Below, piece after piece: positions 1-64,000 of a stretch of DNA of 64,000 nt (position 1 is the first letter of the stretch; every line of letters starts with the position of its first letter). The notes beneath the pieces are model-generated. The model saw only the letters and a list, made by a program, of their open reading frames with translations. It was not told the origin of the DNA and searched no databases. Location: contig DASYCE010000008.1 in NCBI GenBank assembly GCA_036500345.1, positions 1-64,000 of the forward strand, written 5' to 3'. Source of the stretch: Gemmatimonadales bacterium (GTDB lineage: Bacteria; Gemmatimonadota; Gemmatimonadetes; Gemmatimonadales; GWC2-71-9). The translations under genes were made by a program, and so were the position numbers.

Positions 1-307
1 GGGCATCGCGGAGAGAAGGGGTTGAAGGGAACATCTTGCGCTTCGGCCAGAACCGGCCGACCTCGGCGCCGAGCTCGAAGCCGTCGACGACGAGATAGAC
101 GAGGTGCGCCAGGAGGCGCTCGCCCACCGACGCGCCGCGGACCACCGCGGTGCGCGACCGACCATCTGGGGCCCGGACGAGATAGAGCCCGCGATCGATG
201 CCGCGCCGTGGTGCGCGGATCCGCTCGACCGTGAACCCGGCGCAGGGATTCGGGCGGCTGGTGATCGGCACAGTGGTGCGCACGCGCCATCGGAGGAGTC
301 GCGTCAT
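1..307 (-). CDS. Hypothetical phage protein, C-terminus cut by window edge
   Basis: An open frame on the minus strand starts with ATG at 307 and overlaps the upstream stop codon in an ATGA. It stays open for 102 codons to the window edge. The visible part is rich in Arg and hydrophobic beta-strand-like stretches (LLAHLVYLVVDGFELGAEVG) and has no signal peptide. I do not recognise the family. It is the last visible gene of the leftward early operon, directly after the coiled-coil protein. The gene call rests on the stop/start overlap shared with its neighbours and on the absence of stops. Confidence 0.6.
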   Translation of the reverse strand, partial: MTRLLRWRVRTTVPITSRPNPCAGFTVERIRAPRRGIDRGLYLVRAPDGRSRTAVVRGASVGERLLAHLVYLVVDGFELGAEVGRFWPKRKMFPSTPSLRDA

Positions 308-645
308 GGCACCACCGCCGGAATCGTGGCGCCCAACAGCGCGAGCTCGGCTTCGAGGAACGCGATCCGCTCGTCGCGCCGCTCGATCTCGATTTCGCGC
401 GCCTCGAGTCGCAGCTGCAGCGCGCCGGCGTCGAGCTTGTGCACGACCAGCTGCGCCGCCGCCTTGCGGAGGAGTTTCGCGTCAGCCTGCTCCCGCTCGG
501 CGTGCACGGCATTCTCCGTGCGCAGCCGGACGTTCTCGTCGATCAGAATCGCATGCGATGTGCGCGAGGCAGCCGCGCCGGCGACGGCGCTGTCCCCGAG
601 TAGCGGGAGCGTGCGATCGATGGCGTACCTGGCCGCAGCGGTCAT
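304..645 (-). CDS. Small coiled-coil phage protein, unknown function
   Basis: This 113-residue protein has a central to C-terminal region dense in Glu, Arg, Leu and Ala with heptad-like spacing (residues about 38-100), which suggests a long helix or coiled coil. There are no membrane segments, cysteines or catalytic motifs. The start overlaps the stop of the upstream recombination-associated gene (ATGA at 642-645) and its stop overlaps the next start, so it is translationally coupled on both sides. It may be an accessory partner of the upstream protein; that is only inference from position. Confidence 0.7.
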   Translation of the reverse strand: MTAAARYAIDRTLPLLGDSAVAGAAASRTSHAILIDENVRLRTENAVHAEREQADAKLLRKAAAQLVVHKLDAGALQLRLEAREIEIERRDERIAFLEAELALLGATIPAVVP

Positions 646-1556
646 GCGGTCACCCCGATGCCGAGGCCAGGGCCTTCCTCTGCCAGGGCCTCCGGCATTT
701 CATCGAAGCTGGTGTCGCGCATCGCCGACGCGGCCGATGTGGGGGCGTCGCCCGTCTTCTTCGCCAACGGTTCCCACGCGGCGACCTGGTCGAGCACCCG
801 CTTGACCTCGGCGCCGGTGCCGACTTGCAGGCGACCGAGCGTGTCGACGATCAGTTTCTCGAGCTGCCCGCGGTTCATCCGTCGCGCGAGCGCCGCCGCG
901 ACGATGGTCCGCTTCTCGTCGTCGGTCATGCGGGCGAGCTCGTGCCCTTCGTCGGCGCAGGGGATCTGCTCTTCGTTGGTGAAGAACTCGGTGGCGCCCG
1001 TTGCTTCCTTCGTGAGCAACGTGCCGCACCGCTTCTCGGCGGTCGTCAGGCAGCGATGGATCTCCGACCGGGCGTCCTGATAGAGCCAGCCCGCGCCATC
1101 GGCGGTGCGGAAGAATTCCTCGGTCGTGTCGCAGGCGGCCGCGCGCGTGGCGATCAGCCGGCCGACCGCATCGAAGATCCCCATGTGCACCACGACCGTC
1201 ACATGTTCGCCCGATTGCTCGATCGTCGGCGAGCGCTCCATGTGCCGGACCGAGAGCCGCACCACGCCGCGCAGCACCTGGGCGCCGACTTCGTAGAGCA
1301 TCGGCCGCTTGAACTTCTTCTGGCCGTTCTCCTCCGGGTTGCCGTAATGCACGCCTTCCTTGAGGACCGTCTCGAACGCCTTCTCCACCCGATCGTGCAT
1401 GAGTGCCACGCGGCGGAGCCCTTCCTCGAACTCGTCATCGGAGAGATCCGCCAGCGTCTTCCCGGGCTGACTCATGAAGTCCTGATGCGCCTCGGCTCGT
1501 TGCAGCTGGAGCTCGCGCGAGGTCGAGACGCGCGCATTCATCGCGGCGGCGCTCAC
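642..1556 (-). CDS. Conserved phage protein of the recombination-associated EGxHYG family
   Basis: The 304-residue protein contains KEGVHYG near residue 65, followed by a KRPMLYEVGAQVL segment. This matches the pattern EGxHYG...KPxLxKxGAEKL that I know from a conserved phage family often found beside RecT-type annealases or exonucleases. The exact activity of that family is unclear to me, so a role in recombination or replication is inference. The start is GTG at 1556, preceded by AAGGAG five bases upstream, which is a strong ribosome-binding site; an ATG five codons later is the alternative. Gene 304-645 is coupled downstream. Upstream is a 146-bp gap after the tiny membrane-protein cluster. 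Confidence 0.75.
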   Translation of the reverse strand: MSAAAMNARVSTSRELQLQRAEAHQDFMSQPGKTLADLSDDEFEEGLRRVALMHDRVEKAFETVLKEGVHYGNPEENGQKKFKRPMLYEVGAQVLRGVVRLSVRHMERSPTIEQSGEHVTVVVHMGIFDAVGRLIATRAAACDTTEEFFRTADGAGWLYQDARSEIHRCLTTAEKRCGTLLTKEATGATEFFTNEEQIPCADEGHELARMTDDEKRTIVAAALARRMNRGQLEKLIVDTLGRLQVGTGAEVKRVLDQVAAWEPLAKKTGDAPTSAASAMRDTSFDEMPEALAEEGPGLGIGVTA

Positions 1557-1674
1557 ACGGGCTCCTTCGCTGCGACCGACGGCGCAACGCTACGGTGCTG
1601 TGATTCCGGCACTTGACCCTCGAAATGGTTATGGTGATCGTTGAGGGGTCCACGCAGGACACCCGTCCTACCAG

Positions 1675-1694
1675 AGCCCGGTTCGCGCCGGGCT
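1675..1694. other. Hairpin downstream of the tiny membrane-protein genes
   Basis: A perfect 7-bp stem AGCCCGG/CCGGGCT with a 6-base loop sits just after the stop of the 1703-1897 gene on the minus strand. There is no clear U-run on either side, so it could be a weak terminator, an RNA-stability element or an attenuator before the recombination-associated gene. Confidence 0.4.
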
Positions 1695-1702
1695 TTGTCG
1701 TG

Positions 1703-1897
1703 CTACCAGTCCTGTCGCCCCATCCGTCCCACCGCATCCAGGTGCGCCCGCTGCAGACGCGCCCAGTCGACCTGCTCCAACCGCACCAGCACGCGCCACG
1801 CGATGACCACCGCCGGCAAGAGCAGGCCGACGATCACCCGCGAGAGAATCACGGCCGGCGCCGGGTGATCGAGGAACGCGACGACGTCCGGCCTCAT
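1703..1897 (-). CDS. Tiny single-span membrane protein (64 aa)
   Basis: One hydrophobic segment at residues about 16-36 (AVILSRVIVGLLLPAVVIAW) is followed by a basic, helical tail with WARLQRAHLDAVGRMG. The ATG overlaps the stop of the preceding small gene (ATGA, 1894-1897). It is the last of four consecutive tiny membrane proteins in the leftward early operon. Positive charges after the membrane span favour a cytoplasmic C-terminus. No family was recognised. A superinfection-exclusion or membrane-signalling role is conceivable but unsupported. Confidence 0.65.
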   Translation of the reverse strand: MRPDVVAFLDHPAPAVILSRVIVGLLLPAVVIAWRVLVRLEQVDWARLQRAHLDAVGRMGRQDW

Positions 1898-2079
1898 CCG
1901 TCACCGCCCGGGATCATCGCGCCTGGCACGCTGCGCCAGTCATCGTGATAGAAGGGGAGACAGAGCAGCGCCGCGATCGCGACGGCGAGAATGCCGAGCA
2001 CCGCGACCAGCAGAGCCAGCACGCCGCATCCGACCAGGACGAAGCCGATCGCGTTGATCACCGCGAGCACGGGATTCAT
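1894..2079 (-). CDS. Tiny membrane protein (61 aa), nearly all hydrophobic
   Basis: It starts with MNPVLAVINAIGFVLVGCG and continues as an almost unbroken hydrophobic stretch (residues about 4-45), enough for one long or two short membrane helices, ending in a short acidic tail. The ATG at 2079 overlaps the stop of the previous gene (ATGA). A longer in-frame extension upstream exists, but it is Arg/Pro-rich and overlaps the 43-residue gene, so the short form is preferred. The gene is coupled to tiny membrane genes on both sides. Function unknown. Confidence 0.65.
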   Translation of the reverse strand: MNPVLAVINAIGFVLVGCGVLALLVAVLGILAVAIAALLCLPFYHDDWRSVPGAMIPGGDG

Positions 2080-2207
2080 GATTTCTCGTGCCCCATCGGC
2101 TTGAGCATCCGGTCGAGCAGCGCGCGGATGAGCTGCACCGCGCCGCCGAGCAGGAGGATCGTGGCGCCGAACGCGACGACGCCTTCGAGGAATTCGCGCG
2201 GGTTCAC
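2076..2207 (-). CDS. Tiny membrane protein (43 aa), GTG start
   Basis: This short gene starts at GTG 2207, overlapping the stop of the 34-residue gene, and ends in a TGA that overlaps the next ATG. It encodes N-terminal NPREFLEG, one hydrophobic helix (VVAFGATILLLGGAVQLI) and a basic tail LLDRMLKPMGHEKS. The NPxxFL beginning resembles the NPVDLL and NPVLAV beginnings of its two neighbours, which hints at related proteins or duplication. The call rests on the membrane segment and on stop/start overlaps on both sides. Confidence 0.6.
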   Translation of the reverse strand: MNPREFLEGVVAFGATILLLGGAVQLIRALLDRMLKPMGHEKS

Positions 2208-2308
2208 AGATGCCGCCACGCCGACCGGGCGAGGTCGATGAGGGAGCAGACGACCACGGCCGCCAGGACGACGGCCACACCGCGGCCGAGGAGATCCACG
2301 GGATTCAT
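2204..2308 (-). CDS. Tiny membrane protein (34 aa)
   Basis: The 34-residue protein starts MNPVDLLGRGVAVVLAAVV, has a single membrane helix, and ends in a short basic tail (DLARSAWRHL). The ATG lies across the stop of the upstream 137-residue gene, and its own stop overlaps the GTG of the next gene. Size alone would not justify the call. The unbroken chain of four-base overlaps through five genes, the common NP-start and the membrane helix make it credible. Confidence 0.55.
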   Translation of the reverse strand: MNPVDLLGRGVAVVLAAVVVCSLIDLARSAWRHL

Positions 2309-2718
2309 TTCGCCGCTCCGGTCAGTGCGCCCTTGAGCTGGAGTTCCCGCCCTCGCACCACGTCGACCGCGCGAATCAGCGCGTCGCGATTCGCCGGCGC
2401 GCCGTCGGCCAGGAAGACCGTGATCGCCTGCTGGACCCTGCACTCCGCCTCGCTGGCCGAGCAGAGCAGGCCAGCATCGAGTGATGATCGGTTCAGGTTC
2501 TCGCGGAGGAGATCGACTGCGGCGAAGAACCGCTCGAGCCGTACGGGATCGCTTTGATGCGCGTGCACCGCGTCGACCATCGCTTGCTGCAACTTCAAGA
2601 GCGCTTGGTGGGCACCGCCGACGCTGGCGTGGCCGCGGAGCACCTGGAAGCGTTCAGCTACCGCGTCGCGCCGCTGGTACTTGAACGTTGCGCGGTTCGA
2701 CGCAATGCTCTCGCGCAT
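2305..2718 (-). CDS. Hypothetical helical early phage protein
   Basis: The 137-residue soluble, mostly helical protein has repeated Leu/Ala/Arg segments (for example QALLKLQQAMVDAVHAHQSD) and three cysteines, two of them in an LLCSASEAEC context. No family was recognised. Start chosen at ATG 2718, 20 bases after the upstream stop with a GGAG nearby; an in-frame start at 2772 would overlap the RHH gene by 34 bases. It sits between the RHH regulator and the tiny membrane-protein chain and is coupled to the latter by overlap. Function unknown. Confidence 0.65.
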   Translation of the reverse strand: MRESIASNRATFKYQRRDAVAERFQVLRGHASVGGAHQALLKLQQAMVDAVHAHQSDPVRLERFFAAVDLLRENLNRSSLDAGLLCSASEAECRVQQAITVFLADGAPANRDALIRAVDVVRGRELQLKGALTGAAK

Positions 2719-2738
2719 GACTCCACGTGGAACCGCGG

Positions 2739-2942
2739 TCACGCCGCGCTCGGGATCTGGAGTGTGCCCCACGCGCGCCGGCGCAGAACTTCGGCGGCCG
2801 AGACATTCCGTCCCTCATCATTCGAGAGATCACCGGCCTGGCGGCGAATTTCAACCGCCTCGGTCTCGGTGAGCCGCACCATGACCGACACGCTGCGCGA
2901 CTCCCGTTCTGGCTCGTCGGCTGGCGCTGAAGGTCCCGTCAT
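2739..2942 (-). CDS. Ribbon-helix-helix-like DNA-binding protein, first gene of leftward early operon
   Basis: The 67-residue protein has a beta-strand SVSVMVRLTETEAVEIRRQA followed by a helix and a second helix VSAAEVLRRRA. This is the layout of Arc/MetJ or MobC-type ribbon-helix-helix proteins (known from the family; not checked by search). It lies directly behind the leftward early promoter and opposite the repressor gene, the position occupied by cro or early regulators in lambdoid phages. It could regulate the operon or act in DNA processing. Start is ATG 2942. The first 15 residues are acidic and probably disordered. Confidence 0.6.
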   Translation of the reverse strand: MTGPSAPADEPERESRSVSVMVRLTETEAVEIRRQAGDLSNDEGRNVSAAEVLRRRAWGTLQIPSAA

Positions 2943-2960
2943 GTCGCTAGCTCCTGTTAG

Positions 2961-3002
2961 GCGTTACTCTGTTACTCTGGCGGGAGAATGCTTGTCCCGT
3001 AA
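2961..3002. promoter_or_regulatory. Left candidate operator region for the phage repressor
   Basis: It contains GCGTTACTCT followed by a second GTTACTCT (2961-2978) and, 13 bp further on, TTGTCCCGTAA (2992-3002). The same two elements recur on the far side of the repressor gene at 3725-3753, with GCGTTACTCT there on the opposite strand. Shared motifs on both sides of a repressor gene are typical of phage operator pairs; binding itself is inference. Confidence 0.55.
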
Positions 3003-3013
3003 CCAGTGCTTAC

Positions 3014-3043
3014 AGTCTAACGCCTTGTTAGCAGACCTGTCAA
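3014..3043 (-). promoter_or_regulatory. Candidate leftward early promoter (pL-like)
   Basis: On the minus strand TTGACA (3038-3043) is followed after 18 bp by TAGACT (3014-3019), a consensus -35 and a four-of-six -10. It points toward the RHH gene starting at 2942. The TAACGCC/GGCGTTA and GTAAC/GTTAC repeats of the candidate operator lie at and downstream of the start site, as expected for repressor control. Confidence 0.6.
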
Positions 3044-3063
3044 GGGTCGGTTTAGGTGGGGTC

Positions 3064-3513
3064 TTGCCGGAGAAGAACTGGCGGTTTCAGCGGGTTTGGG
3101 ACGAGGCGAAAGAGCCGTCGCAGGAAGCGTTCGGCCGCGGCATAGGGATCTCGGGACCGATGGTATCGATGATCGCCACCGGCGCCAGGCAGATGACCCT
3201 GGACGTGGCGCGGGCCATTAGCAGGAAGTACGGCTATCGCGTGGCATGGCTGCTTGAGGCGGAGGAGCCAGAGAAGCCGAACACCTCACAGGTCGCCGCA
3301 CTTGAGCAGGCATACCGGAGAGGGGTCAGGGAGACGCTCGCGGCCTTCAGGCGCTTCGCGGACGAGCGGGAGGAACTGTTTACCGGACTAGGCGAAGGCC
3401 GCGCCGCGCGGGCGAAGGGGGCGGCTCGTCAGGTGAAGAAGGCGGAAGGGAACAAGCATGGCCCGCAATCGCCGCCAGAAGCGAGTCCGCCAGACCGGGC
3501 CCGGGAAGGATGA
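3064..3513 (+). CDS. CI-like phage repressor with XRE-type helix-turn-helix
   Basis: About 149 residues. Residues 10-60 form a helix-turn-helix resembling the XRE family: WDEAKEPSQEAFGRGIGISG, then MVSMIATGARQMTLDVARAI, followed by a YRVAWLLEAE segment common in phage repressors. The remainder is helical and then low-complexity basic. There is no S24 peptidase domain, so it is not an autocleaving LexA-type repressor. The start is uncertain. TTG 3064 after AGGTGGGG is preferred because upstream in-frame codons run through the operator and promoter region. It is transcribed rightward, divergent from the early operon. Its last 134 bases overlap a convergent candidate gene. Confidence 0.75.
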   Translation: MPEKNWRFQRVWDEAKEPSQEAFGRGIGISGPMVSMIATGARQMTLDVARAISRKYGYRVAWLLEAEEPEKPNTSQVAALEQAYRRGVRETLAAFRRFADEREELFTGLGEGRAARAKGAARQVKKAEGNKHGPQSPPEASPPDRAREG

Positions 3514-3694
3514 CCTCCCCGTCGCCAGATTCGAGCCGGTTCATGATGACGCCATGGTCGTACCCGCATTCCCGGTAATGCGCCCATTTGCGGCGGAACG
3601 GCCACCACAGCACAACCGAATCCGGCGGGACGCCAAGCTCAGGAATCCCGGCATCGAAATAGGCAACAATGGGATCGTCAGGTGAGTCGGACAT
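3380..3694 (-). CDS. Hypothetical phage protein convergent with the repressor
   Basis: This 104-residue frame on the minus strand starts at ATG 3694, close to the right operator region. Its N-terminal two thirds look like a real protein: acidic start, then VVLWWPFRRKWAHYRECGYD with many aromatic residues. The C-terminus is Pro/Ser-rich and overlaps the repressor tail by 134 bases, which lowers confidence. If real, its promoter would lie in the right operator region, making it a repressor-controlled gene in the cro position. No family was recognised. Confidence 0.45.
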   Translation of the reverse strand: MSDSPDDPIVAYFDAGIPELGVPPDSVVLWWPFRRKWAHYRECGYDHGVIMNRLESGDGEVILPGPGLADSLLAAIAGHACSLPPSSPDEPPPSPARRGLRLVR

Positions 3695-3724
3695 GCAGGC
3701 CCTTTTTCCCGTAGCGCACCCGAA

Positions 3725-3753
3725 AGAGTAACGCTGTAACGGTTGTCCCGTAA
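3725..3753. promoter_or_regulatory. Right candidate operator region
   Basis: AGAGTAACGC (3725-3734) is the reverse complement of the GCGTTACTCT seen left of the repressor, and TTGTCCCGTAA (3743-3753) is an exact copy of the left element on the same strand. It lies between the divergent starts at 3694 (minus) and 3788 (plus), so it could control both. I could not assign clear -35/-10 boxes here. Confidence 0.5.
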
Positions 3754-3787
3754 GTGCCTTTGATAACCCATTGTGAGGTCAAGACTT

Positions 3788-4207
3788 ATGCGCCTCATTC
3801 TGTTTGCGGCCCTATTCCTTGTGGCGTGCAGCTCTGGCGAAACGATGACCGCCCCACCGGCCGCACACGGCGCCGTCGTCGGCAACTACCGCGCGATCTA
3901 CAGCTTCACGATTCCGGCCGCGCCGTTCCCGGACCTTCACGAGACCGACACGGTATCGATCGCCGTGCAGACCGTCTCCGACGATTCGATCACCGGCACG
4001 GCGTCGGGCTCGCATGTGACGACCGGGTCGTTTTCTCTCGGCTTCTGGAACGTCGACGCCTTCCTAGTCTACGTGCAGTTGAACTACACGCCGATGCTCG
4101 AACTTCGGATGCAATTCTCTCCGACCGCGTGCGGCGCGACGACGGGCGTTCTCTATCCAGACTTCCGGCATTACTACATGGATAGCTGTTCGCTCACGAA
4201 GCAATGA
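3788..4207 (+). CDS. Secreted lipoprotein, prophage cargo
   Basis: The 139-residue protein has a classical lipoprotein signal: MRLILFAALFLVACSSG with lipobox LVAC, so the mature N-terminus is a lipid-modified Cys. The rest is beta-rich (SITGTASGSHVTTGSFSLGFWN) with two Cys near the end (CGATTG, DSC). It is the first gene of a rightward block of five overlapping genes and sits next to the right operator. Cargo lipoproteins in prophages often act in superinfection exclusion or host-surface change; that is only context here. The stop overlaps the ATG of the BRCT gene. Confidence 0.75.
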   Translation: MRLILFAALFLVACSSGETMTAPPAAHGAVVGNYRAIYSFTIPAAPFPDLHETDTVSIAVQTVSDDSITGTASGSHVTTGSFSLGFWNVDAFLVYVQLNYTPMLELRMQFSPTACGATTGVLYPDFRHYYMDSCSLTKQ

Positions 4208-4899
4208 CAATAGCAAGCAAAGGCGATGAGTTTGCTCGTTCCGGCGGCTACGGCGGCGAATATCTCACCGCTCGGCTGGCGGACGAACTTGTCTCGCTCT
4301 GCCGTGGCATCCTCATCGACGGTGCGGTCGATCGGAACGAGGCGCGCGGACTGTGGGACTGGTGCGCCGCGAATCCGGGGGTGTCCCGGAGTTGGCCGGG
4401 AAGGGTCGTCATCGACCGCCTGAGCCGGCTACTTGCAGACGGCGCGATAGGCGATGCCGAGCTAGCCGACCTCAAATCAGTGTTCGAGGAAATCAGCGGG
4501 TTCCGTAACGGCTTTCAGGAACCGCTTGCCGCGTGCTTCACCGACCCCACACCCGAGATCACATTCGGCGGGAAACTCTTCGCAGTGACGGGCGGCTTTC
4601 TCTTCGGAACTCGGCAGGCTGTGATGCAGGCGATCGTCGATCGCCGCGGTCGGGCGCGCGACGAGGTAGTCGCGACGATTGACTATCTCCTCGTCGGCTC
4701 GCGCGCCTCACCCGCATGGAAAGAGACCAACTACGGGTCGAAGATCGAACGGGTGATGGAGATGAATCGAAAGCAGTCCCGGAGGCCGGTACACGGCCGT
4801 CCGCAGATCGGAGTCATAGCTGAGCGTGATTGGGTGAAATGCCTCGGCGTAATTCCCTCGACGCCGCCCGCGATCCACGATTCTGCGGAGACGCCGTGA
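4204..4899 (+). CDS. BRCT-domain protein, prophage cargo
   Basis: 231 residues. The N-terminal half (about 1-115) is helical and contains a repeated LADELVSLCRGILIDGAVDR/LSRLLADGAIGDAELADLKS pattern resembling TerB- or calcium-binding-like helical bundles in general layout. Residues about 122-215 form a BRCT domain: FAVTGGFLFGTRQAVMQAIV, then VDYLLVG-like IDYLLVGSRASPAW, and a late RDWVKCL with the conserved Trp. BRCT domains bind phosphoproteins or DNA ends; a free-standing one in mobile elements has no defined role I know. It is coupled by ATGA to the lipoprotein and by GTGA to the next gene. Confidence 0.8.
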   Translation: MTIASKGDEFARSGGYGGEYLTARLADELVSLCRGILIDGAVDRNEARGLWDWCAANPGVSRSWPGRVVIDRLSRLLADGAIGDAELADLKSVFEEISGFRNGFQEPLAACFTDPTPEITFGGKLFAVTGGFLFGTRQAVMQAIVDRRGRARDEVVATIDYLLVGSRASPAWKETNYGSKIERVMEMNRKQSRRPVHGRPQIGVIAERDWVKCLGVIPSTPPAIHDSAETP

Positions 4900-5258
4900 A
4901 GCGATACCTCTTCCTTTTGGCGTTGCCGATCGCCGCGCGCACGGCGCCCCTGTCCGCTCAAGCCAGGCATTGCGTGAAGGGCATTCCGTGCGGCGGGGCA
5001 TGCATCTCGGCGCGCTATACCTGCCACGTCGGCGTCGACACCACGCGCGCCGTGAAGGTGCAGTCGCCCGCGATGGCTGCGAAGGACACCTTTCGCGGAA
5101 GCGATTCCGTCTGGGTGGCCTCGGCGGCGGATAGCGTCTACTTCTTCGCCGTTTGCGATGCGGCCAAGGACGTCGCCCCGGCGAATCGCCGATACTTCAA
5201 GACTGAGCAGCTCGCCAAGGATGCCGGTTTCCGGCGGTCGCGGGTGAAAGGGTGTTGA
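4896..5258 (+). CDS. Small secreted cysteine-rich protein
   Basis: 120 residues starting at GTG 4896, overlapping the BRCT stop. The N-terminus is a signal peptide (LFLLALPIAARTAPLSAQA), probably cleaved after the AQA. The mature protein begins with HCVKGIPCGGACISARYTCH, a CxKGxxCGxxCI pattern seen in several small secreted bacterial proteins. It ends with RRYFKTEQLAKDAGFRRS then a terminal Cys, reminiscent of Ada-type or nuclease-associated metal-binding tails. The signal-peptide ending PLSAQ is the same as that of the chromosomal outer-membrane protein at 55544-56134, suggesting adaptation to this host. Confidence 0.7.
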   Translation: MKRYLFLLALPIAARTAPLSAQARHCVKGIPCGGACISARYTCHVGVDTTRAVKVQSPAMAAKDTFRGSDSVWVASAADSVYFFAVCDAAKDVAPANRRYFKTEQLAKDAGFRRSRVKGC

Positions 5259-5497
5259 GCGACGACGCGGTCCGGTGCCCGAAATGCTCCTCGCCGCAGA
5301 TTCATGCGGGGAAGCGCGGATGGTCATGGACGACGGGCTTCATCGGGAGCGGCCGCGTTGTGATCACATGCCTGCACTGCGGCCACGGCTTTCGGCCGGG
5401 CCGACCGACGCGCCGATCGAAGCCAGAGCGGGTTCTACTGACAATGCTCTTCGCGGCCATGATCATCGTCTTGATCATGACGCTCGTCTCGAAGTGA
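5252..5497 (+). CDS. Zinc-ribbon protein with C-terminal membrane anchor
   Basis: 81 residues with two CxxC knuckles (CPKCSS near residue 9 and CLHCGHGF near residue 40), a zinc ribbon, followed by basic residues and one membrane helix at the end (LLTMLFAAMIIVLIMTLV). The start is GTG 5252 or TTG 5255, both overlapping the end of the secreted protein gene. This tail-anchored zinc-ribbon layout is common among uncharacterised prokaryotic proteins. It is coupled to the following gene by a GTGA overlap at 5494-5497. Confidence 0.65.
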   Translation: MLSDDAVRCPKCSSPQIHAGKRGWSWTTGFIGSGRVVITCLHCGHGFRPGRPTRRSKPERVLLTMLFAAMIIVLIMTLVSK

Positions 5498-5934
5498 CCC
5501 GTCGCCCGTGGCCCTGGTCGGATCCCGTGAAGGCCGGCGATCCCCGCACCGGTAACGTCCGCTATGAGACAACGTACGACAACACGCGTGTCTCGCTGAT
5601 GCAGGGCCCCGACGTGCTGCACGCCGAGATCCTGCGCAAGGCGCGGCCGGACATTCACGTCGGCGTGCCGCGCGGCGCGGCGGTGGTGCTGGCGGCGAAG
5701 CAGGCGAGCGACGAGCTGCAGATCGTCTGGACGGTGGCGAAGGGGATCGCGTCGGCGGTGATCGACGGCGAGCAGGTCGCGGCCGTCTACCTCACCGGCA
5801 AGCGGGGCGATCCGTACGCCATCCAGATGGACCGGCAGCCGGCATCAGCCAAGCTGCAGCTGGCGATCCTGCACGGGATGACGGTACTGGGCGGGAAGCC
5901 GAGAGGGTCGAAACCGACCCCCTTGACTATATAA
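5494..5934 (+). CDS. Hypothetical cargo protein
   Basis: About 146 residues from GTG 5494, overlapping the previous stop. It is a mixed alpha/beta soluble protein with strands such as IHVGVPRGAAVVLAAKQA and QIVWTVAKGIASAVIDGEQV; no signal peptide, cysteines or membrane segments. No family was recognised. It is the last gene of the five-gene overlapping block beginning with the lipoprotein. Its TAA stop (5932-5934) lies inside the promoter of the toxin-antitoxin-like pair that follows, so readthrough from this block could also supply that pair. Confidence 0.6.
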   Translation: MTRRPWPWSDPVKAGDPRTGNVRYETTYDNTRVSLMQGPDVLHAEILRKARPDIHVGVPRGAAVVLAAKQASDELQIVWTVAKGIASAVIDGEQVAAVYLTGKRGDPYAIQMDRQPASAKLQLAILHGMTVLGGKPRGSKPTPLTI

Positions 5935-5958
5935 ACGATAGCGTTTATATTCCTTGCA
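5923..5958 (+). promoter_or_regulatory. Strong promoter with embedded palindrome for the DUF4258/DUF2283 pair
   Basis: TTGACT (5923-5928), 17 bp, TATATT (5946-5951) form a near-consensus sigma-70-type promoter. A perfect 8-bp inverted repeat TATAAACG/CGTTTATA with a 4-bp spacer (5930-5949) fills the space between the boxes, ideal for autorepression. The predicted first transcribed base, seven bases after the -10, is 5958, the A of the ATG, so the mRNA would be leaderless. The AT-rich stretch stands out in this GC-rich region. Confidence 0.75.
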
Positions 5959-6236
5959 TGACGATACGGAAGCTGGTTCTCTCGGTGCACGCGGTCGATG
6001 ACCTCACCGACCATAATGTGAAGCGGTGGCAGGTTCGGGTCACGATGGAAGCGGGTCGCGAATGTGAAGCGGTGACCCATACTGGCGCTGAGACCCGGTT
6101 CTCCCGGTGCGCGATGTTCGGCCGGAAGACGCTCAAAGTGGTCTTCCTACGCCGTCCAGACCACGACCTCATAATCTCAAACCATTGGATCAATCGCCCC
6201 ACGAAACGGCGGCGGTTGGAAGGGAAGAAGAAATGA
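5958..6236 (+). CDS. DUF4258-like protein, putative toxin of a type II-like pair
   Basis: 92 residues. The fold pattern fits the DUF4258 group: an early helix with SVHAVDDLTDHNV, strands EAVTHTGAETRFSR and LKVVFLRRPDHDLIISNHW, and a basic tail RRRLEGKKK. DUF4258 proteins resemble small RelE/MqsR-like toxins and are often encoded beside DUF2283 proteins; the assignment is from motif memory, and toxicity is inference. It has its own promoter and probably no 5' leader. Its stop overlaps the partner's ATG (ATGA at 6233-6236), as in many toxin-antitoxin operons. Confidence 0.65.
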   Translation: MTIRKLVLSVHAVDDLTDHNVKRWQVRVTMEAGRECEAVTHTGAETRFSRCAMFGRKTLKVVFLRRPDHDLIISNHWINRPTKRRRLEGKKK

Positions 6237-6679
6237 AGGCGACCTACTCTCGCGATGCGGACACGTTCCGCATCGCCCTCGACCTCCGGCCCGGTCCGCT
6301 GACGACCGAAGAGAACATTCCGGGAATCCTTGTCGACCGGAACCGGGCAGGGCAGGTCGTCTCGTTCACCGTGCTCAGTGCCTCGGTCACGCTGCCGAAG
6401 GGGGTCCTCGATGAAGTGCCCGAGCCCGAGGACAAGTGGCTCTCCCTCGTCGAGGCGGCGGCATATGCCTCGGCCGAGGGGGAGGAGCTGGCGGCGGCGA
6501 CCCTGCGCGTTCAGATCCACCAGGGCCGAATCCCGGCTGGCGTCCTTCGGAAGGTCGGGAGGGCGACGCAGATCAGTCGGACGGGGCTCGTGAACTATCT
6601 GGAGTCGCGCGCGCCGTCTGGGCGACGGACAAAGCCAGCGCGCAAGCGGGATTCGCGGAGGATTTCTAGCGCGGCATAA
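6233..6679 (+). CDS. DUF2283 protein fused to an excisionase-type HTH, putative antitoxin
   Basis: 148 residues in two parts. Residues 1-60 match DUF2283: MKATYSRDADTFRIALD, then IPGILVDRNRAGQVVSFTVL. Residues about 72-125 are a MerR/excisionase-like helix-turn-helix: WLSLVEAAAYASAEGEELAA, RVQIHQGRIPAGVLRKVGRA. The C-terminal 20 residues are basic. DUF2283 usually stands alone. Addition of a DNA-binding domain, behind a promoter containing a perfect palindrome, suggests that this protein is both the neutralising partner and the autorepressor (inference). An alternative is a plain transcription factor. Confidence 0.7.
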   Translation: MKATYSRDADTFRIALDLRPGPLTTEENIPGILVDRNRAGQVVSFTVLSASVTLPKGVLDEVPEPEDKWLSLVEAAAYASAEGEELAAATLRVQIHQGRIPAGVLRKVGRATQISRTGLVNYLESRAPSGRRTKPARKRDSRRISSAA

Positions 6680-6991
6680 TGGCGACAGGTGTTCAATGTT
6701 TGGACGGTTGATTACGAGAACTGGCGGCTGGAAGTAGCTCGGCGGCTGTAGTAACCGTTGCGTCAGATAGAAATCTTCCGTACGATTCGTCGTTGCCCGC
6801 GGGGCATTGTCCCCGCGTCCGGGGAGGCAATCTCGACTTGCGCAACGGTCATCCGAGCGGAAGTGTCGACGAAGGACCGTCCTCCCTGGGCCCACCGGGC
6901 TCCCTGATGATGTCTGCCACGGAACTCCCATGCGTTTCTTCTCGTTGTGCGGTCGTGATGGCCGCCGGCGATCGGGCGCGATTGCGCTTCA
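6680..6991. other. 312-bp region without a supported gene
   Basis: No frame here has convincing composition. A 7-bp hairpin CGCGGGG/CCCCGCG (6798-6817) without a U-run may be a weak terminator after the DUF4258/DUF2283 pair or a leader structure before the membrane genes. A promoter for the downstream genes is likely in this stretch, but I cannot point to clear boxes. Confidence 0.4.
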
Positions 6992-7339
6992 TTGAGCAAG
7001 CGCGTCGCCAAGAAAGTCCATCAGCTGCCCGAGCCCAAGAGGCCCCGGCAGCTGGCGAGCGAATTGGGAGAGATCGGGCAACATCTACTTCTGACCGTTG
7101 CATACAGCTACGGCGCCATTCTCGCCGGTCGCGCGATTGCGCAGATCCCCGAGCCTGTCGTTCGGGCATCATTGTATCTGGTGGACGGCGTCACGATGGG
7201 GACCTATGTCCTCAAGCGGCTGAGCGTGTTCGTCATTAAGGCAATGGATTTCGGCTTCAACTGCTACTACCGATACCTCTGGCACAAGCAGCGAATCGCA
7301 CGACTCCAAAAGGGTGAGCTCGATGCCGAAGAAAATTGA
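6992..7339 (+). CDS. Hypothetical protein with amphipathic or membrane segment
   Basis: 115 residues, start taken as TTG 6992. The N-terminus is strongly basic (SKRVAKKVHQLPEPKRPRQL), followed by hydrophobic stretches TVAYSYGAILAGRAIAQI and VVRASLYLVDGVTMG, an aromatic FGFNCYYRYLWHKQ and an acidic end. It may be peripherally or integrally membrane-associated. The gene overlaps the start of the next membrane protein by 17 bases, so the two are probably a pair. No family was recognised. The composition is less GC-rich than the structural genes. Confidence 0.55.
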   Translation: MSKRVAKKVHQLPEPKRPRQLASELGEIGQHLLLTVAYSYGAILAGRAIAQIPEPVVRASLYLVDGVTMGTYVLKRLSVFVIKAMDFGFNCYYRYLWHKQRIARLQKGELDAEEN

Positions 7340-7889
7340 ACCACTGGACTCCTGGCAGGGCTTCATCGACTCGCTAGTAGCGGGGCTGTTGGCAGCGCCG
7401 CTCGGCATGTTGATGGGCTCGGGACTGATCCAAGCTGCCGGGTTTGCCTACTTGATCTGGTACACGGTGGCAATGGTACCGGGAGCGATCGTCGCGGCGA
7501 TCTTCCTCATGGACATCGCGCGCGCCGCCATCGGCAAGCCGATGGCATGGGCTCCCGCGTTCATCGAGATCGTCCTTCGCTCGGATCCCGACGGACTGCG
7601 AACAGGTGCCCGTGCCCCACTCATCGTCGGAAATGCTCCGATGGTGATCTTGACGCACATCAGCGTGCTCGCTCTGATCGTTTCGAAGCGCGCAAGGAAG
7701 GCATACTTCGTCGCGCATACCGAGGCCGTCGAGCGATTCCAGCGGTCCAAGGCACAGGCCTCGCTCGATGACGTTCGCTCTCGCGCGCCTGGCTGGGTCG
7801 CAGATCAATGCTTCACCAAGACGATCAAGCTTACGCGATCGGAGCCGCACACTGGCGAGTTTGCAGTGGCGGGGCGCATGCGCGACTGA
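7323..7889 (+). CDS. Hypothetical multi-span membrane protein
   Basis: 188 residues from ATG 7323. Hydrophobic segments at about residues 15-40 (LVAGLLAAPLGMLMG), 42-68 (FAYLIWYTVAMVPGAIVAAI) and 100-120 (APMVILTHISVLALIVSK) suggest three membrane helices, followed by a basic cytoplasmic tail (KRARKAY) and a soluble C-terminus of about 60 residues. No family was recognised. It is the last gene of the rightward block and is followed directly by a strong intrinsic terminator. With its overlapping neighbour it could form a membrane-associated immunity or exclusion function (speculative). Confidence 0.6.
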   Translation: MPKKIEPLDSWQGFIDSLVAGLLAAPLGMLMGSGLIQAAGFAYLIWYTVAMVPGAIVAAIFLMDIARAAIGKPMAWAPAFIEIVLRSDPDGLRTGARAPLIVGNAPMVILTHISVLALIVSKRARKAYFVAHTEAVERFQRSKAQASLDDVRSRAPGWVADQCFTKTIKLTRSEPHTGEFAVAGRMRD

Positions 7890-7916
7890 TCAGGGTCGAT
7901 TACCCTGCACGATCGA

Positions 7917-7949
7917 ACGCCTCGGAGATCCTCCGGGGCGTTTTCTTTT
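7917..7949 (+). terminator. Strong rho-independent terminator
   Basis: An 11-bp stem ACGCCTCGGAG/CTCCGGGGCGT with one G-U pair and a 3-base loop ends in TTTTCTTTT. It lies 27 bases after the stop of the membrane protein and closes the rightward cargo block before the convergent late operon. Confidence 0.9.
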
Positions 7950-7994
7950 CCGCCACAGAACTAGCCAAATGCTTGATGCATCATGGGACGGCGT

Positions 7995-8014
7995 GCAAAT
8001 GTTGCAACGTTTGC
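7995..8014. repeat. Near-perfect 20-bp palindrome between convergent operons
   Basis: GCAAATGTTGCAACGTTTGC equals its own reverse complement except for one symmetric pair (positions 6 and 15). It lies in the 217-bp convergent gap. It could be a protein-binding site; no partner is evident. Confidence 0.4.
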
Positions 8015-8039
8015 GATTCTGCTAGTCGTCGACGGCGAG

Positions 8040-8059
8040 ACGGCCCCTCTCGGGGCCGT
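8040..8059. terminator. Hairpin at the end of the leftward late operon
   Basis: ACGGCCCC/GGGGCCGT with a TCTC loop is a perfect 8-bp GC-rich stem about 50 bases past the last late gene on the minus strand. It lacks a U-run, so it may be a rho-assisted or backup terminator. Confidence 0.45.
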
Positions 8060-8106
8060 TGAAGTTGAGCGCGGGGTGCACCGGGCCGACGGCCCGGCGG
8101 TAGGGT

Positions 8107-8802
8107 TCATGGGTGCAGGATACGCTTCACGACTTCGGCGGCCCCGGCAATGCATCCCACAGAGAAGACCTTATTCACGCACGCGCCGGTCGTCGCGGCA
8201 CCAATCGCGCCGGTCTCGGCCGCGGATTCCAGCTTCGACCAGGGCGCCGGGACCTTGGCGGCTGCCTTCGCATCGGCGAGCAGCTGCGCCCGCTGGGAGA
8301 GTATCAGCGTGGAATCGGACGAGATGATCGCGCCCAGCTTCACGTTCGCCGCGATCTCCTGCACGTAAGCATCCCGGTAGCTCTGTCTGGCTGAGTCGAC
8401 CGTCACGAGCTGGCGGCCGAGCGCGCCGATCTCAGTCCCGAGCGCCGGCACGAGCGAATCCCGATAGATCGCGAACGAATCGAGGGCGCTGCGCGCGGAG
8501 TCGAGCAACGCAAACGCCTTGCGCGCTCGAGCGGCCGCGCCGTCTTTCCCGGCGGAGGCGATCGCGGCCCGTCGATCGAGATCCGCCACTCGCACCGAAT
8601 CCGCTCGCGCGGCCGAGTCGCGCTGCGCCAGCTGGAACCGCAGCACGGCGACGGTGCTGTCGTGCGATCGCTGCATGACAGCGAGACTGTCGGCGGATCG
8701 CCGCGCCGCCGCGGCCGCGGCGGAATGACAGATGGCGTAGCCACCCGCGAGTGCAGCGACGACGAGTCCGACGACTGCGAGCGCCTTCTGCCAGGTCGTC
8801 AC
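8107..8802 (-). CDS. Rz-like inner-membrane spanin candidate
   Basis: 231 residues from a GTG that overlaps the upstream stop. One N-terminal membrane helix (ALAVVGLVVAALAGGYAI) is followed by a long Ala/Asp/Ser/Arg-rich helix (about 30-185) typical of a periplasmic coiled coil. The end contains a Gly/Ala stretch with Cys (IGAATTGACVNKVF) that could be a second membrane segment. This layout fits an i-spanin or another tail-end lysis protein, but no overlapping Rz1 lipoprotein gene is seen. It is the last gene of the late operon. Alternative: a structural stalk protein. Confidence 0.5.
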   Translation of the reverse strand: MTTWQKALAVVGLVVAALAGGYAICHSAAAAAARRSADSLAVMQRSHDSTVAVLRFQLAQRDSAARADSVRVADLDRRAAIASAGKDGAAARARKAFALLDSARSALDSFAIYRDSLVPALGTEIGALGRQLVTVDSARQSYRDAYVQEIAANVKLGAIISSDSTLILSQRAQLLADAKAAAKVPAPWSKLESAAETGAIGAATTGACVNKVFSVGCIAGAAEVVKRILHP

Positions 8803-9143
8803 CGCGGCTCGCCGGACTTGACGAAGATCACGCGTTCATGGGTGATCCGGTCGCCGTCGACGTCGAACACCTGATAGCCGAGCGTGCCGGTGAGCCCGCT
8901 GAGGGCCGCGGTCATCGCCGCGGCATCGCAGATCCCGGAGTATCGCCCCTGCGTGTTGGCGCGCTCATTAAGCGTGACTTGTGTCGACCCGAGCGGCGAA
9001 TCTCCGATCTGCCGCACGAAGTAGCCCGAGACGCCCGACAGCCCGGTCGCGACTTCAGCGTTTCCCGTCGCTGCGTTCTTTCGTCGGGCATCGAACTCAA
9101 ACTCCCAATCGCTATCGACCGGCACTTCCTTGCATGCGTTCAT
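8799..9143 (-). CDS. Hypothetical phage structural-type protein
   Basis: 114 residues, mostly beta-strand: FEFDARRKNAATGNAEVATG, SGYFVRQIGDSPLGS, then an end strand FDVDGDRITHERVIFVKSG. No signal peptide or membrane helix. No family was recognised. It lies between the GLDL-repeat surface protein and the spanin-like gene, each linked by four-base overlaps, so a role at the virion tip or as a fibre accessory is plausible by position only. Confidence 0.6.
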   Translation of the reverse strand: MNACKEVPVDSDWEFEFDARRKNAATGNAEVATGLSGVSGYFVRQIGDSPLGSTQVTLNERANTQGRYSGICDAAAMTAALSGLTGTLGYQVFDVDGDRITHERVIFVKSGEPR

Positions 9144-10606
9144 GAGTCTCTCGCAATCAGACGAAGGGACGGGGCGCTCCGGGAGGTCAAGGCGAGCGCC
9201 GGCGCCCCGCGATCAAACAAGGTGAGTGCGCTCGCTACAGACGGATGGGTCACGGCCGCGGCGCCCATGGTGAGCAGCAGGTCGAGCCCTGCCGGTGCGG
9301 CGACTGCCGCGATCCGGACCGGGCCGAAACTGAGCGCGAGGTCGAGCCCGACGGGATCGAGGATGGTGCCAGATTGCGCCGCGGCGTCCCCAAACCCGAG
9401 CAGCAGGTCGAGCCCGCCGACGTCGATCGTGAACGCGGGCGCCGGCGCGCCGAAGGCGATCGCGAGATCGAGCCCGACGGCATCCTGATCCGTCGCTGCC
9501 CTCGCGCCTCCCATTGCCAGGCCGAGATCCAGGCCGCCGGCGTCGATCACCGCTCCGATCGTCGGTGGTCCGAGACCGAGCGACAGGTCCAATCCCGCGG
9601 GATTTGAATGCGCCGACACGCTGGGCGCGCCGAGCACCAGGCCAAGATCGAGTCCCGCCGGATCGATTGCCGCCTTGTCCGACGGCGTGCCGAACGCGAG
9701 CGCAAGATCGAGCCCAGCGGGATCGATCGATGCCGCGGCCTTGGTCGTGCCGAACGCCAAGCCGAGATCGAGACCGACAGGGTCTGACGAGTCGGCGACT
9801 TTCGGTGTGCCGAGCGTGAGCGCGAGATCGAGACCGGTGGGCGTGAGGATGAGCGCCGATTTCTTGACCGCCGCGAAGAAGTAGCTGCGCGGTCGCCGCC
9901 AGCGATACATCGCCAGCGGGTCCTTACTGATGCGCTGGATCTGCGCAGGCGTCAGCGCATTGCGCCAGATGGACACCGCGCTGTGGATAGAACCGCCTGT
10001 TGATCCAGCCACCTGGAAGAACGACGTCGACGAATAGCCGTTCGTCGCTCCACTGTTGGTGGCGCTCGTATTGGCGAGCGTGCCATCCACCCAGACGCGA
10101 TCGGTCGAGGCGTCGGTGACGCCGACAATCACATGCGATCCGGCCGAGGATGGGAAACTCCCACCGCTATTGACCTGGCGGAACGCGCCCTTGGCATTGT
10201 CGAAGGCCCAAATGCCGCCGGCGGCCCCAAGCGTGGAAACCCAGTAGGACGTGAAGGGGCTGGTGTTTGTGTTGTTGAAGAGGACGCCGGCCCCGCCTGT
10301 GGCGTCGCTGACGAACGCCCTGAGTCGGACGGCCCAGAGCAGGGTGATATTGACCGGAATGCGTAGAATCGAGGCCGTCGGCAGCGCATTGCTGCTGATG
10401 AGATCGGTGCTCGACGGCGTATAGAGGCCGCCGGGGCCGATCACTGGCGAACCGACTCGAGTGAGTGTGAGCCCCGATGCGCCAGGCCCAACCATCGCTT
10501 GCGACTCGGAGACGGCGAACGGCGTGCCGAGATACAGGCCGTCCCACATCCACCGGTACCGCAGGTCGCAGTCGTCGCGGTGCTGTGCGAAGGGCCTGTT
10601 CGCCAT
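9140..10606 (-). CDS. Phage surface protein: LamG-like domain plus ten GLDL repeats
   Basis: 488 residues. Residues about 20-230 look like a concanavalin/LamG-type sandwich: ILRIPVNITLLWAVRLRAFV, AGSHVIVGVTDASTDRVWVD, SIHSAVSIWRNALTPAQIQR and the closing LAMYRWRRPR. From about 250 to 455 there are ten consecutive copies of a roughly 20-residue unit with consensus PAGLDLALAFGTP plus a variable linker ending in Asp. The last 30 residues repeat a related SAPALAL/SAPSLRL motif. The front half fits phage receptor-binding or decoration proteins; the repeat family is not one I know. Confidence 0.75.
   Translation of the reverse strand: MANRPFAQHRDDCDLRYRWMWDGLYLGTPFAVSESQAMVGPGASGLTLTRVGSPVIGPGGLYTPSSTDLISSNALPTASILRIPVNITLLWAVRLRAFVSDATGGAGVLFNNTNTSPFTSYWVSTLGAAGGIWAFDNAKGAFRQVNSGGSFPSSAGSHVIVGVTDASTDRVWVDGTLANTSATNSGATNGYSSTSFFQVAGSTGGSIHSAVSIWRNALTPAQIQRISKDPLAMYRWRRPRSYFFAAVKKSALILTPTGLDLALTLGTPKVADSSDPVGLDLGLAFGTTKAAASIDPAGLDLALAFGTPSDKAAIDPAGLDLGLVLGAPSVSAHSNPAGLDLSLGLGPPTIGAVIDAGGLDLGLAMGGARAATDQDAVGLDLAIAFGAPAPAFTIDVGGLDLLLGFGDAAAQSGTILDPVGLDLALSFGPVRIAAVAAPAGLDLLLTMGAAAVTHPSVASALTLFDRGAPALALTSRSAPSLRLIARDS
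9240..9848 (-). repeat. Ten tandem repeats of about 60 bp encoding xxGLDLxLxxG
   Basis: Each unit encodes P-[AVT]-G-L-D-L-[AGSL]-[LI]-x-[FLM]-G and a 9-11-residue linker, usually ending in D. The GLDL core is invariant in all ten units while linkers vary, indicating selection on the core and age rather than recent slippage. Confidence 0.85.
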
Positions 10607-10609
10607 CAG

Positions 10610-11041
10610 TTACGACGCTTCGTCGGTATGCGGATCGATGAAGAGGGTGTTCCCGGTGGCGCCCATCGCCTTCCCCGAGCTGTTGATCACCATCAGTTTG
10701 AAATCGCGCGCCGGCGTCAGGAGGTTGCGGAGCCGAAGTACCTGGGCCGTCGAGACCGCGCGCAGCCGGAAGCTGCCGAGATAGCCATCGCGAGGATAGC
10801 CGTTCGTCGTGTCGCTATCCTCATAGGTCGTCCCGTCCTGCTGCACGACATAGAGATCGACCGGCGCATCAGCGACGACGGTCGCCGCGAACGCCGCCGA
10901 GAGGATGGCGTCGAAGTAGAGCGCCGCCGGCTTCGTAATCACTCCCGACAGCAATCCACTGCCGCTCGCGAGCGCATTCAGCCCGGCCCCCATGACCGAG
11001 ATCGGCGAGCCGACAACGACTGGACTCAGGTCACTCGCCAT
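10610..11041 (-). CDS. Phage virion-associated protein, beta-rich
   Basis: 143 residues with alternating strands (ALYFDAILSAAFAATVVADA, PVDLYVVQQDGTTYED, GYLGSFRLRAVSTAQVLRLR, DFKLMVINSSGKAMGAT). This looks like a small jelly-roll or sandwich protein of the type found at phage tail tips and neck regions. No catalytic motif or signal peptide. It sits two bases from the next tail-region gene and three from the GLDL-repeat protein. Exact role not determined. Confidence 0.65.
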   Translation of the reverse strand: MASDLSPVVVGSPISVMGAGLNALASGSGLLSGVITKPAALYFDAILSAAFAATVVADAPVDLYVVQQDGTTYEDSDTTNGYPRDGYLGSFRLRAVSTAQVLRLRNLLTPARDFKLMVINSSGKAMGATGNTLFIDPHTDEAS

Positions 11042-11042
11042 C

Positions 11043-11444
11043 TCAGAGCTGAATCATCGCGTGGGTTTCATCCGCCGTCGGCTGCGTGACGGTCACGTCC
11101 ACGGCGGTGACGTTCTGCGCGCCGAGATCCTGCTCGAGGACGACGGCGTTGGAATCATTCGTGTCGTACAGCACGCCGTAGCGGAAGTCTGCGCAGGTCA
11201 GCGCGGGGAACACCGGATCCGCGATGTCCGCATAGCTCTTGTTGGTGCCGGTGGCGTTGACCGCACCGCTCACCGCGTTTCCGCCAGCAGAGTAATTCGT
11301 GCCGCTCGCCTCGTGCGTGACCGCATAGGCGGTCTGACCCGGCGTATATGCCGAGGTCATCAGCGCGTACTTCAGGGCGTGGGCCACGACCTGAATCGAG
11401 TTGAGTCCTTTGCGGCGCTGGGCGGCGCTCATCGTCTGCGACAT
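11043..11444 (-). CDS. Conserved phage structural protein (AYTP...SGTNYSAGG type)
   Basis: 133 residues. The motif ALMTSAYTPGQTAY, then HEASGTNYSAGGNAVSG, then a CADFRYGVLYDTND region resembles a widespread small phage protein that carries xTSxYTPNQD...EVSGTGYTAGG and is usually encoded among virion structural genes (recognised from motif memory). It is soluble and beta-rich. It lies between a small KOW-like protein and the beta-rich protein at 10610-11041. Probably a minor virion protein. Confidence 0.7.
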   Translation of the reverse strand: MSQTMSAAQRRKGLNSIQVVAHALKYALMTSAYTPGQTAYAVTHEASGTNYSAGGNAVSGAVNATGTNKSYADIADPVFPALTCADFRYGVLYDTNDSNAVVLEQDLGAQNVTAVDVTVTQPTADETHAMIQL

Positions 11445-11447
11445 GGC

Positions 11448-11690
11448 TCAGCTCTCCTTCGCGGGCGTGATTTGGAGGCCGACGTGCTTGCGATGCGGCC
11501 GCTTCGCCGAACGCCCGATCACGCCCCATCGATTCGGTCCGAGCGGTTCGAGATGCTGGGCGTCGGTCCCTCGGCTGTGGCCGCCGTCGGCGGAGAACTC
11601 GATCGTGGTGCCGTCGACGGCGGTCACCGCGTGATCCTCGCCGTCCCATACCACGATGTCTCCGACAGCTGGACTGGTTGCGTTGCTCAT
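11448..11690 (-). CDS. Small SH3/KOW-like protein
   Basis: 80 residues from ATG 11690, which overlaps the lyase stop. The core VGDIVVWDGEDHAVTAVDGT TIEF-like run is a five-stranded SH3/KOW-type barrel pattern, with a basic C-terminal half (GRSAKRPHRKHVGLQ). A longer upstream in-frame extension exists but is Arg-rich and inside the lyase gene. Function unknown; small barrel proteins of this kind occur as phage accessory proteins. Confidence 0.55.
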   Translation of the reverse strand: MSNATSPAVGDIVVWDGEDHAVTAVDGTTIEFSADGGHSRGTDAQHLEPLGPNRWGVIGRSAKRPHRKHVGLQITPAKES

Positions 11691-14263
11691 GGCATCGTGA
11701 CCTTCGCGGAATCCGCGTGAGGGATGGTGAGGTGGGTCGATCCAATCGTCACCGTCGTGGCCGCTGGTCCATCGGCGGCGGTCACCGTGGCTGGCGCGCC
11801 CGCGCGGCACTGCAGGACCGTCACGAGCAGATCCGTCGCGCGTCCCGCCGGCGGCGAGACCGTCACGGCGTAGCTACTCTGCGTGAAGCCCGGCCCGATG
11901 CTGTCAGGCGCGATCGCAAGCGCCGGCGAGCCGAGCGCGATCGTGCCGAGACACTTCCCGGTGCCGCCATCGTTCGACAGCGTGAAGGTGTTGCCGGCGA
12001 TCGTCGGTTGGTGATGCATCTGCCAGCGCCACACCTTCTGCATCGACGGCGTCACCGCGGTCGCCTGGTCGACGACCACGAAGGCGCTGAGCGCGGGCAG
12101 GAACGCGACGGTGCGCGCATACCCGATCGCGATGTTGCGGCCGTTGCCAACGCCCCACGGATGGCCGTACGCATTGCCCGCTTCACCGCGGAGCACCATC
12201 AGCGTGTCGGTGAATTGCTTCTCGGTGATCGCGCCGTCGTTGCCGCCGAAGAAGACCTGGCCGCTGTCGCCGATCGTCAGGGTGTTGTAGTGGCGGCTCG
12301 CCTGCTCGATGCCGCTCGCCGAGTAGAGGTTCGCCGACGCCGTGATCCAGTCGCCGCCGCCCCAGATCATCAGCCCGTTCGCCTGCAGCGAGTTGTGGCC
12401 ATCACCGACCGCGCCGGCTTGGAAGGTGAAGGCGAGCGCGTTCGGGTCCGTCCAGCTGGTGCGGCAGACGGCGTAGCCCGGTCCCGCGGCGAGGAAGCAC
12501 TTCGGCTGCGCCGAGAGATCCGTCGCCGCCGGCGCGGCCGGATTGAAGTGGATCAGCTCGTCGGTGGCGACCGCAGTGCCGGCATCACTCGAGGGGACGT
12601 TGCCGATCAGACCGAGGAAGGTCTGTACCTGGGCGGCGAGCGTCGGATCGCTGATCGCGGCGAGGACATCGAGCGCGGCGACGCGATCATACGCGTACTC
12701 CGCGGCATCGCTCTCGCGCGCCTGGTCACCGAACGGCGCTTTGAAGCGACCGCCCGGCATCATCGACGCGAAACCCCATCGGAGCGCGTCACCCAACCAG
12801 CTGCTCGCGATGGGCGTCCCGCTGGTGGCGTACGCGTCCGCGAAGCGGCCGAGATACCACTGGCTGCCGGATCCGTAGTTCGTGCCTTCGTCCCACGCGC
12901 CACCAGCGCCCTCGCCCGCGAGATACGGCACGGCGACGAGGTTCCAGTGCTGCATCGCCAGTGCGCGATGATATGCCGGCCGATCGGGACCGCTTACCGC
13001 GGTCGTGGTGATGGTGTCGTCGCCGGCAGCCGCGATCGCCGCCGGGCCCGACATCATGAAGCCCCAGTAGTAATTGTTCGACGGCCAGAGCCCCCAGCCG
13101 TTGGCGCGCGACGGATTGGTTTCGGGCCAGACCCAGTCGGCGCGATTCATCAGCCAGGTCGCGGCCTGATGGCGCTGCGTGACGGTGAGGCCGGCGTAAC
13201 ACCAGTCGAGCCCCATGATGAAGTCGGGCAGGTTGAACCGGTACGCATAGCCCGAATCACCCTGCAGATTGTCGTCCTCCACCGCGCCGCCGGCGATGAC
13301 GACGCCGGCGCGCGTGGCATACGCCTGGTTGCCGGTGCCGAGATACACGGCGCACAGCGCGGGCAGTGCGAACTCATCGGCGCCGGTGTAGACGGCACCC
13401 CTCGCGACCGACGCGTCGGCATACTGCTTCACCACCTGCCACCGTGAGGTGTTCGCCGCGGCCTGCGCCTTCAGCTGCACGAGGCGCGCCGGCGTCATCC
13501 AGACGCGCGGGTGCGCCGGCAGCGCCGACGTCAGGAACGGTGGCGGAGGAGGGGGAGCGGGCGGTGGCGATGCCGGCGAGGATCCACCGCTTGAGCTCGA
13601 TGAGGGTGGGGGAGCTGGCGGAACGATCGGCGCGGTACCAGCTGGGACGACGTGCTCGGTGTCGATGACGATCGGATGCGTGCCATCGGTCAGCGCGATC
13701 GCGATCGTGTCGACGTAGAACCCGAGCGGCTTGCTGCTGAGATCGATCTGCCAGCGAAGGATCCCGGAGTCATACCCGCCGACATACCCGTTGTACGAGT
13801 TGAGCAGCGTCACCCAGGGCGTCGCCGTGGACGCGACCCATTTATTCGCGAGCGTCTGCGCCTTCGTGAGTCCGAAGCTGTCGACGCTCACCGGCTGGTC
13901 GATCGAGACCTGGTGGAAGGCGTGGCCGAGGATCGGGATCACCGGCACCGGCGCCGAGACGACTGGCGCGCTCAGTGCTGAGCAGTCCCACGTCGTCTTC
14001 AGGACGCAGTAGTGATTCACCGGCACCGTGTCCGGAATGATCTTCAGCACCGCACCGACCGCGCAGAGCACCGTGCCTGGAGCCGTCGATGGACAGGAGA
14101 TCGTCGGCACCGCGGTGATGACCGTCCCCTGCGCACTAGCCGGTGCCACGGTGAGGCAGCCGGACATCAGGACCGCGAGGGCGACCGCGATCCGTCGAAC
14201 GGGCACCGCCGGCCAGCGCAGCCCTATGCTGTCCAACATTCGGTAAGCTGACCGGCGATGCAT
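11687..14263 (-). CDS. Secreted heparinase II/III-like polysaccharide lyase
   Basis: About 858 residues (ATG 14263; ATG 14239 possible). The N-terminus has a secretion signal (IAVALAVLMSGCLTVAPAS) with both a lipobox-like MSGC and a signal-peptidase-I-like ASAQ. Residues about 45-205 are beta-rich, followed by a Pro/Ser linker. From about 240, HPRVWMTPARLVQLKAQAAA opens an alpha-toroid typical of heparinase/alginate-lyase-like enzymes (FNLPDFIMGLDWCYAGL, NYGSGSQWYLGRFADA); the C-terminal third is a beta-sandwich (GDGHNSLQANGLMIWGGGDW). Phage depolymerases normally lack signal peptides, so this may be exported by the lysogen. Substrate unknown. Confidence 0.7.
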   Translation of the reverse strand: MHRRSAYRMLDSIGLRWPAVPVRRIAVALAVLMSGCLTVAPASAQGTVITAVPTISCPSTAPGTVLCAVGAVLKIIPDTVPVNHYCVLKTTWDCSALSAPVVSAPVPVIPILGHAFHQVSIDQPVSVDSFGLTKAQTLANKWVASTATPWVTLLNSYNGYVGGYDSGILRWQIDLSSKPLGFYVDTIAIALTDGTHPIVIDTEHVVPAGTAPIVPPAPPPSSSSSGGSSPASPPPAPPPPPPFLTSALPAHPRVWMTPARLVQLKAQAAANTSRWQVVKQYADASVARGAVYTGADEFALPALCAVYLGTGNQAYATRAGVVIAGGAVEDDNLQGDSGYAYRFNLPDFIMGLDWCYAGLTVTQRHQAATWLMNRADWVWPETNPSRANGWGLWPSNNYYWGFMMSGPAAIAAAGDDTITTTAVSGPDRPAYHRALAMQHWNLVAVPYLAGEGAGGAWDEGTNYGSGSQWYLGRFADAYATSGTPIASSWLGDALRWGFASMMPGGRFKAPFGDQARESDAAEYAYDRVAALDVLAAISDPTLAAQVQTFLGLIGNVPSSDAGTAVATDELIHFNPAAPAATDLSAQPKCFLAAGPGYAVCRTSWTDPNALAFTFQAGAVGDGHNSLQANGLMIWGGGDWITASANLYSASGIEQASRHYNTLTIGDSGQVFFGGNDGAITEKQFTDTLMVLRGEAGNAYGHPWGVGNGRNIAIGYARTVAFLPALSAFVVVDQATAVTPSMQKVWRWQMHHQPTIAGNTFTLSNDGGTGKCLGTIALGSPALAIAPDSIGPGFTQSSYAVTVSPPAGRATDLLVTVLQCRAGAPATVTAADGPAATTVTIGSTHLTIPHADSAKVTMP

Positions 14264-14264
14264 A

Positions 14265-14711
14265 TCAGGTCGCGTGCGCCACGACGGCCGGCGTCGAGGC
14301 ATGGGAGTGGAGTGTCGAGATCACATGGACGATGAGCGCCACGATCCCCCCGAAGAGCACCTGGACGTCGCCCTTGCCGAGTATCCCCGGATCGCTTGTC
14401 TGGATGGTCACATGCAGCGCCGCGGCGATGGCGGTGAACACCGCGCCGCCCACCGTCGAGATGATGGCGTGCAGCGGACTGGTCGTGATCCATGCCTGCG
14501 CTTTGACGAACGCTGGCCAGACGGCGCCGACGATCGCGGCGATGATGGCGGGGATGATCAGCGAGACGAGACTGCCGGGGTCGGCGCTGCTGCCGCTCGA
14601 GGCCGCGGTGTCGGCCAGCGCGCGGATCCCGTGCGCGATCGGCGCCGCGTGCAGCGGAATGGCGATGAGCACGGCGAGGACGCCGAGCAACAGCGATCGG
14701 AGCAACTTCAT
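14265..14711 (-). CDS. Holin candidate
   Basis: 148 residues: a signal-like N-terminus (LLRSLLLGVLAVLIAIPLHA), then three hydrophobic segments (SLVSLIIPAIIAAIVGAVWP, AIISTVGGAVFTAIAAALHV, VLFGGIVALIVHVISTLHSH) and a short tail. It lies 12 bases after the endolysin stop on the same strand. Small multi-span proteins next to an endolysin are usually holins, which permeabilise the inner membrane at the time of lysis. There is no sequence signature for a specific holin class, so the call rests on topology and position. Confidence 0.6.
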   Translation of the reverse strand: MKLLRSLLLGVLAVLIAIPLHAAPIAHGIRALADTAASSGSSADPGSLVSLIIPAIIAAIVGAVWPAFVKAQAWITTSPLHAIISTVGGAVFTAIAAALHVTIQTSDPGILGKGDVQVLFGGIVALIVHVISTLHSHASTPAVVAHAT

Positions 14712-14723
14712 GACAACTCCTGG

Positions 14724-15266
14724 TTACGCCGCCGCGTTGAACGGCGGACTGGTGAATGCGGCGCGCACAGCCTCGAGCGAGAGCACCGGGCGCAACGGGT
14801 TCGAGCCGGTCGGGTCGATCTTGCGGCCGCGGGGCCACGCCTCGTCGGCGTGGCCGGTGATGCGCCACGGTTCCTTCGCGAGATCCCACGCATGCTGCGC
14901 CGCGAGCTGACGGCAGAGCTCCACCACGGACCGGAACTGCAAGAGCTTGGCGGTCTCGCCATCCTTTGCCGCGATCGCGATCCCATAAAACGCCGAGTTG
15001 GCGTCCTGATAGCTGAGCCGGGCCGAGTCGCTCGGATGGCACACGCCGGCGTGCCACGCCCGCTGCTCGAGCGGCGCGATCTCGTATGCTTGACCATCGT
15101 CCAGGACCAGCACGTTATAGGAGACTTCGCAGCGCGGATCCTTCGTCAACCACTCGAGGGCGCCGGCGTCGGATCCGCTGTCGTCGTAATGCAGCATGAT
15201 CCCGACCCGCCGCTGACGGAGCGTGTCCCAGCTGTGCGTGACTGGCGCGGTGGGGGCAATGATCAC
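14724..15266 (-). CDS. Endolysin, N-acetylmuramoyl-L-alanine amidase (Amidase_2)
   Basis: 180 residues from GTG 15266, which overlaps the stop of the preceding membrane-protein gene. The amidase_2 zinc site is visible: His in RRVGIMLHYDDS, His in EQRAWHAGVCHPS, and the third ligand region ITGHADEAWPRGRKIDP, with YGIAIAAK corresponding to the conserved strand. The enzyme cleaves between MurNAc and the stem-peptide L-Ala. No signal peptide, so holin-dependent export is expected. The size is a single catalytic domain without a cell-wall-binding module, as usual for phages of Gram-negative hosts. Confidence 0.9.
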   Translation of the reverse strand: MIIAPTAPVTHSWDTLRQRRVGIMLHYDDSGSDAGALEWLTKDPRCEVSYNVLVLDDGQAYEIAPLEQRAWHAGVCHPSDSARLSYQDANSAFYGIAIAAKDGETAKLLQFRSVVELCRQLAAQHAWDLAKEPWRITGHADEAWPRGRKIDPTGSNPLRPVLSLEAVRAAFTSPPFNAAA

Positions 15267-15631
15267 GGAAGGTTCTCCGCAGCCTTGCACCGGCTGAGTA
15301 GCCCAAGGTCCTTCAATCGTTGCGCGGGGCGCCCGTCGCAGACCAGCATGAGGACCGCCCGCTTCCATTCGGCGTCGTCCCGATCGTTGGCGGATTTGTT
15401 CATTTCATCGATGTGCACGGCGGTCACGGCCGAGTCGATGCGCCAGTTGAGATGATCGGTCTTGATTTCGAGGACCTTGGTGCGATCGCCAGGCGAGATC
15501 CAGGTGGCGCCGACGGCCGACGCGGCCTGCAGTCCGCCGAAGAGGAGCGTGACGCACACGCCGAGCGTCAGCGCGTTGCGCTTTCCTCCGAGAGTTGAAA
15601 CCAGCTCGCCGACCATTTGAGCGGCGCTCAC
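15263..15631 (-). CDS. Small membrane protein of the lysis cassette
   Basis: 122 residues with one membrane helix at about 20-42 (NALTLGVCVTLLFGGLQAAS) and a periplasmic, charged helical domain (KTDHLNWRIDSAVTAVHIDE, ANDRDDAEWKRAVLML). It is coupled to the endolysin by a GTGA overlap. The topology fits an i-spanin, a pinholin-type accessory or an endolysin regulator. Which of these applies cannot be told from sequence alone. It is the first gene of the lysis group, 98 bases after the tail protein gene. Confidence 0.55.
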   Translation of the reverse strand: MSAAQMVGELVSTLGGKRNALTLGVCVTLLFGGLQAASAVGATWISPGDRTKVLEIKTDHLNWRIDSAVTAVHIDEMNKSANDRDDAEWKRAVLMLVCDGRPAQRLKDLGLLSRCKAAENLP

Positions 15632-15729
15632 TCAAGCGGTTCCGTCGACGGCCGCGGGATCTTCGGATTGCGCGGGGTTCGCATGGCGGCAAGGTCGCCG
15701 CCGGGAGGGAGGGGAAACAATAAACGCCG

Positions 15730-18468
15730 TCAGCCGCCGACGATCGGAATCCTCCAGTGCGATCCGACGTAGCGCATCAGGTCGCGGATCTGGTCGTCGC
15801 GGAGCGCCTGCTGGTAGATGCCGACTTGGCGAATTGCGCAGGGCGTGAACTCGCGGCGGCTCGAACCATCGAAGCCCGACCCGACGAAGAGCCAGGTGTA
15901 TGAAAACGCCGGCAGCGAGGAGCCCAGGTCGTAGCTCACCGACAGCCCATTATTGAAGAGCGTCACCAATCCCCGACCGTCGATCATCTTCCAGCGGGCC
16001 GCGAAGATGGACCAGACGCCAACGCCGCCCGACACCGGGGAGGTGCCGGACGGCGTGCCGCCGGGGAGATCCACACCGTATTCGATGCCGTCCCGTCGAG
16101 TCCGCATGCCCGATGGTGTATCCGCCGGCAACTTGGCCACCGAAGGGCCGGAGGTGTCGTTGTGGCTCGGGTCGCCGAGCGAAAGGATCGTCCGCGTCCC
16201 GGTCCCGATCGCGGCGCGCGCCACGATGAAGGCGGTGAGCTCCGTCCCGGTGTACGCCGTCATGCCGGTGACGCCCATCCCCATCGCCGAGCCATCGAAC
16301 TTGACGTACGGCAATCCATCGCCGTCGTCGGAGAAGAACGTCGGCCGCGCGGATCCGGACGCGGTCAGATCGAGCCCGTTGCCGGACTGATCCGCCCACA
16401 GCGGGACGGGGTTGTTGTTCGCGAGCCCGATCCCCGCATCCGCCGAATAGAGCTGTGACAGCGCGATCGTCGTTCCCGGACCCTTCACCCCGAATCCCGG
16501 CAGGACCGGTGTGTTATCCGTGGCGGTCGTTGAATTGACCACCGGCACGGTGCCGATCGTGCCGCCCGTGCCGGTCAGCGAGGATACGGAGCCGCCGCCG
16601 CTCGACTGCGTCGTGAACCGCGGCACCTCCGAGGAGAGCTGCACCTTCGTTTGCGTCGGGTGCAGTTCGTCGGTGTCGACCTGGAGAATGGGGAGGGACT
16701 GATCCAGCGTCCCCATGATCGGCCGCAGCCTCCGACCGGGCAGGATGACGTCGTTCGGGTATCGGGCCAGATTCTGCCGGGCGCGATCGATGACGTTGAT
16801 TGAATAGCTGCTGGCCGCGTCCCGAGTTGCCTGCAGTTCTAGATTGGCCGCGTGAATCAGCCGATTCGGCCCGCAGCCGAAGGTCACATCGATGCTATCG
16901 GTGCCGTCGCCGTCGACGAATTCACACCGTTCGATATAGAGAGGAAGACCTGCATTGCCGCCGTTGAATCCGCAGATCCTGACGCCGGCAGTCCACGCAC
17001 CGAGCGTTTCGGCGGATTCATCGACCGTCAGCGTGAACCATTGATAGTTAGTCAGCGGAACGTCGCTGATCGAGAAGATCTGCCAACTCCATCCGCGCGC
17101 CGTCTGAATCCCGAGATAGAGGCTGTACGGGTAGCCGGTCGGAAAGAAGACCCGAACCCTCACCGTCCATACATGATTCCGCACGGCCCACGGCATTGGC
17201 CATGTCTGCTGGATTGCGGCATCTGGCTTGCCCTGTGCCGACGCGAGCTGCTTGACGGCGAAGACGCCTGGCGGCTGCTCGATGTTTGTGGTGTTCGTTT
17301 CCTGCGTGATCGTGCCGGCGGTTCCCCATCCGACGTCGGCATGAGTCCAGTCATCCGGCAATCCGGCGGTCCAGTTGTCGAACTTGGCGTTCCGGATCCA
17401 ATTGATCCGGCTCACCGAATCGGTCACGGTGAGATAGTCGGCCGAGGTGAAGACGTTGCCGGGATCAGTCCAGACGACCTTACGCTTTCCGCTGCTATCG
17501 CGGGCCAGCCCCACGCGATCGCCGACCGAAAGGCCGGTGGCGCTCGACACCGTCACCGTCTGGGTTGCTGCCACCGATGCCGTGATCGCGTGACAGGTCA
17601 CACCGTCCGCTTCGACGATGTAGTCGCCGTCGAGCTGGTCGTCGAAGCCGATCGGTACGCCATCAGCCGCATCGTCCCACGATGCGAGCGTGACATCGCT
17701 GCCGCTGATCGCGGTAATCACGAACCAGCAGCTCGCCGTGGTGAGGCCGTTGCCATCAGTCGGGAGCAATTGCGTGATGCGGTTGATTTGGCTTTGTCCG
17801 ACGAGGATCGAGCCCATGTTCTTCGCGAGGCCAGCGGTAATCGGAGTGTCGCTGAACGAATACCGGATGCTCAACGCCCACTGCGTACTACTCTGCCGCT
17901 CGAAGAAGAAATACGACAACGGATCGGAGGGACCGATGCGCGACCCGTTGATCGCGTCGACCAGGGCGAGAATCGCCTGCAGCCCGTTGCCGCCGCTCAC
18001 CGTCCATTGGGGAATCGGCCACGTCGGTTCCACCGTTCCCCGAACCACCCAACTCGGCATCCGCGGCAGGAGATAGGTGTCGATGATCTGGGCGGCGGTG
18101 AGGCCGATCGCCGTCGCGGTGAGCAGGACGTCGTCGCCGGCCTCCACGACAATCAGGGACTGGCGCTTGAGTAGTATCCTGGGAGGTGCCGCAGTGAGCG
18201 TGATTACACCGCTGGGACGCGTCCGATCCCACGTCAGAATCGGCCACTCCTCGATCGCACCGTTTTCCCGGCGCAGCTGCAGACACTGGGACAGCGGCAA
18301 CCAGGTCTCGGCATCGAAGGTCGACGGGAGCGTCGCATCGAGGCTGTCGTCGCCGTCCTGACGTTCCGTGGTATTGAGGGCGATCCACCGAGGGATGCCC
18401 CGCAACACCGTTCCACCGTCTGCGATGAGCTTGTCGGAGAGATATCCACCAACCGTCAACGCGGGCAT
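15730..18468 (-). CDS. Large tail-tip protein with C-terminal LamG-like domain
   Basis: 912 residues. The N-terminal two thirds (PRWIALNTTERQDGDDSLDA, AAQIIDTYLLPRMPSWVVRG, SYFFFERQSSTQWALSIRYS) resemble baseplate-hub or tail-associated proteins that follow the distal tail protein in siphoviruses. Residues about 690-905 contain a LamG/concanavalin-like segment (PLWADQSGNGLDLTASGSAR, YVKFDGSAMGMGVTG, TELTAFIVARAAIGTGTRTI) closing with IRDLMRYVGSHW, a carbohydrate-binding type of fold common in receptor-binding proteins. It overlaps the distal tail gene by one base (TAATG-type). Likely part of the adsorption apparatus. Confidence 0.75.
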   Translation of the reverse strand: MPALTVGGYLSDKLIADGGTVLRGIPRWIALNTTERQDGDDSLDATLPSTFDAETWLPLSQCLQLRRENGAIEEWPILTWDRTRPSGVITLTAAPPRILLKRQSLIVVEAGDDVLLTATAIGLTAAQIIDTYLLPRMPSWVVRGTVEPTWPIPQWTVSGGNGLQAILALVDAINGSRIGPSDPLSYFFFERQSSTQWALSIRYSFSDTPITAGLAKNMGSILVGQSQINRITQLLPTDGNGLTTASCWFVITAISGSDVTLASWDDAADGVPIGFDDQLDGDYIVEADGVTCHAITASVAATQTVTVSSATGLSVGDRVGLARDSSGKRKVVWTDPGNVFTSADYLTVTDSVSRINWIRNAKFDNWTAGLPDDWTHADVGWGTAGTITQETNTTNIEQPPGVFAVKQLASAQGKPDAAIQQTWPMPWAVRNHVWTVRVRVFFPTGYPYSLYLGIQTARGWSWQIFSISDVPLTNYQWFTLTVDESAETLGAWTAGVRICGFNGGNAGLPLYIERCEFVDGDGTDSIDVTFGCGPNRLIHAANLELQATRDAASSYSINVIDRARQNLARYPNDVILPGRRLRPIMGTLDQSLPILQVDTDELHPTQTKVQLSSEVPRFTTQSSGGGSVSSLTGTGGTIGTVPVVNSTTATDNTPVLPGFGVKGPGTTIALSQLYSADAGIGLANNNPVPLWADQSGNGLDLTASGSARPTFFSDDGDGLPYVKFDGSAMGMGVTGMTAYTGTELTAFIVARAAIGTGTRTILSLGDPSHNDTSGPSVAKLPADTPSGMRTRRDGIEYGVDLPGGTPSGTSPVSGGVGVWSIFAARWKMIDGRGLVTLFNNGLSVSYDLGSSLPAFSYTWLFVGSGFDGSSRREFTPCAIRQVGIYQQALRDDQIRDLMRYVGSHWRIPIVGG

Positions 18469-19220
18469 TACTCCCAGTCCGCCCGGTTGAAACTGAGATC
18501 GAAGGTGCCGCTGTTCGTTTGCACAGTCGGCGCGTCCTCAGGTTTGAAGATCGGATATTCGCCGTACCACGTCGCCATCGGTGAGAGCGAAACGCCTTTG
18601 CGGGTCATCCATTCCGAGGCGTCGACAGTGAGGGTGTCGGCGAGGAGAAGCGATCCGACCCATCCGAACGTGGCGATCGTGGCGCCGGCACCGTTCTTCA
18701 CAGTTACGAATTGATCCGTCGATGCGCCATGGAAGACTCCCTGCCAATCTTCAACCGGAGCGGTGCCGAGCATGATGGCAACGGGTGTTGTGCTGATGCC
18801 GGTCTGTGGCGTCGCCGAGACCTGCCGCCACCGCGGGTCGGGGCATTTCAGCGTGAACGTCAACTCGACCTTCGTCATCAGGTCCCGCGCGCCAGTCTTC
18901 TTCTCGACGACCTGCGTCACGAGCCCGGAGATCTGTCGGTCGCTGCGGATCGACTGCACAATCGTGATCGTGCGCCGGTAGAACGCGGAGAGCGCGTCGA
19001 CCTGCGACAGGAGGTCTGTGGGAGAGTCGCCGCGAACGAGTAGACTGAATCCGAGCGACCGAGAGCCGGTCGACGGAAAGCCGAGCACGGTCCCGAGCCC
19101 GCTGCCGAGTGCCTGCTCGTCAACCGTGATGGCCGGCAGGTCCAGCCATTGCGGCTTTGCGCTGACGGCCGCCTTGTAGGTCGAGACGTCGGTGCCATTG
19201 ATCGTCAGTCCGGAGGCCAT
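18468..19220 (-). CDS. Distal tail protein (Dit-like)
   Basis: 250 residues. The N-terminus GLTINGTDVSTYKAAVSAKP, the middle TGSRSLGFSLLVRGDSPTDL with an adjacent long helix QVDALSAFYR, and the strand KVELTFTLKCPDPRW are typical of Dit proteins, which form the hexameric hub between tail tube and tip. The remainder forms a galectin-like beta region. Its position directly after the tape measure and before the large tail-tip protein is the canonical siphovirus order. It ends with FDLSFNRADWE. Confidence 0.8.
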   Translation of the reverse strand: MASGLTINGTDVSTYKAAVSAKPQWLDLPAITVDEQALGSGLGTVLGFPSTGSRSLGFSLLVRGDSPTDLLSQVDALSAFYRRTITIVQSIRSDRQISGLVTQVVEKKTGARDLMTKVELTFTLKCPDPRWRQVSATPQTGISTTPVAIMLGTAPVEDWQGVFHGASTDQFVTVKNGAGATIATFGWVGSLLLADTLTVDASEWMTRKGVSLSPMATWYGEYPIFKPEDAPTVQTNSGTFDLSFNRADWE

Positions 19221-22200
19221 CAGATCACACTCGGGTTATCGCCGCGGTTGATCGCGGAGCGTTGATTGGCGAAGCCGAACTGGCGATTGAGCGCGTCGAG
19301 AAACCCCCGACCTGCGGCGGTTCCCGCGATGTTTCCGAGCGATGCCGGGTCGTCGGACGCGGAGGTCACCGTCACGGTGATCGGTATCGACCCGATCGTG
19401 AGCGTGACGGACCCGCTTCCAAGTGCGCCCGGCGATTGCAGTGAGGCCAGCGACGGCGGCAGCAAGGGGCCACCAGACCGGAGACTCTTCGTGTTCGCGA
19501 CGATCTCCTGCAAGAGTGCGTTCGCGGTTTCAGCCAGCCCGACGAGATCCAGCGTTTCGCCGACATTGCTGGTCACCGTGGCCGACGTGGTGTTTCCGGA
19601 AGTCCCGGAGACGCCCTGCGCCGTTGCAGACGCCTGCTGTGCCGCGGTGGCCTGACTCTGCTGCAGCTGCGCGAGTTCCGCCGCCTGAGTCGACTTCAAC
19701 TGATCGATCGTCGCCTGGTCGAATCCCTGTGCAATCGCGTCAGAGAGTTCCTTCGCCTGGGACTGCTGCAACGCGAGCAGGTCGGCGGCGTCGCCCTGCC
19801 CGGTGGCGCGGAGCAACCGCACGGCGAGGGAATCCTGCTCGTCGGCCTGCGCCTGCGCGGCGGCGGCCGCCTTGGTTTGTGCCGCGGCGAGGTCTTCCTG
19901 CGCCTGCGTCGCCTTGATCGCGGCGATCGTCGAGGCGTCGAATCCCTTGGCGATGGCGTCCGCTATCTCCTGTGTCTCGTCGATCTGGCGTTGCAAGGCG
20001 TCGGCAGCGTCGCCGCTTCCAGCAGCACGGAGCTGGCGGACGATGAGCGATTCGTTCTCGTTGGCCTGGTCGGTGGCCTTCTGAACCGCCGCCGCTTGAT
20101 CCTCAGCCGCTTGCGTCGCCTTGATCGCCGCGATCGTGACGTCGTCATATCCGGCGGCGAGCGCTTGGTCGATTTCCGCCTGTTCCTGCTGCTGGCGTTG
20201 CAATGCGGCCGCGCCCGCTGTGTCACCTGCCGCCGTCAGATTGCGGACGGCGAGGCTGTCGGTCTCCGCTTTCGTCTGGGCCGCCGTGGCTGTCGTGACC
20301 TGCGGCAGCAGCCCGAGGAGCGTCTGGATTGTGTTGAGGAAATCGGTTGGATTGAGGCCACCGAAATCGGCAGGGTCGATCTTGCCGTCCTTGAACTGCT
20401 GGAAGATCCCCTGCAGGATCGTCGTCGCCTGCGACGCACCCGATACGGTCGAGACGTCGATCCCCTGCAGGGCATTGAAGATCGCCGGCGCACCGACCTT
20501 CGGATCGGTCAGCAGCGTCAGGAACGGCGCGAATTGGGCCGATCCGGTCGTGTTGAAGACCTTGAAGCCCGCCTGAAGCTCTGCAAGTTGGTCGGTGAAG
20601 TCGTTCGCGAATTGGGCGAACTTTTCCTCCTGTAGTCCCTTCGATATCGCGGTGAGCTCTTCGAGTGTTGGCGCAGTCTTATCGGTCAGCGTAATCCCAA
20701 GCTGATTCGCTGCAGCGTCCACATCAGCAATCGACACTCCGACGGCCGCGAGCGCCTGTTTGACAGAATCGGAGCTGCTAGCGAAGACGGGATTTCCGCT
20801 GTCATCCAACACCGGGCCGCCGGGCCCCTGAACGGGCTGGGATGATCCCGCGACGATCTGTGGAAGTCTGTTCGCGAGGGCGCCAAATGCCGCGCCGGAG
20901 AGCGTCTCGTCGCCGAACTTATTCACCTTGTCTGCGAGCGCAGCCAGCGCGGCTGCGAGGTCCTGCGTATGCTTGACGGCGTCAGCTTCCGCTTGGGCTC
21001 GAGCCGAGTCTTCGGCTTTCTGTGCTGCGCTTTCACCGAATATCGATCCGAGAACCGGAACAAGCGCTGCCGCTGCCTCAGCGGCAGCCAACACAACGTC
21101 GCCGGTAGATGCGGCGCTGACAACGTTACCTAGCTTGTCGACCGTCTTGATGCTCAACTTTTCAATCGTGTCGGCCAGCGAGCCCGCCTTCTCGGCAAAC
21201 GTCACGACATTGCCGATATCCGTCGCGAGCCCATCGCTAATCAGTCCGGTAGCTTTCAGCATACCGGCGAGCGCATTTACTCCCGCAAGAACAGCATCAA
21301 CGAACTGACGTTGACGTTGAATTATCGTCAGCTGCCCATCCGCGATCTTATTTAGAGCGTCCTTCGTCCCTTTCAGCCCGTCGTTGATGCCGGTGGTCGC
21401 GATCCCAGCTGCCTTGAGCAGGTCCCCGAGTTTTTGCGCTTTCTCGGTCAGCGTGATCGTCGAGTCATTGAGGATGTCAAACGCCTGCGACGCGAACGGC
21501 GTGTCCTTCAGCTTGCCATAGGCATCATTGACGGCCTCGAGATCCTTCGTCGTCTGCGCCGCCGTCGCCTGCATTTCCTTCTGGAAGGACTGCTCGAACG
21601 ACGACTCGGTTGTCGTGAAATCCGAGGACGCCTTCTTCCAGAAGTCCGCTTGGATCTGGGCAGCTGCCTGAATCGCCGTACCCAGCGCGGGACTCTTCGC
21701 GATGAGGCGGTCATACACCGCGTCCAGTTCGGCGGCCGCCTTCGCCGCTGCTGATTCGTTCGGCGCGTTGGCGAGCTTCGCCTGTGCGGCCCCGAGCTGG
21801 TTGGTCGGATCGACGAGCTTGAGCAACTTCTGCAGATGGCCGTCGACTTGATCGTTGAGGTTCTGCCACGCGCCCAGCAGCTTGTCATTGATGGCGGCGG
21901 ATCCATCGGCGGCAAGTTTCAGCAGCGCGGAGAGGTTCGCCTGGATCTCGTCAGCGATTTTCTGGCGAGCTGCTTCGGCCGCCGCATCCGCCTTGGGATC
22001 GCCGATGGGCGCCGATTTCGGCGGCGCGACCGACCCGCCCTTGTCTGGCCGGCTCGCGATCGTCTTCGACAGCAGCAGGAGCGCGTTGTTGTAGGCGGTG
22101 ACCTGCGCCGTCGGCACGTCCTGCCCGAGCGACAGCAGCCCGCGCTCCATCGTCTGCAACGTCGCGGTTGGAAAGCTGCTGATCGAGGTGTTCAGCGCAT

Positions 22201-23317
22201 CGAAGAGTGAGCCGAACCCATTGCGATCGATCTTCCCGAAATTCCCGTCCTGCACGACACCCGCGAGATTCTGGAGATTCGTGAAGATGCGCTGGACGGC
22301 GTCGGCTCGTTCCTTCGACCCCAGCTTGTCGAGGATACCGGAGAGATCGCCGATCGTGGTGACCAGCGAGCCGACCTCCACCGAGCGCGCCTGACCGTCA
22401 AACGCCGAGAGCGTCTGATCGAGGTCCTTGAGCAGGCCGATCACCGACGGCAGGATCTGGTTGCCCAGCTCGATTAGTTCGGCATTCAGGTTCTGCTTGA
22501 GGATGTCCCCGAGCTTGCCCGCGCTCTCCCGGCTCGTCGTTGCAGCGGCTTCGAGTGCGTTCATGTTGTCGGCGCTGCTCTGCGCCGACCCCGCCATATC
22601 GTCGAGTGCCTTTTTGCCGGCGTCTCCTTCCTTCGCGAGCTTGTTGATCTCCGCCGCGACCTGTTTGACGTTGAGGCCCTTTTCGATCAGATCGACGATG
22701 ACGTTCGTCATTTGCCCGAGGCTCAGCCCGGTCGCGTCTGCGGCTGGCCCAGTCTTTTCCAGTATCCCGAACACCTCATCGAGCGGCGCGTGGCCCTTCG
22801 CCGAGGCGAAAATGTCGGCCAACGCCTGTGCATCCTGCTCCGCCGTGAGATGAAACTCCTTCCCGACGCGATCGAGGCCGGTCAGGACCGTGGTGAGATC
22901 CACACCCGACGCGTCCGCGGCCGTGACACCGGCAGTGAGCAGCGTCTGGATATCGGAGGCTGATTGGACGCCAAGCCTGGCGAGGAGCGTCGCACCCTGG
23001 GCGAGGTCGGTCTGGGAGCGCCCGCTTTCCGTCGACAGGTCCCGGATCGTGTCGCGGATCTGGCCGAGCTGGGCAATCGTTTGCGGAGCCGACGCCACCA
23101 TTCCCTGCAGCGCGTTGTCGACGTCGGCCGCCATCCGGGTCGCATCGGCCGCGATGCCGAGCAGCGCGACCGAGAGACCCGCGAGCGCAACCGTTGGCTT
23201 GGACACGATGAAGCTGACGGTCTTATCGATCTCGCGTTCGATGTCCTGAAGCCCGCGTTCCAACTCGGTGGAGTCGGCGCGAAAACTCACGAAGACGTCA
23301 TCGATCTTGTTGCTCAC
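19220..23317 (-). CDS. Tail tape-measure protein
   Basis: About 1,365 residues from GTG 23317, which overlaps the previous stop and follows AAGGAGG. The protein begins SNKIDDVFVSFRADSTELER, the usual tape-measure opening, then a long alternating helical region with two central hydrophobic stretches (PTVALAGLSVALLGIAAD; VLAGVNALAGMLKATGLISD). The C-terminal part holds three roughly 72-residue repeats. The protein sets tail length; at about 0.15 nm per residue the tail would be near 200 nm. It is the largest gene of the window, as expected. Confidence 0.92.
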   Translation of the reverse strand: MSNKIDDVFVSFRADSTELERGLQDIEREIDKTVSFIVSKPTVALAGLSVALLGIAADATRMAADVDNALQGMVASAPQTIAQLGQIRDTIRDLSTESGRSQTDLAQGATLLARLGVQSASDIQTLLTAGVTAADASGVDLTTVLTGLDRVGKEFHLTAEQDAQALADIFASAKGHAPLDEVFGILEKTGPAADATGLSLGQMTNVIVDLIEKGLNVKQVAAEINKLAKEGDAGKKALDDMAGSAQSSADNMNALEAAATTSRESAGKLGDILKQNLNAELIELGNQILPSVIGLLKDLDQTLSAFDGQARSVEVGSLVTTIGDLSGILDKLGSKERADAVQRIFTNLQNLAGVVQDGNFGKIDRNGFGSLFDALNTSISSFPTATLQTMERGLLSLGQDVPTAQVTAYNNALLLLSKTIASRPDKGGSVAPPKSAPIGDPKADAAAEAARQKIADEIQANLSALLKLAADGSAAINDKLLGAWQNLNDQVDGHLQKLLKLVDPTNQLGAAQAKLANAPNESAAAKAAAELDAVYDRLIAKSPALGTAIQAAAQIQADFWKKASSDFTTTESSFEQSFQKEMQATAAQTTKDLEAVNDAYGKLKDTPFASQAFDILNDSTITLTEKAQKLGDLLKAAGIATTGINDGLKGTKDALNKIADGQLTIIQRQRQFVDAVLAGVNALAGMLKATGLISDGLATDIGNVVTFAEKAGSLADTIEKLSIKTVDKLGNVVSAASTGDVVLAAAEAAAALVPVLGSIFGESAAQKAEDSARAQAEADAVKHTQDLAAALAALADKVNKFGDETLSGAAFGALANRLPQIVAGSSQPVQGPGGPVLDDSGNPVFASSSDSVKQALAAVGVSIADVDAAANQLGITLTDKTAPTLEELTAISKGLQEEKFAQFANDFTDQLAELQAGFKVFNTTGSAQFAPFLTLLTDPKVGAPAIFNALQGIDVSTVSGASQATTILQGIFQQFKDGKIDPADFGGLNPTDFLNTIQTLLGLLPQVTTATAAQTKAETDSLAVRNLTAAGDTAGAAALQRQQQEQAEIDQALAAGYDDVTIAAIKATQAAEDQAAAVQKATDQANENESLIVRQLRAAGSGDAADALQRQIDETQEIADAIAKGFDASTIAAIKATQAQEDLAAAQTKAAAAAQAQADEQDSLAVRLLRATGQGDAADLLALQQSQAKELSDAIAQGFDQATIDQLKSTQAAELAQLQQSQATAAQQASATAQGVSGTSGNTTSATVTSNVGETLDLVGLAETANALLQEIVANTKSLRSGGPLLPPSLASLQSPGALGSGSVTLTIGSIPITVTVTSASDDPASLGNIAGTAAGRGFLDALNRQFGFANQRSAINRGDNPSVI
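19640..20275 (-). repeat. Three tandem repeats of about 216 bp in the tape-measure gene
   Basis: Three consecutive units of about 72 codons carry DSLAVR-x-L, AAGxGDAADxLQ and IAxGFDxxTIAAIKATQA. DNA copies begin near 20,260, 20,045 and 19,830. Unit duplications in tape measures change tail length stepwise. Confidence 0.8.
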
Positions 23318-24174
23318 GCCGCCCCTCCTTCCGCTTCGGCGCGCGCGGCTTGGTCTCGCTGATCGCTGGCGTAGAGTTGCATCCGCAACAGGACCGATTC
23401 GAGCGCCCAGTCGCGCATCAGCACGCGCGAGGTCTGACCGAGCAGTTCGGCGGCCTTGGCGAAGAAGGGCGACCAATAGAGCTGCTCCCCGGAGGGGTTC
23501 GGATCTGGGGTAATCAGCGGCCGCGCCAGCATGATCCCCTTGTAGTTCACTTCGAGATTCATCGCGAGGATCTGATGCAGCTCGAGCGGCTGCAGCGCCT
23601 TGATCGCTTCGGGGATCTCCGGCGGCGGCTGTTCGGGCTCAAACGGCATCCCGACGCCGGGAAATGTCGCGATCCACGCACAGATGACGTGCTGCTCGGC
23701 AATCGCGTCGATAATCCGCCGCATGACCTTCGGCGCGAAGTCGGGCCGCTCGAAGAGGGTCTGCACCGTCGGCTGCAACCGGGCGATCGCGAGGTCTCGT
23801 CCATGCAGGTGCGCGAGCGTGACGAATGATTTCCGGTAGACCGTCAGGTACTTGGGTTGGCCGCTCCCATCCTGAACCCGCGAGAGCCGGACCAGCGGTG
23901 CCTCGCTGAGGGTCTCGATCGCTGCGGCGTCGGCTGCCGTTTTCTGGGGATCGACTGCACTGCCGCCGCTTCCACCGACACTACCGACCGCGTGGACCGC
24001 GATCAGGCGCCGGAGATAGACAAACCACCCCGAGGCACCGCGCTCGGGGTTGTTGGCGCCGCCTGGCGCGAAACTGGCGACCTCCGGTGGAAGGGAACCC
24101 TTCGAGCGCAGGGATCGCTCGAAGAGTTCGCATTCCGCCTTCAACCGCTGCTGACTGATATTCCGATCGGCCAC
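23314..24174 (-). CDS. Tail assembly protein in the gpG/chaperone position
   Basis: 286 residues from GTG 24174 just after the major tail protein stop. Helical and strand segments include LKAECELFERSLRSKGSLPP, GQPKYLTVYRKSFVTLAHLH and TDP-rich ITPDPNPSGEQLYW. No signal peptide. It lies between the major tail protein and the tape measure, where phages encode tail assembly chaperones. It is longer than lambda gpG, and the next gene starts in a 4-base overlap, leaving no room for a frameshifted T reading frame. No direct family match was seen, so the call is positional. Confidence 0.55.
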   Translation of the reverse strand: MADRNISQQRLKAECELFERSLRSKGSLPPEVASFAPGGANNPERGASGWFVYLRRLIAVHAVGSVGGSGGSAVDPQKTAADAAAIETLSEAPLVRLSRVQDGSGQPKYLTVYRKSFVTLAHLHGRDLAIARLQPTVQTLFERPDFAPKVMRRIIDAIAEQHVICAWIATFPGVGMPFEPEQPPPEIPEAIKALQPLELHQILAMNLEVNYKGIMLARPLITPDPNPSGEQLYWSPFFAKAAELLGQTSRVLMRDWALESVLLRMQLYASDQRDQAARAEAEGGAA

Positions 24175-24179
24175 ATGCT

Positions 24180-25631
24180 TCAGGTGTAGACGGTGAGCTG
24201 CATGACCGAGCCCGGAACGATCTTGAACGGTGCGCCGGCGACACCCTTCTTCTGCAGGTTGAGCATCGTGCCGGAGATCTGCTGCGAGCAGCCGCAGAGC
24301 AGGATGAGCACCGTCTGACCGGCGAGATTCTTCCCCTGGAGGTAGAGGGCCGCGATCGGCGAAGTCCCCATGCCTTCCGTGGTGAACCGGCCAGCCGCCG
24401 CATCGGTCTGCGAGGCGGCCAGGGCATAGGCATGCACCGCCGCCAGCACGTCGACGATCGAGAAGCTGAGGGAGAGCGAGACGTCGCCCGGCTTGTAGCC
24501 GATCGTCGCCGAGTTGTTCTCGAGCTCCATCTTGTCGACCGACCCGCCGGCGTCGAGCTTGACCGATCCCTTCAGGATGCCGCCAAGCGTCGCCTGCTTC
24601 AGTCGAACCGCAGCGGTGTTGATGGGCTGCGCGCGGTAGAGCGGGGTCACCAGTGTCGTGGTGGCCGGGTTGTTGACCCGGTGCACTTCCATCGAGCCAC
24701 CGACGTTGAGCTGCAGGAGATCGTCGGCGGCGAGGTTGGTGACCGACGTCAGCGAGACCGTCGTGGCGCCGGCAGAAGCCCCGGCCGACAGCGTCGTGGC
24801 CAAGGCGCCGGTCGTGGCCGGGACCAGTACGCCGATATCGTCGACCGAGTCGAGGAGATCGTTCTGCCCGGAAGTCAGCGACGTGTCGGCCGTGATCGCG
24901 ACGGCGTTGTAGTCGATGCCAGCCGCGGCAGCGGTCCACTTGCAGGGCACCGTGAGCGCGGCGCCGCGCGTGAGCGCCAGCGAGACGCCGGTGTAGTCGG
25001 TATCGGCGCCCCAGAGCTCGATAGTGATCGGCGAGCCGTCGACCGTGGTGCCCTGGATGATGATGACCTGATTGACGATGGTACCGATCTCGGTCCCATC
25101 GGTCTGCACCGCCCACGGCGCGGAATGCGTCCCGGACCCGGCCACATTCGCCGGCGGGATGCCGAGAGCCGCGGCGAGGGTATGCGCGGTCAGCCCCACC
25201 AGCGCCGTCGCGAGTTCGATGTCCGCCGTCCCGAGCAGGCGATCGTAGACGAGGCGGCGATCTTCGACGGTGACATCGGTGCCGTTGTCGGAGACGCTGA
25301 AGGTGCCAGCCGAACCGATCCGGCCGAGATCGTACACGGTCATTTCGACGACCGGCTGCGCGTTGTCGTGATTGCGCATCAGCGGCCGCGTCGGCGTGAT
25401 GACGAGCGAGGCGACGCTCTGGATCGTCACGCGCTCGATGTTCTCGCCTTCACCGATGCGGAAGGTCTTCCCGGCCGTGATGCCGGTGGCCGAGGTGACC
25501 GAGAACGTGGTGGCACCCTTCGCGGCCGCGGCGGTGAGCGTGGTCGTGGCCGGGGCCGACGCCTTATCGAGGGCGCGGAAGAGTCCGGAGGGGCGGAGGA
25601 AGATCTTGTTTTTCGCGCTGGCGACGGACAT
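24180..25631 (-). CDS. Major tail tube protein
   Basis: 483 residues, beta-rich throughout. It opens MSVASAKNKIFLRPSGLFRA and has many Thr/Ala/Val strands (TTTLTAAAAKGATTFSVTSA, TISVTV-like segments, EIGTIVNQVIIIQGTTVDGS). Its place between tail-terminator and assembly genes is that of lambda gpV. Two similar blocks with ATTTLxAxAxxGATTxSxTS (residues about 27-50 and 275-300) look like an internally duplicated small domain. The length is large for a tube protein, suggesting extra surface domains on the tail. Assignment from position and composition. Confidence 0.7.
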   Translation of the reverse strand: MSVASAKNKIFLRPSGLFRALDKASAPATTTLTAAAAKGATTFSVTSATGITAGKTFRIGEGENIERVTIQSVASLVITPTRPLMRNHDNAQPVVEMTVYDLGRIGSAGTFSVSDNGTDVTVEDRRLVYDRLLGTADIELATALVGLTAHTLAAALGIPPANVAGSGTHSAPWAVQTDGTEIGTIVNQVIIIQGTTVDGSPITIELWGADTDYTGVSLALTRGAALTVPCKWTAAAAGIDYNAVAITADTSLTSGQNDLLDSVDDIGVLVPATTGALATTLSAGASAGATTVSLTSVTNLAADDLLQLNVGGSMEVHRVNNPATTTLVTPLYRAQPINTAAVRLKQATLGGILKGSVKLDAGGSVDKMELENNSATIGYKPGDVSLSLSFSIVDVLAAVHAYALAASQTDAAAGRFTTEGMGTSPIAALYLQGKNLAGQTVLILLCGCSQQISGTMLNLQKKGVAGAPFKIVPGSVMQLTVYT

Positions 25632-25634
25632 GGC

Positions 25635-26078
25635 CTACTCCGGAGTGATGAGAATGGCCAGCGCCATCGTGCGCTGGACCAGGTAGTCGAACTGCTTGTC
25701 CTGTACTTCGACGCGGTCACGCGGCCACGGCATGTCGGTCGGATCGAGTCCGGCGTTCAGGCTATGTGGGGGCGCCTGCAGCGTGGCGTTGGTGATCTGC
25801 CGTTCGGCGGCATCGAGCATTCCCGCGGCGGCATCGTCGCCATCGGCTCCAGCGGCGATCGCCGACAGGACGAATCGCACCCGCTTGTCGCCTTCAATGG
25901 GGCCGATCTCTTCGCTGGTATCCTCGAGCAGCAGGATCGGCATCGGATCCTCGCCCAACCGGTAGGCTCCCCATGCCATCGCGCAGACCGTTGCCCGACC
26001 AACGGCGGTCTGGACGTCGGTCGATCCATTCAGGATCGCGAGGATCGCGGTCGCGGCGGGGCCGGTGCCGTCAGCCAT
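25635..26078 (-). CDS. Tail terminator / gpU-like protein
   Basis: 147 residues. Helical N-terminus (AATAILAILNGSTDVQTAVG), strands around DPMPILLLEDTSEEIG and RVRFVLSAIAAG, and a C-terminal EVQDKQFDYLVQRTMALAIL. The order and size fit lambda gpU, which caps the tail tube and makes the connection to the head. It overlaps the end of the gpZ-like gene by 8 bases and precedes the major tail protein. The call rests on synteny. Confidence 0.65.
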   Translation of the reverse strand: MADGTGPAATAILAILNGSTDVQTAVGRATVCAMAWGAYRLGEDPMPILLLEDTSEEIGPIEGDKRVRFVLSAIAAGADGDDAAAGMLDAAERQITNATLQAPPHSLNAGLDPTDMPWPRDRVEVQDKQFDYLVQRTMALAILITPE

Positions 26079-26682
26079 TGAACCCGAGACTCTTTCGGAC
26101 CACGGTGACGTTCACGCCGGCGAGCTTGCCGCGCACCTTGTTGAGCGCGTTGATCAGGTACGGCCGCGGGCCAGTGAGGCGCCCACCACCGTCATGCAGC
26201 GCCGCCCAGCCCTTCCAGCCGCCGACGTCGCCGACCCGGCGTTCGCCATCGGTGATACCAGCCTGAATACCCTGGACGATCGTCCCCACGTCCTGCGACG
26301 GTGACGCGCCGACGACCGAGGCCCGGTGCAACGCGCCCGCATCGACGCCTTTCCGCTTGATCACACGCTGCAGCTTGAGTGTGACGCCGGACAACCGCTG
26401 TTTCCGGCTCGCGATGAACTTCCGGCTGCCGCCGTGTTGCTGCGCATCGCGGATCTGACCGCCCAGGGCGACTGCCTGCACGGTCAGGTCCCGAATGGTC
26501 CGAGCTTTCCGGCTCGGATACTGCTTGCCGGATCCCTCGTACTTGAATTCCTTGCGCACGGCGTTGCGATACATCGACGCCATCGCCTTGACCCCGGCAT
26601 CCTGCGCGCCGGAGAGGCGTTCGCGGTAGGCGGTCATCCCGCCGGCGATGTCCGAGACCACCTCGACGCCGAACAGGCTCAT
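26071..26682 (-). CDS. Minor tail / tail-completion protein (gpZ or HK97 gp10-like)
   Basis: 203 residues. Basic and helical: AVRKEFKYEGSGKQYPSRKA, TLKLQRVIKRKGVDAG, then AALHDGGGRLTGPRPYLINA, ending ALNKVRGKLAGVNVTVVRKS. The combination of a helical start with YRNAVRK and a late RPYLxxAL segment is common in HK97 gp10-like tail-completion proteins. It sits between the head-tail connector and the tail terminator, each with short overlaps, as in lambda (FII-Z-U). Confidence 0.7.
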   Translation of the reverse strand: MSLFGVEVVSDIAGGMTAYRERLSGAQDAGVKAMASMYRNAVRKEFKYEGSGKQYPSRKARTIRDLTVQAVALGGQIRDAQQHGGSRKFIASRKQRLSGVTLKLQRVIKRKGVDAGALHRASVVGASPSQDVGTIVQGIQAGITDGERRVGDVGGWKGWAALHDGGGRLTGPRPYLINALNKVRGKLAGVNVTVVRKSLGFNG

Positions 26683-27065
26683 GGCGTCGTGATCCGCTGG
26701 AGTGTGGCCAGCAGCGAGCTGATGCCGTCTTTCTCGCCGTGGACGTTGACCACCTTGAACTGCTGGCCTTCGCGCGATCCGTTGGTAACCGTGATCCGGT
26801 CGCGCTCATCGATGTCCGTCCCGGGCGGAAATGACCCGACGAGGTCGTACTCTTCGCTACCGCCGTAGCCGGCGGCGACCAGCGTTTCCGCCGAGTTGTT
26901 GAAGAAGCACCGCACGTCACTGCATCCGGCGACTGGCGTCCATGTCTCCGTGGCGACACCGCGGGTCGACTGCCCCGTCACGGTGCGCCGTCCGATCTCG
27001 ACCGTTGCGACAAGTCCCGCGCAGTCGAGATCGTGAAACACGAACGCCAGATCGCCGGGCAGCAT
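26679..27065 (-). CDS. Head-tail connector / head completion protein (gpFII-like position)
   Basis: 128 residues from ATG 27065, which overlaps the capsid gene stop. Beta-rich: LAFVFHDLDCAGLVATVEIG, VRCFFNNSAETLVAAGYGGS, DIDERDRITVTNGSREGQQF. This is the arrangement of small beta-barrel stoppers or connectors (lambda gpFII, SPP1 gp16 type), whose job is to close the portal after packaging and bind the tail. The upstream in-frame extension lies inside the capsid gene and is rejected. Confidence 0.65.
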   Translation of the reverse strand: MLPGDLAFVFHDLDCAGLVATVEIGRRTVTGQSTRGVATETWTPVAGCSDVRCFFNNSAETLVAAGYGGSEEYDLVGSFPPGTDIDERDRITVTNGSREGQQFKVVNVHGEKDGISSLLATLQRITTP

Positions 27066-28090
27066 CAGAGGACGTTGACGCCGACGGTCGCGTTCGGACG
27101 CAGCGGCACCGTGAGCGGCGCCGACTGCAGGAGCAGGAACCGCACCGACGGATCCTGCTCGAGCCACGACTTCGTGAAGTACGGCACCGAGGCGAGCGAG
27201 TCATGGTCCTTGATCGCGCCATGCGCCTGCAGTCCGTCGACGCGACTGGAGGCCAGGATCACGCGTCCGCTCGTCAGGACGCGCTTCTCGGTGTCGTCGG
27301 CCGGATCCACGTACCAGCCGGTGTAGGTGTAGAAGGTGTAGCCGCGGGCCTGTCCGACCTTCTGCAGCCCTTCGGCGTCCGAGACGTCCGGCGCGATTGA
27401 GGCGTTCACGAGGTTGAACTGGTTGAATTCCGCCTTGAACGTCGTGTCCTGCAGCATCGCGGCCAGCGTTTCGGGATCCACGATCACGTTGCGTGGCACG
27501 ACGCCGCAGAGCTGCTGGGCGTTGAGCGCCCAGGTCAGCAGATTGGTGAAGATGTCGGCCGCGGACTGGCCCCAGCGCGCAGTGCCGCTGAGCGCTGCGG
27601 GCGATGCCGATGCGTCGCGACCGAAATCGACGACGACGGTTTCGTAGCCATCGCCCGAGATCGTCACCTTGCCGGTGCTGAGCGTCTCGAGCGCCATGAG
27701 TTCCATGCGCCGGCGGATCATGTTGAGCTGATCCTGGAGTTCCTGCGCCAGAATCAGTTCCATCCGCTCCTGTGCGGTGAGCGAACCGCCGCCCACCTGT
27801 TCACCCATGGCGCGCTTGAACGGCCGCGTCGGGTCGAAAACGCGCTTGTCCTTGACGTATGCGGGCTTAAACGTCGCCACCTTCCGCCCGCGGCCCTCGA
27901 CCACTTTCCCCGGCAGGTACGGGGAAACGAACGGCGCCACCCGACGGCGCGCGTTGTCGATGTCGAAGTGGATCTCCTCGGTGTCATCGGTGACTTGATT
28001 GCCGAAGTACGTCTGGAGCAGGGAATTGCCGGGGACCTTGAGGTCCTCGACGATGCCGAGCATGGTGTCGGTACTGAAGAGGTCCGTCAT
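27065..28090 (-). CDS. Major capsid protein, lambda gpE family
   Basis: 341 residues, the same length as lambda gpE. Family features: N-terminal TDLFSTDTMLGIVEDLKVPG, then TEEIHFDIDNARRRVAPFVS, the GRKVATFKPAYVKDKRVFDP region, RMELMALETLSTGKVTISGD and KSWLEQDPSVRFLLLQSAPL near the end. It forms the HK97-fold icosahedral shell. It directly follows the gpD gene (4-bp gap), as in lambda, with no gpFI-like gene after it. Start ATG 28090. Confidence 0.93.
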   Translation of the reverse strand: MTDLFSTDTMLGIVEDLKVPGNSLLQTYFGNQVTDDTEEIHFDIDNARRRVAPFVSPYLPGKVVEGRGRKVATFKPAYVKDKRVFDPTRPFKRAMGEQVGGGSLTAQERMELILAQELQDQLNMIRRRMELMALETLSTGKVTISGDGYETVVVDFGRDASASPAALSGTARWGQSAADIFTNLLTWALNAQQLCGVVPRNVIVDPETLAAMLQDTTFKAEFNQFNLVNASIAPDVSDAEGLQKVGQARGYTFYTYTGWYVDPADDTEKRVLTSGRVILASSRVDGLQAHGAIKDHDSLASVPYFTKSWLEQDPSVRFLLLQSAPLTVPLRPNATVGVNVL

Positions 28091-28093
28091 CGA

Positions 28094-28747
28094 TCAAGCC
28101 CCCGCGGTCGGAATGAGGTGGATGCCGAGCTTCCGCAGACCCTCGCGGACGCTGTCGGCGGTGTGACCGGTGCCGTAGATCACGGCGCCGTCGTCGAAGA
28201 TGCCCGTCGCGTACGCGACGCCCGTGGCGTCAGCGGCGCTGGCATCGCAGTCATCGGCGAGGATCAGGTCCGGCACTTCGCTCCCGTCCGTCGCGGCCGC
28301 CGCGGACTTGAGGTACTTGTAGACCGCGGCCGAGACCGCCACCGTGAAGGCGTCCCCAGAGATGAAGTCGGCCGATCCATCTGCGATCGTGAAGTTGATC
28401 CCGCCCGTGAACGCGACGCCGACCGTCGCGCGGCCGATTTCGATCCCGTTCGGGTTGAAGACGGCGAAGACGCCGGCGTTGGTGCCGGGCTCGACGCAGA
28501 CGAGGCGGTAGTTCCCGTTCTTGGCCTCGGCGCCTGCGGTGACCGTGCCGACGGTCCCGTTGCCGGTGTTGCCGGCATCGGCCACGGCCGCGCCGACCGT
28601 GGCACTCACGGCGGTCTTGCCGAGGAGCGTGCCGCGGAGGAGGCTCTGGCCGGACAGGACGGTGATCGTGCGGGGGACGAGCTGCATGTCACCCGCGATC
28701 AGCCGATCCGGCGTGAAAGTGTCCGTGCTGAATTCAGCGGATTCCAT
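28094..28747 (-). CDS. Head decoration protein, gpD-like
   Basis: 217 residues. It begins FSTDTFTPDRLIAGDMQLVP, then TITVLSGQSLLRGTLLGKTA, the typical opening of gpD/head-stabilisation proteins, which bind as trimers on the expanded capsid. At twice the length of lambda gpD, it contains a middle beta insertion (YRLVCVEPGTNAGVFAVFNP) known from the longer members, and ends with TADSVREGLRKLGIHLIPT. It is located between the protease/scaffold and capsid genes. Confidence 0.87.
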   Translation of the reverse strand: MESAEFSTDTFTPDRLIAGDMQLVPRTITVLSGQSLLRGTLLGKTAVSATVGAAVADAGNTGNGTVGTVTAGAEAKNGNYRLVCVEPGTNAGVFAVFNPNGIEIGRATVGVAFTGGINFTIADGSADFISGDAFTVAVSAAVYKYLKSAAAATDGSEVPDLILADDCDASAADATGVAYATGIFDDGAVIYGTGHTADSVREGLRKLGIHLIPTAGA

Positions 28748-28750
28748 GGG

Positions 28751-29176
28751 TCAGCTCCGTGCGGTGGAAGTGGCGCGTGCGGCATGGAACCGCTGCGCGA
28801 TGGCGCGACCGTGATCGCGCGCCGAGGGTGCATCGCCCGATTCATCGCCTGGCGACGCCTTGAGTCCGGTTTTGGCGAGTGCCGCTTCGGCACCCTTGAG
28901 TCCTTCGAGCTTCCGATTGCGGGTGTCGCGCTCGGCTTCGAGGATGCGCTGCGATGCGATCGCAGCCGTGACGGCCGGATCCTTCTTCGCCTCGGCGATC
29001 AGCGCCTCATGGCCCTTCGACGGCAGACCTTCGAGCGCGAGAATGCGCTCGCGCTCGGCCGTCACGGCCGTTGCGACCGCCGCGGACTGCTCGGCTTCGA
29101 CCGCCGAGCGTCCTTCCGCCCGCCAGGCGGCCACCGCGTCCGGATTGGCCGCGGCGAATTCTTCCTTGGTGATCAT
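28751..29176 (-). CDS. Nested in-frame scaffold protein (Nu3-like)
   Basis: ATG 29176 inside the protease gene opens a 141-residue in-frame product beginning MITKEEFAAANPDAVAAWRA, preceded by GGAG six bases upstream. It consists of the helical scaffold part only. Lambda makes Nu3 in the same way. The internal Shine-Dalgarno is seen in the sequence; actual use of the start is inference from lambda. Confidence 0.55.
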   Translation of the reverse strand: MITKEEFAAANPDAVAAWRAEGRSAVEAEQSAAVATAVTAERERILALEGLPSKGHEALIAEAKKDPAVTAAIASQRILEAERDTRNRKLEGLKGAEAALAKTGLKASPGDESGDAPSARDHGRAIAQRFHAARATSTARS

Positions 29177-30058
29177 GTCTGGCTCCGTGGTGGGTGTCTC
29201 TGCGCGATACCCACCTGGGCGCGCGCGGGTGGTGCGCGCCGCGAGTTCCGCGTGCACGCTTTCGTAGCTGCCGAGTCGATCGGCGAGCCCTGCTTTGACG
29301 GCATCGGCACCGACGAGGACATCCCCGCCGCCGAAGTTCTGCATGACCTCCTCGGCCGATACACCGCGGTATTCGGCCACCTGCCCGATGAACGACTGTG
29401 CCAGCGCATCGACGAGCGCCTGAATCCGCGCCATGCCCTCGGGAGTGGACGGATCCGATGCCTTGCCGGGGCTCTGGCTGGAGACGACGTCGTAGCGCTT
29501 GATACCCTTCGACGTTTCCTGTGCGCTGCGATCGGTGAACGTGGTGCGCACGCCAATCGAGCCGAGGATCGCCATCTGTGATGCGACGACGTCCGGAGCG
29601 GCCGCGGCGAGGAGGTAGGCGGCCGACGCGCCCATGCCTTCGACGTGCGCCACCACGGGCTTCTTCGCCGACGCCGCGCGGATCTGGGCGGCCGTCTCTT
29701 CCATGCCGGTGACTTCTCCGCCGGGGGAGTCGATCGCCAGCAGAATCGCGTGAACCGCGGGGTTATCGACCGCGCTTTGCAGATCCTGCGCGATGTCATC
29801 GTACGACGTCATCCCACTCACCTGACTGAAGAGATCGGCCCGTCGAACGAGCGGTCCCTCAATGGGAATCGTCGCCACACCATCGCGCACGGTCGCCGCA
29901 TGCGTATAGTCGAGCGGCCGGCCGAGCTTGGCCGCGACGGCCTCGAGGTCGTTCTCGCGCTGGACGATGCCGACGATGGTCTGCAACGACTCCGACGTGA
30001 TCGCCCACGGCGTGTCGAGAATGTGCGCGAGCACCCGCTTGGGAATGCGCTTCGTCAC
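28751..30058 (-). CDS. Prohead S49 protease fused to scaffold (lambda gpC/Nu3-like)
   Basis: 435 residues. The S49/SppA-like domain spans residues about 55-270: ILLAIDSPGGEVTGMEETAA, nucleophile Ser in VEGMGASAAYLLAAAA, ILGSIGVRTTF, and catalytic Lys in SSQSPGKASDPST. Residues about 290-435 are a helical scaffold (VEAEQSAAVATAVTAERERI). In lambda, gpC cleaves portal and scaffold during prohead maturation, and Nu3 is made from an internal start; the same layout is seen here. The stop of the portal gene overlaps the start (30055-30058). Confidence 0.9.
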   Translation of the reverse strand: MTKRIPKRVLAHILDTPWAITSESLQTIVGIVQRENDLEAVAAKLGRPLDYTHAATVRDGVATIPIEGPLVRRADLFSQVSGMTSYDDIAQDLQSAVDNPAVHAILLAIDSPGGEVTGMEETAAQIRAASAKKPVVAHVEGMGASAAYLLAAAAPDVVASQMAILGSIGVRTTFTDRSAQETSKGIKRYDVVSSQSPGKASDPSTPEGMARIQALVDALAQSFIGQVAEYRGVSAEEVMQNFGGGDVLVGADAVKAGLADRLGSYESVHAELAARTTRARPGGYRAETPTTEPDMITKEEFAAANPDAVAAWRAEGRSAVEAEQSAAVATAVTAERERILALEGLPSKGHEALIAEAKKDPAVTAAIASQRILEAERDTRNRKLEGLKGAEAALAKTGLKASPGDESGDAPSARDHGRAIAQRFHAARATSTARS

Positions 30059-31698
30059 TGATTCTCCGGGGCGGTAACGGGGACGGTTTCGGTATCCCGT
30101 GTCGTGACGGTGTTCTGCGGGGCCGGGATGCCGGCGTCGGTGAGCATCCGGCGCTCCTTCTTGACCTGGCCGAAGTCGGACATCCAGCTCCGGCCGTTGA
30201 GCGCCATCTTCTCCTCTTCGAGCGTCGTGAGCGTCGACGTCATCCGCTCGGTGGCGGCATTGGCCGCCTTGAGCTCATCCACCTGCGGCATCGTGGGACC
30301 GGACCACTGGACGCCGAGCCACGCGGCGCGTCGGAGCGGATCATCGAAGAAGCCCGGTGCCGAGAGGTATTCGCGGGCGACCGCTTCGGTGATGAGCCAC
30401 TCCCAGATCGGGGCGTACCAAAGGCGTACGAAGCGCGCGCGGCGGACGAGATAGACGCGCCACGCCTCGAGGAGCGCTGCGCGGCTCGCCGAATAGCTCG
30501 AGGAGAAGTGCTTGATCAGCACTTCGTACGGGATCTCGAGCGCAATGCCGATTTGACGCACCATCGCGAGCCAGAACGGGTCGAACTGGGCGTTCGGACG
30601 CGACGGATTGGCGATCGTGATGTCTTCGCCGTCGTCCAATGACGCGATCGCCCCTTCGCCGAGCTTGAGATCGGGCGCTTTGGTCCGGGGATTGTCTGCG
30701 CGGCCCTGCGTCGCGATCGCGTCGGCACTGAAGAACGGGGTCGGGCTGTCGGGATCTCCGACCGCTTTCCGCTTGACGAAGACCGTGAAGAAGGCGCTGA
30801 TCACCGCGGCCGTGAGCTCGGCGTTCGAATAGTTCCCGAGTTTGCGCAGCGGTTCGATGACCGGTGCGAAGGCGGTTACGCCGCGGAGCAGGCCCGGACG
30901 CCGACTGCGCATAATCAGCGTCGCCTGCAACTCGCCGTCGGGGCCCCGCTTTGGGATGTAGCTCCACGACTCGGCGGCATACGGACGTTGGAGCCGGTCC
31001 TCGGGGTAGATGCTGCAGACCCAGTAGCCGAGCGGCTCGCCGGTCGCCACATCGAACTTCACGCCGCCCATGGTGTCCGGAAGGATCTCAAACTGTGGAT
31101 TGCAGATCCGATCCGCCTCGATCAGCTGCACCGCCAGGCCGAAGAGTCGCCCTGGTGCATCGACGTAGCGCCGGACGGCCAGGATGTCGCCGTTGACGAA
31201 CTCGCCCCAGAACGCCTGCTCGCTCATCTCGTCGATCGAGCCCTGCGCGGCGTAATCGATGCAGCAATTGCCGGCGTGGGCTCGCCAGAGCCGGAGCGCG
31301 TTGGCTTCCCACTCGTCGGCCGCCTCGTCGGTCAATCCGAGCAGATCCGAGTCGATGTTCGGCGCGGGCAGGAGACCGGGACCGATCACGGCGGTGATCG
31401 TTGAGTCCGCTGCGCCCTTCGCGAGCGGTTCGTTGCGCTCGAGGTCGCGCGCGCGGGCCCGTAGACCGCCGCGGCCCGGCAGATCGCCGAGCGTGTCGCT
31501 GTTCGGGCTCAACGCGCGCGGGGTGAAGTCCATCGTTTGCCGGCGGTCCAGCCGAGCACCGATGTATTGGCCCGCGAATCCGTTGAAGAGCCGCGCGTTC
31601 ATGCGCCGCGCCGCCCAGGCCGGCGACACGAACTCGATGACGCGCTCGAGCGCGTTCGGCTGCGGCGCGCCCGATCGGACGATCGAGACGCCGCTCAT
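30055..31698 (-). CDS. Portal protein, lambda gpB family
   Basis: 547 residues. Family pattern: DFTPRALSPNSDTLGDLPGR, LERNEPLAKGAADSTITAVI, GPGLLPAPNIDSDLLGL, QAFWGEFVNGDILAVRRYVD, VQLIEADRICNPQF, then FVKRKAVGDP and the late SASRAALLEAWRVYLVRRAR. The portal forms the dodecameric ring at one capsid vertex, binds terminase and conducts DNA. Starts and stops overlap the neighbours by four bases on both sides. The length is close to lambda gpB (533). Confidence 0.93.
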   Translation of the reverse strand: MSGVSIVRSGAPQPNALERVIEFVSPAWAARRMNARLFNGFAGQYIGARLDRRQTMDFTPRALSPNSDTLGDLPGRGGLRARARDLERNEPLAKGAADSTITAVIGPGLLPAPNIDSDLLGLTDEAADEWEANALRLWRAHAGNCCIDYAAQGSIDEMSEQAFWGEFVNGDILAVRRYVDAPGRLFGLAVQLIEADRICNPQFEILPDTMGGVKFDVATGEPLGYWVCSIYPEDRLQRPYAAESWSYIPKRGPDGELQATLIMRSRRPGLLRGVTAFAPVIEPLRKLGNYSNAELTAAVISAFFTVFVKRKAVGDPDSPTPFFSADAIATQGRADNPRTKAPDLKLGEGAIASLDDGEDITIANPSRPNAQFDPFWLAMVRQIGIALEIPYEVLIKHFSSSYSASRAALLEAWRVYLVRRARFVRLWYAPIWEWLITEAVAREYLSAPGFFDDPLRRAAWLGVQWSGPTMPQVDELKAANAATERMTSTLTTLEEEKMALNGRSWMSDFGQVKKERRMLTDAGIPAPQNTVTTRDTETVPVTAPENQ

Positions 31699-32027
31699 CC
31701 TGGCCTCGCATAACTGATCCCGATGCCGGCGCGGGCCGCCGTGGCGGCGCGCGCCGTGAACTCCTGATCCATTGCGAAGAGATCGCGGAGCATCGCGCGG
31801 GTGTACGTCAATCCGTTGTAGGTGTAGCTCTGCGCGCCCGCCTGGATGGCTTCAATCGCGGCCTTCACGCCCCAGCGCTCGGCCAGCGCGTAGAGTTTCG
31901 GCAGATCCGTGGGCGCGTAGACGATGCCTTCGACCGTCGCGGACGAATACCCGCCGGCGAGATCGGTGATGGCTCGCTGCAGCCCGTTCAGGCGTGCGGC
32001 GAAAACGAGAATGGGAGCGCCACGCAT
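31695..32027 (-). CDS. Small head protein in the gpW position
   Basis: 110 residues with helical parts LNGLQRAITDLAGGYSSATV and YALAERWGVKAAIEAIQAGA, and a YNGLTYTRAMLRDLFAMDQE C-terminus. Between large terminase and portal, lambda encodes gpW, a 68-residue head-completion protein with a hairpin flanked by helices; here the second half (YTYNGLTYTRA) offers such a hairpin. The longer N-terminus is unusual. Assigned by position and partial pattern. Confidence 0.6.
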   Translation of the reverse strand: MRGAPILVFAARLNGLQRAITDLAGGYSSATVEGIVYAPTDLPKLYALAERWGVKAAIEAIQAGAQSYTYNGLTYTRAMLRDLFAMDQEFTARAATAARAGIGISYARPG

Positions 32028-32072
32028 GTCGCGACATTTACGTGCCGCAATGCGCGGGAAACAATAAACGCG

Positions 32073-34001
32073 CTACACCACGCTGATCCCGGGCGAGATC
32101 ATGCGGCGGCCGGACCGGGGCGCACCGGCGCCGCCGTCGCTCGGTGTGAAGGGCGACGACAATTCCGCCGCGAGCGCCTCCATGCCGGTCGTCACGGTCT
32201 TCGCGCCGACCGTGAAATGGGCCGCGAGCGCGTAGACCGCGAGGTCGAGGTAGTGGTTCGGGCCGAGCACGTTCCAGAACCGGTGCAGCTTGCCGCGGCG
32301 CACCTCTTCCGTCAGTCGCTCGCTCTTCGACAGCTGCTCGAGCAGCTCGATCGTGAACCAATCGGCCTCGGGGACGTGAATGAGGCCCGGTTTCCGCGTT
32401 TCGCCCTGGTCGAGCTCGATGGTGAGCCGGTTGAGGATGTCGAATTTCGCTTGCCAGGTGCCGACGCGGTACGTGGTGATCTTCGCGTGCTTGTGGAAGG
32501 TCGGTTTGCCGAGAATCGGCGCGTTTTCGTCGCCGGAGCCCATGATGCCGAACGTCCGCTCGTCCGCGCGCGCCTGATTGCGCACCCAGTTGTCGACGTC
32601 CGTCGTGTGGTGGCCGAGCCGGTCGATGAAACAGACGATCGGCCGCAGCAGCCGTCCCGATCGATGGCGGTAGGTGCGTTGCCGCCACTCATTCAGCCGG
32701 CGCCAGGGCACCGGCGTGCCCGGATCCCCTTCGAGGTACTCGTAATCGATCGGCCAGGTCTCGCGCTCGTGGCCGAACCCGAAGACCGCGCCCTCGAGCC
32801 GGTCGTCCTGCGTATCGACCGCCCGCACGAGGAACGACACGCCATCGGGAACCTCCGCCTCGTACCGCTCGGCCCGCCCGAACAGAATGTTCGTCGCCAC
32901 CCAGTCCGCTGATTCCTTGTACGGCTCGCAGAGCACGGTGTTAATGAACTGTTTCCGCTTCAGCGGCTTGTCTTTGACCTCGTACCACTCCTTCACGATC
33001 GACGCCCAGCGCGCGCCGGGCACCATCCCGACGAGCGCGTTCATCCAGAAGCCCAGCGCCTCGGTTTCGGCCGGATTCTCCGCGACGAACTGACCGCCGG
33101 CGTTCATCTGCCGCTTGAACTCCTCGCCAAAGGGCCGGAGGCAGTGCTCGCAGATATAGTGCGCGGTCTCCGGCATCCCGTCGGTCCATTTCAGACCCCA
33201 CGCCACGTCGCGCGATCCGAATTTCAGGATCTGCAGCTCGCCGCAGAGCGGGCAGGGCAGATGCAGGCGCGAGCGGTTGGTGGTGGCGAATTCCTCCATG
33301 ATCGGGGAGTCGTCTTCGTTGGTGGGCGTGCCGAAGGCTGCCAGGTGCCGGTAGTGGAACCGTTTCATCCGGGTGGCGAGCTGGCGCAGCGGCGTGCCCT
33401 GGCGCCCGGCGTCGCGCGGGACCTGGTCGAGCTCGTCGACGCGGATGACCGCGACCGGCCGCGCCTGCAAATCGGCCGACTGCGTCATCCCGACGATGCC
33501 GAGATAGCCGCCGGGGTACGCCTTCCGCGCGATCGTGTTCATCTTGTCGCGGGTTTCGTCGGACACCAGCCCGCGGAGAACCGGGATGTCGCGGAACATC
33601 GGGTCGACGCGGTCCTTCGACCAGGTGCGGACGTCCTTCGAGTCGCGCGGCACGCCCCAGAGGATCGGCGAGGGTCGCAGATGGATCCGGGCGCCGAGAT
33701 CCGCCTTCATGATCGTTGTCTTGCCGCCGACCTGGGCGGGAAGCACGCCGACGACGCGGTGCACACGGAGATCGCCCATCGCCCGCATGATCGGCGCGTG
33801 CCACGGCGTGAGATCGGGATCGTACGGTGCGAGCTGCCCGTCGTTCTCCTCGGGCGACATCATCAGGTGCTCGCGGGCCCATGCCGCGACATCCAGCGGT
33901 GAGATCGCCGCGAACGCGCCGCGACGTTCTTCGCGCTCGAGCTTGTCCCAGCGCGCGAGCTCGTCCTCGTCGATCACCTCGCCGGCGATCGCGAGCGTCA
34001 C
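32073..34001 (-). CDS. Terminase large subunit, lambda gpA (GpA) family
   Basis: 642 residues. The ATPase domain has HRVVGVLPAQVGGKTTIMKA (Walker A-like), LWGVPRDSKDVRTWSKDRVD and the Walker B VIRVDELDQVP, then the RQGTPLRQLATRMKRF motif. A CPLC...CEHC zinc pair (residues about 245-285) is usual in GpA. The nuclease part carries VRAVDTQDDRLEGAVFGFG and VCFIDRLGHHTTDVDNW. The enzyme cuts concatemeric DNA at cos and powers packaging through the portal. It overlaps terS by 4 bases. Confidence 0.94.
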   Translation of the reverse strand: MTLAIAGEVIDEDELARWDKLEREERRGAFAAISPLDVAAWAREHLMMSPEENDGQLAPYDPDLTPWHAPIMRAMGDLRVHRVVGVLPAQVGGKTTIMKADLGARIHLRPSPILWGVPRDSKDVRTWSKDRVDPMFRDIPVLRGLVSDETRDKMNTIARKAYPGGYLGIVGMTQSADLQARPVAVIRVDELDQVPRDAGRQGTPLRQLATRMKRFHYRHLAAFGTPTNEDDSPIMEEFATTNRSRLHLPCPLCGELQILKFGSRDVAWGLKWTDGMPETAHYICEHCLRPFGEEFKRQMNAGGQFVAENPAETEALGFWMNALVGMVPGARWASIVKEWYEVKDKPLKRKQFINTVLCEPYKESADWVATNILFGRAERYEAEVPDGVSFLVRAVDTQDDRLEGAVFGFGHERETWPIDYEYLEGDPGTPVPWRRLNEWRQRTYRHRSGRLLRPIVCFIDRLGHHTTDVDNWVRNQARADERTFGIMGSGDENAPILGKPTFHKHAKITTYRVGTWQAKFDILNRLTIELDQGETRKPGLIHVPEADWFTIELLEQLSKSERLTEEVRRGKLHRFWNVLGPNHYLDLAVYALAAHFTVGAKTVTTGMEALAAELSSPFTPSDGGAGAPRSGRRMISPGISVV

Positions 34002-34522
34002 GCGGCGACCTGCTCGGGCGCATCCGGCAGCTCCAGCTGCCCCGCGTCCTCACCGCGCAGCATGGCGAGCTGGCGATTGATGATCGCCTCGAGTCGCTCG
34101 TCCAGGAGCACCGGGTCGGTGACGCCGAGCAAGCGGTCGCCGTACTGGGTCAACGTGCGGATCGCGCCGGCCGCCTGGACCGCGAGCGTCCGGTAGCGAC
34201 GTCGCGCCTCCGTCTCGGTCACCAGCTGGCGCTTCTTCTCCTGCAGCTCGAGCTCGAGGATCTGGTTCTCGAGCTCGAGCTGCCGTTCCTTGCCGGCTGA
34301 CTGGCGCCGCGGCCCGAACTTCTTCGCCTCGGCCGCGGCTTTGTGCTCGCGATGCCACTGCTCGGCATCGGGCCAAGCCTTTGGCATCCCGGCCTTGAGC
34401 AGATTCGCGACCTGGCGTTCTCCCACGCCGAGCTTCTTCGCCAGGACGGCGATCGTGGGCGGCTTGGGCTTCGAACTGGCTGGCAACCGCTGACGTGGTG
34501 ACGGCTTGCGCCGTTTACCCAC
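33998..34522 (-). CDS. Terminase small subunit, Nu1-like
   Basis: 174 residues from GTG 34522. N-terminal basic tail, then a winged-HTH-like IAVLAKKLGVGERQVANLLK AGMPKAW-type segment that in Nu1 binds cos, followed by a long coiled coil (KERQLELENQILELELQEKK) and an acidic C-terminus that normally contacts the large subunit. It directly precedes terL with a 4-base overlap. The order and domain layout are those of lambda nu1-A. Confidence 0.85.
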   Translation of the reverse strand: MGKRRKPSPRQRLPASSKPKPPTIAVLAKKLGVGERQVANLLKAGMPKAWPDAEQWHREHKAAAEAKKFGPRRQSAGKERQLELENQILELELQEKKRQLVTETEARRRYRTLAVQAAGAIRTLTQYGDRLLGVTDPVLLDERLEAIINRQLAMLRGEDAGQLELPDAPEQVAA

Positions 34523-34662
34523 ATCGCACCTGCACTGTCAATGCTACCACCCGCTGTGTGCAAATCCCCGACAGGTTCGGCGCTCCCGTTGAGACCGCAC
34601 CCTGCCGGGAGGACCCGGCGACTCGGCGATCGATCCGAATCCACTGCGACCGGTCGGGAAAA
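34523..34662. other. Gene-free 140 bp upstream of terS; candidate cos region
   Basis: This is one of the few gaps in the late operon and lies just upstream of the small terminase, where lambda has cosN/cosB. I see no clear coding potential and no obvious symmetric nick site, so this is a positional suggestion only. The 145-bp gap at 35152-35296 is an alternative place. Confidence 0.3.
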
Positions 34663-35151
34663 TCACGCAGCATCGGCGAGCCACGATGCGCCACAGTGAG
34701 CGCAGGGATGCGTTGGCGTGACCTGACCGCAGTCGGCGCAGCGATACCACACGGGATCACCTGCAGTGGCCACCTTGGTGGCATACAGCATGGCCCGACG
34801 GATGCCGTAGCCGCTGAGGAAACCGATGCCGAACGTTTCGCACACGGCCTCGAGTCCATCGAGCGGTACGTTCACGATCGCAGTCGCGACGCAGCCGAGG
34901 CATGGACGGGCCGCATCAGACTTGCCACCGTACCGGTTGCCGCGCGATCCCTGACGCCGGTCGCCGGGCTTCAGCCCCATCGCGCGCCCGAGCTGCAGGA
35001 TGGCGCGCATTCGGAGCGATGCGATCCGGGCGATATCGCGAGCGGCGAAGCCGTCGTTGCGCATCGAGATTGCCACGGCGATACGATCGCCGCGCCGCAT
35101 AGTGATGTCAGCGCGCAGGATCTTCTCGATCTCCGTATGTGAGCAGCTCAT
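34663..35151 (-). CDS. Phage protein with helical HTH-like start and C-terminal zinc ribbon
   Basis: 162 residues from ATG 35151. Residues about 1-60 are helical with a RDIARIASLRMRAILQLGRA segment that could be a helix-turn-helix. CLGC near residue 93 and YRCADCGQVTPTHPCAHCGA near the end provide Cys pairs for zinc. Its position just upstream of the terminase genes is where phages carry late regulators or HNH-type endonucleases. No His-Asn-His motif is visible, so a regulator is more likely. Not a family I recognise with certainty. Confidence 0.6.
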   Translation of the reverse strand: MSCSHTEIEKILRADITMRRGDRIAVAISMRNDGFAARDIARIASLRMRAILQLGRAMGLKPGDRRQGSRGNRYGGKSDAARPCLGCVATAIVNVPLDGLEAVCETFGIGFLSGYGIRRAMLYATKVATAGDPVWYRCADCGQVTPTHPCAHCGASWLADAA

Positions 35152-35296
35152 GGGCTGCCGGTGCGCCGTCGCGGCGCAATTCGTTGCATCATTCGCTCCC
35201 CCGAGAGAGCGCTTCGACACCGCTATCCAGTCGAACGCTGGATCGTCTGTCGAGCGATATTGACCGGCAGCCGCCGCGAGACAGAGCCGGGACGAT

Positions 35297-35479
35297 CTAT
35301 GCAGTACGCTTGCGCCGTTTTCCCGTGCGCCGCGGGTGCACCTTCGCCACGCACGCCGTACATACCGCCCGTCGTTTCTTCCAGAATCCCCGGTCCCATC
35401 CGCATCCGCCGGGGCACGCGTGGTACCAGTCGCACCGGCAGATCTCGCAGATCGCCGTGAACGCATCGAGCGCGATCAC
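35297..35479 (-). CDS. Small cysteine-rich zinc-finger protein
   Basis: 60 residues from GTG 35479, overlapping the previous stop. It has seven Cys: AICEICRCDWYHACPGGCGW and VCTACVAKVHPRR, with a His between, consistent with one or two zinc sites; the C-terminus is very basic. The motif ICxxCRCDWYxxCPGGCxW is familiar from small phage zinc proteins of unknown role. A 145-bp gap follows. Confidence 0.7.
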   Translation of the reverse strand: MIALDAFTAICEICRCDWYHACPGGCGWDRGFWKKRRAVCTACVAKVHPRRTGKRRKRTA

Positions 35480-36204
35480 GCGATCGCTCCTGCCGGAACT
35501 GATGCTTCGGCTTCTTTCGCTCGACGTTCTGAGAGAATCGCGGCGTAGGCGGTTGGGTGCTGGTCGGCGAATGGTGGCCGGTGGTCGATGACGTACGTAC
35601 CCCGCGTCTCCGTCGACTTCAGCCAGCCCATCTGAATCCAGCGCCGTTGATCTACACGGAAAGCGCGCATCGTCTGCCGCGTGATCTTCCCGGCCACTTC
35701 CAACTCAGCGAGGACGCGCAACGCGCCAGTTTTCCACTGCGTCAGCGTGATCGGGGACGGCGATCCGGCGACTGAATCGGTGGCGAATTCAGGAACCGTG
35801 CAGCGCGTCTCCGGACACCAGTCGACCCACGGCAGGCCATAGGGGTTGTGCGGAGTGAGGTCGGGACCGAACTGTTCGTAGTGCCGTGACCAGTCGGTTC
35901 TTCCAGCGAAGACGACGAGGCCGCAGTGCCTGGCGAGGCCGATGAAGGCGCCACGTTCCTCGGGGACCAGCACCGCGCGAAACTCCGGGCCATGCTGACT
36001 GTGCCAGTCGGACGGCACCGCCTGCATGATGACTTCGGCGTTCAATCGGAGCTTCGCCTGTATCCCGAGCTGGACGCCATCGGGGTAGACGACGAGCAGG
36101 TCCCACCCGTCGCACTCGGCGTAACACTTCAGGTCGGGACGACGGGCGGCAACCCAAGCGGTGAATGCCGCGCAGAGCTCGGCTTCGGTCTTGAATTCAC
36201 TCAT
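35476..36204 (-). CDS. Putative PD-(D/E)XK-like nuclease-fold phage protein
   Basis: 242 residues. Residues about 1-90 show E in TEAELCAAFTAWVAAR, then Glu in KCYAECDGWDLLVVYPDG followed by LGIQAKLRLN. This E...(W)D...QxK pattern fits a restriction-endonuclease-like fold with the QxK variant of the last motif. The C-terminal half (KTGALRVLAELEVAGKITRQ, RWIQMGWLKS) resembles a winged helix. It lies next to the RuvC-like and HerA-like genes. Catalytic activity is inference. Start ATG 36204. Confidence 0.6.
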   Translation of the reverse strand: MSEFKTEAELCAAFTAWVAARRPDLKCYAECDGWDLLVVYPDGVQLGIQAKLRLNAEVIMQAVPSDWHSQHGPEFRAVLVPEERGAFIGLARHCGLVVFAGRTDWSRHYEQFGPDLTPHNPYGLPWVDWCPETRCTVPEFATDSVAGSPSPITLTQWKTGALRVLAELEVAGKITRQTMRAFRVDQRRWIQMGWLKSTETRGTYVIDHRPPFADQHPTAYAAILSERRAKEAEASVPAGAIA

Positions 36205-36496
36205 CGGCCACCGCCGGCGGGAAGGTCAACGGCTTCCGCGTCGGGTCTGGCTTCGTCGTCACGCTGGAATGCCTGTGGCCAAGGTTGCATGTGCGGATGC
36301 GGCGCCGGACGATGACAGGCACGAAGTCGAACCCACGCCACGATTCGTTGCCTGGTCCACCCTGCATTCCCCATTCACGCGCGTGGGTTTCGCCCTCGAA
36401 GACGTAGCCGCGCAGCGTTGAATCGCCGCCGCGATGCGGCCGCAGCTGGTACGACTGGGTCACCTTCACCTCACTCTTTGCCTGACGGGCGCTCAC
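36197..36496 (-). CDS. Hypothetical phage protein
   Basis: 99 residues from GTG 36496, which overlaps the stop of the RuvC-like gene. Contains strands KVTQSYQLRPHRGGD, RGYVFEGETHAREWGM, WRGFDFVPVIVRRRIRTCNL; one Cys. No membrane segment. It resembles small beta-barrel accessory proteins but no family is recognised. It overlaps the start of the nuclease-fold gene by eight bases, so the three genes form a unit. Confidence 0.6.
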   Translation of the reverse strand: MSARQAKSEVKVTQSYQLRPHRGGDSTLRGYVFEGETHAREWGMQGGPGNESWRGFDFVPVIVRRRIRTCNLGHRHSSVTTKPDPTRKPLTFPPAVADE

Positions 36497-37005
36497 GACG
36501 CCCTCCGCTTCGGCAGCCGCGGCAGCTCGATGATCGGAGCAGCCCACGCCATGTAAACGGCGTCGCGCTCGTGTTCGGAGGTGCGCTTCGTGAAGTCCGG
36601 GAAGACGAGGAGGTTCCGTTTCGCGCGATCGGGCTTCGAGACCTTCGATGCTCCCACTTCCAGCACCCGCCGGCAGCCATATGCGCAGGTCACGAGGATG
36701 GCGCCGCGGGCCAGATGGAAGTCCGTCATGACGCGCTCGATTTTCAGCCCAGCCGAGCTGTCGCCATTCTCACGACCGTAGAGGCCGATCGTGCTGGGCT
36801 TCTCGATCAGCACGACATCGATCGGGTTGCGCGCGAACAGCGCCTGCAGGTGACTGGCCAGCAGCTGCAGCCGGACGGTGATCGCGTCGTCCGGCGAGGT
36901 GGTGATCGAGCCGGACTCGAGGAGCCGGAATTTCCCAGGCGCCTCGCGATCGACGACCGCGGCACCCATGTGGGCGAGACCCGGGTCCACGCCGAGGACG
37001 ATCAC
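36493..37005 (-). CDS. RuvC-like Holliday junction resolvase
   Basis: 170 residues from GTG 37005. RuvC/RNase H-fold motifs: first Asp in VLGVDPGLAHMGAAVVD, Glu in DVVLIEKPS (second acidic), then VLEVGASKVSKPD, and the late acidic pair in TSEHERDAVYMAWAAP. Such enzymes cut branched DNA during recombination or before packaging. RuvC proper has IEEVF where this has IEKPS, so it belongs to the divergent phage branch. It is coupled by four-base overlaps to the HerA-like gene upstream and the 99-residue gene downstream. Confidence 0.85.
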   Translation of the reverse strand: MIVLGVDPGLAHMGAAVVDREAPGKFRLLESGSITTSPDDAITVRLQLLASHLQALFARNPIDVVLIEKPSTIGLYGRENGDSSAGLKIERVMTDFHLARGAILVTCAYGCRRVLEVGASKVSKPDRAKRNLLVFPDFTKRTSEHERDAVYMAWAAPIIELPRLPKRRAS

Positions 37006-38795
37006 TGCAGCGACTCGGGGAAGAGCAGTGGACTCGCGGCGATGCGCCCCTTCACCGGCATCACCGCGGCGCCGACGGTGATCAGGTCCGCGACATGCTG
37101 AGCACCCGTCCCGCCGGTGAGGTTGTATCCCACCGCCTGCCCGAGATCCGCGCGAGAGATCGACTCGGGATAGATCCCGATGAGGTGCTCGGCGATGCGA
37201 CGGGAGCCAGCTGAGGTCCGGGCGAGAATCCGCTCGTGCAATTCTGTCAGCGTCGTGGGAACGCCGGTCGCGGTCGCGGCAGCTCGCCCCTCGCCCGTCA
37301 GGCGGAGCGAGCCCTTCGCCGGCATCTCAGCCAACCCGAAAGCGATCAAGTCGGCGATGTGCTGTGCGCCGGTACCGCCGGTCAGATTGTACCCGGCGAC
37401 CATGCCGAGTTGATGCCGAGTCGTCTCCGGAATGCCGAGCGCCTCGAGTTCCGCCAGCGCGTTCAGGATCTTCACGGCGCCGGCGGACATCTTCCCGGTC
37501 GGAGCGCTGTCGGTGCTCACAGTCGTCACGCGACTTGGCGCGGCCGTGCGGGTCTCAGCTCGTGCGAGGCGCCCGATCTGTGCTTCCATCTGGCGAGCGC
37601 GATCGCGGCTATCAGCGATTCCCCGCCCGGGCGCCGGCTTCGCGTCGTTCACTTTTCGCACCTCAGCAAGCAGCCCGGTCACGCCGTCCACCAACCGGTC
37701 CCATCGATCCTTCGAACGCTCACTTTCCTCGGAGATGCGCGTGGCGAGTTGCACCAGCTGCGCGACCGCCTCCGGCTTCACAATCGGCTTCTCGACGATC
37801 TTCACTTCGACCTTCCCCGGCGCCGCGGCTGCCGGCTGTACGGTTCCGGACTTCTTTGCCTGGCGCTCGAGCTCGGCGATGCGGGCCCGGAGGCGCCTCG
37901 GGTCCTGTGCTTCGGCCTCGGCGACCGCGTCCCCGATGATCGCCCGAAGCTTCTCGCGGTCGACCGGCGCTGTCTTGATCTCGCGCGTCACGCCGTCGCC
38001 GGTGGGGGTCGCGGTGTTGTCGTACGTGGTGATCATCGGAAAGGCGACGCGCTCGAACTGCCGGGCCTCGCCGGAGCAGATCCAGCCCTCGCCGGTTTTC
38101 AGTGAGGCGAGTGAGGACGAGACGTCGGCCAGGATCTCCTTCGTGGTGTTCGCCTTGAGCCACTTCACGACCGGTTCCTGATCCGCCGGCGCGGTGAGCC
38201 GGTGCGCGATCAGAGTATCGCAGCTGCCGAGCAGGGCGTTGTGCAGCGCCTGCGTTCGCTGCGTGGCGAGGATCAGCCGGATCCCCTTCGATCGGCCGGC
38301 GGTCGCGATCGTCTTCGCCCAGTGGATCGAGAGATTCTCCGACCCGATGCCTGAGCGCTCCTTCGGCGCGAAAAGATGCGCCTCCTCGACGACGAGGTAG
38401 ACGACGCCACGCATCTTCCGCAGCAAGGCGGGCGCGAATTCGGTGAAGAACCGCGCCTGGCCGCCCGGCTCGAACTCCGCCATATCGATGATCGAGAGTG
38501 GCAGCGCGCCGGTGGCCACGATCTCAGCCACCGCTTTCCCCGACGAGCTGTGGAGCGGGACGTGCCCGTGCGGGCCGCCGAGGATCTGGAAAGCGAGCCC
38601 CGCGTGCTTACCATCGGCACTCGATGTGAGTCCCCACCAGTCCGATTTCAGCGGGTCGAGGATGCAGACTCGCGCTCCCTCGGCGACGACCTGCTCGATC
38701 ATCAGCTTGGACGTGATGGTCTTGCCCGCCCCGGTCTTTCCGAGGACGGCCGTGTGCTGCGACAACATCGCCGGCGAGAAGAGATGGCGCGTCAC
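37002..38795 (-). CDS. HerA/DUF87-like ATPase with two C-terminal winged-helix repeats
   Basis: 597 residues from GTG 38795 (overlapping the previous stop; ATG 38825 is possible). Walker A: TAVLGKTGAGKTITSKLMIE; then CILDPLKSDWWGL; Walker B region VYLVVEEAHLFAPKERSG; sensor/arginine region GIRLILATQRTQALHNALL, characteristic of HerA-FtsK helicases/translocases. After a Pro/Ala-rich middle there are two similar domains, each containing GYNLTGGTGAQH[IV]ADLI (about residues 465-530 and 535-597). HerA-type ATPases pump or resect DNA with nucleases. Here a RuvC-like and a nuclease-fold gene follow. Confidence 0.85.
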   Translation of the reverse strand: MTRHLFSPAMLSQHTAVLGKTGAGKTITSKLMIEQVVAEGARVCILDPLKSDWWGLTSSADGKHAGLAFQILGGPHGHVPLHSSSGKAVAEIVATGALPLSIIDMAEFEPGGQARFFTEFAPALLRKMRGVVYLVVEEAHLFAPKERSGIGSENLSIHWAKTIATAGRSKGIRLILATQRTQALHNALLGSCDTLIAHRLTAPADQEPVVKWLKANTTKEILADVSSSLASLKTGEGWICSGEARQFERVAFPMITTYDNTATPTGDGVTREIKTAPVDREKLRAIIGDAVAEAEAQDPRRLRARIAELERQAKKSGTVQPAAAAPGKVEVKIVEKPIVKPEAVAQLVQLATRISEESERSKDRWDRLVDGVTGLLAEVRKVNDAKPAPGRGIADSRDRARQMEAQIGRLARAETRTAAPSRVTTVSTDSAPTGKMSAGAVKILNALAELEALGIPETTRHQLGMVAGYNLTGGTGAQHIADLIAFGLAEMPAKGSLRLTGEGRAAATATGVPTTLTELHERILARTSAGSRRIAEHLIGIYPESISRADLGQAVGYNLTGGTGAQHVADLITVGAAVMPVKGRIAASPLLFPESLQ

Positions 38796-39040
38796 GCCAG
38801 CACTCCACCGGAAACAGGCGCGCATGGATACGGACGACCGTCGCGACCGATCAGTTCTAGAGTGATCGTCCGCTCAAGTGTTGCGATGTCCATCCGCATC
38901 GCGATGCCGTCGGTCGCGTCGACCTCTGCTACAGGCAATTCAACTTTGCCGCCGAGACGCCGAAGCAGGATGATCAGGAGCTCCCGCTTGAGGAGCTCAA
39001 TTCTCGCGGCCATTTCCGGGTCGATCGCGAACTCCTTCAC
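38792..39040 (-). CDS. Small phage protein, partner position of HerA-like ATPase
   Basis: 82 residues from GTG 39040, overlapping the upstream stop. A helical N-terminus (PEMAARIELLKRELLIILLR) is followed by strands GKVELPVAEVDATDG and TITLELIGRDGRPYPC. It is coupled to the ATPase gene by GTGA. No family recognised; possibly an adaptor of the ATPase (inference by position). Confidence 0.65.
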   Translation of the reverse strand: MKEFAIDPEMAARIELLKRELLIILLRRLGGKVELPVAEVDATDGIAMRMDIATLERTITLELIGRDGRPYPCAPVSGGVLA

Positions 39041-39732
39041 GTTCCCACTCGCTCGCCACTGCCATCATCCCAGACGAACTCACCATTGTCACCCACCGGC
39101 AGGTGCTTGCCGCATCCGCAGCAGAACGTCGCACCGTAGAATCGAGGATTGCGGGCATACGTCTCGGCGAGCGCCTGACCCATCGTCGTGACGACACCGC
39201 ACCCAGAGTGAAGCTGCTGTTCGGTCCAGAACCTGCCCATCGCGGGCGACCTTTCCGGCGGGTATGGCTCGAAGCAGGTGTATCCCTCGTCTCCGAAACG
39301 CACGCGCTCTTCAGCTGTCAGCGGCCTGGTTGGGTATTTCGGGCGAGCGCCGACATGCTGGTAGCTCCTCCGCACAGGTCGAACGAAGCCTTTCGCGCGT
39401 TCCTCCTCGCATAGCACGCGGTAGTCCTTCTGCTGGCCGTCACCGCGGTCTTGTGACGATTCGTCAGTCCACGGCTTCCCGCTTGTGGTGCAGAGTTTCG
39501 GAGTGGCCGGATCCGACGACGTGCCGTCATCTCGCAGGGGTTCGTCGCTCATTTGGGACCTCGCCAGGAAGAGACGCCAGAGCATGTAGCACCAGAACGG
39601 GAGCCAGCCGATCGAGATCGTGAGGTCGACCCACGTGGACACGCCCTCGTGAGTTTCCCGGTACCAGCGGTAGTGCCAGACCGCGACCGGGCAGTAGATG
39701 AGCAGCACGATGAGCCAGATATGCGCGTGCAC
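39037..39732 (-). CDS. Phage protein with two N-terminal membrane helices and zinc-type C-terminal domain
   Basis: 231 residues from GTG 39732. Residues 4-21 (HIWLIVLLIYCPVAVWHY) and 37-55 (LTISIGWLPFWCYMLWRLFL) are membrane helices. An internal ATG (MSDEPLRDDG, residue 61) could start a soluble form. The C-terminal part EEERAKGFVRPVRRSYQHVG, MGQALAETYARNPRFYGATF, CCGCGKHLPVGDNGEFVWDD is a conserved phage domain I have met as a free soluble protein, with Cys residues fit for zinc. The membrane part may thus be a fusion, or the ORF may give two products. Confidence 0.75.
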   Translation of the reverse strand: MHAHIWLIVLLIYCPVAVWHYRWYRETHEGVSTWVDLTISIGWLPFWCYMLWRLFLARSQMSDEPLRDDGTSSDPATPKLCTTSGKPWTDESSQDRGDGQQKDYRVLCEEERAKGFVRPVRRSYQHVGARPKYPTRPLTAEERVRFGDEGYTCFEPYPPERSPAMGRFWTEQQLHSGCGVVTTMGQALAETYARNPRFYGATFCCGCGKHLPVGDNGEFVWDDGSGERVGT

Positions 39733-39751
39733 CTTCGTCCTCCCTGGGTGA

Positions 39752-39824
39752 AGCTCCCGGCCCGAATCGAACGGGCGACCTGCGCGTTACGAGTGCGCTG
39801 CTCTACCGACTGAGCTACAGGAGC
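39752..39824 (-). tRNA. tRNA-Thr (anticodon CGU)
   Basis: The minus strand folds as a complete cloverleaf: acceptor GCTCCTG/CGGGAGC (one G-U), D arm GCTCAGTCGGTAGAGC, anticodon loop CTCGTAA with CGT, T arm GCCCG-TTCGATT-CGGGC. The anticodon stem has an A-C mismatch at 31-39, the discriminator would be U, and CCA is not encoded. It reads ACG, a common Thr codon in GC-rich genes. Phage-borne tRNA inside the accessory region, not an att site. Confidence 0.88.
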
Positions 39825-39895
39825 GAGCGGTGCACCGCGCCATGATCAAGCCCGGCGCACCGTCCTGCGTCTTCACTTCTCTCCGCTTCGCTACT

Positions 39896-40372
39896 TCAGC
39901 TGACCGTGATCCCGATCGACGCCGAGGTGGACTTCGTCGTCGCCGTGATGGTGGCCGATCCGGTCGCGACCGCCGTGACGACGCCATTGGCATCGACCGT
40001 GGCGATCGAGGTGTCGCTCGAGCTCCAGCTGACGACCGACGAGCCATCGCTGGCGCTGCCGGTGAGCTGACTGGTGTCGCCCGCGTTGAGCGTGGTGTTG
40101 CCGCCGAGGGTGAGCGTCGGCGCCGGCGGAGCCGCCGGGGTTCCTGCCACGATCGCCGCCGCGAACGGCGCCGCATGGTCCCGCATGATCTGGACTTCGG
40201 TTCCCATCAGCTGCTTGAGCGTCGCGAGATCGGTGGCCGCCTGTACGCCGGCGGCGATCCGGTCGGCGAATCCATTGATGAGCGTCGTGCCCGAGTCCTC
40301 GAGCCCGACCGTGGCGTTCACTTCGTCGACCAGATCCTGCGGCGTGCTGTCCTGCGCCTGCGTGTCATCCAT
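39896..40372 (-). CDS. Phage protein with C-terminal Ig-like (BIG_2) domain
   Basis: 158 residues. Residues 1-70 are helical (QDLVDEVNATVGLEDSGTTL, DLATLKQLMGTEVQIMRDHA). After a PAAPPAP linker, residues about 85-158 match bacterial Ig-like group 2: LTLGGNTTLNAGDTSQLTGS, SSDTSIATVDANGVVTAVAT, ATITATT. Such domains decorate phage surfaces and bind carbohydrates weakly. Its place at the start of the leftward transcript, far from the head and tail genes, is unusual for a virion protein. Confidence 0.75.
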   Translation of the reverse strand: MDDTQAQDSTPQDLVDEVNATVGLEDSGTTLINGFADRIAAGVQAATDLATLKQLMGTEVQIMRDHAAPFAAAIVAGTPAAPPAPTLTLGGNTTLNAGDTSQLTGSASDGSSVVSWSSSDTSIATVDANGVVTAVATGSATITATTKSTSASIGITVS

Positions 40373-40418
40373 TGTCGTGCTCCTGCTGGGGTGGTGGTGG
40401 GTGCTGCGCGAAACGACG

Positions 40419-40841
40419 TCAGGTCGACGCCGGTGAAACGGGTGGTGTGGGGGATTCGGCCGCGGTCACGGCGGCCTGCATTCTCAGGCGCGCAGCGCGG
40501 AGCTTCGCGACCAGGTCGCGGACCTCCTCATTGTCGTGCGCGGCGTGGAACGAGCAGAGATCGTCAACCCGGCCTTGGCAGGCGGCGACCACCACGAGCG
40601 GGTCGGGCGCGGCATGCACGACGAACCGGGCGAGGACCTGTTCCTCGCCCCGGAACCGATCGACGGTCACGTGGTTGCCGAACTGCGGGGCGCCGCCGTT
40701 CTCCGCTGACAGTCGGCCGACCTGACCCCATTGCGTGACCCGCCGAGTGCCGCTCCGGACGCGGGTGACAGTCACCGCGAATTCCTCGGTCACGTTGTCC
40801 GGCGGGAGATCGTCGTCGCTGCCTGGCAGTGCGGGCATCAA
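40419..40841 (-). CDS. Hypothetical phage protein, first gene at the right end
   Basis: 140 residues. Strands EEFAVTVTRVRSGTRRVTQW, GNHVTVDRFRGEEQVLARFV and VVVAACQGRVDD, then a helix DNEEVRDLVAKLRAARLRMQ and a Pro/Thr tail. No family recognised. It is the first gene of the long leftward transcript, 174 bases from the attachment core, so its promoter must lie between 40842 and the att site. Start ATG 40841 or 40838. Confidence 0.6.
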   Translation of the reverse strand: MMPALPGSDDDLPPDNVTEEFAVTVTRVRSGTRRVTQWGQVGRLSAENGGAPQFGNHVTVDRFRGEEQVLARFVVHAAPDPLVVVAACQGRVDDLCSFHAAHDNEEVRDLVAKLRAARLRMQAAVTAAESPTPPVSPAST

Positions 40842-40899
40842 GTCGCCTCTTTCAGATGGGAACGTTCAGGCGCCCGGCCCGGGACGGGTCGGCGCGGCC

Positions 40900-40998
40900 A
40901 TGTTCGGGGAGATGTTCGGGGACCGATGGGGCCTGTTACGACTTTTCCGGGATGGGACGTGTCCGGCAAAGGCCCGTCGTAGCTACATTGTGTCCGGC
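40900..40998. repeat. Two pairs of direct repeats beside attR, candidate integrase or regulator sites
   Basis: ATGTTCGGGGA occurs at 40900-40910 and again at 40912-40922. GTGTCCGGC occurs at 40959-40967 and 40990-40998, 31 bp apart (about three helical turns). They lie on the phage side of the attachment core, where integrase arm sites or the promoter of the leftward operon would be. Confidence 0.4.
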
Positions 40999-41014
40999 CG
41001 AGGACCGGTGGCCA

Positions 41015-41060
41015 CTGACTGTTAATCAGCGGGTCGGGGGTTCGAGTCCCTCCTCGGGAG
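41015..41060 (+). other. Prophage attachment site: 3' half of tRNA-Asn(GUU)
   Basis: The segment carries CTGA, loop CTGTTAA with anticodon GTT, TCAG, variable loop, T arm GGGGG-TTCGAGT-CCCTC and the 3' acceptor strand CTCGGGA plus discriminator G at 41060. No D arm or matching 5' acceptor strand lies upstream, and base 41014 breaks the anticodon stem (A opposite C). This is exactly what is left when a phage integrates into a tRNA gene. The core is at least 46 bp as far as tRNA sequence shows. Confidence 0.88.
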
Positions 41061-41122
41061 CTGACTTTCCTGTCCAAATCTGGCGCGGGTGCTCGCTCGC
41101 GATCCCCGCTCCGATACTGGGG

Positions 41123-42652
41123 ATGATGCCAATGCCACGGTTGATCCCGCGCCTCGCGCCGTTCCTGGTGATCCTTGCTGCGGCCAGTTGCCGCGCACCA
41201 TTTCTTCCCGACAACGGCGGGGCGACCCCGCCGCCGCCGCCACCGCCGGGTCCGCTCCTTCCACTTCGCATCGGCTCCTCCGGTCCCGATTTCGCGCGCG
41301 CCGTCGCGAACGACGCGGCCGGGAACGCATACGTGGTGAGTTATTTCGCCAACACCGTCGACTTCGATGGTGGCGTCGGTGCCACCGCGAAGGTCGCGCA
41401 CGGCCCCTATGACATCGCGCTCGCCAAGTACGCGTCCGACGGCACGTTCCAGTGGGTCAACGCTATCGGCGGCTCGGATGTCGACGTTCCCTATGGCGTG
41501 AAGGTCGGACCTGACGGAGCGGCCTACGTCGTCGGCTACGTCACGGCCGGCGCCGACTGCAACGGGCATATCGTTCAGAATCACGGTGATCACGATGTGC
41601 TGATCATGCGGATCACCGCCGAGGGCGTCTGCGACTGGGCAATCGGCGTCGGCGGTAGCGGCCCCGATGAGGCGCACGATCTGGCGTTCGATTCGAACGG
41701 CGACCTGCTTGTCACCGGATTCTTCTCCGACACGGTCGACTTCGATCCGGGTCCGGACGCACATACCCTCGAATCGCGCGGTGGCACCGACATCTTCGTC
41801 GCCCGGTACGGCGAGGACGGATCGTTCAAGAGCGTCGCGCAATTCGGCGGTCTTGGCAACGACGTCGGCAACGCGCTGGCAGTCCGTCTCGACGGCGACA
41901 TCATCTTCGGTGGGTCATTCAACAACGCCGCGGTCTTCGGATCGTCACTGGCTCCGCTGACGCTGATCAGCTCCGGCGGGCTGGACTATTTCGTGGCGCG
42001 CCTGTCGACGTCGCTCGACCTCGAGTGGGCGATCCATGGCGGCGGCGGCGGCGACGACATGATCAACCCCGGGTGCATCGTGGCGAGCCCGACCGGCCTG
42101 ATCTATGTCGCCGGGACGTTCAACGGGGTCGCATCGGTCGGACCAGGGGTCGGCGGTCAGGCACTCACCAGTCACGGTGGCGCCGACATCTTCCTTACCG
42201 GATATGACGGTGGCGGAAACTGGATCGGATTTGCGCGGGTGATCGGCGGCACCGGGACCGACGCCGTCGCCGCGCTGGCCCAGGACGCGGTCGGCAATTT
42301 CTACCTGAGCGGCTCGTTCCAGGGCTCTGTCGATTTTGATCCGGGATCCGGGACGCACGTCGTCCCGGGACTGGGGACCGGTGGGGCGTCGGACGCGTTC
42401 GTCGTGTCGCTCACCCCCGGTGGTGACCTCCGGTGGGTTGACCCGCTGACCTCGGTCATTTCTGGTGAGACCTTCCTGTCGATCGCCAACGGGATCTCGC
42501 TGGCGGGCGACGGATCGATCTGGGCGGTCGGCAGGTTCTTCGGGCTGGTCGATTTCGATCCGGGAGCAGGCTCGGTATCGCGCCAGAGCGTCGGCGACGC
42601 CGATCAGTTCATCGTCCGGTACGACCAGACGACCGGTTCGATCATCCGCTAG
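41123..42652 (+). CDS. Lipoprotein with beta-propeller-type repeats
   Basis: 509 residues. Signal peptide PRLIPRLAPFLVILAAASC with lipobox AASC, then a Pro-rich linker PPPPPPPGP. From residue about 50 a unit of roughly 60-75 residues recurs: GSSGPDFARAVANDAAGNAY, DIALAKYASDGTFQWVNAIG, and the hallmark VDFDPGPDAH/VDFDPGSGTH/VDFDPGAGSV. These are SBBP-like beta-propeller blades seen in many secreted bacterial proteins. It is probably anchored in the outer membrane and exposed. It is the first host gene after attR, 62 bases downstream; native transcription may have come from the tRNA region now separated by the prophage. Confidence 0.85.
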   Translation: MMPMPRLIPRLAPFLVILAAASCRAPFLPDNGGATPPPPPPPGPLLPLRIGSSGPDFARAVANDAAGNAYVVSYFANTVDFDGGVGATAKVAHGPYDIALAKYASDGTFQWVNAIGGSDVDVPYGVKVGPDGAAYVVGYVTAGADCNGHIVQNHGDHDVLIMRITAEGVCDWAIGVGGSGPDEAHDLAFDSNGDLLVTGFFSDTVDFDPGPDAHTLESRGGTDIFVARYGEDGSFKSVAQFGGLGNDVGNALAVRLDGDIIFGGSFNNAAVFGSSLAPLTLISSGGLDYFVARLSTSLDLEWAIHGGGGGDDMINPGCIVASPTGLIYVAGTFNGVASVGPGVGGQALTSHGGADIFLTGYDGGGNWIGFARVIGGTGTDAVAALAQDAVGNFYLSGSFQGSVDFDPGSGTHVVPGLGTGGASDAFVVSLTPGGDLRWVDPLTSVISGETFLSIANGISLAGDGSIWAVGRFFGLVDFDPGAGSVSRQSVGDADQFIVRYDQTTGSIIR

Positions 42653-42819
42653 GGCATCGAGGCAACCCGCCGCCATCGCCGGCGCTCGCCGGGAGCGGGG
42701 GCGGACTTCCTTCACGGAGGGGGAAGTCGCCGTCCACGACCTCTCCTGCGGCCCCTACCAAAACCCCAGGGACCACGCCATCTTGGTAGGCTGTATTTTC
42801 TCGACTCCAAGATCGGACC

Positions 42820-43125
42820 ATGGCCAAGACCAGTTCAATCCAGCGGAATCTCAAGCGGATCAAGCTTGCTACCAAGCACGCCGAGCAGCGGAAGAAGCTC
42901 AAGGCGGTCATTCGGAGCACTACGGCATCGGACGTCGAGAAGGACAAGGCGAACCGGAAGCTGCAGTCGCTCCCCCGCAATGCGTCGCCGGTGCGGATTC
43001 GCAATCGCTGTCTGCTGACCGGCCGGTCGCGGGCCTACGTCCGCCGCTTCGGCCTGTCGCGGATCGCGTTCCGCGAGATGGCGCTGCAGGGCAACATCCC
43101 CGGCGTCCGCAAGGCGTCCTGGTAA
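42820..43125 (+). CDS. rpsN: 30S ribosomal protein S14, zinc-free long form
   Basis: 101 residues. Hallmarks: basic N-terminus [60 protein letters not shown], ending GVRKASW. It is the long form of S14 without the CxxC...CxxC zinc knuckle. S14 sits in the head of the small subunit near the decoding side. It is followed 18 bases later by rpmG, outside the main ribosomal operon. Such detached zinc-free copies are often Zur-regulated; I see no Zur-like box in the 167-bp upstream gap. Confidence 0.96.
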
Positions 43126-43143
43126 CCGCGGAGAATCACGACA

Positions 43144-43302
43144 ATGGCCAAGAAGGGACGCGTCCAGGTCAAGCTCCGCAGCAGCGAGAGCGCCTACGTC
43201 TACGTCACGACCAAGAATCCCAAGAAGCACCCTGAGCGGATGGAACTCCGGAAGTACGATCCGACGCTCAAGCGCCATACCGGGTTCAAGGAAGAGAAAT
43301 AG
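43144..43302 (+). CDS. rpmG: 50S ribosomal protein L33, zinc-free form
   Basis: 52 residues: [40 protein letters not shown], ending RHTGFKEEK. The sequence has no cysteine at all, so it is the C-minus form. It is placed right behind rpsN. Its TAG stop overlaps the ATA codon that appears to start the decarboxylase gene, and AAGGAAGAG near its end would serve as the ribosome-binding site for that gene. Confidence 0.96.
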
Positions 43303-44690
43303 ATCTCGAAGAGTTTCGTCGGCGCGGCCATGACCTGATCGACTGGCTCGCCGACTACTACCGCGACATCGAATCACGGCCCGTGGTTCCCGCCACGCGC
43401 CCTGGCGAGCTTCGCCGGTCGCTGCCCGGATCGGCACCCGAATCTGGCGAATCGTTCGACGACATTCTCCATGACTTCCGCGAGTTGATCGTTCCCGGGA
43501 TGACCCACTGGGGTCACCCGGGGTGGTTCGCATACTTCCCATCCAACTCGTCGCCGCCGTCGGTCCTCGCCGAGATCCTGGCATCGGGTCTCGGCGCCCA
43601 GTGCATGAGCTGGATCACCTCGCCGGCAGCAACTGAACTCGAGCAGACGGTGATGAGCTGGTACCGCCAGCTCCTCCAGCTCCCCGACACATTCACCGGC
43701 GTCATCCAGGATACCGCGTCCTCGTCGACATTCGTCGCATTCCTGACCGCGCGCGACCGCGCCGGAGTCGATCCGTCGAGAGTGGTGGCATACTGGTCGA
43801 CGGAAGCGCATTCATCGGTGGCGAAGGCGGCGCGGCTGTCGGGGATCCCGGCCGACCGCCACCGCGTCATTTCGGTCGACGCCACCTGTGCGATGCGTCC
43901 CGACGCACTCGAGGCCGCGATGGGCGCGGATGCCGCGGCCGGGTTGGTCCCGTCGATCGTCGTCGCGACCCTCGGCACGACGTCGTCGACCGCGTGTGAT
44001 CCGCTGCGGGCGATCGGCGAGGTCGCATCCGCCCACCGGGCGTGGTATCACATCGACGCTGCGTTCGGCGGCTCGGCGGCGATCGTACCGGAATTCCGGC
44101 ATCTCCTCGACGGCGTCGAATTCGCGGATTCCATGGTGACCAATCCGCACAAATGGCTGCTCACCAACGTGCACTGCAGCGGGTACTTCGTGCGCGATAC
44201 CGCTGCGCTCATCAGGACCTTCTCGACGACGCCGGAGTACCTGCGTACCCGTCACGACGCCGACAGCGACACCGTGAACTATCGCGACTGGGGGATCCCC
44301 CTTGGCCGGCGATTCAACGCGTTGAAACTCTGGTTCGTTCTGCGGAGCTACGGCGCCGAGGCGCTGCGCGCGATGGTACGGCAGCACATCGATTGGGGAC
44401 GGCAATTCGCCGCGTGGGTCGACGACGCACCAGATTTCGAACGGCTGGCTCCGGCCCCGCTCGCGCTGGTCTGCTTCCGGCATGTGCCACCGACGATGGC
44501 GGGAGATGAGCCGGCGCTCGCGGCGCACAACGCGGCCTTGCTCGGCCGGGTGAATGCGACGGGGCGAGTGCATCTCACCCACACCACCCTCGGTGGCCGA
44601 TATGCGATCCGGATGGCGATTGGTGGATTTCGCTCCGAACAGCGCCACGTCGAAGAGGCGTGGCGATTGCTGCGCGCAGAGGCCCGCTAG
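43299..44690 (+). CDS. Group II PLP-dependent amino-acid decarboxylase (aromatic-L-amino-acid type), probable AUA start
   Basis: 463 residues if started at ATA 43299; 435 from the first conventional start, GTG 43383. The extra 28 residues are clearly family sequence: [20 protein letters not shown] aligns with the N-terminus of aromatic amino-acid decarboxylases, and ATA falls on the initiator Met. AGGA lies six bases upstream. Domain features: [15 protein letters not shown] substrate loop, [14 protein letters not shown], the PLP lysine in [18 protein letters not shown], and [20 protein letters not shown]. It likely decarboxylates Trp, Tyr, Phe or Dopa-like substrates; specificity is not readable here. 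It converges with uvrA at an interlocked CTAG. Confidence 0.9.
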
Positions 44691-47488
44691 CCGCCGACCG
44701 TAGCGGCCGGCTCGGCCTGGAGCGCCTCCGCGAGATAGCGCCCGGTCCACGATTCCGGCTGCTGGGCCACTTCTTCCGGCCGGCCCATCGCAACGATGCG
44801 CCCTCCCTCGGGTCCGGCGTCGGGGCCCAGATCGATCACCCAGTCCGCCCGCTTGATCACATCGGTGTGATGCTCGATGACGACGACGGTATGGCCGGCG
44901 TCGACCAGCTTGTCGAGCACGCTGATCAGCACACGCACGTCGTCGATGTGGAGGCCGGTCGTCGGCTCGTCGAGGAGATAGAGCTTGCGTCCGGCGCGCT
45001 TCGACGCGGCGAGGAGTTCGCGGGCGATCTTGAGCCGCTGCGCTTCGCCACCCGACAACGTCGTCGCCGGCTGGCCCAGGCGCAGGTATCCAAGCCCCAC
45101 CTGCTGCAGCTGCCACAGTGCGGTGCCGAGCCTTGCCTGATGGCGAAAGCGCCGAATCGCTTCGTCGACGCTCCACTGCAGCACGTCGTGAATCGAGAAC
45201 CCCTGCACCCGGACGTCGAGCACGTCGCGCTTGAATCGGGTCCCTCCGCAGACTTCGCATGGCACGAAGACGTCGGCGAGAAAGACCATTTCGATCTTCA
45301 CCTGGCCGGCGCCTTCGCAGGCGTCGCATCGACCGCCGGCCACATTGAACGAGAAGGTTGTCGGGGTGTACTTCCGCTGGCGGGCCAGCGGCTGTGACGC
45401 GAAGAGTTCGCGGATCTCGTCGTAGGCGCGAATGTAGGTGACCGGATTGGAGCGCGGCGTCCGGCCGATCGGCGTCTGGTCCACCAGCACGACGCTGTTG
45501 AGGAACTGCCATCCGTCGATCGAGTCGACGTCGCCGACCGTTTCGCCGAGATGGGTCTTGGCGGAATGCTCGCCCTCGAGGTGCCGCTGCAGCTGGCGGT
45601 AGATGATGTCGTACACGAGGGTGCTCTTGCCGGAGCCGGAGACTCCCGTGATCGCCGTGAGCGTACCGAGCGGGATGTTCACGTCGACGCCGTCGAGGTT
45701 GTGCAGGCGCGCGCCGCGCACGGCGAGCGCAGGCCCGCTCACGTCGCGGCGCACCGATGGCACGCCGATTCGCTTGGCGCCGGTCAGATACTCTGCCGTC
45801 AGCGTCTGGTGCGCGCCGGCTATTTCGCCGGCATACACCAGGCGTCCGCCGTGCTCCCCCGCACCTGGACCGAGCTCGATCATCCAGTCGGCACCGCGAA
45901 TCGCACTCAGGTCGTGTTCGACGACGACCAGCGTGTTGCCGAGGTCGCGCAGGCGGCGAAGCAGTGCGAGGAGCCGATCGGTGTCGCGCGGGTGGAGTCC
46001 GATCGACGGCTCATCGAGGACGTAGATGGCGTCGACGAGGCGCGCACCGAGTGCGTTGCCGAGGGCGATGCGCTGGGCCTCGCCACCGGAGAGCGTGCGG
46101 GTCTGCCGGTCGAGCGTGAGATAGCCGAGTCCGACGTCACGGAGGTATTGCACGCGAGCATCGGTGTCCTCGAGAATCAGGTCCGCGATCTGCCGGGCGC
46201 CGCCGGAGAGGTCGAGTGCCGCGAGCCATCGATGCAGCTGATCGATCGTCAGCGCCGCCACCTGGGCAATGCTCACGCCGGCGATGTGCACCGCGAGCGA
46301 TTCGGGCTTGAGCCGGGTGCCGTGACAGCTGGAGCATTCGTGGGCCATCTGGTACTGCCGCAGAAAGACCCGGATGTACTGCTTGTAGCGCTTCGCCTCG
46401 AGTGCGCGAAGAAACGGGAAAATCCCGACGAACTTCCCGACGGTCCCGTGCAGCAATGTCTCTCGGGCGGCGCCGGGGAGTTCGCGCCACGGCGTATCCA
46501 TCGACACGCCGAGCGACCGCGCGGCCGTCGCCAGAAGCCGCCGCCGCCCGTCGTAGCGCGGCTTGGTCCACGGATCGAGCGCACCTTCGCGGAGCGTTCG
46601 CTCCGGGTCGGGGACGATCAGTGTGAGATCGTACTCGAGCGTCGCGCCGAAGCCGTTACAGGTGGGGCAGGCGCCGCGCGGGTTGTTGAAGGAGAAGAGG
46701 GTCGGCGTGATGCGCGGTGCCGGCGTATCGCAGACACTGCACGCCGGAGACTCGGTGAAGCGCAGTCGCTCTGCTTCGCCAAGCGCGAGGGCGATCCCCT
46801 CGCCTTCGTCGAACGCGGTGCTGATCGACTGGCTGAGCCGTCCCTGCTGGTCCGCGGTTGTCGCGAGGCGATCGACCACCACCACGACTTCGCCTGCGGT
46901 CGAAAAATCGACCGACGCGGGAAGTTCGTCGAGATGATATGGTGCCCCGTCAACGAGCAGGCGGACGAAGCCGAGTGCGCGGAGATTCTCGACCGTTCCC
47001 GCGTGGGTGACGCGTGCGGTCGCGGGGAGGGGAAAGGCGATCTGGACGCGGCCCGGATTGGCGGCGACGACCGCGTCGGTGGCGGATTGGGGCGTGTCGC
47101 GGCGCACCGGACCGCCGCAGCGGATGCACGACGCGATCCCGATGCGAGCCCAGAGGAGACGAAGGTGGTCGTAGACCTCGGTCGCGGTGCCGACGGTGGA
47201 TCGCGACGACATCGACGGCGCCTGCTGCTCGATCGCCACGGCCGGCGCGATCCCGTCAATGCGGTCGACCAGCGGCTTCGGCATCCGCTCGAGGAATTGC
47301 TTGGCGTAGGTCGACAGCGACTCGATATAGCGACGCTGTCCCTCGGCATACAGCGTATCGAACGCGAGCGAGCTCTTGCCGCTTCCCGACGGACCGGTGA
47401 CGACCGTGACGCTGCGGCGCGGGATTTCGACGGTGATGCCGTGCAGATTGTGCTGGCGGGCATTGATGACGCGGATGACCGTTTTCAC
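44687..47488 (-). CDS. uvrA: Excinuclease ABC subunit A
   Basis: About 933 residues from GTG 47488 (TTG/GTG-type extension to 47530 possible), where [20 protein letters not shown] matches the family start. Two ABC units: Walker [21 protein letters not shown] and [16 protein letters not shown]; signatures [12 protein letters not shown] and [12 protein letters not shown]; Walker [15 protein letters not shown] and [15 protein letters not shown]. Zinc motifs CSSCHGT region and [14 protein letters not shown]...CEVCGGTRF. The region before the first zinc part ([19 protein letters not shown]) diverges from the usual GRKGEH of the UvrB-binding domain, so a paralogue is possible. It recognises bulky DNA lesions. 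Confidence 0.95.
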
Positions 47489-47568
47489 CGCTGAAACGTA
47501 AACGGCCGCGTGGTCCGCGCCGCGTTTCACCTTTTCTCTTCCCGCATTTGACGGTACGTTTGGCGCAG

Positions 47569-48630
47569 ATGCCCGGTATGCTCACGCCCGCGCGCCTTCG
47601 GCAAGGTTTCGCGCTCTTCGTCCTGATCTCGATTCTCGCGTACGGTGGCGTCCTCCTCTATGGCCACAATACGCACGAATTCGTGGCTTCGCTCGCGCAA
47701 CTGCACTGGCGTTGGGTGCTTGCGGGAGTCGGGCTTGCTTCGCTGGACTGGTTCGGCGGCGGATTGCGGCTCTGGGTCCTGGCGCGCGAAGTCCATCCCA
47801 ACCCGCCGCTGCGCGGAATGGTGATCGCCGGCGGAATGGGCGCATGGGGATCGTACGTGACGCCGGGCCAGGCGGGTGCGTCGCCGATCATGATCTATGC
47901 GATGAAGCGCTGCGGGATCCCGGTTCCCAAGGCGATGACGACGACCCTGATGTCATTCATTGCGACCGTCGCCTTCTTCGCGATCGCCGGGCGCCTGGCG
48001 CTCTGGCTCGGAGCCGGCGAATCGCTGTCGAAGTACGGCGACCTTCTCGGCCTCAATCTCCTCGACCTGTTCAAGTGGAGCAATCTCGCCTTCGCCGTGC
48101 TCGGCGTGCTGCTCCTGCTGGTGATGCTCGTGCCGAAGGTGATCTCGGCCGGAGTCCATCGCGCGGCGACGGCGCTCGGCCAGCGGAGCCGCCGGGTTGC
48201 GACCCGGCTCGACAAGCTGCGAGCCGGCATCGACCAGGCGCACGAGAGCATGCAGCGATTCAATTCTCCGCGGGGGTGGCTGTCGCTTTTCTGGGCGACG
48301 ATTCTTTCGGGGCCAAGTCACGCCAACAAGCTCCTCGCCGGCTACGTGGCGTGCCGCGCCATCGGCATTCACGTCCAATTCTTCGACCTGCTGCTGCTGC
48401 AGACGTTCATCACGTCGGCGCTCTACTTCGCCCCGACGCCTGGGGGATCGGGGTTCGCCGAGTTGCTCTCGCTCGCGGTGATGGCGCCGTACCTTCCACG
48501 TGAGCAGATGCCGGGATACACGCTGGTCTGGCGCTGCATCCTCACCTGGTTCACGATCGCCGCCGGCTTCTTCGTCTTCTCGACGTGGGTCCGCCGCGGT
48601 CTCAAGGAGATCGAGGTCACTACGCCGTGA
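47569..48630 (+). CDS. Lysylphosphatidylglycerol synthase TM-region / flippase-like membrane protein (UPF0104 type)
   Basis: 353 residues from ATG 47569. About seven to eight membrane helices with the family pattern: WVLAGVGLASLDWFGGGLRL, GMGAWGSYVTPGQAGASPIM, LLGLNLLD, LLLLQTFITSALYFAPTPGG, SGFAELLS. The TPGxxG and PTPGGSG motifs are characteristic of the LPG-synthase/AglD-like flippase family. The C-terminal aminoacyl-transferase domain of MprF is absent, so a lipid-flipping or glycolipid role is likelier. It overlaps the ABC exporter start by 4 bases, suggesting a joint envelope function. Confidence 0.82.
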   Translation: MPGMLTPARLRQGFALFVLISILAYGGVLLYGHNTHEFVASLAQLHWRWVLAGVGLASLDWFGGGLRLWVLAREVHPNPPLRGMVIAGGMGAWGSYVTPGQAGASPIMIYAMKRCGIPVPKAMTTTLMSFIATVAFFAIAGRLALWLGAGESLSKYGDLLGLNLLDLFKWSNLAFAVLGVLLLLVMLVPKVISAGVHRAATALGQRSRRVATRLDKLRAGIDQAHESMQRFNSPRGWLSLFWATILSGPSHANKLLAGYVACRAIGIHVQFFDLLLLQTFITSALYFAPTPGGSGFAELLSLAVMAPYLPREQMPGYTLVWRCILTWFTIAAGFFVFSTWVRRGLKEIEVTTP

Positions 48631-50414
48631 GCATTGCGGCGGATGACGTTCTCGAAGGTCCCGATCCGGAGATGGGGCGACGGCTGGTCCGGTACGTCCG
48701 TCCATATCTCGCAGCAATCAGCGTCGCCGTGGCGCTCCTCCTGGTCGACGCCGCACTGGCGCTGGTCGGTCCGTTCCTGACCCAGCGCGCACTCGACGTC
48801 GCCATACCGGCGCGCGACGGCGCGCTGCTCCTCACCCTCGGCACCGTCTACAGCGCGGCGCTCTTTGTGTCGTTTGCCGGGGAGTACGCCCAGACGATCC
48901 TGACCACGTGGGTCGGCCAGCGGGTGATGTCCGACCTGCGGCGCCAGCTCTTCGCGCAACTGCAGCGGCTGAGCATTCCATATTTTGACCGGCAGCCGAT
49001 CGGCAGATTGGTGACGCGGATGACGTCGGATGTCGAGACGCTGAACGAACTCTTCTCCTCCGGGGTCGTGACGGTGGTGGGCGACGTCGCGACGCTCGTG
49101 GCGATCAGCGCGATGATGCTCGTCGTGAACTGGCGCCTGGCGCTGGTCGCATTCGCAGTCCTTCCGTTCATGCTTGGGGTCGTCGCCTTCTTCCGGCGAT
49201 CGATGCGGCAGGCGTTTCGCGATATCCGCGCCGCAGTGGCCCGGCTGAACGCGTATCTGCAGGAGCAGCTGTCCGGCGTCCGGGTGGTGCAACTGTTCAA
49301 TCGTCGCGAGGCGAGCGCACGGGTGCACGGCGCAGTGAATCGCGACTATCTCGCCGCGAATCTCCGGTCGATCACGCTCTACGCACTGTTCTTTCCGGTG
49401 GTCGAATTCCTCACGGCGGCCTCGATTGCGCTGCTCCTCTGGTACGCCGGCTTTCGCGGGGCCGGTCTCGGACTGACCGTCGGCGTCCTCGCGGCGTTCA
49501 TCCAGCTGGTCCGGCGATTCTTTCAGCCGCTGCAGGATCTCTCGGAAAAGTTCAATCTGCTGCAGAGCGCGATGGCGAGCGGCGAGCGGATCTTCCGGTT
49601 GCTCGACATGCCGGTGGAGATTCCCGAGCCCGCCGATCCCGTGCCTTTGGCGATGCCGGTGCGCGGCGAACTCGTCTTCGATGACGTCTGGTTTCGGTAC
49701 CACGCCGACGCTCCATGGGCGCTCAAGGGAGTTTCGTTTCGCGTGCCGGCGGGGGCCACCGCGGCGCTGGTGGGGCACACTGGGGCTGGGAAGAGCACCG
49801 TCCTCTCGCTCCTCCTCCGGTTCTACGCCCCGACCCGCGGTACGATCACCCTCGACGGAGTCGACCTGGCCACGGTGCCGACCGCGATGTTGCGCCGGGT
49901 TGTGGGGTTCGTACCGCAGGACCTCTTCCTCTTCCGGGACTCGCTGGCCCGGAATCTTCGCCTCGACCGCGAGGTGAGCGACGACGAACTCCGCGAGGCG
50001 TTGGTTGCCGTTGGTGGCCGGGGTGTGGTCGAACGCCTGTCGGGTGGGCTCGACCACGTGGTGGCCGAACGAGGGAGGTCGCTGTCGGTCGGGGAGCGAC
50101 AGCTGATGTCGTTTGCCCGGGCTCTGGTGGGCAATCCAGCAGTCCTCCTGCTGGACGAGGCGACCAGTGCGGTCGATCCCGAAACCGAGGCGCGGATCCA
50201 GGCGGCCCTGGTCCGGATGCGGACCGGACGCACCTCCGTCGTGGTGGCGCACCGCCTCGGCACGGTCGCGGAGGCCGATCCGATCCTGGTCTTCCACCAT
50301 GGAGAACTCCGGGAAGTCGGCTCCCACCGGACCCTGATGGCGCGGCGGGGTCTTTATCACCGGCTGGTTCTCCTGCAGCAGGGAGCCATGCTTCCGCCGG
50401 CTGCGTCCGCATGA
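48627..50414 (+). CDS. ABC transporter, fused permease-ATPase (MsbA/LmrA type)
   Basis: 595 residues from GTG 48627. N-terminal permease with six helices (residues about 25-310; AISVAVALLLVDAALALVGP, TVVGDVATLVAISAMMLVVN) and the family element PYFDRQPIGRLVTRMTSDVE. ATPase: Walker A GHTGAGKSTVLSLLLRFY, Q-loop VGFVPQDLFLF, signature LSVGERQLMSFARAL, Walker B LLLDEATSAVDPETEARIQ, H-loop VVVAHRLGT. Half-transporters of this type export lipids or drugs as dimers. Coupled translation with the flippase-like gene suggests a lipid or envelope substrate. Confidence 0.92.
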   Translation: MSIAADDVLEGPDPEMGRRLVRYVRPYLAAISVAVALLLVDAALALVGPFLTQRALDVAIPARDGALLLTLGTVYSAALFVSFAGEYAQTILTTWVGQRVMSDLRRQLFAQLQRLSIPYFDRQPIGRLVTRMTSDVETLNELFSSGVVTVVGDVATLVAISAMMLVVNWRLALVAFAVLPFMLGVVAFFRRSMRQAFRDIRAAVARLNAYLQEQLSGVRVVQLFNRREASARVHGAVNRDYLAANLRSITLYALFFPVVEFLTAASIALLLWYAGFRGAGLGLTVGVLAAFIQLVRRFFQPLQDLSEKFNLLQSAMASGERIFRLLDMPVEIPEPADPVPLAMPVRGELVFDDVWFRYHADAPWALKGVSFRVPAGATAALVGHTGAGKSTVLSLLLRFYAPTRGTITLDGVDLATVPTAMLRRVVGFVPQDLFLFRDSLARNLRLDREVSDDELREALVAVGGRGVVERLSGGLDHVVAERGRSLSVGERQLMSFARALVGNPAVLLLDEATSAVDPETEARIQAALVRMRTGRTSVVVAHRLGTVAEADPILVFHHGELREVGSHRTLMARRGLYHRLVLLQQGAMLPPAASA

Positions 50415-50459
50415 TTCTTGCCCCTCCCCACAATCGACGGATAGGTTTCCCGACCTTCG

Positions 50460-50999
50460 ATGGCACTGACCACCCGCGGGGAGATCACACTGGACGGAAT
50501 GAGCGTGTCCGACCGACGAACGGATAGCACCCTGGCTGAGGGCGACTCGCCGTTGGCGACCCTCCGGGTGCGTTCAGGACCGCACGCGGGGACCAATCTG
50601 CCGGTCACCGGTGCGATTGCTTCGGTCGGTGCAGACCCGGCGAACAATGTGATCATCGCCGGCGTCGACGTGGCGCCGCGCCACGGCCAGTTCCGGTTGC
50701 GCGGCGGCGTCTGGACCTTCAGCAACTTCGGAAGTCCGGGCGCGACACTGGTCGATGGCGAGCCGGTCCATGGGGACGCGGTGCTCGCCCCGGGGTCGGC
50801 GCTGCAGCTTGGTCAGGTCCAGGTCGCATTTGCGCCGGAGGACCAGTGGCGCGACTCGACCATCGAGCGGTATGCGGATGACCCGATCCCCGCCGCGATG
50901 ATGCCGGTCGCATCCTCGTCGATCTGGTCGCGAGTCTGGTTTTCACTGGCGCTGTGCGCGCTGCTGGTTGCCGTCTACTTCCTCTTCCGGACCATCTGA
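50460..50999 (+). CDS. FHA-domain protein with C-terminal membrane anchor
   Basis: 179 residues (ATG 50499 is an alternative start). Residues about 33-120 form an FHA domain: TLRVRSGPHAGTNLPVTGAI, SVGADPANNVIIAGVDVAPR, HGQFRLRGGVWTFSNFG, GATLVDGEPVHGDAVLAPGS. FHA domains bind phosphothreonine peptides. A membrane helix ends the protein (VWFSLALCALLVAVYFLF). The stop is followed directly by the PP2C phosphatase gene (no gap), a frequent pairing in Ser/Thr-kinase signalling. No kinase gene is in the window. Confidence 0.88.
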   Translation: MALTTRGEITLDGMSVSDRRTDSTLAEGDSPLATLRVRSGPHAGTNLPVTGAIASVGADPANNVIIAGVDVAPRHGQFRLRGGVWTFSNFGSPGATLVDGEPVHGDAVLAPGSALQLGQVQVAFAPEDQWRDSTIERYADDPIPAAMMPVASSSIWSRVWFSLALCALLVAVYFLFRTI

Positions 51000-51767
51000 A
51001 TGCGCTTTTCCTGCGCGGCCCGCACCGATGTCGGCGTGGTTCGCTCCGGCAACGAGGATACCTACCTGATGGCCAACGACCGCGGCCTGTTCATCGTCGC
51101 AGACGGGATGGGTGGCCACGCGGCAGGTGAAGTCGCCAGCGACATGGCGACGCGGATCATCGCCGAGCAATTCCATCCGGCCCGCGGCATGAGCGACGAC
51201 GAGCTGATGTCACAGCTGGTCGCGGCGATCCGGTCTGCCAACGACGCAATCTTCCGCCGCACCCTGTCGGAGCACGACAAACGCGGCATGGGGACGACGG
51301 CGACTGTTCTCGACCTGCTCCCGCGCCGGTACATGATCGGACAGGTCGGCGATTCGCGGGCGTATCTCCTGCGGGGCGGGGTCCTCTCCCAGCTCACCAA
51401 GGACCACAGCTACGTCCAGGAGCAGGTCGACGCCGGCCGCCTTACGCCCGAAGAGGCGCGGGTCCACCCGTACGCCAACGTGATCACCCGGTGCGTCGGC
51501 TCGAGCAGCGATGTGATCCCGGACCTCTACCTCGGCACCCTCGAGGCGGACGATCTTCTCCTCCTCGCATCGGACGGCCTGACCGGCATGCTCGACGACG
51601 AGGATGTCCGGCAGATCCTGAGCGGGAGCCGTGACCTGGAAGAGATCGTCGACGCCTTGATCGCCGGCGCGAATCACCGCGGCGGGCTCGACAATGTCAC
51701 GGTGATTCTCGTCCGGATCGAAGAGGTCGCTCCGCCGACTGGCGAAGTGCCCGCAATGCGCGGCTGA
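51000..51767 (+). CDS. PP2C-family Ser/Thr protein phosphatase
   Basis: 255 residues, single catalytic domain with all metal-binding motifs: RTDVGVVRSGNEDTYLM, LFIVADGMGGHAAGEVASDM, GMGTTATVLDLLPRRYMIGQ, VGDSRAYLLRGGVLSQLTKD, LLLASDGLTGMLDDEDVRQI and GGLDNVTVILVRIE. It removes phosphate from Ser/Thr residues, using two metal ions. It is of PrpC/Stp type, cytosolic, and coexpressed with the membrane-anchored FHA protein upstream, which may be its partner in a kinase pathway. Confidence 0.95.
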   Translation: MRFSCAARTDVGVVRSGNEDTYLMANDRGLFIVADGMGGHAAGEVASDMATRIIAEQFHPARGMSDDELMSQLVAAIRSANDAIFRRTLSEHDKRGMGTTATVLDLLPRRYMIGQVGDSRAYLLRGGVLSQLTKDHSYVQEQVDAGRLTPEEARVHPYANVITRCVGSSSDVIPDLYLGTLEADDLLLLASDGLTGMLDDEDVRQILSGSRDLEEIVDALIAGANHRGGLDNVTVILVRIEEVAPPTGEVPAMRG

Positions 51768-51788
51768 CCGTTCGGTCGCCGCGCTGAA

Positions 51789-53012
51789 TCAGATCGCCAA
51801 CAGCTCGTCGATCGAGGCGATTTCGCGCGGTTCGCTGGTGAAGACGCGCAGCCGTCGCGCGCTCCGATAGAGCTCACCGGCGATCCGCGGGAGACCGAGT
51901 GCTCCGGCGCGACCGGCATCGGTCAGGCGCTCGACGGCGCCGCTTCTCGTCATCAAGGGCAGGTCGACGCTCAGCATCGATTCCCGCTCCGGGAAATCGA
52001 TCAGCACGCCGTACGGGGGCAGGCCGAGCGCCACGGCGCCCCGCTGCTCCACCTCCCGCAGCCGCTTGTGATCGCGCCAGAGCGGATCGGTCGCCACGCG
52101 ATCGGGGACGTCGCTCGCGGCGAGATCGATCGCCCGCTTGTACAGGCGGCGCTGGTGGAGAGCGGCGGTGAGTGCGGTCGGGTCTTCGCGGCTCATCACC
52201 ACATCGATTTCGGCGTCGGTGAATCGCTCCACGTCCGCAAGATCGAGCACTCCCCGCGCGACGGTCGCTTCCACGGCGCGCCGGAACATGCAGGTGGCGG
52301 AGCGCACGGCGTGATGCCAGTAGACATTGCGGTACATCTGGTACTTCGCGAAGAGGACGGTCTCGAGCGCGCTGACCCCTTTCTCATGCACGCCCATTTC
52401 TCCGGACCCGTCGGCGTGACGGACAAGAGTGAGTGATGCCAGCAGGCGATCGACGTCGACCGTCCCGTACGGGACGCCACACATGCGGGCGTCGCGGCTG
52501 AGATAGTCGATCTTGTCGAGATCGAGCGACCCCGACACCAGCCCCGCGAGTGGCGAATTGCTGGTCCCCTGAATCAGCCCGGCGATCCGCTCGATGAGCT
52601 GGTCGCCTCCGATGGAACGGAGCAGGTCGCCGAGCGCCCCTTCCGCGAGGCGTCGCGCGCCGATCGCTTCGTGGTCGCCGAGGTCGGATTCCTCGAGCGC
52701 ATGCGAGTAGGGATAATGTCCCAGATCGTGGAGCAGCGCGGCAAGTCGCACCGCGAGGCATTCGTCATCATCGAGTCCCGCGAGCTCTCCGCGCTCGCCG
52801 AGGATGGCCAACGCCCTGCGGGCGAGATGATAGGCACCGAGGGCGTGTTCGAACCGTGAGTGCGTGGCGCCGGGATAGACGAGGAATGCGTGTCCCAGCT
52901 GCCGGACGTACCGCAGCCGCTGCATCGCCGGGGTATCGATGGCGGCTGCAGCGGCGGGTTCGAGGCGGATGTTTTCCCAGAGCGGGTCGCGGATGATTTC
53001 GTCGACTGGCAC
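51789..53012 (-). CDS. HD-domain phosphohydrolase (dGTPase/SAMHD1-like)
   Basis: 407 residues. HD-superfamily metal site: His in YPGATHSRFEHALGAYHLA, the HD pair in LAALLHDLGHYPYSHALEE and Asp in SGSLDLDKIDYLSRDARMCG. The C-terminal half is helical with EKGVSALETVLFAKYQMYRN and VYWHHAVRSATCMFRRAV, as in the large group of HD proteins related to dNTP triphosphohydrolases. The exact nucleotide substrate is not readable. It converges with the PP2C gene (21-bp gap) and lies 12 bases after pckG on the same strand. Confidence 0.88.
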   Translation of the reverse strand: MPVDEIIRDPLWENIRLEPAAAAAIDTPAMQRLRYVRQLGHAFLVYPGATHSRFEHALGAYHLARRALAILGERGELAGLDDDECLAVRLAALLHDLGHYPYSHALEESDLGDHEAIGARRLAEGALGDLLRSIGGDQLIERIAGLIQGTSNSPLAGLVSGSLDLDKIDYLSRDARMCGVPYGTVDVDRLLASLTLVRHADGSGEMGVHEKGVSALETVLFAKYQMYRNVYWHHAVRSATCMFRRAVEATVARGVLDLADVERFTDAEIDVVMSREDPTALTAALHQRRLYKRAIDLAASDVPDRVATDPLWRDHKRLREVEQRGAVALGLPPYGVLIDFPERESMLSVDLPLMTRSGAVERLTDAGRAGALGLPRIAGELYRSARRLRVFTSEPREIASIDELLAI

Positions 53013-53024
53013 GCTGCGCGACGG

Positions 53025-54884
53025 CTAGACCGTCTCCGGTTCGAGGCGCCACTGCGCGTCACTGCGCCACAGGGCGGAGAGAATCAGCTCGCGCATCCAC
53101 ATGAACTCCTGCGGGAGCCGGTCGTAGAGCTTCTCGAAGAGTTCGCGGTGGCCGAGCAATTCCGCTTTCCACTGCTCCCGGTCGACTGTCATCAGTCGCA
53201 GGAACGCCTCCTTGGGAAAATCGAGGCCGTCCCAGCGAATATCCTCGTAGCGTGGCATCCAGCCGATCGGGCTCTCGATTCCCGAGGACCGGCCGCGCAC
53301 CCGCCCGACGACCCACTCGAGCACGCGCATGTTCTGCCCGTACCCTGGCCAGATGAACTTGCCGTTCTCGTCCTTGCGGAACCAGTTGACGCAGAAGATG
53401 CGCGGCGGATCGTTGAGTCCGCGTCCCATCTGCAGCCAATGGTTGAAGTAGTCTCCCATGTGATAGCCGCAGAAGGGCAGCATCGCGAAGGGATCGCGGC
53501 GCACATGGCCGACGGCGCCGGCTGCGGCGGCGGTGGTCTCGGAGCCGATCGTCGCGCCGAGATAGACGCCGAAGCTCCAGTTGAACGCCTGGTAGACGAG
53601 CGGCACCGTGCTGGCGCGCCGGCCGCCAAAGACGAACGCGCTGATCGGCACGCCGGCCGGATCTTCCCACGCCGGATCGATCGACGGGCACTGCGATGCC
53701 GCGGCGGTGAAGCGGGCGTTGGGATGCGCCGCCGTCGTCTTGCTCTCGGGGGTCCACGGATTGCCGCGCCAATCGGTCAGCCGCGCCGGTGGCTCCTTGG
53801 TGAGCCCTTCCCACCAGACATCGCCGTCCTCGGTGAGCGCCACGTTGGTAAAGATGGCGTTCTTCGCCATCGTGGCCATTGCATTGGGATTGGTGTCGTT
53901 CGACGTCCCCGGCGCGACGCCGAAGTATCCCGCCTCGGGGTTGATCGCGCGCAACCGCCCATCGGGGCCGGGGCGGATCCACGCAATGTCATCGCCGACG
54001 GTCGTGACGCTCCACCCGTCGTAGCCCTTGGGCGGGATCAGCATCGCGAGATTGGTCTTGCCGCACGCGCTCGGAAACCCGGCCGCGAGATAGGTCTTTT
54101 CGCCGGTCGGGCTCTTGACACCGAGAATCAGCGTGTGCTCTGCCATCCATCCTTCGTCACGCCCCATCACCGAGGCGATGCGAAGCGCGAAACATTTCTT
54201 GCCGAGCAGCGCGTTGCCGCCGTATCCCGATCCGAACGACCAGATCTGCCGCTCCTCGGGGAAGTGCACGATGTACTTCTGCTTCGCGTTGCACGGCCAG
54301 CGGACATCGGCTTCCCCCGCCTCGAGCGGTTTGCCGACCGAGTGCACGCAGGGGACGAACTCGCCGTCGCCGAGCGCGTCGAGCACGGCGCGCCCCATCC
54401 GCGTCATGATGCGCATGTTGGCCACCACATACGGTGAGTCGGAGAGCTCCACCCCGATGTGCGAGAGCGGCGAACCGATCGGGCCCATCGAGAACGGGAT
54501 CACGTACATGGTGCGGCCGCGCATGGACCCGTCGAACAGTCCGCGCAGCGTCTCATGCATCTCGCGGGGATCGACCCAGTTGTTGGTCGGTCCGGCATCC
54601 TGCTTCCGATGGCTGCAGATGAAGGTCCGGTCTTCGACGCGGGCCACATCTTCAGGGTCGGAGCACGCGAGATAGGAATTGGGCCGCTTCTTCTCGTCCA
54701 GCCGCACCATCATTCCGGTTTCCACCATCTCACCGCACAGTCGGTTGTACTCCGCCTCCGACCCGTCGCACCAATGAATGTGATCGGGCTGCGTCAGCGC
54801 GGCCGTGTCATTGACCCAGGCAACGAGGCGAGGGTGTCGCACCCACTGCGGTGCGGCGGACTTGTGCGGCGATGTGGCGGTCAT
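53025..54884 (-). CDS. pckG: Phosphoenolpyruvate carboxykinase (GTP)
   Basis: 619 residues, the usual length. Motifs: the P-loop with active Cys [19 protein letters not shown], substrate motifs [20 protein letters not shown] and CVHSVGKPL, metal-site [30 protein letters not shown] and [20 protein letters not shown], then [20 protein letters not shown]. It converts oxaloacetate and GTP to PEP, CO2 and GDP in gluconeogenesis. Start ATG 54884 (TTG 54887 possible). It is followed by the HD-domain gene on the same strand. Confidence 0.97.
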
Positions 54885-54911
54885 CAAAGCTCCAGAGCGT
54901 CCGGTACCGGG

Positions 54912-55544
54912 CTAGCGGCGACCGGTAATGGTCAGGGTGGCGGGGTAATGATAGAGATCTGTCACCGTCTGCCGGTCCCGGTCGCTGATCCCGTCGAACA
55001 TCGGATTGGAATACATCACATCACCGACGTCGGGCGAGTGCACGAGGAGACCGATCGCATGGCCGAGCTCATGCGTCATCGTGATGCTGTAGCAGGCCGG
55101 GATCCCGGGAATCTCGTCGGCGACGACGGCGAACATGAAGATGTGAATCGGCAGCGTCAGGGTGTTGGCGTTGGTGTCGACATCGAGGTCGGTCTCGCCA
55201 TCGCACTGGGGCGCCATCGACAGGATCCCCCCGCCGACGTCGGATGGTGCATTCCTGACGATGATGTCGGCGGTGGTCGAGTCGGCGACCAGCGTGGCGC
55301 GGAACTCCCCGTAGAGCGTCGCATTCTGCCACCGGGCAATCGCCGTCTCGACGTTGTCCCGGATCGGTGAATCCGATGCCACCCAGACTCGCACCGGCAG
55401 CATGCTCCGCGGCCAGTGGAAGGTGAGGGTGTCGCCGAATTCGACATCCCGGAATTCATAGATGTTCGTGACGGCGGGGGCGGCGATGTTGTTGCATCCG
55501 GCGAGCGCGAGCCCCACGGCGGCGAGGAGGAGCGGCGCGCGCAT
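54912..55544 (-). CDS. Matrixin-like zinc metalloprotease lipoprotein
   Basis: 210 residues from ATG 55544. Lipoprotein signal MRAPLLLAAVGLALAGCNNI with lipobox LAGC. The protease domain carries ITMTHELGHAIGLLVHSPD, an HExxHxxGxxH zinc site (first His, catalytic Glu, second and third His), followed by the Met-turn-like DVMYSNPMFDGISDRDRQTV. The N-terminal part has the strand RVWVASDSPIRDNVETAIAR WQNAT-type pattern of M10/M57 proteases. Likely faces the periplasm or outside, processing surface proteins. Overlaps the upstream outer-membrane protein gene by one base. Confidence 0.85.
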   Translation of the reverse strand: MRAPLLLAAVGLALAGCNNIAAPAVTNIYEFRDVEFGDTLTFHWPRSMLPVRVWVASDSPIRDNVETAIARWQNATLYGEFRATLVADSTTADIIVRNAPSDVGGGILSMAPQCDGETDLDVDTNANTLTLPIHIFMFAVVADEIPGIPACYSITMTHELGHAIGLLVHSPDVGDVMYSNPMFDGISDRDRQTVTDLYHYPATLTITGRR

Positions 55545-56134
55545 CAGAACCTCCGGCTGACGCCGACGAGCAGCGCCACGCGTTGCACCGCCTGCGCGAT
55601 GCCGAAGTCCCGTGCCTGCAGCACCTCGGTGGTGAAGTTGTGGGTATCGACGCGCCCGGTGACCGTGAGATTCATCGTCGCGGTGAGAGGGTGGGTCAGC
55701 AGCAGGCCCCCCGCGACGATCCACCGGTGCGTGCCGTCGTCCTGGAAGATTCCCTGGCGCTCGGAGGGGAGATAGAAGATCATCCCGCCGCCTGCCTGCC
55801 AGTGCAGCTCGCCGCGAATCGGCCCTTCGATCAGGAGCTCGGTCGTTGCAGTCCCGACCGACGCCAGCTGGTCGTGAATCGAATCGCCGTCGGTCACGTT
55901 GAGCGCCGACCGGGAATAGCTCGCCTCCACCGTTGCCCGGTACGGACCCTTCCCGGTCGGGATCGAGAACGCCGCCGTGATGGTGGGTGCCAAGGCGGGG
56001 CGAAGCCTGGTATTGAGGATGTCGTCGACGATGATCGACGAGCTGGAGGTGACCCCCGCCGACAGACGACCGGTCGCCTGGGCGGATAACGGTGCCGCGG
56101 CCAGGATCCCGAGCGAACCGATCACGAAACGCAT
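55544..56134 (-). CDS. Outer-membrane beta-barrel-type protein
   Basis: 196 residues from ATG 56134. Signal peptide MRFVIGSLGILAAAPLSAQA. The mature part consists of alternating strands such as GRLSAGVTSSSSIIVDDILN, PTITAAFSIPTGKGPYRATV, GELHWQAGGGMIFYLPSE, LTATMNLTVTGRVDTHNFTT, ending in VALLVGVSRRF with a C-terminal Phe, as in outer-membrane barrels recognised by BAM. About eight to ten strands. It shares an operon with the matrixin-like lipoprotein. Confidence 0.75.
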   Translation of the reverse strand: MRFVIGSLGILAAAPLSAQATGRLSAGVTSSSSIIVDDILNTRLRPALAPTITAAFSIPTGKGPYRATVEASYSRSALNVTDGDSIHDQLASVGTATTELLIEGPIRGELHWQAGGGMIFYLPSERQGIFQDDGTHRWIVAGGLLLTHPLTATMNLTVTGRVDTHNFTTEVLQARDFGIAQAVQRVALLVGVSRRF

Positions 56135-56171
56135 CCAGCCAAGATGGCGGCAAACCAGCCATCGCGTCAAA

Positions 56172-57083
56172 TCAGCTGACCAGACTCCGCAGCAGGTCGA
56201 GCATGCGCCGGTCGTTGGTCGTCTCGTCATCGCCCTTCGGCGTTTCGAGGACCTTGGGAATGCTTGCAAAGCGCGAGTCGTTCATCAGGCGCCGGAACGG
56301 CTCCACTCCCAGCGACCCCTCACCGATCAGCTCGTGCCGGTCGCGGTGCGAGGCGAACGGCGTCTTCGAATCGTTCAGGTGGATGCAGCCGAGGAGCTCG
56401 AGCCCCAGGATTCGATCCCAGGTCTCCCACACCCCGTCATAGTCGTTCACCAGGTCGTACCCAGCGCTGTACAGGTGGCAGGTATCGGCGCAGAAGCCGA
56501 CGCGGTCCCGGACGTCCTCACCCACCAGGTCCCGCAGGGTCCGTAATTCCTCGAAGGAGCGGCCGAGCGCGGTGCCGGTTCCGGCGGTCACCTCCATCAG
56601 AAGCTTCACCTGACCGGGGACCTTCCTGAGCGATTCGGTGATCCCGGCGGCGTTTCGTTCGAGGCCGGCGTCCCGGTCATCGAGGAAGTTGCCGGGGTGG
56701 GAAACGATGGCATTAAGGCCAAGGGCCTCAGATCGGGACAGTTCACCTTGAAACGCTACCGTCGACTTTTCGCGCAGCGCCTGATCAGGTGACGCCAGAT
56801 TGATCAGGTACGAATCGTGCGACACAATCGCGACAAGTTCATGTTCGTCCCTGGCGCGCCCGAATGCCGTAGCGATCTCGGCGGTGATGACCGGTTCCCG
56901 CCACATGTTGGGCGTCTTGGTGAAAATCTGGATCGCCGTCGCCCCGATCGCGCGCCCGCGCCCGGGCGCGGTCGGCGGTCCACCGGCGGTGGAGACGTGG
57001 GCACCGAGATATTCCTGCTGGCGGTTTCCCGAGGTGGCGTTCTTTTGCAGGCGAGGCTCCGTGGCTGAAGTCGGTCGTTTCAT
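56172..57083 (-). CDS. nfo: Deoxyribonuclease IV (endonuclease IV), AP endonuclease
   Basis: 303 residues from ATG 57083. Family pattern: YLGAHVSTAGG at the domain start (residue about 25), TKTPNMWREPVI, IVSHDSYLINLASPD, AIVSHPGNFL, LLMEVTAGTGTALGRSFEEL, VGFCADTCHLYSAGYDLVND, CIHLNDSKTPFASHRDRHEL and ending VLETPKGDD. Three-zinc TIM-barrel enzyme that nicks at abasic sites in base excision repair. The 24-residue N-terminal extension is not conserved. A start at 57116 would overlap the divergent GGDEF gene; 57083 leaves 31 bases for both promoters. Confidence 0.95.
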   Translation of the reverse strand: MKRPTSATEPRLQKNATSGNRQQEYLGAHVSTAGGPPTAPGRGRAIGATAIQIFTKTPNMWREPVITAEIATAFGRARDEHELVAIVSHDSYLINLASPDQALREKSTVAFQGELSRSEALGLNAIVSHPGNFLDDRDAGLERNAAGITESLRKVPGQVKLLMEVTAGTGTALGRSFEELRTLRDLVGEDVRDRVGFCADTCHLYSAGYDLVNDYDGVWETWDRILGLELLGCIHLNDSKTPFASHRDRHELIGEGSLGVEPFRRLMNDSRFASIPKVLETPKGDDETTNDRRMLDLLRSLVS

Positions 57084-57114
57084 CGAATCTCCATCGGCGT
57101 CGCCCCGTCCGACC

Positions 57115-58521
57115 ATGAAGAATCGGGGGGTCCGCCCGTTGGTCGTGTTCTTTGGCGATCACGCCGCCCGCCCTGACGGTCTCGAGCGGGACCTGCTTCA
57201 CGCCGGTTTCCAGGTCGCGGAGGCCGACGATATCGATCATCTCCCGGCGCGTCCGTCGCTGGTGGTAGCCACCTGCCGCACCCTTGCCGGCGATCGCCAC
57301 CACCTGAATGAAGCGTTCACCTCGGCCCGCGCAACGGGCGCACAGGTTGTCGTCCTCATCGGCGAAGGCGAACCGGAGGACCTGATTCGTGCCGCCGAAG
57401 CCGGCGCAGACGAATCGATGCTCATGCCGATCGAAGCTCCGCTCCTGGTCACCCGGCTGCGCGCTCGCCTGGTGGCACCACGCGCGGCACTCAACGGCCC
57501 CAGCGGCAACGACCTCAAGCTCTTCGAAGTGCTGCAGGACGTCGCTACCGAGCTGCACCGTGACGACATGCTCCACGCCCTGGTTCGATCGCTCGGCGCA
57601 GCGCTCGACGTCCGGTCGGTGTCGTGTCTGTTGCATGCCGAGGGAAGTCCCACCGGCAGGCTGCTCGCGGCAACCGACGCTCCGAAGGTACGTGATATCG
57701 ACGTCGAACTCGACAAGTGGCCGGCTGCCGTCGCAGCGCTGTCGAGCGGTGAAACAGTCTTCATGCGCGACGTCCCGGGCACCCCGGTGACCGACGCTGG
57801 CGGCACCAAAGCCGGTGGACCACCGGCGGAATACGAGACGGCCGCGGCACTGCCGTTGTCGCCACAGGGGCGGCCGATCGGGACCATCGTCCTGCGCACG
57901 CGCCGCGGTGAAACTGCGCTGAATCCCGGCGCGTTGGCGTTCGCCGAACTCGCTGTGGGTGCCACGGCACGGCTCCTCGATGCCGACGACCGCCGCGGCG
58001 CCATCTCGCGCCGGCAATCGCTCGCGTCGCTGGTCGACCCGCTCACGGGATGCGCCACGCTCGACGCGCTCGACCGGAAGATCCGCGAGGAATTCGAGCG
58101 GGCGCGCCGTTACGACGTCACCTTCGCACTCGTCCTCCTCGATGTCGACGGGATGCGGGTGATCAACGAACGACTCGGCCGGGATGGCGGGCACCGCGTT
58201 CTTGCCGATCTGGGGAGGCTGCTGCAGCGCGAACTTCGCGCTCCCGACTTCGTGGCGCGATATGGCGGCGAGGAGTTTCTCCTCCTCCTGCCTGAAACCG
58301 ATCTCGAAGGTGCGCGCCTGACCGTCACGCGGATCCGCGAGAAGCTCGGTCCCGCTGGTCTGGGCGAACTACATCTCGGCGTCCGGTGCCACCTCACTGC
58401 GGGCATCGTGACCTATCCGCACGCCGGGGTGCACAAGCCCGAAGATCTCTTCTCGCTGGTCGAACAGGCGTTGCTGCGGGGGAAGGAACAGGACGTCGAG
58501 CGGATCGGCAGCGCGGCGTAA
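57115..58521 (+). CDS. Receiver-like, GAF and GGDEF diguanylate cyclase
   Basis: 468 residues from ATG 57115. Residues about 8-118 resemble a response-regulator fold (PLVVFFGDHAARPDGLERDL...EAGADESMLMPIEAPLLVTR), but the usual phospho-Asp context is not obvious. Residues about 135-300 are GAF-like (VATELHRDDMLHALVRSLGA, AALPLSPQGRPIGTIVL). The cyclase domain has DPLTGCATLDALDRKI, LVLLDVDGMRVINERLG, the active loop GGEEF in FVARYGGEEFLLLLP and the inhibitory site RxxD (RAPD) five residues before it. It would make c-di-GMP with product feedback. It ends exactly where the convergent envC-like gene ends. Confidence 0.9.
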   Translation: MKNRGVRPLVVFFGDHAARPDGLERDLLHAGFQVAEADDIDHLPARPSLVVATCRTLAGDRHHLNEAFTSARATGAQVVVLIGEGEPEDLIRAAEAGADESMLMPIEAPLLVTRLRARLVAPRAALNGPSGNDLKLFEVLQDVATELHRDDMLHALVRSLGAALDVRSVSCLLHAEGSPTGRLLAATDAPKVRDIDVELDKWPAAVAALSSGETVFMRDVPGTPVTDAGGTKAGGPPAEYETAAALPLSPQGRPIGTIVLRTRRGETALNPGALAFAELAVGATARLLDADDRRGAISRRQSLASLVDPLTGCATLDALDRKIREEFERARRYDVTFALVLLDVDGMRVINERLGRDGGHRVLADLGRLLQRELRAPDFVARYGGEEFLLLLPETDLEGARLTVTRIREKLGPAGLGELHLGVRCHLTAGIVTYPHAGVHKPEDLFSLVEQALLRGKEQDVERIGSAA

Positions 58522-59766
58522 TCAGTTCCGGCTCTTGAGCCACGCGATCGGATCGAGTGCAATCTGGTTGTCGCCACGAATTTCGAAGTAGAGATGCGGC
58601 CGCTTGAGCGCTGAATTCTGTCCTCCCACCGTGCCGACCACCGCGCCGCGTGCTACCTGCTCTCCCTCCTTCACGTTGGTCCCCTGCAGCTGGAAGTAGA
58701 GCGAGTAATACCCGTTGCCATGCTGGAGCACCACGCCGAGGCCGTAGGTCGAGAGGCGCTGCACCCGTACGACCTTTCCCGCGGCAACGGCCTTGACGGG
58801 TGTCCCGGCCGGTGCCGCGATGCCGATGCCGGTCCAGCGCACCACGCCGCCGTCCTTGAGCGTATCCGGCCCGAAGTTGATCACGATGTCGCCTTCCACC
58901 GGCCAATCGAGCTTGCCGATGTCGCTCGTCGACATACCGCTGGTCGCCGTCGGCGCGTTGACGGTCTCCGGCCGCGCGGCACGAATCCCCGCGTTGGCGC
59001 GTTCATTCTTCTCGAGCGTCGCGAGCAGGTCGGTGATCGTCGCCTCGTCGCGCTGCGCGGCCGTCAGTTTCTGCTTCGTCTGCTGCGACGATCGCTGCAG
59101 GTCGGTGAGTTGCGCCTGGCGGTCCTGCGCCAGCTTGTCGTAGTGGTCCATCTCGGTCTGGCGTTCCTGCCGGCTCTCATCGAGCTGTGACTTGACGCCG
59201 AGCAACCGGTCACGCTCCCGCTGGACGTTCTGGTTGAGTCGTGTCACGTCGTCGACCAGCGCGCGATCCTGCCGCGAGGTGAGGTAGAGATACTTGTAGC
59301 GCGTCAGCAGGTCGCCGAACGACTCCGCCGTCAGCAGCACCTGGAAGGTGTAGAGCGGGCCGCGGCGATAGATGTCGGCGAGCCGGCGCTGGAGCACCGC
59401 CTTGCGATCGGTGAGGTTGTCCTGCGCGAGCGTCAGTTCCGCGGAGGACCGGTCGAGTTCCGATCCGAGGCCGCTGATCTGGTGTTCGATCTCGTTGACC
59501 AGCCGGTTGGTGGCGTCGCGCTGACGCTCGAGGTTTCGCAGCGCCGCTCCGACGTCGCTCACTTCCCCCTGCAACTGAAGCTGCTGGCGTTCGAGCGTGA
59601 CCCGCTCCTGGCGGATTTCGTCGAGGCGTTTGCGCGATTGCGCGAGATCAGGCTGCTGTGCCCACGCCGGGAGAGCGACGAAGACGAGGGAGGCAAGGGC
59701 AACAACCAGCGTCGACGTCCGCCGCTGCCACCGGGGCGCGAACGCCGCCGGCGCCGCGGGAATCAC
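58522..59766 (-). CDS. EnvC-like murein hydrolase activator (coiled coil plus degenerate LytM/M23)
   Basis: 414 residues from GTG 59766. Signal peptide ([19 protein letters not shown]), then a long coiled coil (residues about 40-260; LEQ-type heptads such as [20 protein letters not shown]), and an M23 domain at about 295-410. The metal site is degraded: [20 protein letters not shown] lacks the His and Asp of HxGxD, and the HxH motif appears as YSLYFQLQG; only the His of [10 protein letters not shown] remains. This is the state of EnvC, an activator of amidases regulated by FtsEX, whose genes lie directly upstream and overlap. Confidence 0.88.
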
Positions 59767-60628
59767 ACCTTCCTCAGGTGGCGACCGACCGATACCAGCG
59801 AGCCACCGAAGCCGAGCAGGACGCCAAAGATGACGAGCAGGATGACCTCGCCCGGCCCGAAGAACGACAGGCCGACGCCAAGCCCCATGCGCTGCGCCTT
59901 GAAGAGGGCGAAGACGCTGGCGCAGAGGAGGGTCGCCACCACGCCGCCGAGGAATCCCTTGATCGCGCCCTCAAGGAGGAACGGGCCGCGAATGAACCAG
60001 TCGGTGGCGCCGACCAGCCGCATGATGCTGATCTCGCGGGCGCGCTGCAGGACCGTGATCCGGATGGTCACACCGGTGATGACGATCGACACCAGCGCAA
60101 AGGCGAAGCCGATGGCCAGGCCGATCAGTCCTGCGATGTTGCGCAGCGAGTCGAGGCGTTTCACCCAGTCCTGCCCGTAACGCACGTCGTCGACGAAATC
60201 GAACCCCTGCATCCGCTCCGCGACCGCTGCGGCGTGGGTTGCGTCGCGGTCCTCGGGCTTCAGGGTGAGCTCGATCGACGGCGGCAGCGGATTGGTCTCG
60301 AGGTCCTTGTACGCCTCCTGGAACTCGGTCAGTTCCCGCCGCGCGCGCGCGAGAGCGCTGTCTTCGGAGACGTATTGCACACCGAGGATTTCCGGAAACG
60401 CGGCAATGTCCGACATCGCGGCGCTGATCTGCTGGCTCGGCGTATCACGCTTGATGAACGCGACGACCTGCACCCGCTCGGCGACCTGCCGCATCGCGCT
60501 GCGCAGGTTGAGTGCGACCAGGCCGAAGAGTCCGGTCACGAAGAGGGCGAAGGCGATCATGATCACCGACAGCGCCGACAGTGTGCGGGTGCGCGTGAAC
60601 GACTGCAGCGCTTCGCGGGTGACGAGAT

Positions 60629-60632
<4 letters not shown>
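59763..60632 (-). CDS. ftsX: Cell-division ABC permease FtsX
   Basis: 289 residues from GTG 60632, which overlaps the ftsE stop. One N-terminal helix ([20 protein letters not shown]), a periplasmic domain of about 110 residues ([40 protein letters not shown]), then three C-terminal helices with [31 protein letters not shown]-type motif and [20 protein letters not shown]. FtsX carries the FtsE ATPase signal across the membrane to EnvC-type hydrolase activators. The envC-like gene follows with a 4-base overlap. Confidence 0.93.
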
Positions 60633-61311
<679 letters not shown>

Positions 61312-61315
<4 letters not shown>

Positions 61316-62460
61316 TTCAGCGCGTCCGCCAGGTCCTTGAGCAGATCTTCAGTGTCCTCGCATCCGCAGGAGAGCCGGAGAAATCCGTCGGGAATGCCCA
61401 GGCTCGCGCGGTCCTCGGCGCTGAGCGCCTTGTGCGACGTCAGACGCGGCTCGCTGATCAGCGATTCGACGCCGGCCAGCGACGGCGCGTGGGTGATCAC
61501 CTTGAGCCGCTGCAGGAATCGGTGCGCCGCCGGCGCGCCGCCTTTCAGCACCAGCCCGACCAGTCCGCCGTACCCGTCGAAGAGTCTCGCCGCGATGGCA
61601 TGATCCGGATGCGCACGGAGCCCGGGATAGTGCACCGCTGCGAATTCCGGCCGCGAAGCCGCCCACTTGGCGATCGCCATCGCATTGGTGTTGGCCCGCT
61701 CCACGCGCAGCGGCATCGTCTTGAGTCCGCGCGAGACGAGCCACGCCGCATGCGGGTCGATCGACGGGCCCCACGCCCGCATCAGCCGGGTGACTTCGTC
61801 GATGATCGACGCCGATGCGGCCACGGCGCCGGCGATCACGTCGCTGTGCCCGTTGAGATACTTGGTGGCGCTGGTGATGACGATGTCGGCGCCGTGCTCG
61901 ATCGGGCGGAAGTTGACCGGTGACGCAAAGGTGGAATCGACGATCAATGCGATCCCGTGCTCGCGCGCCAGCTTGGAGAGCGCCGGAACGTTGACCACCC
62001 GCATCACGGGATTGGTGAGCGCCTCGACGAAAATCGCGCGAGTGTTCTTGCGGATCGCCTTGCGCCACGCCCGTGGTTGATCGGGATCGACGTAGGTGAT
62101 GCTGATGCCGTGCCGGATGAACTCATTGTCGAACAGGACGCGGGTCCCGCCGTAGATCCACAAGGCAGAGACCAGATGATCTCCCGGCCGCAGCACCGCG
62201 AGATGCCCCAGTGCCGTCGCCGCCATCCCGCTCGCCACGAAGATGGCGCGTTCGGCGCCCTCGAGGAGCGCGTACTTGGTGGCGAGCTCGACCTGGTTGG
62301 GATTGTTGCCGTAGCGGGTGTAGAGGACTTCGTCGTCGCTGCCGAGCGGATTGCGAAAGGTCGCGCTCTGGTAGATCGGGAGGACGGCGGGACTCCAGTC
62401 GTCGCCACGGCGCGGCTTGCCGTGAATCGAGATCGTGGACAACCCGTGTCGGCGGGTCAT
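61312..62460 (-). CDS. Cys/Met-metabolism PLP enzyme (cystathionine gamma-synthase / beta-lyase type)
   Basis: 382 residues. Family features: SPAVLPIYQSATFRN, LYTRYGNNPNQVELATKYAL, LEGAERAIFVASGMAATALG, YGGTRVLFDNEFIRHGI, LIVDSTFASPVNFRPIEHGA, and the PLP lysine in DIVITSATKYLNGHSDVIAG; then AWLVSRGLKTMPLRVERA and LRLSCGCEDTEDLLKDL. It joins or splits sulfur amino-acid intermediates (O-acyl-homoserine plus cysteine, cystathionine, or methionine). Substrate cannot be fixed from sequence. It is coupled by overlaps to the STAS-like gene and to ftsE, an unusual place for this enzyme. Confidence 0.9.
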
Positions 62461-63002
62461 GCGACGGCTCCAATGGCGAAAGTTTCGTCGGGGTACGAGA
62501 CGACGCAGCGATGCTGCGTGAGACCACGCAACGCATCAGCGGCGCGGCTCACCGGCCAGTCGAGGGCGTCCGCCACGGGGTTGATCGGGGCGCGGCCGAT
62601 CCGGTCGAGCGCACCGAACGCCGTCCGCCAATCGTCGGGTGCCGCACCGAGGAGGCGCGGCTGCACCGCGTTGACGAGAATCGCGACCACGAGCAGATCG
62701 TACCGTGACAGCGCCTGTTCGATCGCGTCGGCGTGGTGCTCCTGCACGCCGCGCAGCACCAGCCGCGGCACGCCCTGATCGAGCGTCGCGACCAGCAGCT
62801 TGGCAACCACCTCGTCGGCGCAGGAGAAATCGACCAGCCCGACCTCGGAAAAGTCGAGTTCGGCGTCGTCGTCGCCGGTGTCGCGCAGGACGGTGAGCAC
62901 GCGGTGACGCACCGCGGCACCGGTGGGGCGGGTCACCAGGTCGCGATACGGCGTCGACACCGCTTCGCGTAGCACGATATCGAGACGGATGATCGTGCTC
63001 AT
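62457..63002 (-). CDS. STAS-like (DUF4325-type) protein
   Basis: 181 residues from ATG 63002. The region RHRVLTVLRDTGDDDAELDF SEVGLVDFSCADEVVAKLL-type segment (residues about 32-75) is the beta-alpha core of DUF4325/STAS-like proteins, where the segment VDFSCADE corresponds to the region holding the phosphorylatable Ser in anti-sigma-factor antagonists. The C-terminal 80 residues are helical with LDWPVSRAADALRGLTQHRC VVSYPDE-type winged-helix pattern. It is coupled by ATGA to the GHKL ATPase upstream. Together they resemble a partner-switch pair; function inferred. Confidence 0.72.
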   Translation of the reverse strand: MSTIIRLDIVLREAVSTPYRDLVTRPTGAAVRHRVLTVLRDTGDDDAELDFSEVGLVDFSCADEVVAKLLVATLDQGVPRLVLRGVQEHHADAIEQALSRYDLLVVAILVNAVQPRLLGAAPDDWRTAFGALDRIGRAPINPVADALDWPVSRAADALRGLTQHRCVVSYPDETFAIGAVA

Positions 63003-63901
63003 GCCGCCGGATCCTTGCCGGGGATGACGATCGTCACCTGTGATCCCGGAAACCATGGCAAGTTTTCCATGCGCGGCAATTCGTCGTCCCAGCCAGGGAC
63101 GATCGCCACCCGTGCCGTGCCGCTGCGGACCGAGATCTTTCCTTCCCAGCGGGCGAGATAGCGCTTGATCCCAGCGAAACCCTGGCCACGACCGGGATCG
63201 CGGAAGCGCGAGACGCCATGAATCAGCGCAGTCTCAATCGCCTGGGCGTCGCCCCAGCGGTCGCCGAAGCGACGGCTCTGCGTCGCATCGAGCGAGCGGC
63301 GGAAGCCGATCCCTGCGTCACTCACGGCGATCACGGCCACCTTTCGCCCGCCGAGCCGGCGGCGATATACGTAGACATGCACCGCGACCCATCCCGCGGT
63401 GCCGGCGTGTTCGACGATATTCTGGCACGCCTCCGACAGCGATTGCCCGAATCCACCGACGACGCTCGGCTCGAGTTCCAGTTCGTGCTTGAGAATCTGC
63501 GTTGCATGTTCCGTCAGACGCCCGACGATCTCCATCACGTCGGCGACGTTCCGAATGATCGTCAGCGGCAGCAGGATGTCGCTAGTCTCGTCCACCCGAC
63601 GGCGCGGCACCTTGCCGTGCACCTGAAAGAGCTTTTCGGCGTCGCGGAGCACGCCGGCCTTCGCCCAGTACGACGCCACGCCATCGGCGGCGGGAAGCGC
63701 CAGCTCCGGCGTCGGGGCGCCAAGCTCGGCGAGCGCCTGTCCCAATGTCAGCAGCGCCACGAATCCCGCCGGCGACGCCCACTCTGTTGCATGAGCATCG
63801 ACCAGGATCCGCTCTTCGGGAGGCCACGGCCCGAGACCGGCCGCGAGCTGATCGACGGAGAGATGATCGAGATGCTGTGGAACCGGAACGACGCGGGTCA
63901 C
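62999..63901 (-). CDS. GHKL (histidine-kinase-like) ATPase with N-terminal STAS-like region
   Basis: 300 residues from GTG 63901. Residues about 5-100 have the hydrophobic pattern of a STAS/DUF4325-like domain (RILVDAHATEWASPAGFVAL). Residues about 150-275 are a HATPase_c domain: N-box QSLSEACQNIVEHA, G1 box IAVSDAGIGFRRSL, and a G2-like FRDPGRGQGFAGIKRYLARW. There is no His-phosphotransfer domain or membrane segment, so it is like an anti-sigma kinase (SpoIIAB/RsbW class) rather than a sensor kinase. The next gene is a STAS-like protein, its possible antagonist or substrate. Confidence 0.8.
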   Translation of the reverse strand: MTRVVPVPQHLDHLSVDQLAAGLGPWPPEERILVDAHATEWASPAGFVALLTLGQALAELGAPTPELALPAADGVASYWAKAGVLRDAEKLFQVHGKVPRRRVDETSDILLPLTIIRNVADVMEIVGRLTEHATQILKHELELEPSVVGGFGQSLSEACQNIVEHAGTAGWVAVHVYVYRRRLGGRKVAVIAVSDAGIGFRRSLDATQSRRFGDRWGDAQAIETALIHGVSRFRDPGRGQGFAGIKRYLARWEGKISVRSGTARVAIVPGWDDELPRMENLPWFPGSQVTIVIPGKDPAA

Positions 63902-64000
63902 GCTGGCACCAGTTCGCCGCGAAGGTGGCGTCCCAGTCCACCTGCACCGCGGAACGAGACGCTGCGCGCCGCAGCGCGATTCGCCGCATCCAGCGCGTCG
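63898..64000 (-). CDS. C-terminal fragment of an upstream operon gene, cut by window edge
   Basis: A frame open from the window edge ends in TGA at 63898-63900, overlapping the GTG of the GHKL ATPase gene. The visible 33 residues contain AANRAAARSVSFRGAGGLGR and end HLRGELVPA. Nothing identifies the family. The interlocking stop/start and open frame support a real gene, the first visible one of the seven-gene operon. Confidence 0.5.
   Translation of the reverse strand, partial: DALDAANRAAARSVSFRGAGGLGRHLRGELVPA

Follow-up and report, generated by a model that had tools for sequence, protein, structure and literature searches.

A tRNA-Asn 3′ part as the right attachment site of a lambda-type prophage in a Gemmatimonadales bacterium, and the unusual active site of its integrase

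The window, by which we mean the whole 64,000-nucleotide stretch analysed here, comprises positions 1 to 64,000 of contig C8 from a Gemmatimonadales genome, i.e. it starts at a contig end. Its first 41 kb carry the head, tail, and lysis genes collected in Table 1 and, between the prophage borders, a Dit-like gene. As a tailed phage of the lambda type, the prophage is unremarkable; relatives of its portal protein were found in 561 phage records, with an identity below 60% in every one. Just upstream of the terminase genes is a cluster in which a RuvC-like gene lies between a gene with a weak, below cut-off match to the pPIWI-associated REase family (35476-36204, minus strand) and a gene for a HerA-like ATPase (37002-38795, minus strand). 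In addition, a complete tRNA-Thr(CGT) gene (39752-39824, minus strand) is located inside the prophage, approximately 1.2 kb from its right end, and is probably carried by the phage.

Table 1. Features of the prophage and its borders, in window coordinates unless contig C4 is named.
Feature	Location	Strand	Remarks
Assembly overlap	1-141	+	exact reverse complement of C4:1-141
Prophage, right-hand 41 kb	1-41062		remaining 8.65 kb on the left, C4:1-8652 reversed
Endolysin-like protein	14724-15266	-	
Tape measure protein	19220-23317	-	
Major head protein	27065-28090	-	
Head decoration protein	28094-28747		adjoins major head protein
Head maturation protease	28751-30058	-	
Portal protein, lambda family	30055-31698	-	
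Terminase large subunit, lambda gpA type	32073-34001	-	PF05876, PF20454
Probable integrase arm site, 26 bp, TGTTCGGGGAGATGTTCGGGGACCGA	40901-40926	+	88 bp left of attR core
Left limit of core, first mismatch	41014	+	A versus G27 in the intact tRNA
attR core	41015-41062	+	48-bp copy of the tRNA-Asn(GUU) 3′ part (positions 28-74 plus one base)
First chromosomal gene past the prophage right end	41123-42652	+	congener orthologues downstream of tRNA-Asn
Excisionase-like ORF, 69 aa	C4:7254-7463		overlaps integrase start by four bases (GTGA)
Integrase, 352 aa	C4:7460-8518	+	stop codon 86 bp from core, gene aimed at core
Intact tRNA-Asn, anticodon GTT	C4:8606-8679	-	complete, at attL

The right border of the phage DNA is formed by a stub of tRNA-Asn(GUU). 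The original prediction had placed the 3′ half of this tRNA at 41015-41060; its identity stands, while the extent has to be corrected from 46 to 48 bp, since the last tRNA base is 41061 and the identity extends one base further, to T41062. On the left, identity starts at tRNA position 28, and the replacement of G27 by A41014 removes the first anticodon-stem pair right at this limit, as had been read from the break in the stem. The 5′ half is indeed missing: ARAGORN calls no tRNA at the stub (its sole call in the window is the tRNA-Thr), and the Rfam tRNA model reaches 22.9 bits there, below the gathering score of 29. The stub matches the intact tRNA-Asn with a BLAST E value of 3.7e-18 (search space, the 3.3-Mb genome). 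The other copy of the core, C4:8605-8652 on the minus strand of the same genome, is 100% identical. A 42-base pattern from the core, with up to three mismatches allowed, gave no third match in the genome, and a reversed control pattern gave zero matches.

The only other genomic match of C8:1-141 is C4:1-141. The window starts at base 1 of C8 and shares this 141-bp overlap with C4, and therefore reversed C4 is its left neighbour. An overlap of exactly 141 bases suggests the trace of a k=141 assembly graph at a branch; the join itself rests on the 141-bp overlap in a draft assembly of 32 contigs. Reading from reversed C4 into C8, the order is tRNA-Asn/attL, integrase, 8.6 kb, window, and attR, with the 48-bp direct repeat of the tRNA 3′ end present in exact form at both borders. 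Hence, both elements expected to the left of the window were recovered on C4: an intact tRNA-Asn gene, ending in the identical segment of at least 46 bp that had been sought (48 bp, the only other copy in the genome), and an integrase of the tyrosine recombinase type converging on it. The prophage is 8,652 + 40,921 = 49,573 bp long, both cores counted, and the predicted excised circle is 49,525 bp. One boundary had been fixed to the base and the other predicted; both ends are now located to the base. The C4 part of the prophage encodes a cytosine methylase, an HNH protein, and a helicase/methylase. At L006:4418-6916, an 832-aa phage protein has a helicase-like N-terminus fused to an N6/N4 DNA methylase domain, and genes for a cytosine methylase (1143-2888) and an HNH protein (2888-3967) adjoin it.

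Part of the prophage is already present in IMG/VR, in trimmed form. Record UViG_3300036781_000836 (40,356 bp) was compared with window positions 29076-36998 and is identical there, at an offset of 16. From its length and this offset, the record should span window positions 17-40372; it would thus end 690 bp before the end of attR and be without the integrase end. The borders of the record are apparently not the true att sites.

The arrangement of the unoccupied locus can be read from congeners. In G009 and G004, orthologues of the C4 chromosomal genes (including MoaC and DNA polymerase III delta′) are followed by tRNA-Asn and then by orthologues of the right-flank genes of the window (41123-42652, 42820, 43144, 43383, 44687, and 47578; identities roughly 50-96%), all on a single contig and with no phage genes. 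In the present genome, the prophage splits these two flanks. The first right-flank orthologue begins approximately 135 bp past the tRNA-Asn in G003, where its start region resembles that of the window (CGATACTG.GGA), while the distance is approximately 2 kb in G009 and G004. The congeners differ at the DNA level, and gene order, not base-by-base alignment, was therefore the basis for judging the empty site. The outcome named beforehand as contrary, a complete tRNA-Asn across 41014 with the same left flank in a phage-free relative, did not occur; to the left of the intact tRNA-Asn, the phage-free congeners carry the C4 chromosomal genes (DNA polymerase III delta′, MoaC) and not the phage DNA of the window. 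Partial 3′ copies of tRNA-Asn are also found in related genomes (G026:C199:6850-6897 and 8890-8962; G057:C65:1452-1494), which suggests that tRNA-Asn is used repeatedly for integration in Gemmatimonadales.

Near both cores we also found a 26-bp repeat composed of two TGTTCGGGGA units, 12 bp apart. The copy near attR is matched by an exact copy in the same orientation at C4:8530-8555, 49 bp beyond the attL core. These positions are those expected for the arm sites P and P′, and the repeats are probably bound by the integrase.

As predicted, no integrase was detected in the 41 kb: PF00589 has no match across the 64-kb window (on C8, the closest match is at 132,615), and PHROGs gave none among the window proteins scanned. 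The protein encoded at C4:7460-8518 does match a PHROGs integrase (E 5e-7), and the neighbouring 69-aa ORF has weak matches to an excisionase family and to HTH_17 (E 0.003 and 0.009). Pfam PF00589, however, leaves the integrase unmatched at E 0.1, and a search of the whole genome with this profile returned five other loci, the prophage integrase not among them. Within the integrase family, PF00589 matches three of eight members, weakly (best E 0.0044). The integrase keeps Lys239, Arg278, His301, and Tyr310. The full pentad R-K-H-R-H is incomplete: the position of the first arginine (Arg I) is occupied by Gly218 (in TGMGPAE), and that of the first pentad histidine (box II) by Tyr275. An AlphaFold2 model of the L109 relative (37% identical; pLDDT 86) has lambda integrase as its best Foldseek PDB matches (E 9e-6), and it is from this relative's model, rather than from the prophage integrase itself, that a lambda-Int-like core-binding and catalytic fold is read. 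In the model, the catalytic lysine and the arginine four residues after it (lysine+4) are placed in one loop between beta2 and beta3.

Gemmatimonadota genomes and IMG/VR both contain relatives of the integrase. These were sought by DNA patterns, the family alignment being too diverse for back-translated scans; a single-protein scan of IMG/VR gave no relative, and neither did 50,697 phage records. Pattern matches in Geobacteraceae and Deltaproteobacteria were dropped, as they had no match to the integrase family profile. Among the members without Arg I, the 3′ end of the integrase gene faces tRNA genes for Asn (G011), Lys (G024 and G084), Leu (G204), and Arg (G111 and G034; in G077, a cluster for Arg and Val). 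Approximately 14 kb (G024) and 10 kb (G084) from the tRNA-Lys, its 3′ part recurs as a 44-bp copy that starts in the anticodon stem. Together, the tRNA-adjacent members and the 44-bp repeats suggest that enzymes of this family integrate DNA. In G011, the source of L109, tRNA-Asn is present in full as two identical copies, each on its own contig.

The members without Arg I tend to carry an arginine at lysine+4 (Arg243 in the prophage integrase), within the motif GTKRx[GA]RxRxVP. This arginine is present in 21 of the 23 non-redundant sequences without Arg I versus 1 of the 16 with it. The two exceptions are L071 and L106, of which L071 is probably out of frame, with a box I region unlike that of a recombinase. 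The raw Fisher p value for the association is 8e-8, a figure that ignores relatedness. A tree-based test yielded two pairs on supported branches and was not significant; with too few independent switches on the tree, we do not take the Fisher p value as proof. Of the Xer-type controls from the same order, 29/29 parsed cases retain Arg I, which serves as a sanity check only since the parser required Arg I.

Scans of viral contigs for the loop motif (with R or S permitted at lysine+4 in the first scan) provided four recombinases outside the family (L121, L124, L148, and L149, all from IMG/VR) that have the arginine at lysine+4 and no box I arginine; for L124 and L148, box I was assigned by visual inspection and is the least certain. 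L125 has a serine at lysine+4 and keeps Arg I. Arg243 may stand in for the missing Arg I. With the family itself and the four outside recombinases taken together, we lean towards placing the prophage integrase in a wide class of phage tyrosine recombinases that existing profiles cover poorly and in which the strictly conserved catalytic Arg I is replaced by an arginine at lysine+4 in the beta2-beta3 loop, an exchange that would have arisen more than once.

The repeat, the contig overlap, the position and orientation of the integrase, the paired arm-like repeats, and the empty site in congeners are direct observations, and we consider it highly probable (approximately 95%) that 41015-41062 is the attR of a temperate tailed phage that targets a tRNA gene in a Gemmatimonadales host, with integration as follows. 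The attP of the phage would carry the 3′ part of tRNA-Asn. The integrase, a tyrosine recombinase, is expected to bind arm sites that flank the core on both sides, and strand exchange would occur inside the shared 48 bp, probably in the anticodon-loop segment CTGTTAA. Because the exchange falls within the shared 48 bp, attL on C4 would retain a complete, functional tRNA-Asn, whose 3′ part is now phage-derived, while the original 3′ part of the host tRNA-Asn would stay behind as the stub at attR. Excision would be the reversal of this reaction, presumably aided by the adjacent excisionase-like protein.

Fragments of tRNAs are common in genomes, and the stub could in principle be a degenerate tRNA-Asn gene or a chance likeness that involves no integration. 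The likeness, however, extends without a mismatch over 48 bp, breaks off abruptly in the anticodon stem, and coincides exactly with the border between phage and chromosome; the gene order at the empty site refutes this explanation, to which we assign next to no weight. The draft state of the genome, with its 32 contigs, would also allow for an artefact of binning or assembly, in which C4 and C8 derive from different genomes, or the 41 kb are a contaminant phage contig with the stub as a repeat-induced misjoin. This is very improbable: detection of the exact 141-bp overlap did not depend on the att repeat, in G009 and G004 one contig each is colinear with the C4 and C8 flanks, and the arm-like repeats agree between the two contigs.

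A prophage that integrated as proposed but has since decayed and is unable to excise, e.g. through a dead integrase, deserves more consideration, although we regard it as unlikely. A dead enzyme is formally possible because Arg I is absent (Gly218), and the box II histidine is likewise replaced (Tyr275). Against decay, the integrase and the large structural genes that were scanned are open frames, and the two 48-bp att cores remain identical. Moreover, Arg I is missing throughout the integrase family, at various tRNA genes and with 44-bp att repeats beside two of the members; its loss is thus a trait of the family and not decay of the copy in this prophage.

The integrated phage resembles known tRNA-targeted phages and islands with a lambda-Int-type recombinase (P4/Sf6-like and NBU1-like sites): the core is the 3′ part of the tRNA, insertion restores the tRNA at attL, where the integrase gene adjoins, and the far end is marked by a direct repeat. 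It differs from them in its Gemmatimonadales host and in an integrase that is beyond the reach of PF00589 and without Arg I. According to Smyshlyaev et al. (2021, PMC8138268, citing Kim et al. 2010), some members of the IntCTnDOT subgroup are also without Arg I, and a downstream arginine is thought to be the replacement. The loss of Arg I is common to those members and the prophage integrase, whereas the candidate arginine here is at lysine+4, at the opposite side of the beta2-beta3 loop. For the CTnDOT integrase, the corresponding candidate is Arg285, two residues ahead of Lys287. The same paper (PMC8138268) describes the IntDes subgroup of Desulfovibrio as having an arm-binding domain, a displaced first pentad arginine, and tyrosine in place of the first histidine. 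By that description, the prophage integrase is alike in the arm-binding domain and the tyrosine and may be alike in the displacement of the arginine; the hosts differ.

Collectively, the results show a genuine and complete attachment site of a well-known type; they add to it the second border at base resolution, the empty site, and the unusual active site of the integrase. The att sites are now base-exact for a phage of a group with few described. If the arginine swap is true, many phage integrases would be missed by standard profiles, or called dead for an absent residue, and re-engineering of the active site in tyrosine recombinases would be directly testable with two point mutations.
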